From a virus: a stretch of 46,491 bases of DNA. The notes under the pieces were generated by a model. That model was not told the origin of the DNA. It saw only the letters and a list, made by a program, of their open reading frames with translations, and did not search any database. Position 1 is the first letter of the stretch; every line of letters begins with the position of its first letter. Made by a program: the position numbers and the translations under genes. This document shows positions 1-46,491 of the stretch, one piece after another. Location: the IMG/VR virus record IMGVR_UViG_3300006751_004060, positions 1 to 46,491 of that record; one strand, 5' to 3'.

Positions 1-3000
1 CCAGCGGGTGTGGTTCCATATCGACAAGAGTAACACCATTCAATGCTTTGCCGGGATTAATAATCGCCTCAAACGGCACCCGGGTGTCCCAAAATTGTCC
101 AGTTACATAGTTCTTAGTGGTGCTGAATATGCCCAGATCCCTCATTCTTGGGTACCATGCCCAGTTTTGTCCGACATCATAACGATAATCAAAGTTTTGC
201 CCCTTGCGGCTGCCGGTGTAGTTTTCTTTATACAAGCGCTCGCGCTCCGTAACCATTGGCCAATCGCAGGCTATGCCAGCCTTAATTGAGTTAAAGAGGA
301 TGCCGGGAGCAAACAAGGGCTGCAGCGCAAGTCGATAGAGACCTGATATTGGTTCGGTCATAGAACCGGTGTTAACTGAGCGCTCCGCTAGGGTACCATC
401 TAAATTTATTGAATCTCCATAAGACTTGGAGAACTGTGATACCAAGTCAAGGGCGCGCTGGGCGGGGTAAAACCCCTTGTAGGGATTGAACTTAACTACA
501 GCATTGCACGTTAACTTGATTTCTTTCGCTTCAAGATCAGACATCTTTCTAATATCCAAGAACTTGTTCATAAAATCAGAGTTAGAGAAATCGATATAGA
601 AGTTTTCATCTGCACTGTCAAACTCAGTACCGGGAATTGTAAACTCTCTCTGATCATCTATGGCGCCGTCTTCATAGTCATCTAGTCTCTCACTAATTCT
701 ATATTCCGGCACCACTGAGTAGCCGCGGCCAATGAACTTCAAGTCGTTCTCTTTGAACTTATCATAATCATTATAAAACGGCTTTGAGGCTGCCGATACA
801 AAATGCATTGTCCTTGTCCCGTTGGCGTCTCTGGAGGCTGAAAGATACCCTGCTGTTCGGGGGGCATCCCAAAATGCCTCTCCCGCGCCAAGGCTGGCGG
901 TCCTGTGTCCCCAGTGTTGGGATGCACTAATACTACTAGAGGCGTACTTCTGCTGCGGGTTCATTCCGCCAAAATCACCAAGCATCCAAACTGAGCACGA
1001 AACGTTTTGATAATTTTGTGGATTAATCGACAGCGGAGAAGCTAGTGTTTGTTTTCTGCCGTACAGGGCTCCGGCGGCAAGGCCGCTTTGTACATATGTT
1101 GGCCAGCTGGGGTTAATAGTCCAGTTGTAATCTCCATCATCCGGAGCAGCATTGGTGGCGTTTACACGGGAAGATGTCTGGTGTAGCCACCCACACGTGT
1201 TTTGGAGTTCGCCGGCGGCGGCGACGAGTTCTGCCGCAGGATCCCAGGGCTGTAGAGCTTCTAACATATTTCCATAAGCGGCCGGTCCGCCTTGCCGTAT
1301 GGTACCGACGCGGATACTGGTGTCCCAGGTTTGAAAGCAGCTGGATGAGATCCGGTCTAAAAAGTCTTGTGGGGCATCTAATGGCCAGGATGATTGTGTT
1401 AGGTTGGCTGTAACTCCCATAGAATTTGCTATGGCCGCTTGCTTTTGGTATGAAGAGCCATATGGAATGGCGAACGGTCCATCACTGGCCAGCTTGATTC
1501 TTTCTTTTAGATCGCCTCTCCAGTATTTGTTATCATATCCATATCTAAATGATGTTGTTGGAGAGAATTCATTCTTAAGTGACGGGAACACACACTCTTT
1601 ATAGTGAATCCAGTTTAAGGTGACTTTGTTGTTGTCTTTAAGAGAAACAAGTTGCTCAAATGGTGTGATTTGGCTCTTTATAGCTTGATCGATATCGAAG
1701 TGGCTATCTAGCGACTGGCTGTTAAAATAGATGAACTCGTTGTTGTATGACGTCTTTAGGGTCGCGTTTGTGGTCTTGGTTATCACTTGGTTGCGAAGTG
1801 TTTGTTCTGTCTTGTAATCAAGGTTAAGGATAACTGGGCGCCCCTTCATTGAGACTGGGCGCAAAGCAAACTCTTGCGGTGTTCCCGGGGTCTTATATTC
1901 GACCATCAGCTTGTTGTTCTTTCTCTGGTCGTAAGCAACGGGGTGATCTGCTTGTCGTGCTTGTGCGAAGGTGCCGTAACCGTATTGGCCGTTGCGCTTC
2001 CACATGAGCATATTAAAGTAACGAGCGCCACCGCCGTAGTCGCCTCTTGAATTACTGACCATCGTCCAATTTCTATATTGCTTTACTATATCATTTGTCG
2101 GCCAATCCAAGTCATCAGTCGCCACGCCGTTACCCCGAGCATTGCGAGAAAGCTGAGTGCCCGTTATAAAGTCTGCGCCACGAGAAATCATGGGCCACCC
2201 TAACGTGCTTGTCGAACTGCTTAATGGTTCATAAATGTTGATATTGAGCTGATTGCACGGCTGAGGCACAAAGCCCTTATAGCCCGCCGCAATCGCATAG
2301 GGGCGGTCGTACGCCCCCCATCTTTCAGACTGTCCTATGCGATGATCTTGACCCGGTGCCACCTTGCCGGCTTCGTACTGACCATATATGATTGAACCAA
2401 GTTCGCTAGCACTCACAAAGTTGAAGAATGCCTGTGGGCCATTTGTATAAGAACTAGAGAACATTCCGGCGTCTGTGCCTGCTATCGGCATGTAGCCAGT
2501 AAATCGATGATCATTTAGCGGATCGTGAAGGGCGCCAGTAATCCAAGCATATTGCTTATCGGAGCGCGGGATCGGGTGTTGTACATAGAAGTTGTCGTAG
2601 TAAGAGCTGCTTTCGTATAGCTGACGTGGGCGAATCGGCGCATAGGTTCCTGTAAAGTGGGCCGGATGTCCTGTGGTTACCGTGGCCAGTGACGCCGAGA
2701 ACCATGAGCCGGGGTTTGAGTTTGTCTCGACCCCGTTCCAAAATGCAAAGTGGTTATTTCCACGCACATCATACACTGTGTGTGCTTCTCCGAGAAGCGC
2801 TGTTTGGCTATAGCCAGACGACATCGCTGTATTCGAGCCGCTTAAGTCGTACAGACCTGCATTGCCCTCTACGCCTTTTGCGTCTCCCATTCTCAGCCAT
2901 GTCACAAGATTGTCCACTTTCGGTGCAATCGCTGAAGATGTTAAGTTGATAAGGGAAGCCTCGTTATAAATTTGAGCAATTTCAGCAGCTGAAAGAATTG

Positions 3001-6000
3001 TGTCGTACATCGCTACTTCTGCGATTCCTATATTTTGCCATGGGCGCGCGTCGGTGGTGCCCGCATTACCGGCACCGATGGCCGATCTTCCACCATTGAG
3101 GGAATTGATCAGTGTCATGGGCCCGCCGGGCGTGTTTTCTTCCGTTGTGGTATCGGCGACACCATCGACATAGAATATTGGATCATTCTTCTCGGAGTTT
3201 CCATTAAAAGTAACTGCGATGTGATACCAGTTACCGTCTTGGAGTTCGGTTGAGCCGACCCACCTACCATTGTTGATGGCGTTATACATTGTCAGTTCCT
3301 GGTGTGGATTACCCCCGTTAATTCGCCACATAAGCGCGGCCTTGTTGGATGTGCCGGTCTCCATCCCTAAAGAAATCAAGGCGCGATCATTACTGTTGTC
3401 TTTTAACTTGTTAAACCACATGACGAGAGTCCATGATTGCGAAGTTGTCCAGGATCCGGCTTTTGTGATAGCGCCGGAATGATACAACTTCATATCGTTG
3501 CCGGACGGCGTATTTGGATCTTGCCAAAGTAATGTATGATCGTTAACGGCGCCCGTGTTGTAATTTACTGTGCTTCGTACTCCCTCTGGGCCCAATTTTA
3601 ACCTAGGCAGGCTGTTTCTGTGAACCTTGTGATACCCGGGATATTTGAGGGAGCCGTCTGAGCCCGGGCCCCAGAACTGAGTATTACTTGTCTCTCTTGG
3701 CCCTCTCGATGCATTGTGCCATGCGGCTGCTTCGTCAGAGGAAAGAACCGAGTCCCATACGGCTACGTCTGAAATGCTTCCTGACCAAGAGCGATTGGCG
3801 GTGTAGTTGTTTCCGATAAAGCAGTCAGCGTTGGTGGCAATTCCGTAATAGCTTCCTGCGAATGTACCATTATAATGACTGAATGACGCAGAGGCGCCGT
3901 CTATATAAATTATGGGCGGATTTGTGGTTTGGTAGTTCTCGAATGTTACCATCACATTCTGCCATGTGTTCGGTGTTGCTGAGCCGGTATCGGTGCCCCA
4001 GTGCACAAAGGCGCTATCAAATTTAGCTGCGAACACATACCTCCACGTTGACCGGTCTACATACAAGATCACATCATTACCAAAATCGAGGGCGCGCGGG
4101 TATTTCTCGGGGCTGGACATTGCGCCATCGACGTGTTCCAATGCAAGCGCTCCGGAGTTGTAGTAAACGCGAGCACCAAGAGTGAACTTTCCGCTAGCGC
4201 CTGCTCCATTTCCAATGATGGGGTCCCAATCTGTTGATGAGCCTATACAAATAGAGCCGCCGGTAGCGGTATTATCGCAAGGGCCGCTAACAAAGTTAAA
4301 GCTCGACGTCTGAATATAATGGGATGGGCCATGGTTATCAGTCCAGACTGGCTGGTAATGTTTTATGCTAGTGAGGTCGGTTTCGGTCCACGAAGCAGTG
4401 AGCGAAGGATAGTAAGCGATTGATGCCGTAGCCGCTCGATTTTCGACATAACCCGCGTTGGATGCGGATGTCTTAAGGCTCCACCACGCGCGTAAGTGGT
4501 CGGCGCCTCTATAGATCTTTGAGTCTCCGTAGCCAATAAACGGCTTCGTAAGACTATAGGTGTCGCGTAGGCCATCGGGAGTGTATATCAGACTGTCGCG
4601 ACCAAAGCGTGCGGTGTGTCGCGAGAGGTGGGACCTCAGACCATAATCCATTCCATGAATGTCAAAAACACGAATACCGGGACCACCAACGCCAGTAACT
4701 TCAGAAATGGTACCTCTGGGTCCTTGAGACGGCTTAAGGATGGTCATGTTACGATAACGCGTGGCATTGTAGACTGAAAACTCGTCTGATCTAAAGTCTC
4801 TATAATTTACCTCAAGGCCGCCTGGATTAGAGAATCTCGATTTAAAAACAGACTTGTTTTCTGTGCCGGTGAGGTATGACAGAGAGTATTCGTCCACAAA
4901 CTGGAATCCAGCTGTGGTTCCAGAAAGGTCGAGGGCTGGGTCAATGTTTTCCCGAGAAGCGGATAAGATTGCCGGGGAGGAGCCAGACAGGGCGCGCCCC
5001 CGTCGAATATCAAGGAATGTTCTAATATTTGTAGTGTGTGAAGATGAATTTGCAAATGCTCTCGCCGGTAGATCTGGCTGGCCATTAATCTCGGCAAACT
5101 GTCTTGGGTTATTCCATGCGCCCACAGTCTGTACAATCTCATAGTTATTGCGATAGTTTCCAAGAATAGTGGATCCTGTACGCATGCGAATGTTCTTAAA
5201 AACATATGGGGTTTTTGCCGTAAAGTCGCGATAATACACAGCTTTTTGAGAAGCCGTCATTGGATATGGCGCTATGCCGGGCTCGTTGGCTTCTGGCCAT
5301 GGATAATCTGGCGCCACCATCCCGATGGAGCCACTTTCGTAGGCAGTGCCGCTGTCGGGGCCGGTGGTACTACAGTTGCCGAGCAAAATCTTCCATGCTT
5401 CAGGACGAGTAGTGTAGTTGTCTAAGCCATTATATTCATCGCTCTTATTGGCGTCATAGATGTTCAAACCAACATGTCTGGATTGGTGGCCGCCGGCTGC
5501 ATATTCCGACCATGTCGTTTGCATCGGGCGTTCCATGTCTTCGCCATATACATCATTATGAAGATTGGTGATTTCAATGCTAGCGGTGACTCGATCAATG
5601 ACGCCGCTGTTAAAGCCGGAGATGACCGATGAACTCATAATGTTGAACGGGAACGAGAATGTAGACTTTGTGCTGGTATACCCGCCGCCCTCTTCGAATG
5701 CGCGGCCGGCTTGGACCTTAATAATTCTTTTGACTTTTTCGTTTGGTTTTCCACGATGTCGCCAGAAACTAGTTGACAACTCAAGTCTTTGGATCTTTAC
5801 GAGATCTTGAATATCTGCAAACAAGACATTTAGCGGTACGTATACGCCGCCACTGGGCGCATTAACTGGTCCTGCAGGGGCGAGACTGTTATATGTAAAC
5901 GCGATGTTCTTGCCTGAGTCAAAGTTAGTTCCACCTTTGATATTCCTATTAAAAGTTGCATCAAAGAAATATGTCTGATTTTGCTGCGAACGTAGATTTT

Positions 6001-9000
6001 GATTGTGGTGATACTTAACCCCGCCAACACTTGAAAGAGTTGGCATGCTCTTGCTTAAGTTTGGAGTACTCCAAATTACTTCTTTGAATGTCTGCCGTTG
6101 CGCATCGATGGTAGAATCGCCGGATGTTATTTCCGGAGATGATGTTTCTGCTCTCTTCTGCCAATACTCTGGCCTGACTTTGGCACTCCGAGGAGAAGAT
6201 GGCAGTGGGCTTCGTGACGCGTCCCATGGCCATGCTGCCTCACCAACGCCGCGCATTGGAGGCTCTGGATCTGGGGAGCGGAACTCAATCGTCGGGAACT
6301 GTGTCTTATATTTGTTTCTCTCTAAGACGTGGCTTTCAACTGTGTTATACGAATCTTTTACAAAATCGGCTGAGGCTGGGACTAGCTGGCCGATTATAAT
6401 CGCTAGCGCGTCATCAAACCATTTATAATATTCGGTAAACTTTTCGACGGTTCCGACGTCTTTGACCCGCTCAAAATATACTCTTCTCAAGTGCTCCATG
6501 GCCTTGTATTGCATACGATATCGATTGGCTGGGTGCCCAATCAAGTGATGGAAGTCTATTGCTCCCGCGAAAAAGTCTAATATTTCTTCTGTTACTGCTC
6601 CATATAGGCTCTTCTCAATAGTATAAATATAATTTGGAATCTGCTCGACTGAGCCAAATATCTCATCATCTGCGCTTCTTATTTGTACCATGTCAGAGCC
6701 GATGGCGCGCTCAGGATCTATAAACTTAAACTCATTAACGTTTTTTGTTCTTATCACGTTGGAGTCGTTTGTATAAAATCCCGATCCTTTTCCACTATGA
6801 AGGTGGCCACCAACGTTTCCAATCCAACCGACTGAAGATCTATTCTCGGCGGAACCAGAACTTAGATCTGTTACGTAAAAATTGCCACTGGCGTCCGACG
6901 ACGTTACATTTCCGAAATACCAGTTAAGAGCCAATGTCTCATAGTTGTGCGTATTCTGTAGATTACTATCGAGCGCGGAAATATGTTCATAAGAACCTGA
7001 AATACCAAAGTTTTCGGAGTCGAAAAGGTGCTGATTTAAAGTTAAATTATCAATGTATTTTGTCCAATACTTCGCTGACGCGGCCAGTATATCTGATTTG
7101 TATACATTTGCGCCGGTTATATTCGTATTTCTGGCGCCGACATAAAGTCTCTTGGGTGCGCGGACAATGCTCTGGCCTACGGCCTTGGTAACCGAAGAAG
7201 ACACTTCAAACTCATTCAATACGGTCCCAAGATTATTGTTTATTCCCCTAAACACAACATCGTAATTGTATACCTGGGAGCCACTGACTAGATCTGTAAA
7301 GCCATAGTTGCTTGGCTTGATTCTAACTGAGAAGTTCCAGTTACTGTCGTCGTACACATCGAAGAACATACTACTGGTTAGAGTTGGAAAATTGTGCGGG
7401 TCGGTAGACGATGTTAATACGAAATACGCATTCTTAGAATAAGATTCGTCTCTTACTGCGTATACTTGAAAGTTTGCCACATCTTGGGCGCCCGTAAGGA
7501 ATGCCGTATCTGACGTCGAAGCTGTGTTGACCGTCTGAACACCGAAGAGGGATATATCCGAGAAGTCTCTCGGGAATGGATCTAGTTGCTTATAAAATCT
7601 TGGAAAAACCAACGACGCTTCAGCCGTAAATCCATACTTATCCTCATAGCCCGATGCATTGGTTCCGCTAATGTACCCTCTTGTTGAGCCTGTGTGAGGA
7701 TCTGCTGCCTGATGAATGACTGCGGTAATCCCGTCGGATGTATTAAAGTTTGCGAAGGTCTTTCTTTTTAACGTCTGCTTGAGGCTATTTTTAAGTTCAT
7801 ATTGCTGATTGTTGGAATATACATTATACGTTACAAGATTATCGTTAAGATTAAAACACCTTAACGTGTTGCGAATTGCCTTCTCGGTCCCCTTTGCCTT
7901 ATAAATACCGGCAAGGTTGTTGTATAAATTAGAGTATATCAGGTTTTTAGTTTCAACAAGATCATTTTGAAAATGCTCTTTATCAGTTCTGTTTTTAAAT
8001 TTTTCTAAAATTGTCGAATCAACAAATATTTCTGGGGTATAAAGACCTAATGACTGCGGGAGATGTTGCGCAAACGGGAGGGCCTCGGCGGAAGCGCTAG
8101 TATAATTGAGGTGTTTGAAGGTTGGAATCCCGCCAATTTGTAAATATAATTTATCAAAATACGTACCAAGGATATGACACATCTTGTCTAAATCACTTTG
8201 ATCTGATATCTCCATATCTTCGGTAATCCAAGAGGGAACCAGATTTCTAACAATGGCGCTATTGCGGGAATCATGGAAAGAGCCACTGGCCATTAGCCCT
8301 TCTTTTAATTCCGATACCCGGGGGTGAGTTGCCTGTATGATTGGATCTTCGTATTCTTTGGTTGCTGCCGAAGAGGACAATATAGCTGAGCCTGTGTTTC
8401 TAGAAGTTGTTGTATAACCTGTCCAAACTCCATTGCAGAGGCGCCCACCATAATCCAGCACGACGCTATCGATGTCGCTATCTCCGGTGATACCCTCGTT
8501 AAACTTATAATACATCCCAAGTTCTGTATTCGAGATGTCTGTGTTGACACCGCCGCGAATTTGATCGAACCAGTATTTCCCAATTTGGGCTCCGTTGCGA
8601 CGTACCTTCCAAAACCTGAACTCGTCAAGTGAGCCGCTTAATTTGCCGGCGCCGGCTGCTGCAGCACTACCAGAGGGTGACGTAACCAGCGCTCCTATGC
8701 GGGCGACCATATTCTTTGAGCTAAGTTCTCCTAGTTTTCCGCCGGTGTATGCGTTTGTGTCATTTAAATATCCATTAACATATAAATCAGTCTTAAAGTC
8801 TGACCCGGAGTTGTACATTGTAATTGCATAGTGGCGCCAAGAAGAGAAATCTCCAGAAGAAAGATCTTGACCTATTGAAGAAGTAAAGCACATCTGAGCA
8901 GAAGCTGACACAGTGCCAGACTGTGCTGTGACTAGAATAGGGTTCCCTGATCCGGCGCCGCCAGTTAGTTCAATGGTAATGCGACCATAACCTGCGCTGG

Positions 9001-9706
9001 TTGTGACCTCGTTGTTCCACATGTCGAAAACAACCTGCTTGTGTGTTTCAGTTGTTCCCAATGAGCCCGTCTTTAACCAAAACTCTACTGTGACCCCTGT
9101 ATCAAAGTCGCTCTTAAGGTTGGACTCTCTGGTTCCCTTGCCATAATCTGAACGAAGGCCGGCAGTATCATATATGCTTTCGTCATAAATATTGTTGCTC
9201 TGAAATTTGCTTGACAGCGGATCAGGTTCCATGTCCTTTAACTTTGTTAGGGACGTTGAAATATTTGGACCACCGTAAAAAGTAATATACTCGACTGTCT
9301 CCGGCAAGCCATATCCATTAGTTGTCATGGGGCCCGACCGAGTACCCCAGCCACCGGTGCAGAAAGTTATATATCCGTTCGTACGAGGATACATCTTGTT
9401 GAAAATGTGCTTTTCAATCGGCAATGACCTGTTATAGAACTCATTAAGTTCGGCATCCGAGCCATCATAGGGGTAATAGTCTAGAATCCTCTCTACTGCT
9501 GATTTATAATAGAGATAAGCAGAACCAAACTTTGCAAAATTATCCGGGTCTGCATAATCTACTTGAGGCAGGTGGGTATCCTGTCGGATCCTTAGCTGCT
9601 TAAGATTCTTGGAAGATTCAATTTCCTTAAATGCTTCTTTTTGCTCTTGATCTGTTAAATACTGTCTAGATTTATCAGATCCATCAAAAAATTTCTTAAT
9701 ACTCAT
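1..9706 (-). CDS. Giant LamG-domain virion protein (3' end off the left edge)
   Basis: The frame starting at the ATG at 9706 (MSIKKFFDGSDKSRQYL) stays open to base 2, giving at least 3235 residues with no stop in the window. I checked the frame at the start, near 4858, near 2098 and at the left end. Three LamG/concanavalin-type jelly-roll segments are visible: about residues 195-410 (VTVEFWLKTG, WRHYAITMYN, LDEFRFWKVRRN), 1805-2005 (WQNVMVTFEN, ISDVAVWDSVLS) and 2055-2255 (WTLVMWFNKL, WYHIAVTFNG, IAEVAMYDTILS). A segment near residues 1010-1125 is rich in aromatic and charged residues. The gene follows gp6 and the DNRLRE-like gene, where T4 places its outer wedge proteins, so a role as baseplate/tail-fibre structural protein or adhesin is inferred. 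LamG folds commonly bind glycans. The start overlaps the upstream gene by 11 bases. The total length is unknown. Confidence 0.85.
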   Translation of the reverse strand, partial: MSIKKFFDGSDKSRQYLTDQEQKEAFKEIESSKNLKQLRIRQDTHLPQVDYADPDNFAKFGSAYLYYKSAVERILDYYPYDGSDAELNEFYNRSLPIEKHIFNKMYPRTNGYITFCTGGWGTRSGPMTTNGYGLPETVEYITFYGGPNISTSLTKLKDMEPDPLSSKFQSNNIYDESIYDTAGLRSDYGKGTRESNLKSDFDTGVTVEFWLKTGSLGTTETHKQVVFDMWNNEVTTSAGYGRITIELTGGAGSGNPILVTAQSGTVSASAQMCFTSSIGQDLSSGDFSSWRHYAITMYNSGSDFKTDLYVNGYLNDTNAYTGGKLGELSSKNMVARIGALVTSPSGSAAAAGAGKLSGSLDEFRFWKVRRNGAQIGKYWFDQIRGGVNTDISNTELGMYYKFNEGITGDSDIDSVVLDYGGRLCNGVWTGYTTTSRNTGSAILSSSAATKEYEDPIIQATHPRVSELKEGLMASGSFHDSRNSAIVRNLVPSWITEDMEISDQSDLDKMCHILGTYFDKLYLQIGGIPTFKHLNYTSASAEALPFAQHLPQSLGLYTPEIFVDSTILEKFKNRTDKEHFQNDLVETKNLIYSNLYNNLAGIYKAKGTEKAIRNTLRCFNLNDNLVTYNVYSNNQQYELKNSLKQTLKRKTFANFNTSDGITAVIHQAADPHTGSTRGYISGTNASGYEDKYGFTAEASLVFPRFYKQLDPFPRDFSDISLFGVQTVNTASTSDTAFLTGAQDVANFQVYAVRDESYSKNAYFVLTSSTDPHNFPTLTSSMFFDVYDDSNWNFSVRIKPSNYGFTDLVSGSQVYNYDVVFRGINNNLGTVLNEFEVSSSVTKAVGQSIVRAPKRLYVGARNTNITGANVYKSDILAASAKYWTKYIDNLTLNQHLFDSENFGISGSYEHISALDSNLQNTHNYETLALNWYFGNVTSSDASGNFYVTDLSSGSAENRSSVGWIGNVGGHLHSGKGSGFYTNDSNVIRTKNVNEFKFIDPERAIGSDMVQIRSADDEIFGSVEQIPNYIYTIEKSLYGAVTEEILDFFAGAIDFHHLIGHPANRYRMQYKAMEHLRRVYFERVKDVGTVEKFTEYYKWFDDALAIIIGQLVPASADFVKDSYNTVESHVLERNKYKTQFPTIEFRSPDPEPPMRGVGEAAWPWDASRSPLPSSPRSAKVRPEYWQKRAETSSPEITSGDSTIDAQRQTFKEVIWSTPNLSKSMPTLSSVGGVKYHHNQNLRSQQNQTYFFDATFNRNIKGGTNFDSGKNIAFTYNSLAPAGPVNAPSGGVYVPLNVLFADIQDLVKIQRLELSTSFWRHRGKPNEKVKRIIKVQAGRAFEEGGGYTSTKSTFSFPFNIMSSSVISGFNSGVIDRVTASIEITNLHNDVYGEDMERPMQTTWSEYAAGGHQSRHVGLNIYDANKSDEYNGLDNYTTRPEAWKILLGNCSTTGPDSGTAYESGSIGMVAPDYPWPEANEPGIAPYPMTASQKAVYYRDFTAKTPYVFKNIRMRTGSTILGNYRNNYEIVQTVGAWNNPRQFAEINGQPDLPARAFANSSSHTTNIRTFLDIRRGRALSGSSPAILSASRENIDPALDLSGTTAGFQFVDEYSLSYLTGTENKSVFKSRFSNPGGLEVNYRDFRSDEFSVYNATRYRNMTILKPSQGPRGTISEVTGVGGPGIRVFDIHGMDYGLRSHLSRHTARFGRDSLIYTPDGLRDTYSLTKPFIGYGDSKIYRGADHLRAWWSLKTSASNAGYVENRAATASIAYYPSLTASWTETDLTSIKHYQPVWTDNHGPSHYIQTSSFNFVSGPCDNTATGGSICIGSSTDWDPIIGNGAGASGKFTLGARVYYNSGALALEHVDGAMSSPEKYPRALDFGNDVILYVDRSTWRYVFAAKFDSAFVHWGTDTGSATPNTWQNVMVTFENYQTTNPPIIYIDGASASFSHYNGTFAGSYYGIATNADCFIGNNYTANRSWSGSISDVAVWDSVLSSDEAAAWHNASRGPRETSNTQFWGPGSDGSLKYPGYHKVHRNSLPRLKLGPEGVRSTVNYNTGAVNDHTLLWQDPNTPSGNDMKLYHSGAITKAGSWTTSQSWTLVMWFNKLKDNSNDRALISLGMETGTSNKAALMWRINGGNPHQELTMYNAINNGRWVGSTELQDGNWYHIAVTFNGNSEKNDPIFYVDGVADTTTEENTPGGPMTLINSLNGGRSAIGAGNAGTTDARPWQNIGIAEVAMYDTILSAAEIAQIYNEASLINLTSSAIAPKVDNLVTWLRMGDAKGVEGNAGLYDLSGSNTAMSSGYSQTALLGEAHTVYDVRGNNHFAFWNGVETNSNPGSWFSASLATVTTGHPAHFTGTYAPIRPRQLYESSSYYDNFYVQHPIPRSDKQYAWITGALHDPLNDHRFTGYMPIAGTDAGMFSSSYTNGPQAFFNFVSASELGSIIYGQYEAGKVAPGQDHRIGQSERWGAYDRPYAIAAGYKGFVPQPCNQLNINIYEPLSSSTSTLGWPMISRGADFITGTQLSRNARGNGVATDDLDWPTNDIVKQYRNWTMVSNSRGDYGGGARYFNMLMWKRNGQYGYGTFAQARQADHPVAYDQRKNNKLMVEYKTPGTPQEFALRPVSMKGRPVILNLDYKTEQTLRNQVITKTTNATLKTSYNNEFIYFNSQSLDSHFDIDQAIKSQITPFEQLVSLKDNNKVTLNWIHYKECVFPSLKNEFSPTTSFRYGYDNKYWRGDLKERIKLASDGPFAIPYGSSYQKQAAIANSMGVTANLTQSSWPLDAPQDFLDRISSSCFQTWDTSIRVGTIRQGGPAAYGNMLEALQPWDPAAELVAAAGELQNTCGWLHQTSSRVNATNAAPDDGDYNWTINPSWPTYVQSGLAAGALYGRKQTLASPLSINPQNYQNVSCSVWMLGDFGGMNPQQKYASSSISASQHWGHRTASLGAGEAFWDAPRTAGYLSASRDANGTRTMHFVSAASKPFYNDYDKFKENDLKFIGRGYSVVPEYRISERLDDYEDGAIDDQREFTIPGTEFDSADENFYIDFSNSDFMNKFLDIRKMSDLEAKEIKLTCNAVVKFNPYKGFYPAQRALDLVSQFSKSYGDSINLDGTLAERSVNTGSMTEPISGLYRLALQPLFAPGILFNSIKAGIACDWPMVTERERLYKENYTGSRKGQNFDYRYDVGQNWAWYPRMRDLGIFSTTKNYVTGQFWDTRVPFEAIINPGKALNGVTLVDMEPHPL

Positions 9707-11264
9707 TCTCTATCACTCTAAACTTGAAAGCCTTATCTTGTTCGATCCATGAATTTAAATCCGGCTCATAAAACGCAAATTTAAACGCGTATTCATATCC
9801 TGCCTCTAGCATATTCATCTTTAAATCAAAATAATTGCCGGAGATGTCATAAGAAAGTCTCGTTTGAAGGTCGGAACCGGTTCCATACGCAATCGCCTCT
9901 TGGCCATCTATCATCCGAATAACCCGATAAGAAGCGCTAATAATTGATGTTGAGGCTACATCTTCGTTTGCCTTTGTGTATACGGTTGGGCTCCAGTACT
10001 TGTTGCGAACAAACAAATTAAACCTAGCCGTTTCCGTAGTTTTATATTTGTTTTTTAAATTTGTTATGTTAATGAAATATACCGGCTCTCTCGTATCGAC
10101 TTGTGCCGTTAGCACTTGCGGCGAGATCGATCCTGTGAAAAGTTGTCCCGTTTTTGAATACGAACCAGTCCACCATATGTCATATAAGGTCGGGATTGGT
10201 GTAACAGCAGAGGTTATGGCGACAGATGCAGAATAAATGCCTGTCGAGACCCACCCTCCTGTTATGGCATATGTGCCATCGTATAATATTAACCTAGAGC
10301 CGGAAGGTGTTGTATTTTTGGTCGATCCAGAGTGCATGCTCACCATAATGGAGCCTGTAGTTCCGACACTTGGTATGTCTCTTAGTTTGCCGCGCACATA
10401 GTTGTATAGATAAAGGGTGTTTAAGTTATCTGCGGCCGGTGCCAACGAGCTACTGTAATAAAAGTTGCCCCTGTCGTCTAGCTTTGGAGTTGCCCAGCGG
10501 GCTTCGATACAGGGGCGTTTAAAGAAATATTGGGAACCTCGTGCGAAAAACCTCTTAGTGTAGTATGATTTAAGCGCTCCGCCGGTATTATTAAGGGTAA
10601 TCCCGTCCGTGGGATCTTCATAGTATCCTTCGTATGAGGATGAAAACATAATCCCTACACCGTAATTCCCCAGATCGTCTGCAACCCAGTGTTCCACCAA
10701 CCCGGTAATGTCAATCTCCAAGTCTTCTAGGCCTGTGGAGAAATCTTGCGTGTAGACTGGCGGATTTCCAGAGGCATCCCACTGATCTGAGGCGGTCAAA
10801 TAATCGCCTCCGATGTGTGTCCACGCTACTGTCTTTGATGCGCGCATCCAGTTTGAGCCTATATTTCCCTTGGTTTTATCTTTATAATTATCAAGATCGA
10901 GGCCGACGCCTTCTTCCCACGAGCGCGAAACAGCCTGCACAATCAGAGAATAATTCTCCGGAACCGTTCGTGAATGAGGCGCATTGTGCAATCTCAAATA
11001 AAACTTAACACTTCCAGATGTCGGTAGAACACCAGCGGTTCGATCAGAAGAAATCTCACTTGTAGGAAATTTAATCAATATCCTAGAAAGCTCTTGAGAA
11101 GCCAAAGCCAGCGAACTGCTTGGAGTCTGGCGCCCATAAATAGAGAAGGTCTCTAAAATATCGGACATACCCATATTCGAGCCTGTCCCTCTTGTAGATA
11201 AGTTCCCCTGATAAGCGCTAGCTATAGTGTTATCGGCACTGCCTGTATATCTTCTTAAGCCCAT
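9696..11264 (-). CDS. Tail/baseplate structural protein with DNRLRE-like jelly-roll
   Basis: This 522-residue protein lies between gp6 and the giant LamG gene. Residues about 60-210 carry signatures I associate with DNRLRE (disaggregatase-related) domains: a SWEEGVGLD stretch, a region with WMRASKTVAWTHIGGDY, then LEIDITGLVEHWVADDLGNYGVG, which corresponds to the usual 'DvT..V..W....NyG' ending. The rest is Ser/Thr/Tyr-rich beta-type sequence ending in IENEY. DNRLRE folds are beta-sandwiches typically found in surface or carbohydrate-binding proteins; here a structural or adhesive baseplate role is inferred. The ATG at 11264 overlaps the gp6 stop by one base (TAATG), so the two are translationally coupled. 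Family membership is by eye only. Confidence 0.7.
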   Translation of the reverse strand: MGLRRYTGSADNTIASAYQGNLSTRGTGSNMGMSDILETFSIYGRQTPSSSLALASQELSRILIKFPTSEISSDRTAGVLPTSGSVKFYLRLHNAPHSRTVPENYSLIVQAVSRSWEEGVGLDLDNYKDKTKGNIGSNWMRASKTVAWTHIGGDYLTASDQWDASGNPPVYTQDFSTGLEDLEIDITGLVEHWVADDLGNYGVGIMFSSSYEGYYEDPTDGITLNNTGGALKSYYTKRFFARGSQYFFKRPCIEARWATPKLDDRGNFYYSSSLAPAADNLNTLYLYNYVRGKLRDIPSVGTTGSIMVSMHSGSTKNTTPSGSRLILYDGTYAITGGWVSTGIYSASVAITSAVTPIPTLYDIWWTGSYSKTGQLFTGSISPQVLTAQVDTREPVYFINITNLKNKYKTTETARFNLFVRNKYWSPTVYTKANEDVASTSIISASYRVIRMIDGQEAIAYGTGSDLQTRLSYDISGNYFDLKMNMLEAGYEYAFKFAFYEPDLNSWIEQDKAFKFRVIENEY

Positions 11265-13060
11265 TATCTAATCTTCCCAATGATATCTACCTCTGGATAT
11301 TTAATCTCAAATATTGCATTATACGGAACAACTATGTAGGAACCATCGGGAGATAAATTATCGTTTATGTTTATTGCCGATGACGAATAGCTGCCAGCTG
11401 TCTTGGGATTAACCTTGACTTTTGATACGTCCAATACGCCATCTACCTTTTTCAATACTTCGTATATTTGACTAATGTACAATGGCTCTCCAATAAAGAA
11501 TGGCTCCTTATAATGATCCTTAAGCGCGTCTATGCACTTATCCAAAACCTCGTATTTATCACTAGCCTGTTGTGGCTTAACAATAAACTCAACTCCAAAG
11601 TTAAGGATGTAAGGATCCAAAATATCGACTGTATCATTAATCATTCTATACTGATTTATCCATGTTTTTAAGTTATTTTTTATTACTGTGTTGGCAACAG
11701 TCAGTTTACCGGTAATATCTTCAGAGAGAATGTACATATTTAAATTTCTCTTTTGTGAGTCTGCGTCCTTTTGAACCGACACTCTTTTAATGGCCCCAAA
11801 CTTTGCCGGCATTCTATAACACAGGTTTTCATAGTCTGCCTGGGTTACTGCTCTGTTTTGTGTCGGAAACGTGTCATAAACTCTTTGTTTAATTTCAGAA
11901 GTAGACGGGAGCGTAACATCTCCAATAATGGGTTCTTCATTCGTAATCTCTAAGGAACCCATTATTTCACTAACTTTAACTGCGCTCAGTTGTTGTCTAT
12001 CGGTGAATTCAAAACTGGTCGAACCGACGGTATTGAGTCCTCCGACCCCAATATTTGAATTTGTCGGGTTTGTTGTCCTATACGTTATAGTCAAAGTAGT
12101 ATTTGCGGGAACGATACCAAATGATTCATTCTGAGATAATCTCGTTGGATCGAATGTCGTGTCGGTCACATACGTCTTTCCAAATACATTCATTGCTACA
12201 TTTTGTGGGTTCGCCACCACGTTGGAATCGCCTAGCTTGCCACTACCAAATTGAAGTGTAATCTGATCGCGATCTTGCTGCAATATAAATTTCCTGGAGA
12301 CCAAAAATGGCTTTATGATGGAGGGGACATTGTCGTTTTTATAGTTGGGGTTGGTTATTTCTTTAAAAATCATATCTTGCGCCAAATAATCGACTTCAAA
12401 ATATTGATTCCCCTCTGAATCGAATACTGAAAGGACCTCTGAGACGTTACCTGTGGAAAGGGTGGTTCTATAAAATGGCACATAGGCTCCTACCTCTACA
12501 GTCTCTTGATCTAACTGGCCAGAGACAACAGTACCATATGTTTTTACAGCGTAGTGGGTGGGGGCGCCGGTGGTCGGATCCACTCTTGCTGCAACTGTTA
12601 GATTTCTAGGATCTGAGAAGTCGACATTCTCTGTAATCATGAACAAGAGGCCGGTTGTGCTGCTGAAGGAGCTTCCCCTTTTTAATATCGGCATGTAGGC
12701 AGGATCGGGGCCTAGGCCGGTGCTAGACGCTGGTATGAGCAAAAACATTCCTATAGAGCCGAATGTCGAAGGTCGACCAGTGAACTTGTAGCCCAAAGAG
12801 CGGCCGTGTCGCACAACGTTTCCAAACTGAAATGCAGTGTCGAGGAAGCTCTCATTAACGTTATAGTCTATGTAAAACGAAAGCTGGTCGCCGATATAGG
12901 CCACCGCATCTAGCATCATAGCTCCAAAAGAGGCCTCGCTGAAATCTTGGAAGGTATCTGGATAAAATCTTTCTGCAATCTGGAGCAAGTCCGCTCTGAT
13001 CGACTCGAATTCGCGATGAGTGTAATCAATCGGTATTAATTTTTTCTGTTGTTTGGGCAT
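11264..13060 (-). CDS. 6: Baseplate wedge protein, T4 gp6-like (baseplate J family)
   Basis: The protein has 598 residues (T4 gp6 has about 660). The N-terminus, with DYTHREFESIRADLLQIAERF, then FQDFSEASFGAMMLDAVAYIGDQLSFYIDYNVNE, is the classic gp6/baseplate-J opening, in which the wedge protein begins with a conserved helical region. Later segments such as PTQNRAVTQADYENLCYRMP and FGAIKRVSVQKD are also family-typical. In T4, gp6 dimers form the continuous ring linking the baseplate wedges. It sits directly downstream of the gp25 gene (15-base gap), the order conserved in T4-like phages. A GAGG ribosome-binding sequence lies before a T-run and the ATG. A strong call. Confidence 0.93.
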   Translation of the reverse strand: MPKQQKKLIPIDYTHREFESIRADLLQIAERFYPDTFQDFSEASFGAMMLDAVAYIGDQLSFYIDYNVNESFLDTAFQFGNVVRHGRSLGYKFTGRPSTFGSIGMFLLIPASSTGLGPDPAYMPILKRGSSFSSTTGLLFMITENVDFSDPRNLTVAARVDPTTGAPTHYAVKTYGTVVSGQLDQETVEVGAYVPFYRTTLSTGNVSEVLSVFDSEGNQYFEVDYLAQDMIFKEITNPNYKNDNVPSIIKPFLVSRKFILQQDRDQITLQFGSGKLGDSNVVANPQNVAMNVFGKTYVTDTTFDPTRLSQNESFGIVPANTTLTITYRTTNPTNSNIGVGGLNTVGSTSFEFTDRQQLSAVKVSEIMGSLEITNEEPIIGDVTLPSTSEIKQRVYDTFPTQNRAVTQADYENLCYRMPAKFGAIKRVSVQKDADSQKRNLNMYILSEDITGKLTVANTVIKNNLKTWINQYRMINDTVDILDPYILNFGVEFIVKPQQASDKYEVLDKCIDALKDHYKEPFFIGEPLYISQIYEVLKKVDGVLDVSKVKVNPKTAGSYSSSAININDNLSPDGSYIVVPYNAIFEIKYPEVDIIGKIR

Positions 13061-13075
13061 TAAAAAAACCTCACT

Positions 13076-13444
13076 TTAAATAGTGAACTCTAACAAATCT
13101 TCGACATTTAAACTTGGAATTGAGTATTGTATATTTATATGAAGTTTGTTATAGTTTATCTGATCTTCCGCAAAATTAACCTCTTTGAGCGTGATGACTG
13201 GCAAGTAGATACTTATTTGTTCGAGTATTTTACTCTCAATATTGTTGAAGGTCTGCGTCGAGAAGGTGTCGAAAATATAGGTTTGAATTCCAACACCAAA
13301 ATTGGGCTCCATCACCCTTTCTCCGGGGTGGGTTAGCAAGAGCATTTTAAAATTTTGTTTTATGAGTGTTCTAAAATCTTTGATCATCTCGAAACCATCA
13401 CCAGAATCTTTAGTGATTGGCAGTTTAACTGATAGTGATGCCAT
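13076..13444 (-). CDS. 25: Baseplate wedge protein, T4 gp25-like (GPW/gp25 family)
   Basis: The protein has 122 residues, close to the 132 of T4 gp25. Typical family features are DFRTLIKQNFKMLLLTHPGERVMEPNFGVGIQTYIFD followed by FNNIESKILEQISIYLP, i.e. the 'tpGER...p.fG......' core. In T4, gp25 binds gp6 and the sheath initiator region and helps trigger sheath assembly; it is a structural protein despite old 'lysozyme' labels. A clear GAGGG ribosome-binding site lies about 7 bases before the ATG. It is followed immediately by gp6, the conserved gp25-gp6 order. Expression is likely late, with the rest of the tail module. Confidence 0.93.
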   Translation of the reverse strand: MASLSVKLPITKDSGDGFEMIKDFRTLIKQNFKMLLLTHPGERVMEPNFGVGIQTYIFDTFSTQTFNNIESKILEQISIYLPVITLKEVNFAEDQINYNKLHINIQYSIPSLNVEDLLEFTI

Positions 13445-13470
13445 TTTTTAATCCCTCATTATAAATATCG

Positions 13471-16400
13471 CTAATCTTTCTTTTTGCACAGTTCGCCATT
13501 CTCATTAAAGGGATTAGATCTGACTCTGTTTCTTTTCCACCATGGTAAAAAGGCTTTTCCGGGGCTAATCCTAAACTTTTCTTTCAACTGTTGCATGTAA
13601 CCTTGCGCAAGGTTGTCCATTTCTTTCTCGGTACCGCCGAAATCCCGACTTCTGTAGTGTACTTGAAATATTCTCTTCAATTGTTTTGCGGTCTTTCTCA
13701 ATGTAAGTTGATCCCATTCGTCATATTTCTCAACAAATAGCGATGGCCAAAAACCATGGCGGTCGTTTTCAGCAACCCAGCCGGGAGTATGTTCCATTGT
13801 GGCGCCTTCGACGATTGCGATATCATCTTCAACTTCCTTGCCCCACCAGTTCTCGCCCTTTACCTCGATCGAGCCCCAATCTAAATCGGCGTATGTTCCG
13901 GGCTTTTTAAGCGCGCTGGTTGTTGAGTAGGGGCCATATTCATTGGCATCGTGGAACAAGTCTCCGAAGCTGGCGCCGGCGTCGGCGGTTACCTCTCCGA
14001 TAGAAGGCAAGAATCCTACATCTTGATATATCGCCATTATGGCCAAAACCTTCTTAAGAGAAAATGCGTAATTTGTAACAAGCTTAAACTTCTGATCTTC
14101 CTTGAGTAACTGAATCAAACAATACAATAATTTGCTATCTGCTTCAATAGCAGCAAAAGTATTCACGGGAACATCTAGAGCATCGATCTCTACTCTGGTT
14201 ATTTCGGTATTGGCGCCCCACCCAAAAAATAATCCATACCTAACACCTAGTTCGCCTCTCAATGGTGCACCAGCAAGCACGTTTCCTTCGCTATCTTTGT
14301 TTAGTTTCAATGTTCCAGGGAAGCTTTGAGATATCAGCCCTCCCCCGGCGGCTCGGACGGCATTTACTCCGCTCTCCATGTTGTAATACGCACCATCGAC
14401 CTTGATATACTTATACAACGTAAATGGTTTCTCCTTAGTGGTGCTGGCGCCATCGGGTCCATCTGGTACGTCTCCAAGGGGAGTGAATACCGATTCGTAG
14501 TTCTTCTTCTTTTTGGCCGGCGGGACAGGCTCTTCGTCTACTGGGGCATCGATCTCGGTCACGATCTCGGTTCCAATTATGATCTTGTTGGCAAACGCCC
14601 TTAACTGTTCTGTATTGTCTTCAAGTTCTTCCCCTACAAAGTACTCATCCATGCCAGTCTCTTCGCTCGTGGTGCCATGGTAATAGCCGACATAATCGCT
14701 GCCGTCTGTGACTGAGTACTCGCCACCGTGCGTATAAAATGGGCCGGGCCACGTGACCAAAGGCGGACTTACTGGTTCGCCGGTTTCATCGTCAACAACA
14801 ATAGAAACTTCTGGGTATTCGATCCCGGGCAGCGGCGATTCCGTCCAGGCCATATCTCCCGCTTTATCCGTTGCTGAACTTGGCAACCCAACAACCTCTT
14901 CTACCAAAGTTCCCTCAAGAGTTAGGCCGAGTTCTTCAGTGCCGGCACAAAAAGTAGTCATATAATAGTAATCCAGATCAGTGATATCCGGGGTCATATC
15001 CAATGCCTTAAGGTTGCCAATAAGCTTTTGGGAGGTTATAGACAGCTGTTCGTTAACTAACTCTTTTAGAACTAGTTTGGCATCTTCCTGCGTTCTGTAA
15101 ATCGAATCCAGATTTTTCTCTTCGCGGAAATTCTTAAGACTATTGAAAAATCCAGTTTCACCAGACATCTTTGCATCCCAGAGATCTTCGCCGTATGCAT
15201 AGTCAAAACTCTCTTGTAAATTGTTAAGCCTAGTGAGGGCGTCTTTTACGTTTTTTGGAACATTGGCGCCATCAACACCAAATTCTTCATTATCAACTCT
15301 ACGACCATATGTCTGTACTGCCTGCTCTAAGAATGCATACCAAAATTCATTGTCTTTAAACGGGCTCAAGAAATCGGCGCCGGCATTACGAAAGGTATCT
15401 TCCATGCACTCAACAATGTAGGCAGAATAAATATTACTGTAGTTTGTCGGAAAGACTGGTGCAAACTTTGTGAAGATCGGAAGGCCTTTGAGGAAGTGAA
15501 CGCCGGCGAATACTCTGATGCCGGCAGAGATGAGGCCTTCTATTGTCGCCTTAGACATTCTTGCCAATATTCTATTGTATGGAACCTCGACCACACAATC
15601 TGGGGATCCCTTAAGGCGACTGTCTTCTGGAATTTTGGGATACGAATTGGATATCTTATCGGATATATCTTTAAAGTCGATAACGTCTGTTGTTTTTGGG
15701 CTGCAAGGGCTCAACTCGGGGAACATGACATCCACAATACCTGCCCACCCTTCTGATTTGTGGGGCTTAACATATACCGGGGGATTCATGTATGTGCCAC
15801 CGTACTTTCCAGGATCTAGATAAAATACTCTTGTTTTCTCGGGATGTGTGCCGCGGCGTTTGTTCAACCACTGGTTTCTACTCCACCCCAAGGCGGCATC
15901 GTCATTGGATATTGGCCGAGTGCCGTCTCTGTTTCCATCGCTATTATAATTTGCAACTTCTAGCATATAATAGTCGACGCCACTTTTATTCTTCTTTGGG
16001 GTTTTGGGATTAGAGCCGCCGGCATTCTTAAATTTGGGTGGAGCAAGATAGTCAAAATCCGACATATCCAAATCATCAAACTGGGCCCCGTAGCGCCAAG
16101 CTTTTTTGTTATTGGCTATCTCACTGCAAATCTTCTTAAACTGTTGCTGCATAAAGTCGTCGTATGCGCTCTTAATAGATTCTTTTGAGTGTTGGCCCTT
16201 AAATAAGTCATACAACATATTAACTTGCGGAGGATAGGGAGTTTGTCTTAAAAAGCACTCGCTTAGGCTGGGGAAATCTTCTATTGTGAGCCCTTCGGAG
16301 CCAGGATCATATAATGAATCTAGGCCGTCATCAACAGCAAGAAACTCATATTTTCTAGACTTTAAAATCTTAGGATCTGGTGGGTCTTCGGACTTGCCGC

Positions 16401-19400
16401 GGGCGTTGCCGGCATTGACTTCTTGGAGTTTTTCATATCCATCTTTCATCGCGGCAGCCATATTGTAGAGATCTGTAATATAGATCCTCACATTATCGTC
16501 GGGACGGTTGGCATATCCTCCCTCTGGAGTTTCAAGCATGTCCGAAAAATATGCATTTACATTAAATCCATAACTCCACGAGGACTGGCCCCCGTTTTGG
16601 CCCATTCGATATCCTTTCGCGTTGTCTTTAAACTCCAATTTTATATCAGGCTTATCTTTGCGGGGCTTTTTGATAAACCACATTCGCTCTTTGTCCCATT
16701 GTGGGGCAGTCTTTACATTGTACCCCATATCTGGAATTTCCGTTAAGTTTATATCACATATGAACAAACCACAGAAGCCTAAGTCAGAAAAACTAATAGG
16801 CCATTTAGCGGTACCGCGAGGGGAGTTGGTGCTAATAAAGTTCACACTATCCCCAAGATCTTTCCCAATATTACGGAATCCCATATCGTTTAGTTCTTGA
16901 GACTTCTCGCCGCCGGCGGCTTCATATTGATACATGAGCCATTCTCCGACGTATTGAGGGTATGCCCCTTCTTGTTTGGCTAAAGTGGAGAAACTGATAC
17001 CCATTGCGTCAAGGGGATCCTCCTTGCCGGCCTTTTTAATCCATCCGTTATCAACATCAGTATAGAAATCAACATAGTTTTTGTCATTAAACGATTTTCT
17101 CTGGTGAACCGTGAAGGGGTTGCCCATAGTGTCGGACAATACCATATTTATGAATCCCCATCCGGAGTCTCCGCCGGAGAACAGGCCGCCGTTACCAAGC
17201 ATGTCGGTACAAAAGGCAATATGAATTTTCTTCATTTCGCCATCCATCGCGTTTGCAGCTTCTTTGATAAACTCATCGGGCTCATATGGCATCATACCAT
17301 TGTTGCAACCCGGATCCCCCACAATAGGAGGCATCTGATCTGCGATGGCCGGGCCGATTCCATTTTGCATCAGCGCGGCGACTTCATCTAGATCGTCCAT
17401 CATTGTGCCGCGCCAATTCTCAAACATGGTGTCGCACTGCTCTGGTGAGGCGCGGCCTTCTAATAACTGGCACCTTAAGTCCTTGAATGATTCTAATTGT
17501 TCGGGTGTGGCGCACAGTGTGGGATTTGCCGGAGTCTCATCGTTGGGACCCAGCTTGTCCAAGGCGTCTCTCATTTCATCTCTCATCTCGGCTGGAATCA
17601 GATTGCCAACGTTAGAGAAGAATCGTCCAATCGATTGTGGAGTCGGGAGAGCATCGCGGTAATCTGGATATCCATTTTCAACAATTTGATCGCCTAGGCG
17701 CAGGAAAGTTTCTGAAGGCTCTCCCAACATGGCACTAACCAGTTCTGCTTGAGTGGTTGCAGATGAGAGGTCTTCTGCGAATGTCAGTGCCCTGTCGGGA
17801 TCTGCTAGCGCCTGACCGCCGACACCAAGATCTGCCACAAGCTGTGTAACAACGTTATCCATTTCATCGTCTGACATGTCTTCGCCGCAAATCGCGTCTC
17901 TGAGTACATTGCTGAACTTCTTCTTTCCAGTAAGAATTCCGGGGAGTGACCCTGCCACAGCACCAGTAACTTCAAGAGCCTTGCAGATCGCGGATCCGAT
18001 TAGTTCGCAAATCTTAACAATAATTCTTATGATTGTCCGAATAATCAGCTGCAAGATTAAGTCCTTGAGAAGCTCCCACAAGATGCCGAAGATATCCATC
18101 AGCTTAGGCCACCATATAAATGGATTTTCGAGCCTAGGTAGTGTTATTTCATTCAAGTTCCTACAGAATGGAAGAGTTAAACTCTTCAAGAAATCGTCGA
18201 GACCTGGATTGAAGAGTGGAGGCCTTGGGCAATCTAATGTTGAGAGAAGCATTGAAATGATCTGGGCTCCAGGGAAATCATTTAGTTTATCCAGAAGCAT
18301 CAGATAGTTCTCTGAATATATATCCAAAAGAGCCATTACGTATGCTTCCATAATCACATTTGGATCTAGTTCGTCTTTTGCGACCGCTCCGACGTCTAAT
18401 TTCTGCGCTAGCGACCTTCTTGATGTCGTCGGATCCTCTGATGAGGTGGTCGCAGATTTGCCGCGGCCGCCGCCGCCACCAGGAGTCATTTGACCCATGC
18501 CGTTGGCTCGCAAAGTCTTTTTCTGTGCTTCTACGACTTCTGGATTCTGCCATGGGGGCACAATCTTAGTTTTTCCGATGAACTTCCCTTCCTTGTCCCC
18601 CTTGGCCACTTTGGATTCTGCGCCTGCTTGTCCTTGGGCATCTGTGTATTTCTCTGTGAGTCCCTCAAGGCCTTCCTTGGTCGTGAGTTTCTTCTGTACC
18701 ATTTCTCCGAGCTTCGCTTGTTGATCCGGCGGAAGACCTACGAACAGAGATCCAAAATCTTCTATTGACATGGCCTGCAGGGCATTCTTTAGAAGGATGG
18801 CTAACGCCTCTTCCAGACTCATACCTTTTGTTAGGCACTCTACGGCGGCCAATAACAAATCGAATAGGCCGCAAACTTTTATTCTTTCAAGTCCGTTTGC
18901 CCATATATCGTCCATCATCTGAATCGGGGAACCTTTTCTAAACATAAGCATTCTCATACAAAAATGCGCAAAGATTTGATCGCGAGGATCGACTTCTTTA
19001 TAAGCACCCATCATGGCGGCGCCCCACATCGTACTTTTATCCGCCTTTATATCATCAAGCACCTGTTCGGAAACACCAAAGTTCATTCCAATTTCAGCCT
19101 GATCTGCGGCATTTTCGGTTGGATCATATCTACACAAGTTTTTGTGGAACGCATAGGCAATCGCGTCTCCGATGCTGAATACATCGTCCATAATATCTTG
19201 GCCAAGTTGCTTGGCCTCATTAGCTAGTGCGTTAGCAATACACTCTGGAATGCTTTCTTTTCCGCTCGGCATGATTTGGCCAGCGCCGGGGCCGGTGGAA
19301 TGTATTTCTGGGTATGTGTGCTCCTTTAAGACTTCTAGCCATGGGCGCTCGACGCGAGCAGAAAACTCTTTGGCAAGCTCGCTTAATTTGAAAAAGAACG

Positions 19401-20424
19401 CTACTGCGGTCGGATTTTTCCAAGCATTGCGAGTTGTCAAGGCCCTTATCCTGTTCTTCCCAAAATAAATCGGTCTTTCGTTACATCGGTCAGTCCACAC
19501 CTTAATGCTCTTAAGTTTATACTTCCCGGTTGCTTTAAGCTCTATTTTTTCTACGGTCTCGGTGAACCAATGTGGGAATCCAGTATTTGGAATATTTAAA
19601 TCTTGCGTATTAAGCCAATCATCCAACTCTGAGAGGCATTGCGCAATATATGAGTTATTCTCCCATGGCAAATAATCTGCATAGTCTTCTAAGTTGAATA
19701 TTCTACCATCTTCATGAACGAGGTTCGCCCCCTCCATCGTGCGATATACCTTAAGATATCTTGAATATAGATAAAGGCCTTTTCGAGTTTTGATACAATC
19801 CATGACCAAATCGCCAACTTCATATGTGACTGTTACATCTCCCGGTTCCGGCTCTTCCTCTTCTGGTGGTTGCGCCTCGGGTATCGCTTCATATACTTCA
19901 AATGGTACTGAATATAACAATTGAACATACGAACCCGGATTTGGTTCAAGCCAATATTCTGTTTTTTCGATGGCGTTTTTAACTTTCTCAATCGATTCGT
20001 CTGAGGTATCTTTTCCTCCCCAATCTAAAAGGGCGCGAATGCAGCCCGGACGCGGCTCTCCAGGGTCGACTGGGTGATCAACGAGCCACTGTGGGTCAAG
20101 GGTGTTGTAAACATCTTGATACCAGTCGAGCATATAGTGTTCCCAAATTTTTTCAAGTCTGGCAGCTGCATCTTCTTCGGATATGCCGTCATAACCCAGT
20201 ATTGTCTCTTTCGTTAAAAATGAAACTTGATATTTACATAATTTTTCATTTAAATACGGTTCCGCCTGAGTTAGATTTTTCCAACGGGGAACTGTCGCTT
20301 GAGGATTGGGGGAACACGGCAGGCAAGCATCGACTCTTGGTACAGCCGGATCCGGACACACATCGGGCAGCATGTCTCCATTCTTATCCTGCCATTTAAA
20401 AAATTTAGATTTAGATTCAGCCAT
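13471..20424 (-). CDS. Giant virion structural protein, 2317 residues, function unknown
   Basis: I do not recognise a family. The protein is largely hydrophilic, rich in Asp, Glu, Pro and Trp. Visible features: an acidic EEEEPEPGD stretch near residue 190; a Gly-rich linker (TPGGGGGRGK) near residue 650; a strongly hydrophobic segment at about residues 775-832 (DIFGILWELLKDLILQLIIR and following), which could form a helix bundle or insert in a membrane; a Lys run (PAKKKKNYES) near 1975; and a basic C-terminus (CKKKD). Many cysteines occur, unusual for a cytoplasmic phage protein. It lies between the spike-like gene and gp25, inside the hub/wedge module, so a baseplate, hub or tape-measure-related role is inferred. 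An AGAGA-type ribosome-binding sequence precedes the ATG at 20424. The uninterrupted 6.9-kb frame makes it certainly coding. Confidence 0.8.
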   Translation of the reverse strand: MAESKSKFFKWQDKNGDMLPDVCPDPAVPRVDACLPCSPNPQATVPRWKNLTQAEPYLNEKLCKYQVSFLTKETILGYDGISEEDAAARLEKIWEHYMLDWYQDVYNTLDPQWLVDHPVDPGEPRPGCIRALLDWGGKDTSDESIEKVKNAIEKTEYWLEPNPGSYVQLLYSVPFEVYEAIPEAQPPEEEEPEPGDVTVTYEVGDLVMDCIKTRKGLYLYSRYLKVYRTMEGANLVHEDGRIFNLEDYADYLPWENNSYIAQCLSELDDWLNTQDLNIPNTGFPHWFTETVEKIELKATGKYKLKSIKVWTDRCNERPIYFGKNRIRALTTRNAWKNPTAVAFFFKLSELAKEFSARVERPWLEVLKEHTYPEIHSTGPGAGQIMPSGKESIPECIANALANEAKQLGQDIMDDVFSIGDAIAYAFHKNLCRYDPTENAADQAEIGMNFGVSEQVLDDIKADKSTMWGAAMMGAYKEVDPRDQIFAHFCMRMLMFRKGSPIQMMDDIWANGLERIKVCGLFDLLLAAVECLTKGMSLEEALAILLKNALQAMSIEDFGSLFVGLPPDQQAKLGEMVQKKLTTKEGLEGLTEKYTDAQGQAGAESKVAKGDKEGKFIGKTKIVPPWQNPEVVEAQKKTLRANGMGQMTPGGGGGRGKSATTSSEDPTTSRRSLAQKLDVGAVAKDELDPNVIMEAYVMALLDIYSENYLMLLDKLNDFPGAQIISMLLSTLDCPRPPLFNPGLDDFLKSLTLPFCRNLNEITLPRLENPFIWWPKLMDIFGILWELLKDLILQLIIRTIIRIIVKICELIGSAICKALEVTGAVAGSLPGILTGKKKFSNVLRDAICGEDMSDDEMDNVVTQLVADLGVGGQALADPDRALTFAEDLSSATTQAELVSAMLGEPSETFLRLGDQIVENGYPDYRDALPTPQSIGRFFSNVGNLIPAEMRDEMRDALDKLGPNDETPANPTLCATPEQLESFKDLRCQLLEGRASPEQCDTMFENWRGTMMDDLDEVAALMQNGIGPAIADQMPPIVGDPGCNNGMMPYEPDEFIKEAANAMDGEMKKIHIAFCTDMLGNGGLFSGGDSGWGFINMVLSDTMGNPFTVHQRKSFNDKNYVDFYTDVDNGWIKKAGKEDPLDAMGISFSTLAKQEGAYPQYVGEWLMYQYEAAGGEKSQELNDMGFRNIGKDLGDSVNFISTNSPRGTAKWPISFSDLGFCGLFICDINLTEIPDMGYNVKTAPQWDKERMWFIKKPRKDKPDIKLEFKDNAKGYRMGQNGGQSSWSYGFNVNAYFSDMLETPEGGYANRPDDNVRIYITDLYNMAAAMKDGYEKLQEVNAGNARGKSEDPPDPKILKSRKYEFLAVDDGLDSLYDPGSEGLTIEDFPSLSECFLRQTPYPPQVNMLYDLFKGQHSKESIKSAYDDFMQQQFKKICSEIANNKKAWRYGAQFDDLDMSDFDYLAPPKFKNAGGSNPKTPKKNKSGVDYYMLEVANYNSDGNRDGTRPISNDDAALGWSRNQWLNKRRGTHPEKTRVFYLDPGKYGGTYMNPPVYVKPHKSEGWAGIVDVMFPELSPCSPKTTDVIDFKDISDKISNSYPKIPEDSRLKGSPDCVVEVPYNRILARMSKATIEGLISAGIRVFAGVHFLKGLPIFTKFAPVFPTNYSNIYSAYIVECMEDTFRNAGADFLSPFKDNEFWYAFLEQAVQTYGRRVDNEEFGVDGANVPKNVKDALTRLNNLQESFDYAYGEDLWDAKMSGETGFFNSLKNFREEKNLDSIYRTQEDAKLVLKELVNEQLSITSQKLIGNLKALDMTPDITDLDYYYMTTFCAGTEELGLTLEGTLVEEVVGLPSSATDKAGDMAWTESPLPGIEYPEVSIVVDDETGEPVSPPLVTWPGPFYTHGGEYSVTDGSDYVGYYHGTTSEETGMDEYFVGEELEDNTEQLRAFANKIIIGTEIVTEIDAPVDEEPVPPAKKKKNYESVFTPLGDVPDGPDGASTTKEKPFTLYKYIKVDGAYYNMESGVNAVRAAGGGLISQSFPGTLKLNKDSEGNVLAGAPLRGELGVRYGLFFGWGANTEITRVEIDALDVPVNTFAAIEADSKLLYCLIQLLKEDQKFKLVTNYAFSLKKVLAIMAIYQDVGFLPSIGEVTADAGASFGDLFHDANEYGPYSTTSALKKPGTYADLDWGSIEVKGENWWGKEVEDDIAIVEGATMEHTPGWVAENDRHGFWPSLFVEKYDEWDQLTLRKTAKQLKRIFQVHYRSRDFGGTEKEMDNLAQGYMQQLKEKFRISPGKAFLPWWKRNRVRSNPFNENGELCKKKD

Positions 20425-20435
20425 AATTTATTCTC

Positions 20436-21452
20436 TTAGGTGGTTTTAACATTCCTACTCCAGAGGCACTTATAGCCGCCGGCAGTTAGGTAATTTATTC
20501 TCCATGTAACCAACTCAGTGCGCAAGTGATATAAAGAAATTTTACCTTTCAAGACTGACGATAATGTTGCATAGGTTGCCAGGCCACTTAAAGGAGGAGC
20601 AGCGGTACCAATTGCTACCCACATCTGTTCTGCAATCGATGCTACTGCCATGGTTGCCATCATTGTCATTTCTAGATGATCGCACAACTCTCCGAGGGCA
20701 TCGCGGGTGTTGCCACCTTTAGCTATCCCTTGAAGACCTCTAATCCTCTCTTTCGGATTAAACAGGCCTCCCCACACAACCTGATCCCGTACATTGTTTC
20801 CTGCAATAAACTCGATGTTTGGCGCAGGTTGGGAGATTTTCTTGCCTAGCGATGTTGGTTCGCCGCCGGGCTGGTGTTTGACATCTTGCATGCCGCCAGT
20901 GATCAATTTAACACTTTCGCGACCGATGATTCTTACCGCATCCGCCTTTACTCCAATTCCTGAGCGCGCCTTCGATTGGACACCGACACCGCGCGCGATA
21001 CCAAAGTTGTGATCAATATTGGTCATTTGACTAATGTGGATTCGGGCTGCATCAGCAGAAAAGTCTGGATTAACGTACGTTACTTGACCTTTTGACGTCT
21101 TCGGGCCTTTGCCCTTTCTGGCGGTGATCATGCGCCCAACAACCAAATCAATGGATGCAGCCTTGCAGCCCCCATACGCTCCGTAACCAGAACGTATAGA
21201 GTTTGGCCTATCGGTACCAAGAACGATATAAGCGCCCTCGCCAGTTAATACAGTTTCGTTTGCCGCCTTAAGATAACCAATGCGCCCTCCGCGGCCGGCT
21301 CGATTGGTACAGAACGCAACTGAATGGAATAGGCCGGATTTTGGGGGAAGCTTTTGTTTGCTGCCGAGGGCGCGCGAATTCAGTGACCGCCCAGACGCGG
21401 TCGAATCGCCCGGGATCTGGCCTTCTGAAATTTTAACTTTGTCGTCTGCCAT
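20436..21452 (-). CDS. Putative tail spike / hub-associated protein
   Basis: This 338-residue protein follows the three hub hydrolases. Its middle (about residues 130-195) has short alternating hydrophobic strands in a repeat-like arrangement: DAARIHISQM, then KADAVRIIGRESVKLITGG. These resemble beta-helix or spike strands in gp5-type proteins. The N-terminus is Gly/Ala/Arg-rich and the C-terminal third is hydrophobic and helical (CDHLEMTMMATMAVASIAEQM). One inference is that it supplies the beta-helical needle that T4 gp5 carries at its C-terminus, here encoded separately. AGGA lies about 7 bases before the ATG at 21452, and the 69-base gap upstream has promoter-like sequence. Coding status is firm; the spike assignment is tentative. 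Confidence 0.6.
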   Translation of the reverse strand: MADDKVKISEGQIPGDSTASGRSLNSRALGSKQKLPPKSGLFHSVAFCTNRAGRGGRIGYLKAANETVLTGEGAYIVLGTDRPNSIRSGYGAYGGCKAASIDLVVGRMITARKGKGPKTSKGQVTYVNPDFSADAARIHISQMTNIDHNFGIARGVGVQSKARSGIGVKADAVRIIGRESVKLITGGMQDVKHQPGGEPTSLGKKISQPAPNIEFIAGNNVRDQVVWGGLFNPKERIRGLQGIAKGGNTRDALGELCDHLEMTMMATMAVASIAEQMWVAIGTAAPPLSGLATYATLSSVLKGKISLYHLRTELVTWRINYLTAGGYKCLWSRNVKTT

Positions 21453-21521
21453 ATGATTTCCTGTTACACTACTAAATATTATAGTTTATAATTATGACTT
21501 GTTTAAATTATAAGGTTTTTT
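21453..21521 (-). promoter_or_regulatory. A+T-rich 69-base gap with late-promoter-like elements
   Basis: This is the largest non-coding gap in the window. Read on the minus strand it contains TATAAT (21512-21507), TATAAACT (21490-21483, 6 of 8 matches to the T4 late -10 motif TATAAATA) and TATAATAT (21483-21476), then AGGA and the ATG at 21452. A gp55-like late sigma factor is encoded 4-5 kb away, so a late promoter driving the spike, the giant protein and the wedge genes is plausible. The match is imperfect and A+T-rich sequence gives such hits by chance. Confidence 0.35.
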
Positions 21522-22736
21522 TTATGCGTTTTGCCATTTAGTTAACGAAGCTTGGAACGAACTCTTGACGCCGCTCCAGCTTTTTTTATAGATTTTGCCT
21601 TTTCTTTCTACTTGGCCATCGGCCTTAAGTTTCACCAATTCCTCCGGACTTAGCGCTAAGTTCCATTGCCGATAATAATTCCACGTCAAGATTTCTGCAT
21701 CTGCCTCAATCGAGTTGCCCGGCGGTGTTTGAAATACTTTCATTTTTCCAGCTACTGTCTTTCCAAACACGGTCATACCTTTAGCTAAAGTGTCAAATCC
21801 GGCGAATATTCTTTGATCTCCGCCGCCGTCTCTAAAACAAGTTTGATAATCGAAATCTGCCTGACTGGTACCTGCAAACTGGCCTCCATCAAGCTGTATT
21901 CCTGCAACGTTATTATTCGGGAAACTAAACTTAGACTGTTCTTTAACAATGAAAACAAACATTATCTTTTGAATATGTTCTGGCTGGCCTGATGCCTTCA
22001 CGGCTGCTATCACCTCGGCTTCTGTGTATTTCTTGAATGTTGTGGGCTTCTTTGCTAACGCATCGTATGTCGACGCTTTGCATTTAGCGAAAGTTGAATC
22101 ATCCTTAGCACCGCACTTATCATTGCCACCTTTGCATTGGTAGTATTTGCCCGGATTATTGGGGGCCCCGGCGGTAGTACCGCCCATGGGCATGTTCTGG
22201 GGTTGCTCCCATCCGCCAACTAATCCAACAAGCGAGGCGCATTCGGTGCCCGCGGTGTTTACTGGGCTTTCTACACTTAGGGTATTTATAAATCTACCAT
22301 ATTCTAGATTGTAAGCTTGATCGGTTCTCTCTAATTCAACTGAAACAATATCTCCGCGAGTTACTGGTTGACCTTCTATAATATTTGTGCTAATAAATGT
22401 TGTATGCATTGCAATAATTCTATATGTCATATTCTCATCTTTCGAATATGATGGATCACACGGATCAGGAAGAAATGCGTGTGGAGAGCTTTCACCTATG
22501 ATGCGCGCTTTAAACGCATATCTTTTATTTCCGTCGTTTCCCGTAGAACCACCGTCAAGAGCCATAAGCTGATTTGAAGAAAGTGGAAACATATCAGTTA
22601 GGGCCCTGGCCCTAAAAACCGTTTTGCCGCTATATGTGTCGTATGCCATTCCTTTGCGAAATGACTTACCATATAGATCAAGCGAGCCTTGTCTATCTGT
22701 AAATAGTGTCCAGTCGTGCTTCTCTCTGTTTGACAT
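21522..22736 (-). CDS. Tail hub protein with putative lytic transglycosylase-like domain
   Basis: The protein has 404 residues. Residues 1-175 are the N-terminal module shared with the next two upstream genes (ALTDMFPLSSNQ, DGGSTG, ARIIGESSPHAFLPDPCDP, VTRGDIVSVEL, YNLEYGRF, CASLVGLVG). A Cys/Gly-rich linker (about 180-225) leads to a C-terminal domain with IQKIMFVFIVKEQSKFSFP and NNVAGIQLDGGQF. The pattern of a Glu (E266) followed by an aromatic, then N..AGI.L resembles the catalytic start of SLT/goose-type lysozyme folds, so a glycan-strand-cleaving activity is suggested but not proven. By analogy with T4 gp5 it would act at the tail tip during penetration of the cell wall. It starts at an ATG 5 bases after the M23 paralogue. 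Confidence 0.6.
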   Translation of the reverse strand: MSNREKHDWTLFTDRQGSLDLYGKSFRKGMAYDTYSGKTVFRARALTDMFPLSSNQLMALDGGSTGNDGNKRYAFKARIIGESSPHAFLPDPCDPSYSKDENMTYRIIAMHTTFISTNIIEGQPVTRGDIVSVELERTDQAYNLEYGRFINTLSVESPVNTAGTECASLVGLVGGWEQPQNMPMGGTTAGAPNNPGKYYQCKGGNDKCGAKDDSTFAKCKASTYDALAKKPTTFKKYTEAEVIAAVKASGQPEHIQKIMFVFIVKEQSKFSFPNNNVAGIQLDGGQFAGTSQADFDYQTCFRDGGGDQRIFAGFDTLAKGMTVFGKTVAGKMKVFQTPPGNSIEADAEILTWNYYRQWNLALSPEELVKLKADGQVERKGKIYKKSWSGVKSSFQASLTKWQNA

Positions 22737-22741
22737 ACTTA

Positions 22742-24130
22742 TCAGGCCCCCTCTTCCCAGTCGCTTCCATCAGTACGAGGCTCGCCATCAGGTAACTCAC
22801 GCCACGTGGGGGGCGATGCATTTTCATCGATCCACTCCCATTTGGTACCTTCGTTGCTTTCATCGAGCACCGGTGCGACCACAGCGACAGCGTCACCGGC
22901 GACGTCGCTGGTGCCACATTTGGTGCCGCCGGATGTGTTCTGCATTAGATAGGCCATCGGATCAATCTTACCCCCTGATTCGGTATTTGGGGCGCCGCGG
23001 AAATGCACCTGCATGTGTAGGTGAGGACCGCTGCTATTTCCAGTGCTGCCTACTTGTCCAATCTGCTGGCCGGCTTTTACTGTGGCGCCTGGTTTGAGGC
23101 CGGCGGCGTACGCGGTCATATGAGCATAATAGGTTTCTATGGGGTGGCCGCCGGGGGACTTAGCCGTGTGTAGAAGTTTTATCCAGTTGCCCATCAGTTT
23201 GCCGCAGTTACAGGGAGATTGTTTCCCTTTGCCCGGGCCGCATTTCCCTCGCGGGGCTTCTGGGCATACCTTGTCGTTCATGCCTTTTACGGTGCCGTCT
23301 GCGATTGCATATATCGGGGTACCCTTCTTGGCGCCGATGTCAACTGCGTGGTGGCCCGACTCGCGAGAACCGAAGGGGCTTGTTATTTTAAACTCAGCTG
23401 CCGGTACCGGAGAAGTCAGATTCTCTCCTGTTTTCAAATCAGCCCTGCCAATCCAATCTGGATGCGCGCCGTTATTAGCTGCCCATTTGGCATGTGACGA
23501 CCTGGGAACCTTAATCCCGCAGGCGCCCTGAACGGTGCTCATACCGCCGGGGAGCATGCTCGCCACGGTGCCGGCTGGAGCAGGAGGTGGGCCGCCCCAT
23601 TCGCCTACGAGGCCCACCAAATTGGCGCATGCGGTGCCCTCTGTCGCGACTGGGTTTTCTACAGACGATAGTGAAACATGCCGACCATATTCCAAATTAT
23701 ATGAGTAGTCGCTTTTGTCTAGTTCCACATATATAATGTCACCACGCGTTACGCTGTCGCCGCCGTTTGCCACTGTTGCAATAAAAGTCGTATGCATTGC
23801 AATAACTCTATAAACGGCCTCATCGTTCACCAAAGAATCGGCCGGATCACAGGGGTTGGGTAGGAATGAGTGTGGAGAGTTCTCTCCGATTATTCTACCT
23901 TTATAGGCATATCTTTGATTCGCATTATCACCGCCGCCCGTACTGCCGCCATCAAGAGCCATGGCCTGATTAGAGTTTAATGGGAACATATCTGTCAACG
24001 CAACTGCTTTAAACTGTGTTACCGCATTATATGAATCACCTATGAGACTTTTGCGCACAGTATTGCCATAGATGTCCATTGCGCCGGCGCCATCAGTAAA
24101 AGTTGACCAATCATATTTTCCTTGACTCAT
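22742..24130 (-). CDS. Tail hub protein with M23 (LytM-type) peptidoglycan endopeptidase domain
   Basis: The protein has 462 residues. Residues 1-175 are the shared N-terminal module; residues about 245-395 form an M23 peptidase. The zinc and catalytic residues are all visible: H260 and D264 in GHHAVDIG, H337 in YYAHMTAY, and H370-x-H372 in GPHLHMQV. The surrounding ITSPFGSR and GTPIYAIADGTVK are diagnostic of the family. M23 enzymes cut peptide cross-links in peptidoglycan. An insert with several cysteines (about 288-310) interrupts the domain between strands. Acidic, Trp-containing sequence follows to the C-terminus. It lies head to tail between two paralogues (TAG stop of the upstream gene directly abuts the ATG at 24130), so it is likely made and assembled with them in the baseplate hub. 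Confidence 0.9.
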   Translation of the reverse strand: MSQGKYDWSTFTDGAGAMDIYGNTVRKSLIGDSYNAVTQFKAVALTDMFPLNSNQAMALDGGSTGGGDNANQRYAYKGRIIGENSPHSFLPNPCDPADSLVNDEAVYRVIAMHTTFIATVANGGDSVTRGDIIYVELDKSDYSYNLEYGRHVSLSSVENPVATEGTACANLVGLVGEWGGPPPAPAGTVASMLPGGMSTVQGACGIKVPRSSHAKWAANNGAHPDWIGRADLKTGENLTSPVPAAEFKITSPFGSRESGHHAVDIGAKKGTPIYAIADGTVKGMNDKVCPEAPRGKCGPGKGKQSPCNCGKLMGNWIKLLHTAKSPGGHPIETYYAHMTAYAAGLKPGATVKAGQQIGQVGSTGNSSGPHLHMQVHFRGAPNTESGGKIDPMAYLMQNTSGGTKCGTSDVAGDAVAVVAPVLDESNEGTKWEWIDENASPPTWRELPDGEPRTDGSDWEEGA

Positions 24131-25516
24131 CTATATGTCCCCCCCCATCTTTCCTTCCGGCTCAAGCTCTTCCTGCCCTTCGTTGGATGCAAGGGCTTCA
24201 GTACTGTCATCCTTATAACAGCCGGCTTTCCAAGTATGGGTTTTTGATTCTCCGGCTTCATACCAAGTTTGTCCCTCTGGGCACTTCTGATCCTCTGGTA
24301 CGCCAGCAGCGATGGTCGCCTCGGCGCCGGTAACTCCTATAACTTCTATGTTGTCCTTAAAATCGAGTGGCCAGTTTAAAACGGAGAGGCCTTTTGTTGC
24401 TGGGTTGTTGTCATAATAGTGAGCCTTACATTTTTTCTTTAAGTCTTGATGCGCTGTGATATCTTCGGGTGAATTACCCTCCCAGTGCACATAATCATCA
24501 TCTCCAACATTCTTTAGTTGCAAATTGTTAGCTTTTATTATCGGCCTAAGAATCCTTTGGACACAGCCGTTGCTCTCCTTACATATGCTTCCGTTTGCTT
24601 GCTTAAAGACCACATCGACGGCAAAGCCATATTGATGTTTAGAGTTGCAAGGGGAGCAGGGTGTCATCGCACCAAAACACTTTGGCCACTTCTTAAGAAC
24701 CCATTGATGTTTGGGGCTGCGTCTGACAGAAGTTATTCTGACTTTTAGGCCGGCGTCTTGGGCGGCACCAAAAAACTTCTGGAATCTGCCTCGGATTCGA
24801 GGATCAAGTGCCGACAAACTCTTAGAAAATCTAAAAAACGGTGGCGTCATGATGTTACCATACATCGAGCACTTCTTTCCTTCGGTCATGGCGCCAGCAT
24901 CATCGGTGATTGCATACGAACCACCGCCAGAGGTCCACGTAGCTCCGCCGGCTGTGGTAGGAAAGGGCTCGTGTGTTATTTCACCAAACAAATCAATCAA
25001 AGATGCACAATGTTCCCCTTTGGTGCCAGACGGATCTTCAACGGACAAAAGCTCCTCAAAGGCCCCATATTCTAAATTATATGATTGGTTTGAGCGCTTC
25101 AACCTAACTAGAACAATATCGCCACGAGTAACGGGGATGTCTACTGTCGTTGATGTCGAGACAAACATTGTATGCATTACTATTAGCTTATATACATAAT
25201 CTAAGTCGTCTGCAAATGCTGGATCGCAAGGGTCTGGTATAAACGAATGAACTGAGTTATCGCCAATAATTCTTGCACGAAAAGCGGAGCGCTGATTGGC
25301 GCCTCCGCCGCCATCGCCACCTGTGGAGCCACCATCAATAGCCATAGATTGATTGGCTGTCAGCTTGAAAGAATCTGTCAAGGCTACTGCTTTGAAAAGA
25401 GTCTTGTCTGCGTATTTTTCGCCGGCAACGCCGTACCGAAGCATGTTTCCAAATAAATCTAATGAAGAATTCTTATCTGACCATAGAGACCAATCATGTA
25501 TTTCTCTATTCGACAC
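24131..25516 (-). CDS. Tail hub protein with M15-type (VanY-like) peptidase domain
   Basis: The protein has 461 residues. Residues 1-175 are the shared N-terminal module (VALTDSFKLTANQ, DGGSTG, ARIIGDNSVHSFIPDPCDP, VTRGDIVLVRL, YNLEYG). Residues about 235-350 match the M15 zinc peptidase fold: SKHQYGFAVDVVF gives the SxHxxGxAxD motif (H294, D301), and DYVHWEG gives the third zinc ligand (H344). M15 enzymes are D,D-carboxypeptidases or L-Ala-D-Glu endopeptidases, as in several phage endolysins. Four cysteines (C280, C287, C290, C312 region) may form disulfides. The start is a GTG at 25516, overlapping the upstream gene by 11 bases. This is the first of the three paralogues to be translated. 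Confidence 0.85.
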   Translation of the reverse strand: MSNREIHDWSLWSDKNSSLDLFGNMLRYGVAGEKYADKTLFKAVALTDSFKLTANQSMAIDGGSTGGDGGGGANQRSAFRARIIGDNSVHSFIPDPCDPAFADDLDYVYKLIVMHTMFVSTSTTVDIPVTRGDIVLVRLKRSNQSYNLEYGAFEELLSVEDPSGTKGEHCASLIDLFGEITHEPFPTTAGGATWTSGGGSYAITDDAGAMTEGKKCSMYGNIMTPPFFRFSKSLSALDPRIRGRFQKFFGAAQDAGLKVRITSVRRSPKHQWVLKKWPKCFGAMTPCSPCNSKHQYGFAVDVVFKQANGSICKESNGCVQRILRPIIKANNLQLKNVGDDDYVHWEGNSPEDITAHQDLKKKCKAHYYDNNPATKGLSVLNWPLDFKDNIEVIGVTGAEATIAAGVPEDQKCPEGQTWYEAGESKTHTWKAGCYKDDSTEALASNEGQEELEPEGKMGGDI

Positions 25517-25814
25517 CTTCTAATTCTCCAGGGCCCTGGATTAAATCAAAAAGTTGGCTTTTATCTTCATCAGAAAGTTCCACAGAAACACTTTGGTTTT
25601 TCTGCTGCAATGAGATAATCTTTACCAGTTGTTCGTTAGAGCGCTGCATTGTCTCAACATGTTTGGCAGCAACGGGGCTTAGGCTCCTATTTTGTTCTGC
25701 GTCCTTGGCGATCTGATTTGCTATTTCATTTAAAAATTCTTGGGCGGACCTACGATCATTTCTTATGTTTTCGAGGGCCTCTTCGATTAGGTTGTTTAAA
25801 TTGTTTTTATTCAT
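25506..25814 (-). CDS. Small hypothetical phage protein, predicted helical
   Basis: The protein has 102 residues from the ATG at 25814, whose ATGA overlaps the stop of the sigma-factor gene by 4 bases; a longer TTG start at 25832 exists but is less likely. The sequence is helical and charged (NLIEEALENIRNDRRSAQEFLNEIANQIAKDAEQ, then AAKHVETMQRSNEQLVKIISLQQ) with an acidic tail ending GPGELEGVE. I do not recognise a family. Its position between the late sigma factor and the hub hydrolases suggests a tail-assembly helper or structural role, but nothing in the sequence proves it. Confidence 0.75.
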   Translation of the reverse strand: MNKNNLNNLIEEALENIRNDRRSAQEFLNEIANQIAKDAEQNRSLSPVAAKHVETMQRSNEQLVKIISLQQKNQSVSVELSDEDKSQLFDLIQGPGELEGVE

Positions 25815-26524
25815 AAATCGCCACTTTCCCAATCCTGTTTGAAAAACGAATACTTCTTTCGAAATTTCTTAAGAGAGTTAACGATCTGCTTTGTATTCAA
25901 ACCGGTGATTTCTCTCAGGTATAGGTAAATAGCTTTTTTGTTGAAAATTTCAATGTCTTCTTTTGATTCAAAGAGAACTAATATCGCCTTATAAACTTTT
26001 AAATCATTTTCTTTCATTTGGGTCGAGTCCCAAGATTTTAATTCTTCATAAAATAATTTCCAAAACTCTTCTTCTTCTCTGTTGGAAACATAGGACTCTG
26101 TAGTTGATAGGAACTCTTCCTCGTAGGACTTCGATATATTATCAAAGTTTATCTCTCGCCGATTTCGTTTCTGCTGTTTCTTTACTTTGTGGATAAACCA
26201 ATTTTTTGTAATGACTGAAAAATAAGAAAAGGCTTTGGCGCCTTTAGATGGATCAAACTTATCTAAAATGGTCATCAACCAAATTTTACATTCATCACGG
26301 AGAGAATCACAATTTGGAAGATTGGTGAATTTGTATGTAAAAACAATCTTATCAACCATTTCGCCAAAGGCCGGCTGGATCCATTCTGCATATAATCTTG
26401 TGCGCTCTCGAACGCAGGTTGTCTTCGTATATGCGACTATGGCATTTTCATGATCTTTGGTAAAATAATGATTTTTTTTACGCCTCTTCGGGAGGGGCTT
26501 CTTCTGGGGTGTCGGTGTTTTCAA
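25811..26524 (-). CDS. 55: Late-transcription sigma factor, T4 gp55-like
   Basis: This 237-residue protein resembles T4-family gp55, the minimal sigma factor that directs host RNA polymerase to TATAAATA-type late promoters. The central region (FGEMVDKIVFTYKF, RDECKIWLMTILDKFDPSKGAKAFSYFSVITKNWFIHKVKKQQKR) is a sigma region 2-like block: a helix pair, the conserved 'F.p.ka.aFsYfs...kn.f' and a basic tail. It is longer than T4 gp55 (185 residues). The C-terminus (YSFFKQDWESGDL) is hydrophobic then acidic, as in the T4 gp55 tail that binds the sliding clamp; that parallel is inference. No ATG is near the N-terminus; a TTG at 26524 is the best start seen, giving a 47-base overlap with the upstream gene and a very basic N-terminus. 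Confidence 0.82.
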   Translation of the reverse strand: MKTPTPQKKPLPKRRKKNHYFTKDHENAIVAYTKTTCVRERTRLYAEWIQPAFGEMVDKIVFTYKFTNLPNCDSLRDECKIWLMTILDKFDPSKGAKAFSYFSVITKNWFIHKVKKQQKRNRREINFDNISKSYEEEFLSTTESYVSNREEEEFWKLFYEELKSWDSTQMKENDLKVYKAILVLFESKEDIEIFNKKAIYLYLREITGLNTKQIVNSLKKFRKKYSFFKQDWESGDL

Positions 26525-26816
26525 AATCTTCTTCTTCTGTTAATGTGTATATGTGCTCAAATGTCTCCAACTGTTCGTTAAACGAAACCGCGTGGTTCAA
26601 CAAGTTTTTAAGCGTCTGGTCTCCATAGAATGAGTCAAGCTCGTACACTTGATTGAGGTGTTTGGCAAACCCATCAACCATTTGTTGTAAATCCCACAAT
26701 TCCTCAGCCACATTGAGGAGTCTCACCACTACTGCGCGAGCATATGTGAAGAGTCCGATATTTAATGCGGCCGATACAAATAATATTGCGGATAGCGCTA
26801 TTTCAAGTCTTGTCAT
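26478..26816 (-). CDS. Small membrane-anchored hypothetical protein
   Basis: The protein has 112 residues. An N-terminal transmembrane helix (LEIALSAILFVSAALNIGLFTYA) is followed by a soluble region with ELDSFYGDQTLKNLLNHAVSFNEQLETFEHIYTL and a very acidic tail (EEEDFENTDTPEEAPPEEA). Small proteins of this kind occur near tail and replication genes in marine T4-like phages, without an assigned function. The ATG at 26816 overlaps the zinc-ribbon gene by 14 bases, and its last 47 bases are shared in another frame with the start of the sigma-factor gene. With its single N-terminal anchor it would be expected in the inner membrane. Confidence 0.78.
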   Translation of the reverse strand: MTRLEIALSAILFVSAALNIGLFTYARAVVVRLLNVAEELWDLQQMVDGFAKHLNQVYELDSFYGDQTLKNLLNHAVSFNEQLETFEHIYTLTEEEDFENTDTPEEAPPEEA

Positions 26817-27072
26817 ATTCTTTATTTCTTGTTTCTTTCTTTTGGTTATCTAAGATTTCACGATTATCTTCGATAAACTGATTTGTTGTGCTTCCTACGC
26901 TCTGATCTTTTTTAATATTACCCGTCTTCTTTATGTGGGGAATACTTAAGAGTTTATTTAATGACTCTTCAGTATCGCATGCTGTACAATCTTTTTTTAT
27001 TTCTTCACTTATCATGTGAAAGATTATAAAAATTTCTTCACATTTTTCACATTGATAACGGTATCTAGGCAC
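26803..27072 (-). CDS. FmdB-like zinc-ribbon protein
   Basis: The protein has 89 residues and starts at a GTG (27072). The N-terminus PRYRYQCEKCEEIF followed by KDCTACDTEE gives a CxxC...CxxC zinc ribbon of the FmdB/putative regulatory protein type. These small ribbons are common in T4-like marine phages, often close to late-regulation genes; their role is not established. The remainder is basic and polar (SIPHIKKTGNIKKDQ, NQKKETRNKEYDKT). It is followed by the membrane protein and the gp55-like factor in an overlapping series, so a role in transcription is possible, but this rests on context only. Confidence 0.75.
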   Translation of the reverse strand: MPRYRYQCEKCEEIFIIFHMISEEIKKDCTACDTEESLNKLLSIPHIKKTGNIKKDQSVGSTTNQFIEDNREILDNQKKETRNKEYDKT

Positions 27073-27078
27073 AATAAC

Positions 27079-27294
27079 TTATGCCGGCTTTGTGATTTCT
27101 TTTGTTTCGCTAAAAGCCTCTTCTTTTTGAAAATCTTCTGGCGCTCGAATTGTCGGGGGATTTTTGACAATCAGCCCCTCTCCGCCGGCTTCTAGTTCAA
27201 ATCCCTTCAAGATAGGAACAATATCCGTTTGAGACATTAAAGACTCCTGGAGCGCTAACATGATAGCTCCGAGGGCTTGGTTTGATAAATGCAT
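27079..27294 (-). CDS. Small hypothetical phage protein
   Basis: The protein has 71 residues (MHLSNQALGAIMLALQESLM, then SQTDIVPILKGFELEAGGEGLIVKNPPTIRAP). The form 'LSNQALGA.M.ALQ.SLM.QTDIVP.L' resembles small conserved proteins of marine T4-like phages, whose function is unknown. A strong AGGAGA ribosome-binding sequence lies 6-7 bases before the ATG at 27294. It sits in the small-gene block between the sugar module and the late sigma factor. Confidence 0.75.
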   Translation of the reverse strand: MHLSNQALGAIMLALQESLMSQTDIVPILKGFELEAGGEGLIVKNPPTIRAPEDFQKEEAFSETKEITKPA

Positions 27295-27295
27295 T

Positions 27296-27502
27296 TTATT
27301 CTCCTTTTATTTTTTGTATATTTCTTTCTTCGAAAGACATTTTATCGTTGTATCTGTTTCTATATACATCATAAGTAGTATATTTGTTGTTCTGGTAACT
27401 GTATGTTGTGGAGCCTATGATAATTCCGTGGCCGGCGTCCTTGACGATATAATCATCGTATTCGCTTATCCACTTCACCAAGTCGCCTGACTGGAACTTC
27501 AT
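27296..27502 (-). CDS. Small hypothetical protein, possible SH3-like beta fold
   Basis: The protein has 68 residues. FQSGDLVKWISEYDDYIVKDAGHGIIIGS followed by alternating Tyr/Thr strands (NKYTTYDVYRNRYNDKM) and a closing FEERNIQKI suggests a small beta-barrel of the 'GDLV.W....G.I' type seen in many phage proteins of unknown role. The ATG at 27502 overlaps the gmd stop by 4 bases (ATGA), so the last sugar gene and the first phage-core gene are coupled. Confidence 0.7.
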   Translation of the reverse strand: MKFQSGDLVKWISEYDDYIVKDAGHGIIIGSTTYSYQNNKYTTYDVYRNRYNDKMSFEERNIQKIKGE

Positions 27503-28491
27503 CTGACTAATCCTTTTAGATCTCCATCATACATCATTCTAGCTAATTCTTTAAATTTAACCTTTGGTTCCCATTGCAGTTTTTTCTTTGCTTTCGTGGA
27601 ATCGCCCAAAAGAAGCGGAACCTCGTGCGGTCGGAACAGTCGCTCATCGATCTTGACATGCTTATTGACACTTAGGCCGGCGTAATCGAAAACCTCATGC
27701 AAAAATTCTTCCACAGTGTGTGTTTCACCTGTTGATATGACATAGTCATCTGGGGCATCCTGCTGCAGCATTAGCCACATCGCGTCTACATAATCTCCCG
27801 CAAATCCCCAATCTCGTTTTGCTTGCAGATTCCCAAGATAGAGTTCGTCTTGAAGACCCATCTTTATGTTTGCCGCGGCCATTGTAATCTTTCTTGTTAC
27901 AAATGTTTCACCTCGGCGCGGGGATTCATGATTAAACAGGATGCCGCTGGAAGCATGTAGATTGTAGCTTTCTCTATAATTTCTGATGAGATTGTGTGCA
28001 AATACTTTGGCGCATGCGTAGGGAGATGCCGGCATCAATCTAGATTCTTCATTGAAAGGATAATCCGGATTGTCTCCAAACATTTCAGATGATGATGCTT
28101 GATATACTTTGGCATTGGGGCATACATTGCGAACTGCTTCCAGCAACCTTAAAGTGCCCATTCCAACAATCTTAGCAGTTTCTTCGGGCGTATCAAATGA
28201 TACACGTACGTGAGACTGAGCGGCTAGATTATAAATCTCATCAGGCTTGTACCGCTGGAGTAGTCTGTGTATATTTCCAGAATCAATCATGTTGCCATAC
28301 ACTAGATCAAAATTTAATATAGAATCCGTGTCTGTGAACACATGATCTATCCTATCTGTCGCAATAACAGATGTTCTCCTCTTTACTCCAACTACGCGAT
28401 ATCCTTTGTCTAACAGCAAGTCAACAAGGTAAGAGCCATCTTGCCCCGTCGCTCCCGTTACTAAGGCTACTTTCTGTCCTTCAGGTGTCAT
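27499..28491 (-). CDS. gmd: GDP-mannose 4,6-dehydratase
   Basis: The protein has 330 residues and matches Gmd of the extended SDR family. It shows the NAD(P)-binding TGATGQDGSY (residues 13-22), the catalytic SSSEMFG and YACAK (YxxxK), and the Gmd-specific SPRRGETFVTRKI and NLQAKRDWGFAGDYV. It converts GDP-mannose to GDP-4-keto-6-deoxy-mannose. It lies directly downstream of the GDP-fucose synthase gene, overlapping it by 11 bases; the pair gives GDP-L-fucose. It is the last sugar gene before the tail-side genes. A strong call for family and reaction. Confidence 0.93.
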   Translation of the reverse strand: MTPEGQKVALVTGATGQDGSYLVDLLLDKGYRVVGVKRRTSVIATDRIDHVFTDTDSILNFDLVYGNMIDSGNIHRLLQRYKPDEIYNLAAQSHVRVSFDTPEETAKIVGMGTLRLLEAVRNVCPNAKVYQASSSEMFGDNPDYPFNEESRLMPASPYACAKVFAHNLIRNYRESYNLHASSGILFNHESPRRGETFVTRKITMAAANIKMGLQDELYLGNLQAKRDWGFAGDYVDAMWLMLQQDAPDDYVISTGETHTVEEFLHEVFDYAGLSVNKHVKIDERLFRPHEVPLLLGDSTKAKKKLQWEPKVKFKELARMMYDGDLKGLVR

Positions 28492-29410
28492 TTAAATCTC
28501 CATTTTGTAAATACCAATCATAGGTTTTCTTAATTCCTTCTTTGAACGGGGTGAACTGGTAGTAACCCACCATCTTCATGAACTGTTTGTTACAACCATC
28601 TTTCCTGTATTGTCCGTCCATTTTCCCATTAAAGTATATTCCCACATTTTTATCAATTTGTTTAGTTAATATTTTGGCCATGTCTAGAATTGATATGTTT
28701 TCTGACGGGGCTACTATCAGCGGAACATCGCTGTTGTGTTCTTCTATTAGTATTGGGATCAGTTCGCACAAATCATCAACATACAACTGCTGTCTTAAGG
28801 GGAGGCCCGAGCCCCATAGTTCAATCTTGGCGCCATTCTCTGTATTTGCTACTTTGTGGATCAAAGAGGCGACAAAGTGCGAATGCTCTTTTCCAAAATG
28901 GTCGCCCGGTCCGTATAAGTTGGATGGGCTAAAGGTCGAGTAGTTCATTCCATATTGCTTTCTATAGGCGCTACTGGCCACGTGGAGCATCCTCTTCGTC
29001 ATTCCATAGGAGAAATTAGTTTCGGCTGGAGGCCCAGAAAACAATTTTCCTTCTTCAAATGGAAACATCTCCATATCTTCTGGGAATGCGCATGTGCTCA
29101 AGGATGATAAAACCCTACTTATGCCTGCCTTATAGGCTTGATGAATTACGTTGGTGTTCATCATCGTGTTTGTATAGTAAAAGTCTGCTGGATTTTCAAT
29201 GTTATCTTTTATGCCTCCAACACGACCAGCGAGGTGCAGCACAGCTTCCGGCTTAGTATCGCCAAAAAGTTCACGTACGCAGATGTCGCTTGTCAGATCA
29301 CAATCTTTAGATGATACATAAACCCAATCTGGTTGTTGTAGTTTAAGTCTTCTTCCGAGAAATCCGCTGCCCCCTGTTACCAAGACGTTATCGTTTTTTT
29401 CCGATATCAC
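28481..29410 (-). CDS. fcl: GDP-L-fucose synthase (GDP-4-keto-6-deoxymannose epimerase/reductase)
   Basis: The protein has 309 residues. VLVTGGSGFLG is the NADP-binding motif. HLAGRVGGIKDNIENPADFYYTN is typical of GDP-fucose synthases, as are SLSTCAFPE, the catalytic YGMTK (YxxxK), and NLYGPGDHFGKEHSHFVASLI with the conserved His after the Tyr-Gly-Pro. With Gmd it completes the GDP-mannose to GDP-L-fucose route. The start is a GTG at 29410 (GTGA overlap of 4 bases with the isomerase gene), preceded by GGGAG. It ends 11 bases inside gmd. No fucosyltransferase can be singled out in the window. Confidence 0.92.
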   Translation of the reverse strand: MISEKNDNVLVTGGSGFLGRRLKLQQPDWVYVSSKDCDLTSDICVRELFGDTKPEAVLHLAGRVGGIKDNIENPADFYYTNTMMNTNVIHQAYKAGISRVLSSLSTCAFPEDMEMFPFEEGKLFSGPPAETNFSYGMTKRMLHVASSAYRKQYGMNYSTFSPSNLYGPGDHFGKEHSHFVASLIHKVANTENGAKIELWGSGLPLRQQLYVDDLCELIPILIEEHNSDVPLIVAPSENISILDMAKILTKQIDKNVGIYFNGKMDGQYRKDGCNKQFMKMVGYYQFTPFKEGIKKTYDWYLQNGDLNDT

Positions 29411-29988
29411 AAATTTCTCCCGTGAAGCCCAATATACTCCTTCTCTCTATCGGCAATCATATCACACACCATGACAAGCCAAATCATGTGGATTGATTCG
29501 ACAACATTATAGTCGTCACTATCAAGCCAAAAGTTGAGATCGCCCATCTGACGAAGTGGGTTATCGGCCCTAAAGCCCGTAAAGGTTACAACCTTGCATC
29601 CCTTTTTGTGTGCGCGCAGTGCAGCATTAATAGCATTTTGAGATTGTCCAGATGAGCTTACTAACACTACAATGTCATCAGTGTCCGCATATAACTTTAC
29701 AGTTCTTTCCATAAAATCTTCATATCCAAAGTCATTTGCAAAACACGTTATGAAGTTCGGGTCATTCATCGCATGACAACGAATAGCTAACTGGTTTGTG
29801 TAGTCCAAAGCCGCATGACTGGCAATCGTTGTGCTGGCGCCATTCCCTGCAAAATATACAGTCTTGTTGTTGTTGCGGGCTTCCAAAATCATGTCACGGA
29901 ATTCCAGCATATGTTGGCGCGTTTCTTCATACTCCAGGCATCGGCGATATTCGCTAAATCTTTTATTAAACCATTGTTCGTCAGTCAT
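29407..29988 (-). CDS. SIS-domain phosphosugar isomerase, GmhA-like
   Basis: The protein has 193 residues, the usual size for GmhA (sedoheptulose-7-phosphate isomerase). TVYFAGNGASTTIASHAALDYTNQ corresponds to the GmhA 'GNGgSaadA.H.a' substrate loop, VLVSSSGQSQN is the SIS Ser-rich phosphate-binding loop, and VVESIHMIWLVMVCDMI is the terminal helix with the conserved Glu/His. GmhA makes D-glycero-D-manno-heptose 7-phosphate from sedoheptulose 7-phosphate. Because an FGGY kinase of sedoheptulokinase type is also present, a C7 substrate is plausible. A strong AGAGGGG sequence precedes the ATG at 29988. Exact substrate is not certain. Confidence 0.85.
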   Translation of the reverse strand: MTDEQWFNKRFSEYRRCLEYEETRQHMLEFRDMILEARNNNKTVYFAGNGASTTIASHAALDYTNQLAIRCHAMNDPNFITCFANDFGYEDFMERTVKLYADTDDIVVLVSSSGQSQNAINAALRAHKKGCKVVTFTGFRADNPLRQMGDLNFWLDSDDYNVVESIHMIWLVMVCDMIADREKEYIGLHGRNL

Positions 29989-29989
29989 A

Positions 29990-30976
29990 TTATTTCCCCT
30001 CTGCGTATATTCTGTCGATTATACGCATCAATTTTAATGCGTCAGTTGTGTTTCCAATCTCTACTGCTTTTTGATTTTCAATACAATCAAAAAAGTGTTG
30101 TATTTCTGAGTCCCAAGAATTATTAGCGTCGTAAGAGATACTTTCTTCATCACTCCATGTTGCCATAGGGGCTTCGGTTCGGTTCTTAACAACGGTCAAC
30201 ACTTCGGGCCCATAAGTTCCAGAAGATGTCTTGAGGCCGTTTATTGTGAAATACCCCTTTTCCAAAAAGATCTCAAATGAAAACAAGTGGCGCCACTGGG
30301 TCATTGTTGAATGAAGAGACGCTGTGACCCCCGTATCGTTGTTTTTTAGAATCGCAAATACATTGTCTTCTACGCCGGCAGTCTTCCAGTATTGATTTGA
30401 AACGAATGCGCGCACGTCATGAAAATCGTTAACCAGATATAAAAATAAATCAAGCATATGAATTCCCTGATCGATTAATATACCGCCGCCGGATAACTCT
30501 CTCTTGGCGCGCCAGCCATCGAAAAACTCTTCACTAGAACTTTTACCATAGCGGCCGCGCATCCACAAAATGTTTCCATACTCTCCGCTCTCGATCAGCC
30601 GCTTAAGTGTCATGATGCTTTCGTGATGGCGATGGTTAAAGCCGTACATCAGCACTTTGCCAGATGTTTTTTCTACATCTATAATCTCTTCTACCTCTTG
30701 TGCTGTGAGCGCCGGCGGTTTCTCGCAGAATGCGTGCTTGTTAGACTCCAAAGCTTTGATAACCAATTCTTTGTTTAAGTAATTCGGTGTACAAACAAAT
30801 ATTGCGTCCAGATTTGGGTTGCTGAACATTTCCTCATGATCTGACAGCGCACAAGAGAGGCCGGCCGTATTTTTCGGTTCAACATCATAGACTGCATCAA
30901 CAATGTGGCCGCACTTTTCAATAGCGCTTTTGCGTATTTGGCCCATTTTGCCCATGCCAATAATCCCAACATTCAT
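29990..30976 (-). CDS. Gfo/Idh/MocA-family NAD(P)-dependent sugar oxidoreductase
   Basis: The protein has 328 residues. The N-terminal Rossmann motif is GIIGMGKMGQIRKSAIE, followed by the family's EKP motif in HAFCEKPPALTAQEVEEII, and a C-terminal beta-sheet domain with GGGILIDQGIHMLDLFLYLVND (the conserved Asp/His helix). Family members oxidise or reduce hydroxyls of sugars, inositols or nucleotide sugars; the substrate here cannot be read. Its start overlaps the stop of the upstream hydroxyacid-dehydrogenase gene by 4 bases (ATGA). In this cluster it may work on a C7 or amino sugar branch, which is inference. Confidence 0.85.
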   Translation of the reverse strand: MNVGIIGMGKMGQIRKSAIEKCGHIVDAVYDVEPKNTAGLSCALSDHEEMFSNPNLDAIFVCTPNYLNKELVIKALESNKHAFCEKPPALTAQEVEEIIDVEKTSGKVLMYGFNHRHHESIMTLKRLIESGEYGNILWMRGRYGKSSSEEFFDGWRAKRELSGGGILIDQGIHMLDLFLYLVNDFHDVRAFVSNQYWKTAGVEDNVFAILKNNDTGVTASLHSTMTQWRHLFSFEIFLEKGYFTINGLKTSSGTYGPEVLTVVKNRTEAPMATWSDEESISYDANNSWDSEIQHFFDCIENQKAVEIGNTTDALKLMRIIDRIYAEGK

Positions 30977-31788
30977 AAAGACAGCTCCGCAATAAACGCC
31001 TTAAAATCTTTTGCAGTTTCAATTAAAAACTTATCGCATGTGCTGGCAACATGCGGAGTCATATAAAACAAATTGGGGTGATATTTCAACATCTTACCGC
31101 GATATGGCTCTTCCCAGTATACATCAAATGCTGCGGTAAGGCGCGCAGAGGAAATCTCTGCTTCCAAAGCCCCTTCGTTGACAATCGGGCCTCTTGCAGT
31201 ATTGATCAAAATCGCACCATCCTTCATCCAGCCAAGCTTTTCTGCGTCTATAAAATTGTGAGTGGTCGGAGTCAAAGGAATATGAAGGCTTACACAATCT
31301 GCTAATCGAAACTTCTCCTCAAGAACATCACTCGGATCCTCTGTCACATCATATGTGTCGACATGCATAAAATTAGTCATCTTAGATTGCACTAAACTTC
31401 CAATCTTCCCGGCGCCAACAATCAAAAGCCGGGTATCGCCCAAAAACCGCCTAGGCTTCTTTGACCAATCGTGTATATTCCCGGTTACCCACGGCCGATA
31501 CATCATATGAAAAATCATCTGACATGTAAAATTGGCTGTTTCCTCGTGGATATGGCCCTTGGCAGCATCAGAGGGGAGCCGAACTGATATACCGCGGCCC
31601 GCGGCCTCGGTGTAGGGCACGTTGTTGTCACCTACGCCGGCACGAAAGATACCCTTTGTGGCCGGAAAATCACTCAAGTCGATGGATTTACCTCCAAGTA
31701 GCAAGATTTCTGCTTTTTCTTTATCATCAATTATTTCCAAATCGTCGATATGACCATCTAATGTTTTCGTATTCGCCCATATTCTCAT
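30973..31788 (-). CDS. D-isomer-specific 2-hydroxyacid dehydrogenase family protein
   Basis: The protein has 271 residues from the ATG at 31788; a longer TTG start at 31818 would overlap the aminotransferase gene and is less likely. It shows the NAD-binding motif LLIVGAGKIGSLV, the catalytic Arg in INTARGPIVNEGAL, the conserved acidic region AAFDVYWEEP, and the catalytic His in MTPHVAS. The N-terminal catalytic half is shorter than in typical 310-330-residue members. Such enzymes reduce 2-keto acids or oxidise 2-hydroxy acids, as in phosphoglycerate dehydrogenase. It lies between the aminotransferase and the Gfo/Idh/MocA gene. Confidence 0.85.
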   Translation of the reverse strand: MRIWANTKTLDGHIDDLEIIDDKEKAEILLLGGKSIDLSDFPATKGIFRAGVGDNNVPYTEAAGRGISVRLPSDAAKGHIHEETANFTCQMIFHMMYRPWVTGNIHDWSKKPRRFLGDTRLLIVGAGKIGSLVQSKMTNFMHVDTYDVTEDPSDVLEEKFRLADCVSLHIPLTPTTHNFIDAEKLGWMKDGAILINTARGPIVNEGALEAEISSARLTAAFDVYWEEPYRGKMLKYHPNLFYMTPHVASTCDKFLIETAKDFKAFIAELSL

Positions 31789-31792
31789 ATTA

Positions 31793-32953
31793 TTATAAAG
31801 ATTTCCTAAAAATATCAATCGCTAAATCAATTTCTGCTTTTTTTACATTCAAATTCGGCCTCAATCTAATGGATTTTTTGCCTGTTTTGTTGCAAATAAG
31901 GCCATTTTTATATAAATCTTCTATTAAGATATCACGTTTTTCGTCGGTTGGCAAGTCAAAACCGACTATTAGGCCACAATTTCTTAAGTTTAATACGCCA
32001 TCCATCTCTGACAAGCCATTTATAAGTCTTTTACTTTGCTTGTTGACGTTACCCAATATATTGTATGCTTTGTATGCCATCATGACATATTTACATCTCA
32101 CCATATCAGCGACATCGCCATCCCATGTGACCTCAAGTCTAACAGACTTCTTTGGGCTAAAGATTTCTCCATACTTTTCTTTTGCCATTATACCAGAGAG
32201 TTGGGTTTTCTTGCCGAAAATCAGAATATCTGGCTCGACATCTAAATGTTCAAAATACCAAAGTTTTCCGGTACCGCCAAATCCTATTTGTATTTCATCA
32301 AAAACCAGAGGTACATCATATTCATCACACATTTCACGAAGAGATTTAAAAAACTCTTTATCAAAATGAATGTCCCCTGCGCTGCATTGAATCGGCTCAA
32401 CCAGCAGACACGTGGCGTCTTCGTTCATTAGAGTTCTGGCTACTTCTATTAAATCTGGGCGTATCTTTGTGGAGTAGGCCTCCGGTAATCCAGACAGTCT
32501 TGCGTCGGCGCCCGGGAATCTAGAAGTGACAAATCCTCCGTAACTGTTGATGCCGTGAAAACTATTTTCAAACGAGACAATATTCGGAGTGTGATAATTT
32601 TTGTATTCCAGACATGTTTTGATGGCAGCTTCGACTGCCAAGGCACCGGTACAGGAATAATGGAAATGTTTAAACAATCCCTTTCCTGCATATTCTTTAA
32701 ACATTCTATCAAACTCTATTGTCTCATCGGAAACGAACTCGCAGTTGTTAATCTTAAAACTAGAAACACGCATGTACTCATCGACAAACTCTTTGGTTTT
32801 AAAAATCGGATGATTATATCCGAGAGGCAACGAAGCGTACATACCAAAGAAATCCAGCAGTTCTCTGTCTGAATTTTTGTCATACAAATAGGAACCGTGA
32901 CTTTTCTCAAAGTCAACATTGATTCCAAGTTTAGTACTACGTGCAATATTCAT
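31793..32953 (-). CDS. Class-III PLP aminotransferase, L-lysine 6-aminotransferase-like
   Basis: The protein has 386 residues. FEKSHGSYLYDKNSDRELLDFFGMYASLPLGYNHP is very close in form to bacterial L-lysine 6-transaminase (Lat). Other Lat-like features are HFHYSCTGALAVEAAIKT (cofactor phosphate loop), LLVEPIQCSAGDIHF, VFDEIQIGFGGTGKLW (Asp that contacts the PLP ring nitrogen), and FGKKTQLSGIMA with the Schiff-base Lys among K248/K249. Lat makes alpha-aminoadipic semialdehyde from lysine. In a sugar cluster it could instead transaminate a keto sugar, or supply a lysine-derived substituent; the sequence cannot decide. Start ATG at 32953 is one base from the upstream SDR stop. Confidence 0.88.
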   Translation of the reverse strand: MNIARSTKLGINVDFEKSHGSYLYDKNSDRELLDFFGMYASLPLGYNHPIFKTKEFVDEYMRVSSFKINNCEFVSDETIEFDRMFKEYAGKGLFKHFHYSCTGALAVEAAIKTCLEYKNYHTPNIVSFENSFHGINSYGGFVTSRFPGADARLSGLPEAYSTKIRPDLIEVARTLMNEDATCLLVEPIQCSAGDIHFDKEFFKSLREMCDEYDVPLVFDEIQIGFGGTGKLWYFEHLDVEPDILIFGKKTQLSGIMAKEKYGEIFSPKKSVRLEVTWDGDVADMVRCKYVMMAYKAYNILGNVNKQSKRLINGLSEMDGVLNLRNCGLIVGFDLPTDEKRDILIEDLYKNGLICNKTGKKSIRLRPNLNVKKAEIDLAIDIFRKSL

Positions 32954-32954
32954 A

Positions 32955-33677
32955 TTAAATGTTTACAAATCCGCCATCAGCAACAATGTTCTGTCCTGAT
33001 ATATAAGTGTTCAGCCGGCTAGCCACAAACAATACAACTCGTGATATCTCATCCACCTCTGCCATACGGCGCATTGGAATCTGTTGTGCTATCTCTTTCA
33101 TTCTTTCTGGACCCAGCACATTCCGAGTAAGATCGGTGAGCGTGAAGCCCGGAGAAACAGCGTTAATGAGTACGTTATATTGTGCCAGCTCGGCTGCTGA
33201 CGCAAGAGTTAGCCCTCTTAGACCAAACTTGCTACTAGAATAACTGGCGCGCTTGGGTGTGCTTATCTCGCTCCATACTGAGGCGATGTTAACAACACGC
33301 CCATACTTTCTTCTAACCATGGAGTGAGAAACAGCCTGTTGAACCTTGAAAGGTGCTGTTAGGTTTACTTTAATGATATCGTTCCAATCTTCGTGTTTAA
33401 CTTCGCGGAAAGGATCGATTCTATTGATACCTGCATTATTGACGCATACATCAAATGTTTCATTCGATATCATATTGAGAAAATCGTCGGTTGAAGAATC
33501 ATCCAGAAAGTTAACCGGAACAAATTGTATGTTTTGGCTGATCTTTCCTTTGGGTTCTTTTGTGCCCGTGATAATAACTTGGGCGCCGAGATCGACAAGA
33601 TCTTCGGCTATCTGTTTGCCGATGCCGCGAGTGCCACCGGTGACGAGGGCATTCTGATTTGTAAAATCAATTTTCAT
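32955..33677 (-). CDS. Short-chain dehydrogenase/reductase (FabG-like SDR)
   Basis: The protein has 240 residues from the ATG at 33677, which has GAGG six bases upstream; an earlier ATG at 33689 lacks a good site. It has the TGGTRGIGKQ cofactor motif, NNAGI, the catalytic Ser in VVNIASVWSE, and YSSSKFG (YxxxK). The C-terminus (PGFTLTDLTRNVLG, DGGFVNI) is standard for classical SDRs. It would reduce a keto group on a sugar or nucleotide sugar; the substrate is not visible. It overlaps the upstream gene by 11 bases. Confidence 0.88.
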   Translation of the reverse strand: MKIDFTNQNALVTGGTRGIGKQIAEDLVDLGAQVIITGTKEPKGKISQNIQFVPVNFLDDSSTDDFLNMISNETFDVCVNNAGINRIDPFREVKHEDWNDIIKVNLTAPFKVQQAVSHSMVRRKYGRVVNIASVWSEISTPKRASYSSSKFGLRGLTLASAAELAQYNVLINAVSPGFTLTDLTRNVLGPERMKEIAQQIPMRRMAEVDEISRVVLFVASRLNTYISGQNIVADGGFVNI

Positions 33678-34629
33678 TACTTGCCTCATAACTTTTTAAT
33701 AATTCTTCTAAATCAGCGTACTCAAACAAGTCATTGATGATGGATCCTGGGGAACACGATATTACTTCAAAAGTTTCATCCGAGCACAAATAGCCGTTGA
33801 GGTCCCAAGATGAGTATCTCGAAATGCCATATTCGTCCAGCACATTTTCACCTGGGCCGCCACCGTTGGCAATAATGTGCCATGGTTCGAGGTAGTAGCT
33901 CGGGTCGCCGAAATCTTTGCCAAGATCGAATTCATCAACATGAAAATAATCTGGATGGAAGTGTTGCAAATCTTGGCCGGCGAGAAGAGACTCCTTCCGG
34001 CTGGAATATTTGGCATCAACTCCAAGTATAATAGCTCTTTTATACCCCAAGGCATATGCCAAGTTTACCGCAAAGGCGCCTCCAGAACCGCGAAAATGTA
34101 AACCGTATCCGCGTTGGCCTTCTTCCCAAAAATCTATTGCATGGTTCTGACCACCGGGGAGGCGGTGGGTCTCGGCAAGGCGATGAAACCTTTTTTGCGC
34201 CAGTGCAGAATCTACAAAGCACGATTCATATTTTTCAATAACCTCATCTCCCCATGAGCTTTGGCCACGAGGCGGCATTAAAATAAGTTTCGACTCGGCA
34301 TGTGGGCCGGGTCCTAGACGATTGGGTGTTTGAGTGAATTCGTCGCTAGCGGCCGGAAGATAGTCGGCTAAAATAAAAAACCTTTCAATCTCGCAGTCTG
34401 CTCTCATCATTGGCAAGATGGCCGGCTCAAAAGTCTTTTGTATTAATTTCGCATCAATACAAAGATAGTATTTCGGCCAGAAACCCCAATCATCGTATGC
34501 GATATATTGTCGATTAAGAGAAATGGTGTTTAGCCCTTTTAATAACTTAATATCAACTTTATTTAAACATGGGCCGGAGCCAATAACAAACATCGTCTCA
34601 TTCAGAGATATTTCATCAGGCCCCTTCAT
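33667..34629 (-). CDS. Putative glycosyltransferase, GT42 sialyltransferase-like / MptE-like (DUF115) fold
   Basis: The protein has 320 residues from the ATG at 34629, preceded by GGAG; a longer ATG at 34671 would overlap the upstream gene by 56 bases. The start (FVIGSGPCLNKVDIKLLKGLNTISLNRQYIA, then FWPKYYLCIDAKL) and the later GSGGAFAVNLAYALGYKRAIILGVDAKY match the layout of GT42 sialyltransferases (GNGPSL.., R.N.f, then 'SG.....A..LGYKEIYL.G.D') and of MptE-like DUF115 proteins. Both fold families handle CMP- or nucleotide-linked substrates. Its place directly after the CMP-nonulosonate synthetase supports a transferase role, but it lacks experimental support and could be a DUF115 protein of another function. 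Confidence 0.65.
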   Translation of the reverse strand: MKGPDEISLNETMFVIGSGPCLNKVDIKLLKGLNTISLNRQYIAYDDWGFWPKYYLCIDAKLIQKTFEPAILPMMRADCEIERFFILADYLPAASDEFTQTPNRLGPGPHAESKLILMPPRGQSSWGDEVIEKYESCFVDSALAQKRFHRLAETHRLPGGQNHAIDFWEEGQRGYGLHFRGSGGAFAVNLAYALGYKRAIILGVDAKYSSRKESLLAGQDLQHFHPDYFHVDEFDLGKDFGDPSYYLEPWHIIANGGGPGENVLDEYGISRYSSWDLNGYLCSDETFEVISCSPGSIINDLFEYADLEELLKSYEASNEN

Positions 34630-35755
34630 TAACGTGATCTCCATCTGGATATACATGCGCCACATCTTCACGACTGACTGCTAAACGAATGGCTGGCCTG
34701 TCTCCTGCTGCTGTGATTTTATGCACCACGCCTTTTGGAATGAAAACCACGTCATCTTTCTTGACAATCTTGGTTTCGCCGGCGATCTCCCATTCCCATT
34801 CGCCATCTACAATATACCACCACTCATTCCAATCTGGATGATAGTGACGTCGGTTTCCCTCGCCGGGCTGCTGATGGATCAAGGTGGCACTGTTGCTCTC
34901 GGTATTAACTACGCGGTGGCTCCATGACTTGGTTTTGTCAAAAGAGGCCCGAATATTGGCCACATTAACAATAGACTCGTTAGATTCTGCTAGGTTGTTG
35001 TCTTCGACCCCATCGCGCGCAAGGATGCTGGGTACGTCAGCCTCAGAGTGGTGTTGGCCATAGTACTGTGGCTTATATGCTCCCCGAGCGGTGGAGCGGG
35101 CCACAAACTCGGCTAATTGAAAGTCTTGCTCGTTGTCTACATCGATGGTGGCAAGACCGCTCAAGACAAAACAGCCAACGTTTCCATCTCCGCCGTGATA
35201 TCCACAACTGTACTTTTTCATATTTTCTAAATAGTTATCCTTTCTCCATCCCATCAATCCGCAGGCATATGCCTGAACAGGGTATAGCTCCTGAGAGGGA
35301 GGTGATATCTTCTTTTGATCGAAATTGACCGGGGTGCCCTGATATACACACTCAATCTGCTGATTAGAGACTGAGATTAAGGTGTCTGCCTCGGTATCTA
35401 CCATTGTCTGCGTAAACTCTTTAATTTCTTCCGCCGTTATAAAAGGGGATGTTGGGAGCACCTGTACGACAACGTCACACTCTGTGTTGTTCAAAAAATC
35501 TTCCGTGAAGTGATCGTTTGTGGCGCCATCAGTTGAAAGCTGGCTTGGTCTTTTGTAGAAGGTCACCCCTTCATTCTCGGCTATCTCCCCTATGATATCG
35601 GATTCTGAATTAACATAAATTTCATCAAAACAGTCGGCTTCTTTGGCTGCTCTGATTATATAGCTAATCAAAGGTGTGCCATTTAATAGGCGAATGTTCT
35701 TTTTCGGTATTCTCTTGCTGCCAAATCTGGCAGGAATCATTGCTACAACTTTCAT
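34616..35755 (-). CDS. CMP-nonulosonate (sialic acid type) cytidylyltransferase fused to a cupin
   Basis: The protein has 379 residues from the ATG at 35755, which has GGAG seven bases upstream and overlaps the previous stop by one base (TAATG). Residues 1-215 are NeuA-like: AMIPARFGSKRIPKKNI (CTP-binding loop), VVVQVLPTSPFI, and IDVDNEQDFQLAE, the conserved acidic end. A linker (about 220-265) joins a cupin at about 275-365 (RRHYHPDWNEWWYIVDG, VVFIPKGVVHKI) with metal-type histidines. NeuA-type enzymes activate nonulosonic acids with CTP for transfer. The cupin half could be an epimerase or isomerase-like or metal-binding sugar domain. The fusion is unusual; the NeuB and sialyltransferase-like neighbours support the CMP-sugar reading. 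Confidence 0.88.
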   Translation of the reverse strand: MKVVAMIPARFGSKRIPKKNIRLLNGTPLISYIIRAAKEADCFDEIYVNSESDIIGEIAENEGVTFYKRPSQLSTDGATNDHFTEDFLNNTECDVVVQVLPTSPFITAEEIKEFTQTMVDTEADTLISVSNQQIECVYQGTPVNFDQKKISPPSQELYPVQAYACGLMGWRKDNYLENMKKYSCGYHGGDGNVGCFVLSGLATIDVDNEQDFQLAEFVARSTARGAYKPQYYGQHHSEADVPSILARDGVEDNNLAESNESIVNVANIRASFDKTKSWSHRVVNTESNSATLIHQQPGEGNRRHYHPDWNEWWYIVDGEWEWEIAGETKIVKKDDVVFIPKGVVHKITAAGDRPAIRLAVSREDVAHVYPDGDHVNEGA

Positions 35756-36723
35756 TAAATTTCTCCTTCCCATTTAGTAATAGTTAAGTTATAAAATTCT
35801 TTTAAAAATTTGTCCATCGTTTTAATTTTTTCCTTATCCTCTTTTGTTTTATCGACCAAAATGCGATTTATTGATAAGTTAAAATTGTTCGCTAAATAAT
35901 CATCAACCTGCACCTTAGTACCGTGGTGATGTTCCAAGATCTTCCCAAAGTAATCTATTTGGGGCTGCGCAGCATGTAAATCGAATCTTAGAGAGGCTCC
36001 CGTAGGTCTATTATTCACTATTTCTATAGGATCATACTTTATTGTTTGTTCTAAGTGTGCAGAATGATATGCATCTCCTTGATTTGTGCCCATATTAAAA
36101 AAAGTAAATCCTGCAATATAAAGCTCCTTAATATCATAGTTCAACAAGGTTACTATCCCCAGCAGACCAGTATTGCACGTGGTGCCCACTTCCTTGTCTA
36201 CCTTGAAGAGATATCCATCGCAAACATTATGAAACGGAACATCCCATTCGTTAATGATTGCTTCACCCTTTCTAATGTCCCACATTGAAAGATTTGGTTG
36301 TATAAGATACTTCAATGATTCGACGAAGGGCATGTTATCTTTGAGGGATCTAATTTTGTTAAAGTTAAGACAACTAACTAGAATATCAGTTCTCTTCCCA
36401 TAGTCTTCCCATAATTCTTCTGGAATGTCATACGCTGTGTTTATTCGGATAACAAGATCGTATGAGTCGATCTTTTCTCCCATGCCGGTTCCGACCAAGC
36501 TTGGGGCCGGACCGACGAACGCAATCGTCTTGCCATCAATCAGTTTCTCTAGCTCTAAATCTTTCTCGTAATCTTTGAACTCGCTAACAAGATAATCTGC
36601 GCGGCGCCCTAAATCTTCCAACTGCCATTCGGGAGGCATCGAAGAGCAGATCCAAGGCGGCGTCTCTTCCTCCAGCGGAATCCCAACAATATCTTTCTTT
36701 AAGTTACCGTACCATTTTACCAT
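35755..36723 (-). CDS. Sialyltransferase-like glycosyltransferase (GT29 family)
   Basis: The protein has 322 residues. Residues 65-98 (TIAFVGPAPSLVGTGMGEKI then DSYDLVIRINTAY) match sialylmotif L of GT29: 'vavVGns..L.gs..G..Id..d.ViR.N'. A second block, GTTCNTGLLGIVTLLN followed by ELYIAGFTFFN, corresponds to sialylmotif S, and the HSAHLEQ region follows where GT29 enzymes have their downstream His. GT29 enzymes transfer sialic acid or related sugars from CMP. The adjacent gene makes the CMP sugar. An AGAGG sequence lies about 5 bases before the ATG. GT29 was long thought mainly eukaryotic, with bacterial and viral members known; a viral copy here is notable. Confidence 0.82.
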   Translation of the reverse strand: MVKWYGNLKKDIVGIPLEEETPPWICSSMPPEWQLEDLGRRADYLVSEFKDYEKDLELEKLIDGKTIAFVGPAPSLVGTGMGEKIDSYDLVIRINTAYDIPEELWEDYGKRTDILVSCLNFNKIRSLKDNMPFVESLKYLIQPNLSMWDIRKGEAIINEWDVPFHNVCDGYLFKVDKEVGTTCNTGLLGIVTLLNYDIKELYIAGFTFFNMGTNQGDAYHSAHLEQTIKYDPIEIVNNRPTGASLRFDLHAAQPQIDYFGKILEHHHGTKVQVDDYLANNFNLSINRILVDKTKEDKEKIKTMDKFLKEFYNLTITKWEGEI

Positions 36724-37670
36724 ATAAACCTCTCTTTATAGTGTTTTACTATTTTGATTATTTCATCATCAAAATTCTTAATCGGCTCCCAGCCTATCGC
36801 CCTTAATTTAGAATCGTCAAGAGCATAACGCACATCTTGTCCTTCACGCGAATATGAAAAATCAACATAATCGTTCCAAGTGTATTCTTTATCGTCATAA
36901 AAGTTGCTAATAATCTTTAATACAGTTTCAATATTTTTCTGCTCAAACCCACCGGCGACATTGTATATCTCTCCTATCTCTCCATTTTCAATAATAGCTA
37001 TAACAGCTGACGCGGTATCGGCCGCGTGCAACCAATTTCTTACTGGGGCACCCCCATCGTGAAGTCGAATCTTCTTGTCGCGCTGTAAATTTTTTATGGA
37101 TAGTGGAATAAGTTTCTCTGGATACTGGCCAATCCCGTAATTGTTGGTTGGCCTTATAATATTGTATCTGATGCCATAGGTTCTAGCCCATGCAATAACA
37201 AGCATGTCTGCGGCTGCTTTTGAGGCAGAGTATGGATTGCTTGGTTTTAAAATATCAGTTTCGATATGTGCATCTCCAAGAATGTCGCCATATACTTCAT
37301 CAGTGCTAAAGTGTAAAAAAACGGGTCGTTGGGCACAGTTCTCTGGCTTGTGGCGAATCAGGTCCAGCAAGTTTTGTACTCCCACAACATTGCTGCTTAT
37401 AAACTCTTTGCTATCGATGATGCTATTTCCCACGTGAGACTCTGCTGCCACATTTATAACATAATCACAATCGCGCAAATAAGCAAGTTCTTTAATGTCG
37501 ATTTCTTCAAAACGAAAATTATCATAATCTCCAAACTCATCCAAAAGGGAGCGATCTGCTGCATATGTACACTTGTCTACTCCATAGATCATCCAGCCCT
37601 TTTGTAGGCACGCTCGTGTCACATAGGCGCCAATGAAACCTAAGCAGCCTGTGATGTAGACCACTTTCAT
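36717..37670 (-). CDS. Nucleotide-sugar 4,6-dehydratase (RmlB-like, extended SDR)
   Basis: The protein has 317 residues. It has the NAD motif YITGCLGFIGAYV (an unusual Cys in place of the second Gly), the conserved NVAAESHVGNSI, the dehydratase catalytic STDEVYGD (Thr-Asp-Glu), and NPYSASKAAAD (YxxxK). NNYGIGQYPEKLIPLSIKN is typical of RmlB. RmlB-type enzymes convert an NDP-glucose to its 4-keto-6-deoxy form. It is directly followed (in transcription order preceded) by the E1-like 3-dehydrase gene with a TAATG overlap, so the nucleotide (dTDP or CDP) may be the one the dehydrase uses; that is inference. Confidence 0.88.
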   Translation of the reverse strand: MKVVYITGCLGFIGAYVTRACLQKGWMIYGVDKCTYAADRSLLDEFGDYDNFRFEEIDIKELAYLRDCDYVINVAAESHVGNSIIDSKEFISSNVVGVQNLLDLIRHKPENCAQRPVFLHFSTDEVYGDILGDAHIETDILKPSNPYSASKAAADMLVIAWARTYGIRYNIIRPTNNYGIGQYPEKLIPLSIKNLQRDKKIRLHDGGAPVRNWLHAADTASAVIAIIENGEIGEIYNVAGGFEQKNIETVLKIISNFYDDKEYTWNDYVDFSYSREGQDVRYALDDSKLRAIGWEPIKNFDDEIIKIVKHYKERFIW

Positions 37671-39007
37671 TATAAGCTGCCGAAAAATTCATCGACTGAA
37701 TTCTTGATGTATTCAAGCTTTTCGTCCGTTAGGCCGGCATATGTTCCCAAGAAAAACGAATTGGTGGTAACCAGTTGTGCGTTGGGGAATGTTTCGTTCA
37801 TGTCGCCGTATGGAGTCGCCATGTGAACAAATCCAGGATGAGCCAGAATATTCCCTGAGAAATATGAACGCGTCTGAATCTTTGCCGCCTCAAGGTGGCC
37901 CACAATATCAAAACGCGAGAATGGTGCATCTTCCTTAATTGTCAACAAAAATGCGAACCAACATGGATCTGCTTTGTCAGTTGCAACAGGCATATGAAAA
38001 TATTGCCCATAAGGCTCGAATATGGCCCGTAGCCGGGCCCAGTTCTCTCTTCTGGCAGCATCTAGCCTTGGAAGCTTTTGAAGCTGCTGTAGGCCTATTG
38101 CGGCCTGTAAATCTAGTGGCTTAAGGTTATACCCTATTTCATCGAATACATATCGATGATCATAAACCGCTTCGGGGTGTCCCGGAAGCCAATTCTTAAA
38201 TCTCATTCCGCATGCTGTTGATGCTGTCACACATCCCGGCTTCATCGAGTTGCAGTAGCATGCCCGGCCCCAGTCTCGCATGCTAGCAAGAATGGTTCTG
38301 GTCTTCTGGCTGTTGGTGGCGATGAAGCCTCCTTCGCCGGTAGTCATGTGGTGGGCAGGAAAGAATGAGCACGTCGACATATCACCATATGAGCCTAGCT
38401 TCTTTCCGTCGTAATATGAGCCCAGTGCATCGCATGCGTCTTCCAAAAAGACAAGATCATATTTCTCCACAAGAGCCATAAGCCTATCCATGTCTGGTGG
38501 ATTACCAAGCACGTGCGCAAACATAATACCTCTGATCTCTGGATCTTCTTCCAAAAGCTTTTCAACAATATCCAAATCCAAATTAACGCTTGGCAGTTCC
38601 ACATCAACAAACACTGGTACCAGATTGTTCTGAATCAGGGGATTGATTGTCGTAGGAAAACACACAACTGGGGTGATAACCTTGTCGCCATCTTTTAATT
38701 GTCTGCCAAAGCGCTTTGATTTTGTGGCGGCAACCATCAGCAAGTTAGCCGAGCTTCCCGAGTTAGTAAGGGTTCCGTGAAGTTTTCCCAAGTGCTTCGG
38801 AAATTCAATTTCAAAGTTGCGGCCGTTCTTGCCGAAAATCATCCACCCATCCAGCAACACATTTACTGCCGATAGGTATTCCTTTTCATCAAAAATAGGA
38901 CCCGAATAGGATACCCAGTCTTGGCCGGCTTTCCATTCTTCGTTGTTTGTTTTCTCTATAATGTATTCTTTAACTAAATCTAATATTTTCTGTTTCTTAT
39001 GCTGCAT
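37670..39007 (-). CDS. NDP-4-keto-6-deoxyhexose 3-dehydrase, E1/RfbH type
   Basis: The protein has 445 residues, the length of RfbH/DdhC (about 437) rather than of ordinary DegT-family aminotransferases (about 370-390). The usual PLP lysine is replaced by His (SFFPAHHMTTGEGG, H219/H220), the hallmark of PMP-dependent 3-dehydrases. Cysteines C192 (LEDACDALGS), C250, C252 and C259 (RACYC...PGC) fit the E1 pattern C-X57-C-X1-C-X7-C almost exactly, so a [2Fe-2S] cluster is expected. It removes the 3-hydroxyl from a 4-keto-6-deoxy NDP-hexose, giving a 3,6-dideoxy sugar once an E3-type reductase supplies electrons. No E3 reductase gene is visible in the window. Confidence 0.9.
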   Translation of the reverse strand: MQHKKQKILDLVKEYIIEKTNNEEWKAGQDWVSYSGPIFDEKEYLSAVNVLLDGWMIFGKNGRNFEIEFPKHLGKLHGTLTNSGSSANLLMVAATKSKRFGRQLKDGDKVITPVVCFPTTINPLIQNNLVPVFVDVELPSVNLDLDIVEKLLEEDPEIRGIMFAHVLGNPPDMDRLMALVEKYDLVFLEDACDALGSYYDGKKLGSYGDMSTCSFFPAHHMTTGEGGFIATNSQKTRTILASMRDWGRACYCNSMKPGCVTASTACGMRFKNWLPGHPEAVYDHRYVFDEIGYNLKPLDLQAAIGLQQLQKLPRLDAARRENWARLRAIFEPYGQYFHMPVATDKADPCWFAFLLTIKEDAPFSRFDIVGHLEAAKIQTRSYFSGNILAHPGFVHMATPYGDMNETFPNAQLVTTNSFFLGTYAGLTDEKLEYIKNSVDEFFGSL

Positions 39008-40250
39008 GATTTCTCGCTATCTTGCTCAGTCCGTGTAAGGTTTCATCTATCGCGGAGCAATGCACGATACATGATTTTTGTGCATATGTCGTCATCAACG
39101 TTGACAATGCTGGTATGCTTCTCGGAATACCTCCGCTTAATATAACCCAATTAAGGTCGTTATTACAATCGAACTTGTCGATATATTTTACATATTGTTG
39201 AGTAAGACTCCCTATCAATGATGTTAAAATGTTATCAATATTAAAATTATTTTCTCTGATGCCTCTTATTGAGCCGCCGTCGGAATATCCAAGCGCGCTT
39301 TCGAAAATAGCAAAATCTATTTCAAGAGTAGAATTTACAATTTCCTCATGAGTATAATGTCTCATCTTTTCCCAGCAATCAAAACCAAGTTCAGAAAAAA
39401 GATTTAAATATGCACGCAGAGCGCGACCAGCAGGTATGTGTGTTACTGTATGCAAGTGGTTGTCTCCGATGTACGGCCTATATTCGATGCCGGCCGGCGT
39501 CTTTTTCGTCTCTGATATTCTAGAAACTTGTGAGCCTGTTCCTATGTTTACCAAAATACTATCGAAGTCTGCGTTAACAGCACCGTATGTCGCACTCTGG
39601 AGATCTCCCACTCCCGTATAAATCGGCGTGTCATTGTAATAGCCGGCTATCTCTATATTTGGTGTCCCATTATTAAACATCAAATCACATTGGAATAAAT
39701 CCGAAATATAAGGCGAAATCTGTTCCCTATTCACATCGTAGAGCCCGGTGGAAGCTAACATGCTGTTGTGTGTTATGTTTTCACTCTTGCCGGAGATGTT
39801 CGCTAAAAGATCCGGCAATGTCATAACTTTTATTTTTTGGCCAAAAGCTTTCTGTGTGTTAACCATGTGATATAAATTATAGATTGGCAAGCCAATGCGA
39901 CTCTTCATTCCTGTTATCTTTCTAAACTCGTCTAGCTCCACTATTGGGCCGCGGTGGTCTTGCCAGCTAATGTAATCTGTTAGCGGATTATTATTCTTAT
40001 CTGCTACTACAAAGCCGTGCATTTGAGATGAAATAAAAATAGCCTCATACTCGTGAATCCTGTATGATTCACAAATATCTTTAAATATTTCTGTAAGTCT
40101 TTCTTGAGATACTACGAATTCGCCAAGCACCTTAGAAGTATTCTGGGGCGCTTCAATTTTTCGAAAATCGGAATGCTGCTCAGTGGTAACGTCATAGGTG
40201 ACCGACTTTATATGAGTTGCTCCAAAATCAACTAAGAGTGTTTTATTCAT
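38997..40250 (-). CDS. FGGY-family carbohydrate kinase, sedoheptulokinase-like
   Basis: The protein has 417 residues. DFGATHIKSVTYD is the N-terminal phosphate-binding strand-turn; SSQMHGFVV and WQDHR (residues 96-100) resemble sedoheptulokinase (SHPK). GVGDLQSA carries the catalytic Asp (D216), and LVNIGTGSQVSRI and VILSGGIPRSIPAL are the ATP-binding elements. FGGY enzymes phosphorylate C3-C7 sugars. A C7 product would suit the neighbouring cyclase and the GmhA-like isomerase, which use sedoheptulose 7-phosphate in known pathways. It overlaps the 3-dehydrase by 11 bases and the cyclase by 8. The exact sugar is inferred. Confidence 0.82.
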   Translation of the reverse strand: MNKTLLVDFGATHIKSVTYDVTTEQHSDFRKIEAPQNTSKVLGEFVVSQERLTEIFKDICESYRIHEYEAIFISSQMHGFVVADKNNNPLTDYISWQDHRGPIVELDEFRKITGMKSRIGLPIYNLYHMVNTQKAFGQKIKVMTLPDLLANISGKSENITHNSMLASTGLYDVNREQISPYISDLFQCDLMFNNGTPNIEIAGYYNDTPIYTGVGDLQSATYGAVNADFDSILVNIGTGSQVSRISETKKTPAGIEYRPYIGDNHLHTVTHIPAGRALRAYLNLFSELGFDCWEKMRHYTHEEIVNSTLEIDFAIFESALGYSDGGSIRGIRENNFNIDNILTSLIGSLTQQYVKYIDKFDCNNDLNWVILSGGIPRSIPALSTLMTTYAQKSCIVHCSAIDETLHGLSKIARNHAA

Positions 40251-41352
40251 TTATTATCCCATTGATGGTTTGCTGTATTTGTAGTAGTATTTCGTCGTTT
40301 AGTTCTCTTCTTTGGAACTTGGTATGCCCAAGTGAATCCATGTAGATAAACGTCGCGGAATTTCCTATCGTCTTCTTATCGCTTCTTAGTACTTCACCCA
40401 GTTGAGCGAAATCGATCTTGCTCAAAGCCTCGCGATCCTTCTCTTCTATCAAATCACAAACACATTTATTAACAGATGGATCTGAAAACTCGAACAAATC
40501 ATTGACGATCTTTATGCCTATCGCAACTGCCTGGCCGTGAGGGATCTCATATTTGGTTAGAGATTCGATTGCGTGGCCAACAGTGTGTCCATAATTGAGG
40601 CTGCGCCTGACATCCAACTCAAACTCATCTTTTTCTACGATCGCTCTTTTAATATGCAATCCATTAACTATCAATGTCTTAAAATCATCAAAATTCTTTA
40701 CTTCGTTTCCATCTACAAGTTGTTGATATAACTCGATAAAAGGCTGGCCGCCGATAATAAAAATCTTCATTATCTCGCCTAGTCCAGATTTTATCTCTTG
40801 CGGCTCAAGTGTATGCAGGAAGTTGGTGTTTATGATAACTTCCGATGGAGACGAAAACAAGGCTAGCTGATTTTTAGACTTCTTATAATTTATGCCTGTC
40901 TTGCCGCCAATGCAGCTATCGCATTGAGATAGTAATGTGGTCGGAACAAACTTCCAGTTAATGCCGCGTTTATAAATTGAACCAACAAAGGAACCTATAT
41001 CTTGCGTGATGCCGCCGCCGACCACTACCATTTTCTCACCCTTGGTGAACTTGCATCGATGTAAAAAATCAGCGGCTAGCAAAACACTTTCTATCGTTTT
41101 TGTATTTTCAGTAGCCTCCAACACAAATATACGGTCGCGATTAAAGGAGAGCCTATCCCAAATAAGCTCTAAGACATTCTGATCTATCAATAAGACGTCA
41201 TCATCACCAAGAAGATTATTAACAGTTTCGCTAATATCACATGTTTCGAAGTTAACTTCATAACTTGTAGGTACCGAACTGACAATAAAATTGTCCGTAA
41301 TATCTGCCGGCTTCAAATTAAATGAGGAGTCTTCGATCTTAAATGTGTTCAT
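40243..41352 (-). CDS. Sugar-phosphate cyclase of the 3-dehydroquinate synthase family
   Basis: The protein has 369 residues. It has the NAD-binding GGGITQDIGSF (residues 112-122), VPTTLLSQCDSCIGGKTGIN, and a metal-binding triad of E193 (GLGEIMK), H256 (NYGHTVGHAIE) and H272 (IPHGQAVAIGI). These match the DHQS/EEVS/valiolone synthase superfamily. GGKTG and GHTVGHAIE favour the DHQS branch; the usual 'GVVGDL' of DHQS reads GITQDI here, and 'EVIK' reads EIMK, so the substrate may differ. Members cyclise DAHP or sedoheptulose 7-phosphate. Next to a sedoheptulokinase-like gene, a C7-cyclitol route is an attractive inference. It lies 4 bases from NeuB. Confidence 0.85.
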   Translation of the reverse strand: MNTFKIEDSSFNLKPADITDNFIVSSVPTSYEVNFETCDISETVNNLLGDDDVLLIDQNVLELIWDRLSFNRDRIFVLEATENTKTIESVLLAADFLHRCKFTKGEKMVVVGGGITQDIGSFVGSIYKRGINWKFVPTTLLSQCDSCIGGKTGINYKKSKNQLALFSSPSEVIINTNFLHTLEPQEIKSGLGEIMKIFIIGGQPFIELYQQLVDGNEVKNFDDFKTLIVNGLHIKRAIVEKDEFELDVRRSLNYGHTVGHAIESLTKYEIPHGQAVAIGIKIVNDLFEFSDPSVNKCVCDLIEEKDREALSKIDFAQLGEVLRSDKKTIGNSATFIYMDSLGHTKFQRRELNDEILLQIQQTINGIINE

Positions 41353-41356
41353 AATA

Positions 41357-42469
41357 TTATTTTATACAGCGAAGGCCGCGTTTTGTAATTCGACTTTGTG
41401 TGTCTGAGTCTTCTTTATGGGCACTGTCAATATCTTGAATGACCATGGGATCGTCGCGCTTGCAATCTCGCAACAACTTCTCGCCCTCCATAAACTCACG
41501 AGGTGAAATCTGCCCTTCTTGGAGTGGCACTGCCAAATATACATCATCCGTTGTAATCACATGGCCGGTGCTAAGATTCCTCTTGAAATAGACTCCCCTA
41601 ACAAGGGCGTCCAAATACTTGGTTTCTTTTTCGGAAATTACTCGGCGCTCAATCTTGGAGCCACCACACATCTCCTTTGCCTTGTGGAAGGCTTTAAACC
41701 ATTCGCCGGCCTGATGTGGCAGAGAGCAGTACTTGGAAACGGTGCGCTCATCCCCTTCTGGGTATTCAATGTCCACGTGTCGCTCCCATGTGCGGGCGCC
41801 CTTGGCATATGACAACATCATCGATGAAGTCCAGTCATGATATTCGTGAGTTGAGAGGCCAACTACAATATCTGGATAGCGCTGACATAAGAAATCAACC
41901 TGATTGAGTTCTAACTCACAATCCTCAGACGGGTAGTTGGATACACAGTGGTTCAAGGCAATCGGAATATTTCGATTCGCGAAAAACTTAACCACATCGT
42001 CGATACTCTTAAGAGATGCTCCGCCAGTCGATAAAATAACCGGCTTCTTGGTGCGCGCGATCTTCTGCAGAAGAAACCAGTCGTTAATATCCGAGCTAGC
42101 GACCTTAATGATCTCAATCCCAAGCTCTACACACCATTCAACTGCCCTTTCATCAAAGGCAGTCGCCATTGGAATACAGCCGGCCTTCTTGATGGCCGTG
42201 ATTAACACAGCATGCTGGCTCTTTTTTAGCTGAGTTTTTTCAGTCTTCCAAATATATCTAAGATCCTCGCGACCCTTAAAGTCCTTGTGGACAAAATTTG
42301 GCACATCTCGAAATTGCAGCTTCATTGCTGCTTTTACATTATTGTATCGAACCACTTTTCCGTATTCGGAGATAATCTTCTTGCCACGCTTCAGATCTCC
42401 CCAATGATTATTGGCGATTTCAAGCACAAATAAGTTTTCAAATAATTTGTTGGCTTCATTTTTTTTCAT
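41357..42469 (-). CDS. NeuB-family nonulosonic acid synthase
   Basis: The protein has 370 residues, close to the usual 340-350 plus extensions. N-terminal TIM-barrel features are LEIANNHWGD (metal/substrate loop), MATAFDERAVEW, IIKVASSDIND, and VILSTGGAS. CVSNYPSEDCELELN corresponds to the 'CtS.YP' loop. The usual 'GlSDHT' reads GLSTHEYHDW and 'EkHft' reads WERHVDIE, so it is a divergent member. The C-terminus (about 295-355) is an antifreeze-like SAF domain (GVYFKRNLSTGHVITTDDV, REFMEGEKLL). NeuB enzymes condense PEP with an N-acyl mannosamine-like sugar to make sialic, legionaminic or pseudaminic acid. The CMP-synthetase and GT29 genes are downstream. Confidence 0.88.
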   Translation of the reverse strand: MKKNEANKLFENLFVLEIANNHWGDLKRGKKIISEYGKVVRYNNVKAAMKLQFRDVPNFVHKDFKGREDLRYIWKTEKTQLKKSQHAVLITAIKKAGCIPMATAFDERAVEWCVELGIEIIKVASSDINDWFLLQKIARTKKPVILSTGGASLKSIDDVVKFFANRNIPIALNHCVSNYPSEDCELELNQVDFLCQRYPDIVVGLSTHEYHDWTSSMMLSYAKGARTWERHVDIEYPEGDERTVSKYCSLPHQAGEWFKAFHKAKEMCGGSKIERRVISEKETKYLDALVRGVYFKRNLSTGHVITTDDVYLAVPLQEGQISPREFMEGEKLLRDCKRDDPMVIQDIDSAHKEDSDTQSRITKRGLRCIK

Positions 42470-43310
42470 TTTTTATTCCTTGTAAAAATTTATATACTCT
42501 CAATATTCCACTCTCTAGTCCATATAGGTTTATTCCTAAAGACGATAATCGTTCCGAAGATCCGGTATATGAAAAATCAGAGTCTTTGTCAATAAGCTTA
42601 ACATTGTTTGGGCGTCCTGTCAAGGTTTTTATTGCCTCTGCAATCCCAAGTAAATCAAGTTTTTCTTCATAACACAAATTTAAATCAAGCGGAAAGCCTT
42701 CTTCAAACCGAGTCAAATAATATATAACCACCTTATATAAATCTTCAATATAAAAAAAGTCCATTTTTTTATTCGAATGCACGATCATCTCTTCTTCACG
42801 AAGGTGCCGAATACAATTTGCTTTTATCATCCGATCTGACAGCTCTTTTTCGCCAAAACAATTGAAAATTCTTAGATTCACGATGTTGTCGTTAATGTCG
42901 TGGATTCTTTTTGCAATCAGATTTTTCGAAAGCCCATAATAATCTCGCGGACACTCATTTAATACATCCCCTTCTCTCGCTTCGTCTATATCTTTAGCTC
43001 TATCAAACGCTGCGCCAGAACCAAAATTGATCATCATCTTAAACTTGTCTCGATGGACAGCTAGATTCTCAAACATCACAATATTCTCGTACAGATCGGC
43101 ACTCGTATCGGCTATAGTTCGGCGTCCGCCGCGGACTGCTGCATGTATAACATACTCTATATCATTAGTTTTAAACATTCTTCTGCATGCTTCAGAATCT
43201 AGCACATTTAGATTCTCGCGGGAACCTTGAATCACACCATATCCAAAGTCTTCTAACCTTTTAGACAGAAAAGAACCTAGATAGCCATTCGCACCAGTGA
43301 CCAAAATCAT
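42456..43310 (-). CDS. NAD-dependent epimerase/dehydratase family protein
   Basis: The protein has 284 residues. VTGANGYLGSFL is the NAD-binding motif and DYYGLSKNLIAKRI holds the YxxxK catalytic pair. INFGSGAAFDRAKDI takes the place of the usual Ser-rich strand. NLRIFNCFGEKELSDRMI and FFYIEDLYKVVIYYL are family-like. It probably acts on a nucleotide sugar as an epimerase or 4-reductase; it could be the reductase that ends the branched-chain sugar pathway, but that is inference from its neighbour, the TPP enzyme, whose stop overlaps this start by 4 bases (ATGA). Confidence 0.85.
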   Translation of the reverse strand: MILVTGANGYLGSFLSKRLEDFGYGVIQGSRENLNVLDSEACRRMFKTNDIEYVIHAAVRGGRRTIADTSADLYENIVMFENLAVHRDKFKMMINFGSGAAFDRAKDIDEAREGDVLNECPRDYYGLSKNLIAKRIHDINDNIVNLRIFNCFGEKELSDRMIKANCIRHLREEEMIVHSNKKMDFFYIEDLYKVVIYYLTRFEEGFPLDLNLCYEEKLDLLGIAEAIKTLTGRPNNVKLIDKDSDFSYTGSSERLSSLGINLYGLESGILRVYKFLQGIKNEKK

Positions 43311-45043
43311 AACTTCATGTCATCCAGCTTGCCAGGTATAATAGAGCCATCTGGCCCGGGACTTCCGACCACCTTTGGTTCGTGTATTTCATTAGGATCT
43401 GACATTACTTCGCACAAAAGAGGGCCATTGTAAGATAAGACGTCGCCCAGAACGTCATCTATTTCATTGTTCTTGGAAATCTTAAAATATTTCAAACCAT
43501 ATGCGTTAGCTATCTTCTCAAGATCAGGGAAACTGACACCAGAAGATGGGCCTGTGGCCACCATTCTGCCGCCAAGATAAGATTCCTGGGTCATTTTAAT
43601 CGATAGATATCCCTGATTATTCATCACAATCAGCTTAACTGGCAAGTTGTGATGTACTAATGTTTGTAGTTCTTGGATATTCATTTGCAGGCTGCCGTCT
43701 CCCTCCAGGCAAACTACCGGATCTTTATCGTTCGCAAAACACGCACCAATGGCTGCTGGTAGCCCGTAGCCCATCGCGGCACAACCAGTATTGGTGAACA
43801 TCCTTTGGTCGCCTCTGAGGCGCATGGCATGCATTGTAACCACATTTGCAGAACCGTCGCTGGTGATGATGGGAATCTCGCCGTCATTGAGTTCGCTGAG
43901 TCTATCAATCAGGACATAATTGCTGACATACTTCTCATTCTCAATATGCTTGTCCAATACGATTCTTTGTTTGGAGAACATTTCTTTGCACTCGCTTTGC
44001 CATTCCGAGATGTCTCCTGCTGATGCCTCATTTCTAAGCATCATATTAAAGAACTCTCTTGCATCAGAACAAATGGTCAGATCTGGGTGTAGGTTTTCTT
44101 TTCTTAATTCGTCGGGATCAATATCAACATAGACTTTATATGCATTTCGGCCGAAATCTTCATGATCGTAACCCGTCTGTTTTACCGTTAGGCGAGATCC
44201 CACACAAATAATCAAATCACTTTTCTGAAGAATATGGTTTCCCGCGGGTTGGCCGAGCACACCAAACCGGCCGCAATAATGTTCATAATCTTCATTAACC
44301 AAATCATTCCCATTGATTCCTGTTATAACAGGAATCTTAGTATATTCCAGAAATGTTCTCATCTGGTTAACAGCGTTTGACAAACGCACGCCATTGCCAA
44401 CAATCAAAAGTGGCTTTTGGAAATTTCGAAGGCGCCCAAGTACTTCAACAAACTCTGATGGAGGCGGCTTTGGAATGCCAAAAGAATTAGGGCGCCCAGA
44501 GCGCAAGTTTTTTTCTTCAATCTGTGTTTTTTGTATATTTAGGGGAATATCCAGCCATACTGGGCCGGGTCGATTGTTGGTAGCGGTAATGCAGGCCATG
44601 TCCAAGTGGTATTTAATGTCTTCTGCTTTCTCTACAGTTGCGGCGTATTTTGTAAGTGGACGCACTACATTGATAATATCCACTTCTTGATCTCCAATCT
44701 GCCTTACGTTGAGGCCGGTCGCTCCAAGAGTCTGATGCAGGGCAACTTGTCCTGAGATGAATATTGTTGGAATAGAGTCCGTCCAACATCCCATCAGGCC
44801 TGTGATGGCGTTCGTACCGCCGGGTCCAGTTGTTACAATGCAGGCCCCCAGGCCATTAGAAAGGCGGGCATAACCTTCTGCGGCGATGGCGCATGCCTGT
44901 TCGTGATGGTTGCACACATATTCTAGTTCTTCTGACTTGCCAATCGCGTCGATTAAGTGCATGCAGCCACCGCCCGAAATTAGAAATACGTGCTTTACGC
45001 CTTGTTCGGCGAGATATTTCATAATGTAATCTGATACGTTCAT
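43307..45043 (-). CDS. TPP-dependent enzyme, acetolactate synthase-like
   Basis: The protein has 578 residues from the ATG at 45043, in ATGA overlap with the HAD gene; a TTG two codons earlier is less likely. Glu48 (NHHEQACAIAAEGYA) is the catalytic glutamate; VTTGPGGTNAITG is typical of the family. EGDGSLQMNIQELQ through IVMNNQGYLSI (about 445-475) is the GDG...NN thiamine/metal motif. ALS-like enzymes decarboxylate pyruvate and add the C2 unit to an acceptor. In sugar clusters a homologue, YerE, adds this unit to a CDP-3,6-dideoxy-4-keto-hexose to make yersiniose. The E1-like dehydrase nearby fits such a role, but ordinary acetolactate synthase cannot be excluded. Confidence 0.88.
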   Translation of the reverse strand: MNVSDYIMKYLAEQGVKHVFLISGGGCMHLIDAIGKSEELEYVCNHHEQACAIAAEGYARLSNGLGACIVTTGPGGTNAITGLMGCWTDSIPTIFISGQVALHQTLGATGLNVRQIGDQEVDIINVVRPLTKYAATVEKAEDIKYHLDMACITATNNRPGPVWLDIPLNIQKTQIEEKNLRSGRPNSFGIPKPPPSEFVEVLGRLRNFQKPLLIVGNGVRLSNAVNQMRTFLEYTKIPVITGINGNDLVNEDYEHYCGRFGVLGQPAGNHILQKSDLIICVGSRLTVKQTGYDHEDFGRNAYKVYVDIDPDELRKENLHPDLTICSDAREFFNMMLRNEASAGDISEWQSECKEMFSKQRIVLDKHIENEKYVSNYVLIDRLSELNDGEIPIITSDGSANVVTMHAMRLRGDQRMFTNTGCAAMGYGLPAAIGACFANDKDPVVCLEGDGSLQMNIQELQTLVHHNLPVKLIVMNNQGYLSIKMTQESYLGGRMVATGPSSGVSFPDLEKIANAYGLKYFKISKNNEIDDVLGDVLSYNGPLLCEVMSDPNEIHEPKVVGSPGPDGSIIPGKLDDMKL

Positions 45044-45333
45044 GACCAATCATCCGTGTTCATGTTTTTGTCATCAATAAACAAATCGTAGTAAGGTTTT
45101 CCAAATTTTAGATCATGATATTTGACGCCCCATTCAGCAAATTGCTTCTCGGTTACCTCTCTCCAATCGATGCCGGTCACAGTTCCACGGGCGGTCCAAT
45201 AGACAATGGTGTTTCCTTCGTCATATAGTTTATTCGCCTTCTCGATGTTCTCCAAGATAGGCTGGGCTGTGGAATATTCTGGCTTGTCAGGAGATTTGCA
45301 TATGGTCTCGTCGATGTCGATATAGATAATCAT
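45040..45333 (-). CDS. Small HAD-superfamily phosphatase-like protein
   Basis: The protein has 97 residues. IYIDIDETIC gives the HAD DxDxT motif (D6, D8, T10), TIVYWTARG the second motif, and GKPYYDLFIDDKNM the third and fourth (Lys and Asp-Asp). Such short HAD proteins occur in capsule and LPS clusters, where they may remove phosphates from sugar intermediates. A phosphatase for a heptose or nonulosonate 9-phosphate would fit this cluster, but the substrate is unknown. The 13-base upstream gap is A+T only except one base pair and gives no clear promoter. Confidence 0.85.
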   Translation of the reverse strand: MIIYIDIDETICKSPDKPEYSTAQPILENIEKANKLYDEGNTIVYWTARGTVTGIDWREVTEKQFAEWGVKYHDLKFGKPYYDLFIDDKNMNTDDWS

Positions 45334-45346
45334 ATTATATTATAAC

Positions 45347-46099
45347 CTATTCGGCTTGTGGCTGCCACTTTTTTTTCCAATATTCTTGAATAACACGGTC
45401 GTAATCTATTTCTTTTTTACTTTCATGAACTCTCCACGTGCATTGTTTGCCGTGCCATCGGTAATAATACCCCAGATGTTTGGGTACCGGGTATATCAAT
45501 ACTCCATTGTCCGCTAAACAACAAAACATGTCATAATCTGCTGCACCGGCGGGGGTTATATCATTTTCCTTGTGGGCTTCCATTACTAAATGATCATAAA
45601 CATCGCGATGATAAATCACCGTGGGAGTGCAAACGGGGCTTCTCTCCATGCATTGTTTTTTAAAGTCTGCCAATCCTTTATATGAGTTTTGTATTTTATT
45701 AACTTGAACTCCGTTTTGAACTCCTGCTATATGGCTTTGTATACATTTTATTTTTTCTGGGTTATGTAGAATAATTTCCATACAGTTGGAAATATAATCT
45801 TTTGATACATAATCGTCCGACGCAATAAATGTGAAATACTCAGCATCAATGGTGTGGAATGCGTGGTCAAATGCCTCTCTATATGAATTTGGATATATAT
45901 TTTTAATCTTGAAGACATTCATTAGTATGCCGTTCTTTGCAAGATCGACTAAATATTCAAATGTCTCATCGGTGCTTTCGTTGTCATATGCAAATATCTC
46001 AAAGTTTTCGTAATCTTGGGCTGCCACAGATTCGATGCACTGATCGACAAACTCCATTGAGTTGTAACAGGGAACTATGATAGCGACCTTCGGCTTCAT
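45347..46099 (-). CDS. Family 2 glycosyltransferase
   Basis: The protein has 250 residues. It opens with KVAIIVPCYNSMEFVDQCIESVAAQDY, the standard GT-A nucleotide-binding start, then IFAYDNESTDET (donor-binding Asp), and FIASDDYVSKDY, the metal-binding Asp-rich motif. The C-terminal part is variable, as usual for acceptor specificity, with YYRWHGKQCTWR near the end. It would transfer a sugar from an NDP donor during assembly of the glycan; donor and acceptor are not identifiable. The ATG at 46099 overlaps the upstream stop by 4 bases (ATGA). Confidence 0.88.
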   Translation of the reverse strand: MKPKVAIIVPCYNSMEFVDQCIESVAAQDYENFEIFAYDNESTDETFEYLVDLAKNGILMNVFKIKNIYPNSYREAFDHAFHTIDAEYFTFIASDDYVSKDYISNCMEIILHNPEKIKCIQSHIAGVQNGVQVNKIQNSYKGLADFKKQCMERSPVCTPTVIYHRDVYDHLVMEAHKENDITPAGAADYDMFCCLADNGVLIYPVPKHLGYYYRWHGKQCTWRVHESKKEIDYDRVIQEYWKKKWQPQAE

Positions 46100-46491
46100 A
46101 ACTTCAACAAGCTCTCAACTCTATTTGTATAGCAATGATTCTCTAAAATATTTTGTATATTCTTTTCTTTTAAATCATTCAATTCTCGATCTGATAGACT
46201 CACATATTGTTTTGTAATTTCTACTATTTCCTGAGCGTCTAATGATGTTTTAAGTTCTGGAAAAATCCTGTTTAGTTGGCCTACGGTATCCGACACCAGG
46301 CATCCATTGAGGCCTAAAGATTTAAATGTTCTCTCGTTCGTATCTGTGCCTAGGGTCCTCTGGTATGCGTCGTGTATATTCAGCGTGACACGGCTGCTGC
46401 TCATCAGCTGAGTTTCTTGCTCATGCGTCAGGTTCTTTTCAACAAAAAAGGCACACTTCAGGCCGGAAGCTTTAAATTTAGAGAAGATGTC
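46096..46491 (-). CDS. Glycosyltransferase C-terminal fragment, CgeB/GT4-like (start off the right edge)
   Basis: The frame is open from the right edge (DIFSKFKASGLKCAFFVEKN...) to a TGA at 46096, giving 131 codons; an internal ATG at 46404 is probably not the start. The segment VTLNIHDAYQRTLGTDTNERTFKSLGLNGCLVSD resembles the donor-binding region of CgeB-like and GT4/GT1-like glycosyltransferases ('lN....g...R.fE....Gc.llsd'), where sugar nucleotide phosphates are held. The rest is a helical tail. As the upstream part is missing, the donor and the full domain order cannot be stated. Confidence 0.65.
   Translation of the reverse strand, partial: DIFSKFKASGLKCAFFVEKNLTHEQETQLMSSSRVTLNIHDAYQRTLGTDTNERTFKSLGLNGCLVSDTVGQLNRIFPELKTSLDAQEIVEITKQYVSLSDRELNDLKEKNIQNILENHCYTNRVESLLKL

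Follow-up and report, generated by a model that had tools for sequence, protein, structure and literature searches.

A NeuB-family synthase and a YerE-like thiamine enzyme in a phage glycan island

When a phage carries a NeuB-family synthase, a CMP-sugar synthetase and a sialyltransferase-like gene in one apparent unit, does it make and transfer a sialic acid? The question arises from a 46,491-base virus fragment in IMG/VR that carries T4-like baseplate genes and is called the window here. A preliminary description read these genes, together with a second possible transferase, as one sialylation route. All four are intact minus-strand open reading frames (ORFs) at the coordinates given below, and the CMP-sugar activation and transfer part of that reading is plausible. 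The membership of NeuB in it is not supported.

The window and its sugar genes

The glycan island comprises ∼20 sugar genes over ∼19 kb (27499-46491), all on the minus strand. From the lower coordinate, it encodes a GDP-mannose 4,6-dehydratase (27499-28491; TIGR01472, 455 bits, above the cut-off of 415), a GDP-fucose-synthase-like epimerase (28481-29410; PF01370; NF047922, 193 bits, below the cut-off of 500), a SIS-domain (GmhA-like) isomerase (29407-29988; PF13580), a Gfo/Idh/MocA oxidoreductase (29990-30976; PF01408), a D-2-hydroxyacid dehydrogenase (30973-31818; PF02826), a class III aminotransferase (31793-32953; PF00202) and a short-chain dehydrogenase (SDR; 32955-33689; PF13561) that is syntenic in related phages. 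The interval that follows (33667-42469) was the subject of the preliminary description; it also includes AroB-like, FGGY kinase, RfbH and RmlB-like genes, which were not weighed there. Just beyond it sits a thiamine-diphosphate (TPP) enzyme (43307-45049) with three TPP-enzyme Pfam domains and GDG and NN motifs; between it and the interval lies an NAD-dependent epimerase/reductase (SDRepi1; 42456-43310; PF01370) that recurs in many phage TPP loci. A family 2 glycosyltransferase (45347-46099; PF00535) follows. A simple hydropathy scan predicted no transmembrane segments in 20 island proteins. The island is best explained as a set of soluble sugar-nucleotide enzymes that form at least two units.

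The window's gp6-like protein is nearest, among 50,697 phage records, to those of Microcystis phage Mel-JY01 and Flavobacterium phage immuto. The tail gene region holds two very large ORFs, 2-9706 (at least 3235 aa) and 13471-20424 (2317 aa), the latter with no Pfam or PHROGs matches. Three adjacent ORFs (21522-22736, 22742-24130 and 24131-25516) have a similar N-terminal stretch (DWxxFTD...SLDLYG...) and diverge beyond it; the second has an M23 peptidase match and the third a weak VanY match. A late sigma factor resembling T4 gp55 is encoded at 25811-26524 (PHROGs E 5e-5), and 13 of the 17 related phage loci have it conserved beside the island.

CMP-sugar genes and the NeuB-family synthase

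The CMP-sugar synthetase (34616-35773) bears out its earlier description as NeuA-like. It matches PF02348 with 84 bits against a cut-off of 22.6, has a NeuA-type motif, and finds NeuA structures in the PDB whose matches cover its N-terminal part. It scores 100 bits with PseF and 26-55 bits with KdsB, both below the curated cut-off (205.7 for PseF); a KdsB identity was dropped because of the lower scores. A feature absent from that description is the C-terminal cupin (PF07883). In three loci (L064, L065 and L067) the cupin has an ORF of its own next to that of the cytidylyltransferase, which makes it look like a functional partner.

The neighbouring GT29-like gene (35755-36723) also supports its proposed family. 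The PF00777 match (27.6 bits, cut-off 23) spans only 52 residues, in the sialylmotif-L region. An AlphaFold2 model made with 12 homologues (pLDDT 84.8, pTM 0.84) has GT29 sialyltransferases as all of its best 30 PDB matches in Foldseek, at modest TM scores of 0.35-0.49, with GT42 next. By this model the putative transferase is predicted to have a GT29 fold, a kinship that leaves the CMP-sugar used unspecified. Some relatives (L056, L057, L058, L062 and L063) hold the GT29-like domain inside a longer ORF of 498-641 aa, and their records also carry a second PF02348 protein. The second putative transferase (33667-34671) does lie beside the synthetase as proposed; its likeness to sialyltransferases consists of weak MptE-like and PHROG alpha-2,3-sialyltransferase profile matches and of a low-confidence model (pLDDT 63.7) whose structure matches are topped by GT42 CstI/CstII.

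Searching with the cupin-fused synthetase turned up 17 phage loci, on fragments of 24-157 kb, several of which have most of the window's island gene order in common with it. In all 17, a GT29-like match is found no more than 0.6 kb from the synthetase, and the class III aminotransferase accompanies the synthetase in 16. Because a GT29-like and a putative GT42-like gene flank the synthetase and the former keeps so close to it throughout, this sequence evidence makes a unit for CMP-sugar activation and transfer credible. NeuB was not seen with it elsewhere: the 17 records yielded no PF03102 match, and the two NeuB-bearing phage records no PF02348 match. The two genes are thus not conserved together in the visible sequence, a mutual absence that falls short of proof because all records are fragments.

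The NeuB-family synthase (41357-42469) was correctly placed in its family, with 123.9 bits to PF03102 against a cut-off of 22.1. It falls far below the equivalog cut-offs, at 119.7 versus 399.65 bits for TIGR03569 and 114.7 versus 340.25 for TIGR03586. Relatives gathered by NeuB similarity alone come from two viral and 46 bacterial subfamily loci; the tree of the subfamily cannot be safely rooted because its four outgroup rows are very long. The residues of PEP binding, metal binding and catalysis (E25, K53, T110, K129, S132, Y186, S213, H215 and H236) are kept in 56/56 subfamily members. None of the 56 keeps D247, which we take to be a sugar-recognition position and which is replaced by Ser, Ala, Thr or Gln, and none has the G[PT]D motif, present in all four of the other NeuBs compared. 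R314, which contacts ManNAc and places its N-acetyl group in NeuB and whose alanine mutant is inactive (PMC6795526), is likewise kept in none, Val or Ile standing in its place. The retention of the PEP and metal residues together with the loss of Arg314 and Asp247 suggests that this subfamily carries out PEP chemistry with another sugar as substrate.

What accompanies this NeuB is the TPP enzyme. It is present in all 46 subfamily loci that span 4 kb or more, at a median gap of 0.9 kb; two NeuB loci without it are fragments of 3.2-3.3 kb, and in two others (L032 and L033) the TPP enzyme is a more distantly related one (31%). In 28 genomes, a TPP enzyme lay in the contig neighbourhood of 28/28 subfamily NeuBs versus 1/34 other PF03102 proteins (Fisher 8e-17). 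A SAR86 locus (L040:14509-16265) has a TPP-linked NeuB and, ∼5 kb on, a canonical NeuB beside a CMP-synthetase.

These observations bear on the route first proposed, in which NeuB would make a nonulosonic acid from a host precursor, the synthetase would activate it, and the GT29- and GT42-like enzymes would attach it to glycans of the virion or of the host. Consistent with that route are the single apparent unit, the greater nearness of the PF02348 protein to PseF than to KdsB, the two predicted sialyltransferase-like folds that adjoin it, and the PEP/metal residues of NeuB. However, NeuB and the synthetase part company in related phages, NeuB travels with the thiamine enzyme instead, and both recognition residues are missing from every subfamily member. 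The island genes that were scanned in this fragmentary record also yielded no recognisable NeuC or Pse/Leg precursor gene; that NeuC was not visible had been noticed in the preliminary description. We consider the route unlikely, and NeuB a poor candidate for a maker of sialic acid.

The thiamine enzyme and its changing partners

In the PDB, JanthE (8rph, E 9e-114) is the best match to the thiamine enzyme encoded in the window. JanthE is a YerE-like carboligase of a type whose physiological substrates have yet to be identified (PMC12188165). The window enzyme's kinship with YerE and JanthE is borne out by this similarity and by the RfbH-type 3-dehydrase in the same unit. That PLP- and iron-sulfur-dependent enzyme (37670-39007) scores 471 bits with the NCBIfam RfbH model, above the cut-off of 423, and its active-site His and four iron-sulfur Cys align with those of E1 (3bcx).

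Two scans with the thiamine enzyme yielded 89 distinct viral loci, 79 of which contain RfbH. One of three further enzymes may join them: 37 loci have PanB, 11 have NeuB and nine have an aldolase of the HpcH/HpaI type, with zero overlap (P values of 0.0017 and 0.006, computed ignoring shared ancestry). Profiles confirmed the PanB of locus L059 and, likewise, the aldolase of L108. Partner labels track the TPP tree, with 10 changes versus 69 for shuffled labels, a clustering that near-copies inflate. The remaining 32 loci, some of them incomplete, have none of the three, and in 14 of these a DJ-1/cupin pair takes their place. Not every locus, therefore, has a donor-maker, and pyruvate itself may be used. 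The DJ-1/PfpI protein and/or the mannose-6-phosphate-isomerase-like cupin lies upstream, and the loci concerned (L113-L119, L122, L130, L133, L140, L147, L158, L171 and L177) form one tree clade.

The three partners have a product class in common. NeuB-family products are 4-hydroxy-2-oxo acids in the same sense as those of PanB and HpcH, and CDP-4-keto-3,6-dideoxyglucose is the sort of keto-sugar that RfbH produces. PanB and HpcH yield 4-hydroxy-2-oxo acids (PMC7610986), and the YerE-like enzyme ErwE prefers such acids as donors, which it adds onto CDP-4-keto-3,6-dideoxyglucose (reviewed in PMC12247030). Together, the product class of the partners, the donor preference of ErwE and the keto-sugar of RfbH lead to a model in which NeuB supplies the donor for C-branching. 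The model arose from the PanB gene in L059, and the wider scan that came later served as its test, with the 32 loci that have no such partner setting a limit to it.

A possible branched-sugar pathway and its relation to known systems

According to this model, an RmlB-like NDP-hexose 4,6-dehydratase (36717-37670; TIGR01181, 290.8 bits, below the cut-off of 365) and RfbH would produce a 3,6-dideoxy-4-keto sugar nucleotide. NeuB would join PEP to an aldehyde or aldose, forming a 3-deoxy-4-hydroxy-2-oxo (ulosonic) acid, which the YerE-like enzyme would decarboxylate and attach at the 4-keto carbon, creating a long C-branched sugar that SDRepi1 probably tailors. The FGGY-family kinase (38997-40250; PF00370) and the AroB-like sugar-phosphate cyclase (40243-41352) probably act on the same carbon skeleton. 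Alongside, the cupin-fused cytidylyltransferase would activate an acidic sugar for transfer by the GT29-like and/or GT42-like enzymes, with the class III aminotransferase probably belonging to this CMP-sugar unit. Neither RfbF (CDP-glucose synthetase) nor the RfbG dehydratase was recognised in the window, itself a fragment, so that the CDP-3,6-dideoxyhexose pathway is incomplete; with an RmlB-like dehydratase in place of RfbG, the nucleotide is uncertain. Neither a membrane flippase nor a polymerase came to light, and cytosolic decoration of virion parts is therefore more likely than a host-surface polymer. Family membership, conservation, gene context and the missing recognition residues are observations, whereas we infer every substrate, the donor role of NeuB and the target of decoration. 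Counting against the model is the presence of NeuB and the CMP-synthetase within one apparent transcription unit in the window. On balance, we see about even chances that NeuB makes the donor with which a keto-sugar derived through RfbH is C-branched, and that CMP-sugar transfer belongs to a separate unit beside it.

The AroB and FGGY steps sit somewhat awkwardly in the donor model, because a cyclised acid is no longer a 2-oxo-acid donor. NeuB, FGGY and AroB might instead form a shikimate-like route, in which an ulosonate is phosphorylated and cyclised with loss of phosphate to a carbocyclic part of the sugar. The AroB-like protein (PF01761 and PF24621; TIGR04425, 298.7 bits, below the cut-off of 400, for which the literature search found no publication) keeps DHQS-like GGKTG, GLGEIMK, GHTVGHA and DKK motifs, and the NeuB fold is related to that of 2-keto-3-deoxy acid synthases. 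In the tree, the window's AroB forms a group (support 99/99) with its counterparts from bacterial NeuB/TPP loci, and FGGY and SDR genes occur in some of those loci too. However, AroB and FGGY are missing within 10 kb in most NeuB/TPP loci, so this cannot be the general role of NeuB, and the cyclised product could not be a donor for the thiamine enzyme. We regard the shikimate-like route, too, as improbable.

The same tree sets the window's AroB apart from the AroB-like genes that stand next to the CMP-synthetase in related phages. Compared with L059, the window has NeuB, AroB and FGGY between SDRepi1 and RfbH and lacks AroB between the SDR and the aminotransferase, a difference that looks like module exchange. 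Single-sequence patterns confirmed no AroB relatives in viral contigs. Finally, that the contig is bacterial or chimeric, with an island that is not phage DNA, is very hard to believe and was dropped, since, close bacterial relatives of NeuB, the TPP enzyme and RfbH notwithstanding, the window has baseplate genes on the island's strand and the same gene order recurs in 17 other viral contigs, mostly running into the same downstream phage genes.

More tentatively, the donor model extends to phages and bacteria at large, which may build modular long C-branched (perhaps carbocyclic) sugars by letting a swappable NeuB, PanB or HpcH feed a matching YerE-like enzyme. If so, a subfamily of ‘sialic acid synthases’ would really be donor synthases, and that label, when taken from PF03102 alone, would mislead for the whole subfamily. 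JanthE-type thiamine enzymes would gain testable donor candidates, phages would turn out to be rich in C-branching enzymes (89 distinct loci in the scans made here), and the model would make a definite prediction about the sugar that these virions carry.

A literature search on phage nonulosonate or LPS genes found nothing directly relevant. The window can be compared with several known systems. Sugar clusters of cyanophages and Flavobacterium phages likewise bring phage-borne aminotransferases, epimerases and glycosyltransferases together, including RfbH relatives; the 50,697 phage records, in contrast, gave only two distant matches to NeuB, of which one lies in a bacterial contig, and no matches to the GT29-like protein. 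Nonulosonic (sialic, Pse and Leg) pathways, with NeuB/PseI/LegI, NeuA/PseF and GT29/GT42 enzymes, have the NeuB fold and its PEP/metal site in common with the window, as well as a PF02348 synthetase, a GT29-like transferase and a putative GT42-like one. They differ in that no precursor genes were recognised among the scanned genes of the island, its NeuB is without R314 and D247 and far below the equivalog cut-offs, and NeuBs of its type are not co-conserved with the synthetase. The nearest solved relative of this NeuB is the SpsE-like protein of Chromobacterium (3g8r, E 4e-63), a structure of unknown function. Similar in plan are the C-branched pathways of the yersiniose and erwiniose type, built on RfbH with YerE or ErwE; the window, too, has an RfbH above the cut-off and a YerE-like enzyme in one unit. 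ErwE takes 4-hydroxy-2-oxo-acid donors (PMC12247030), the class proposed here. The window's version lacks RfbF, has extra AroB-like and FGGY genes and replaces RfbG with an RmlB-like dehydratase; it is borne by a phage, and its putative donor-maker belongs to the NeuB family.
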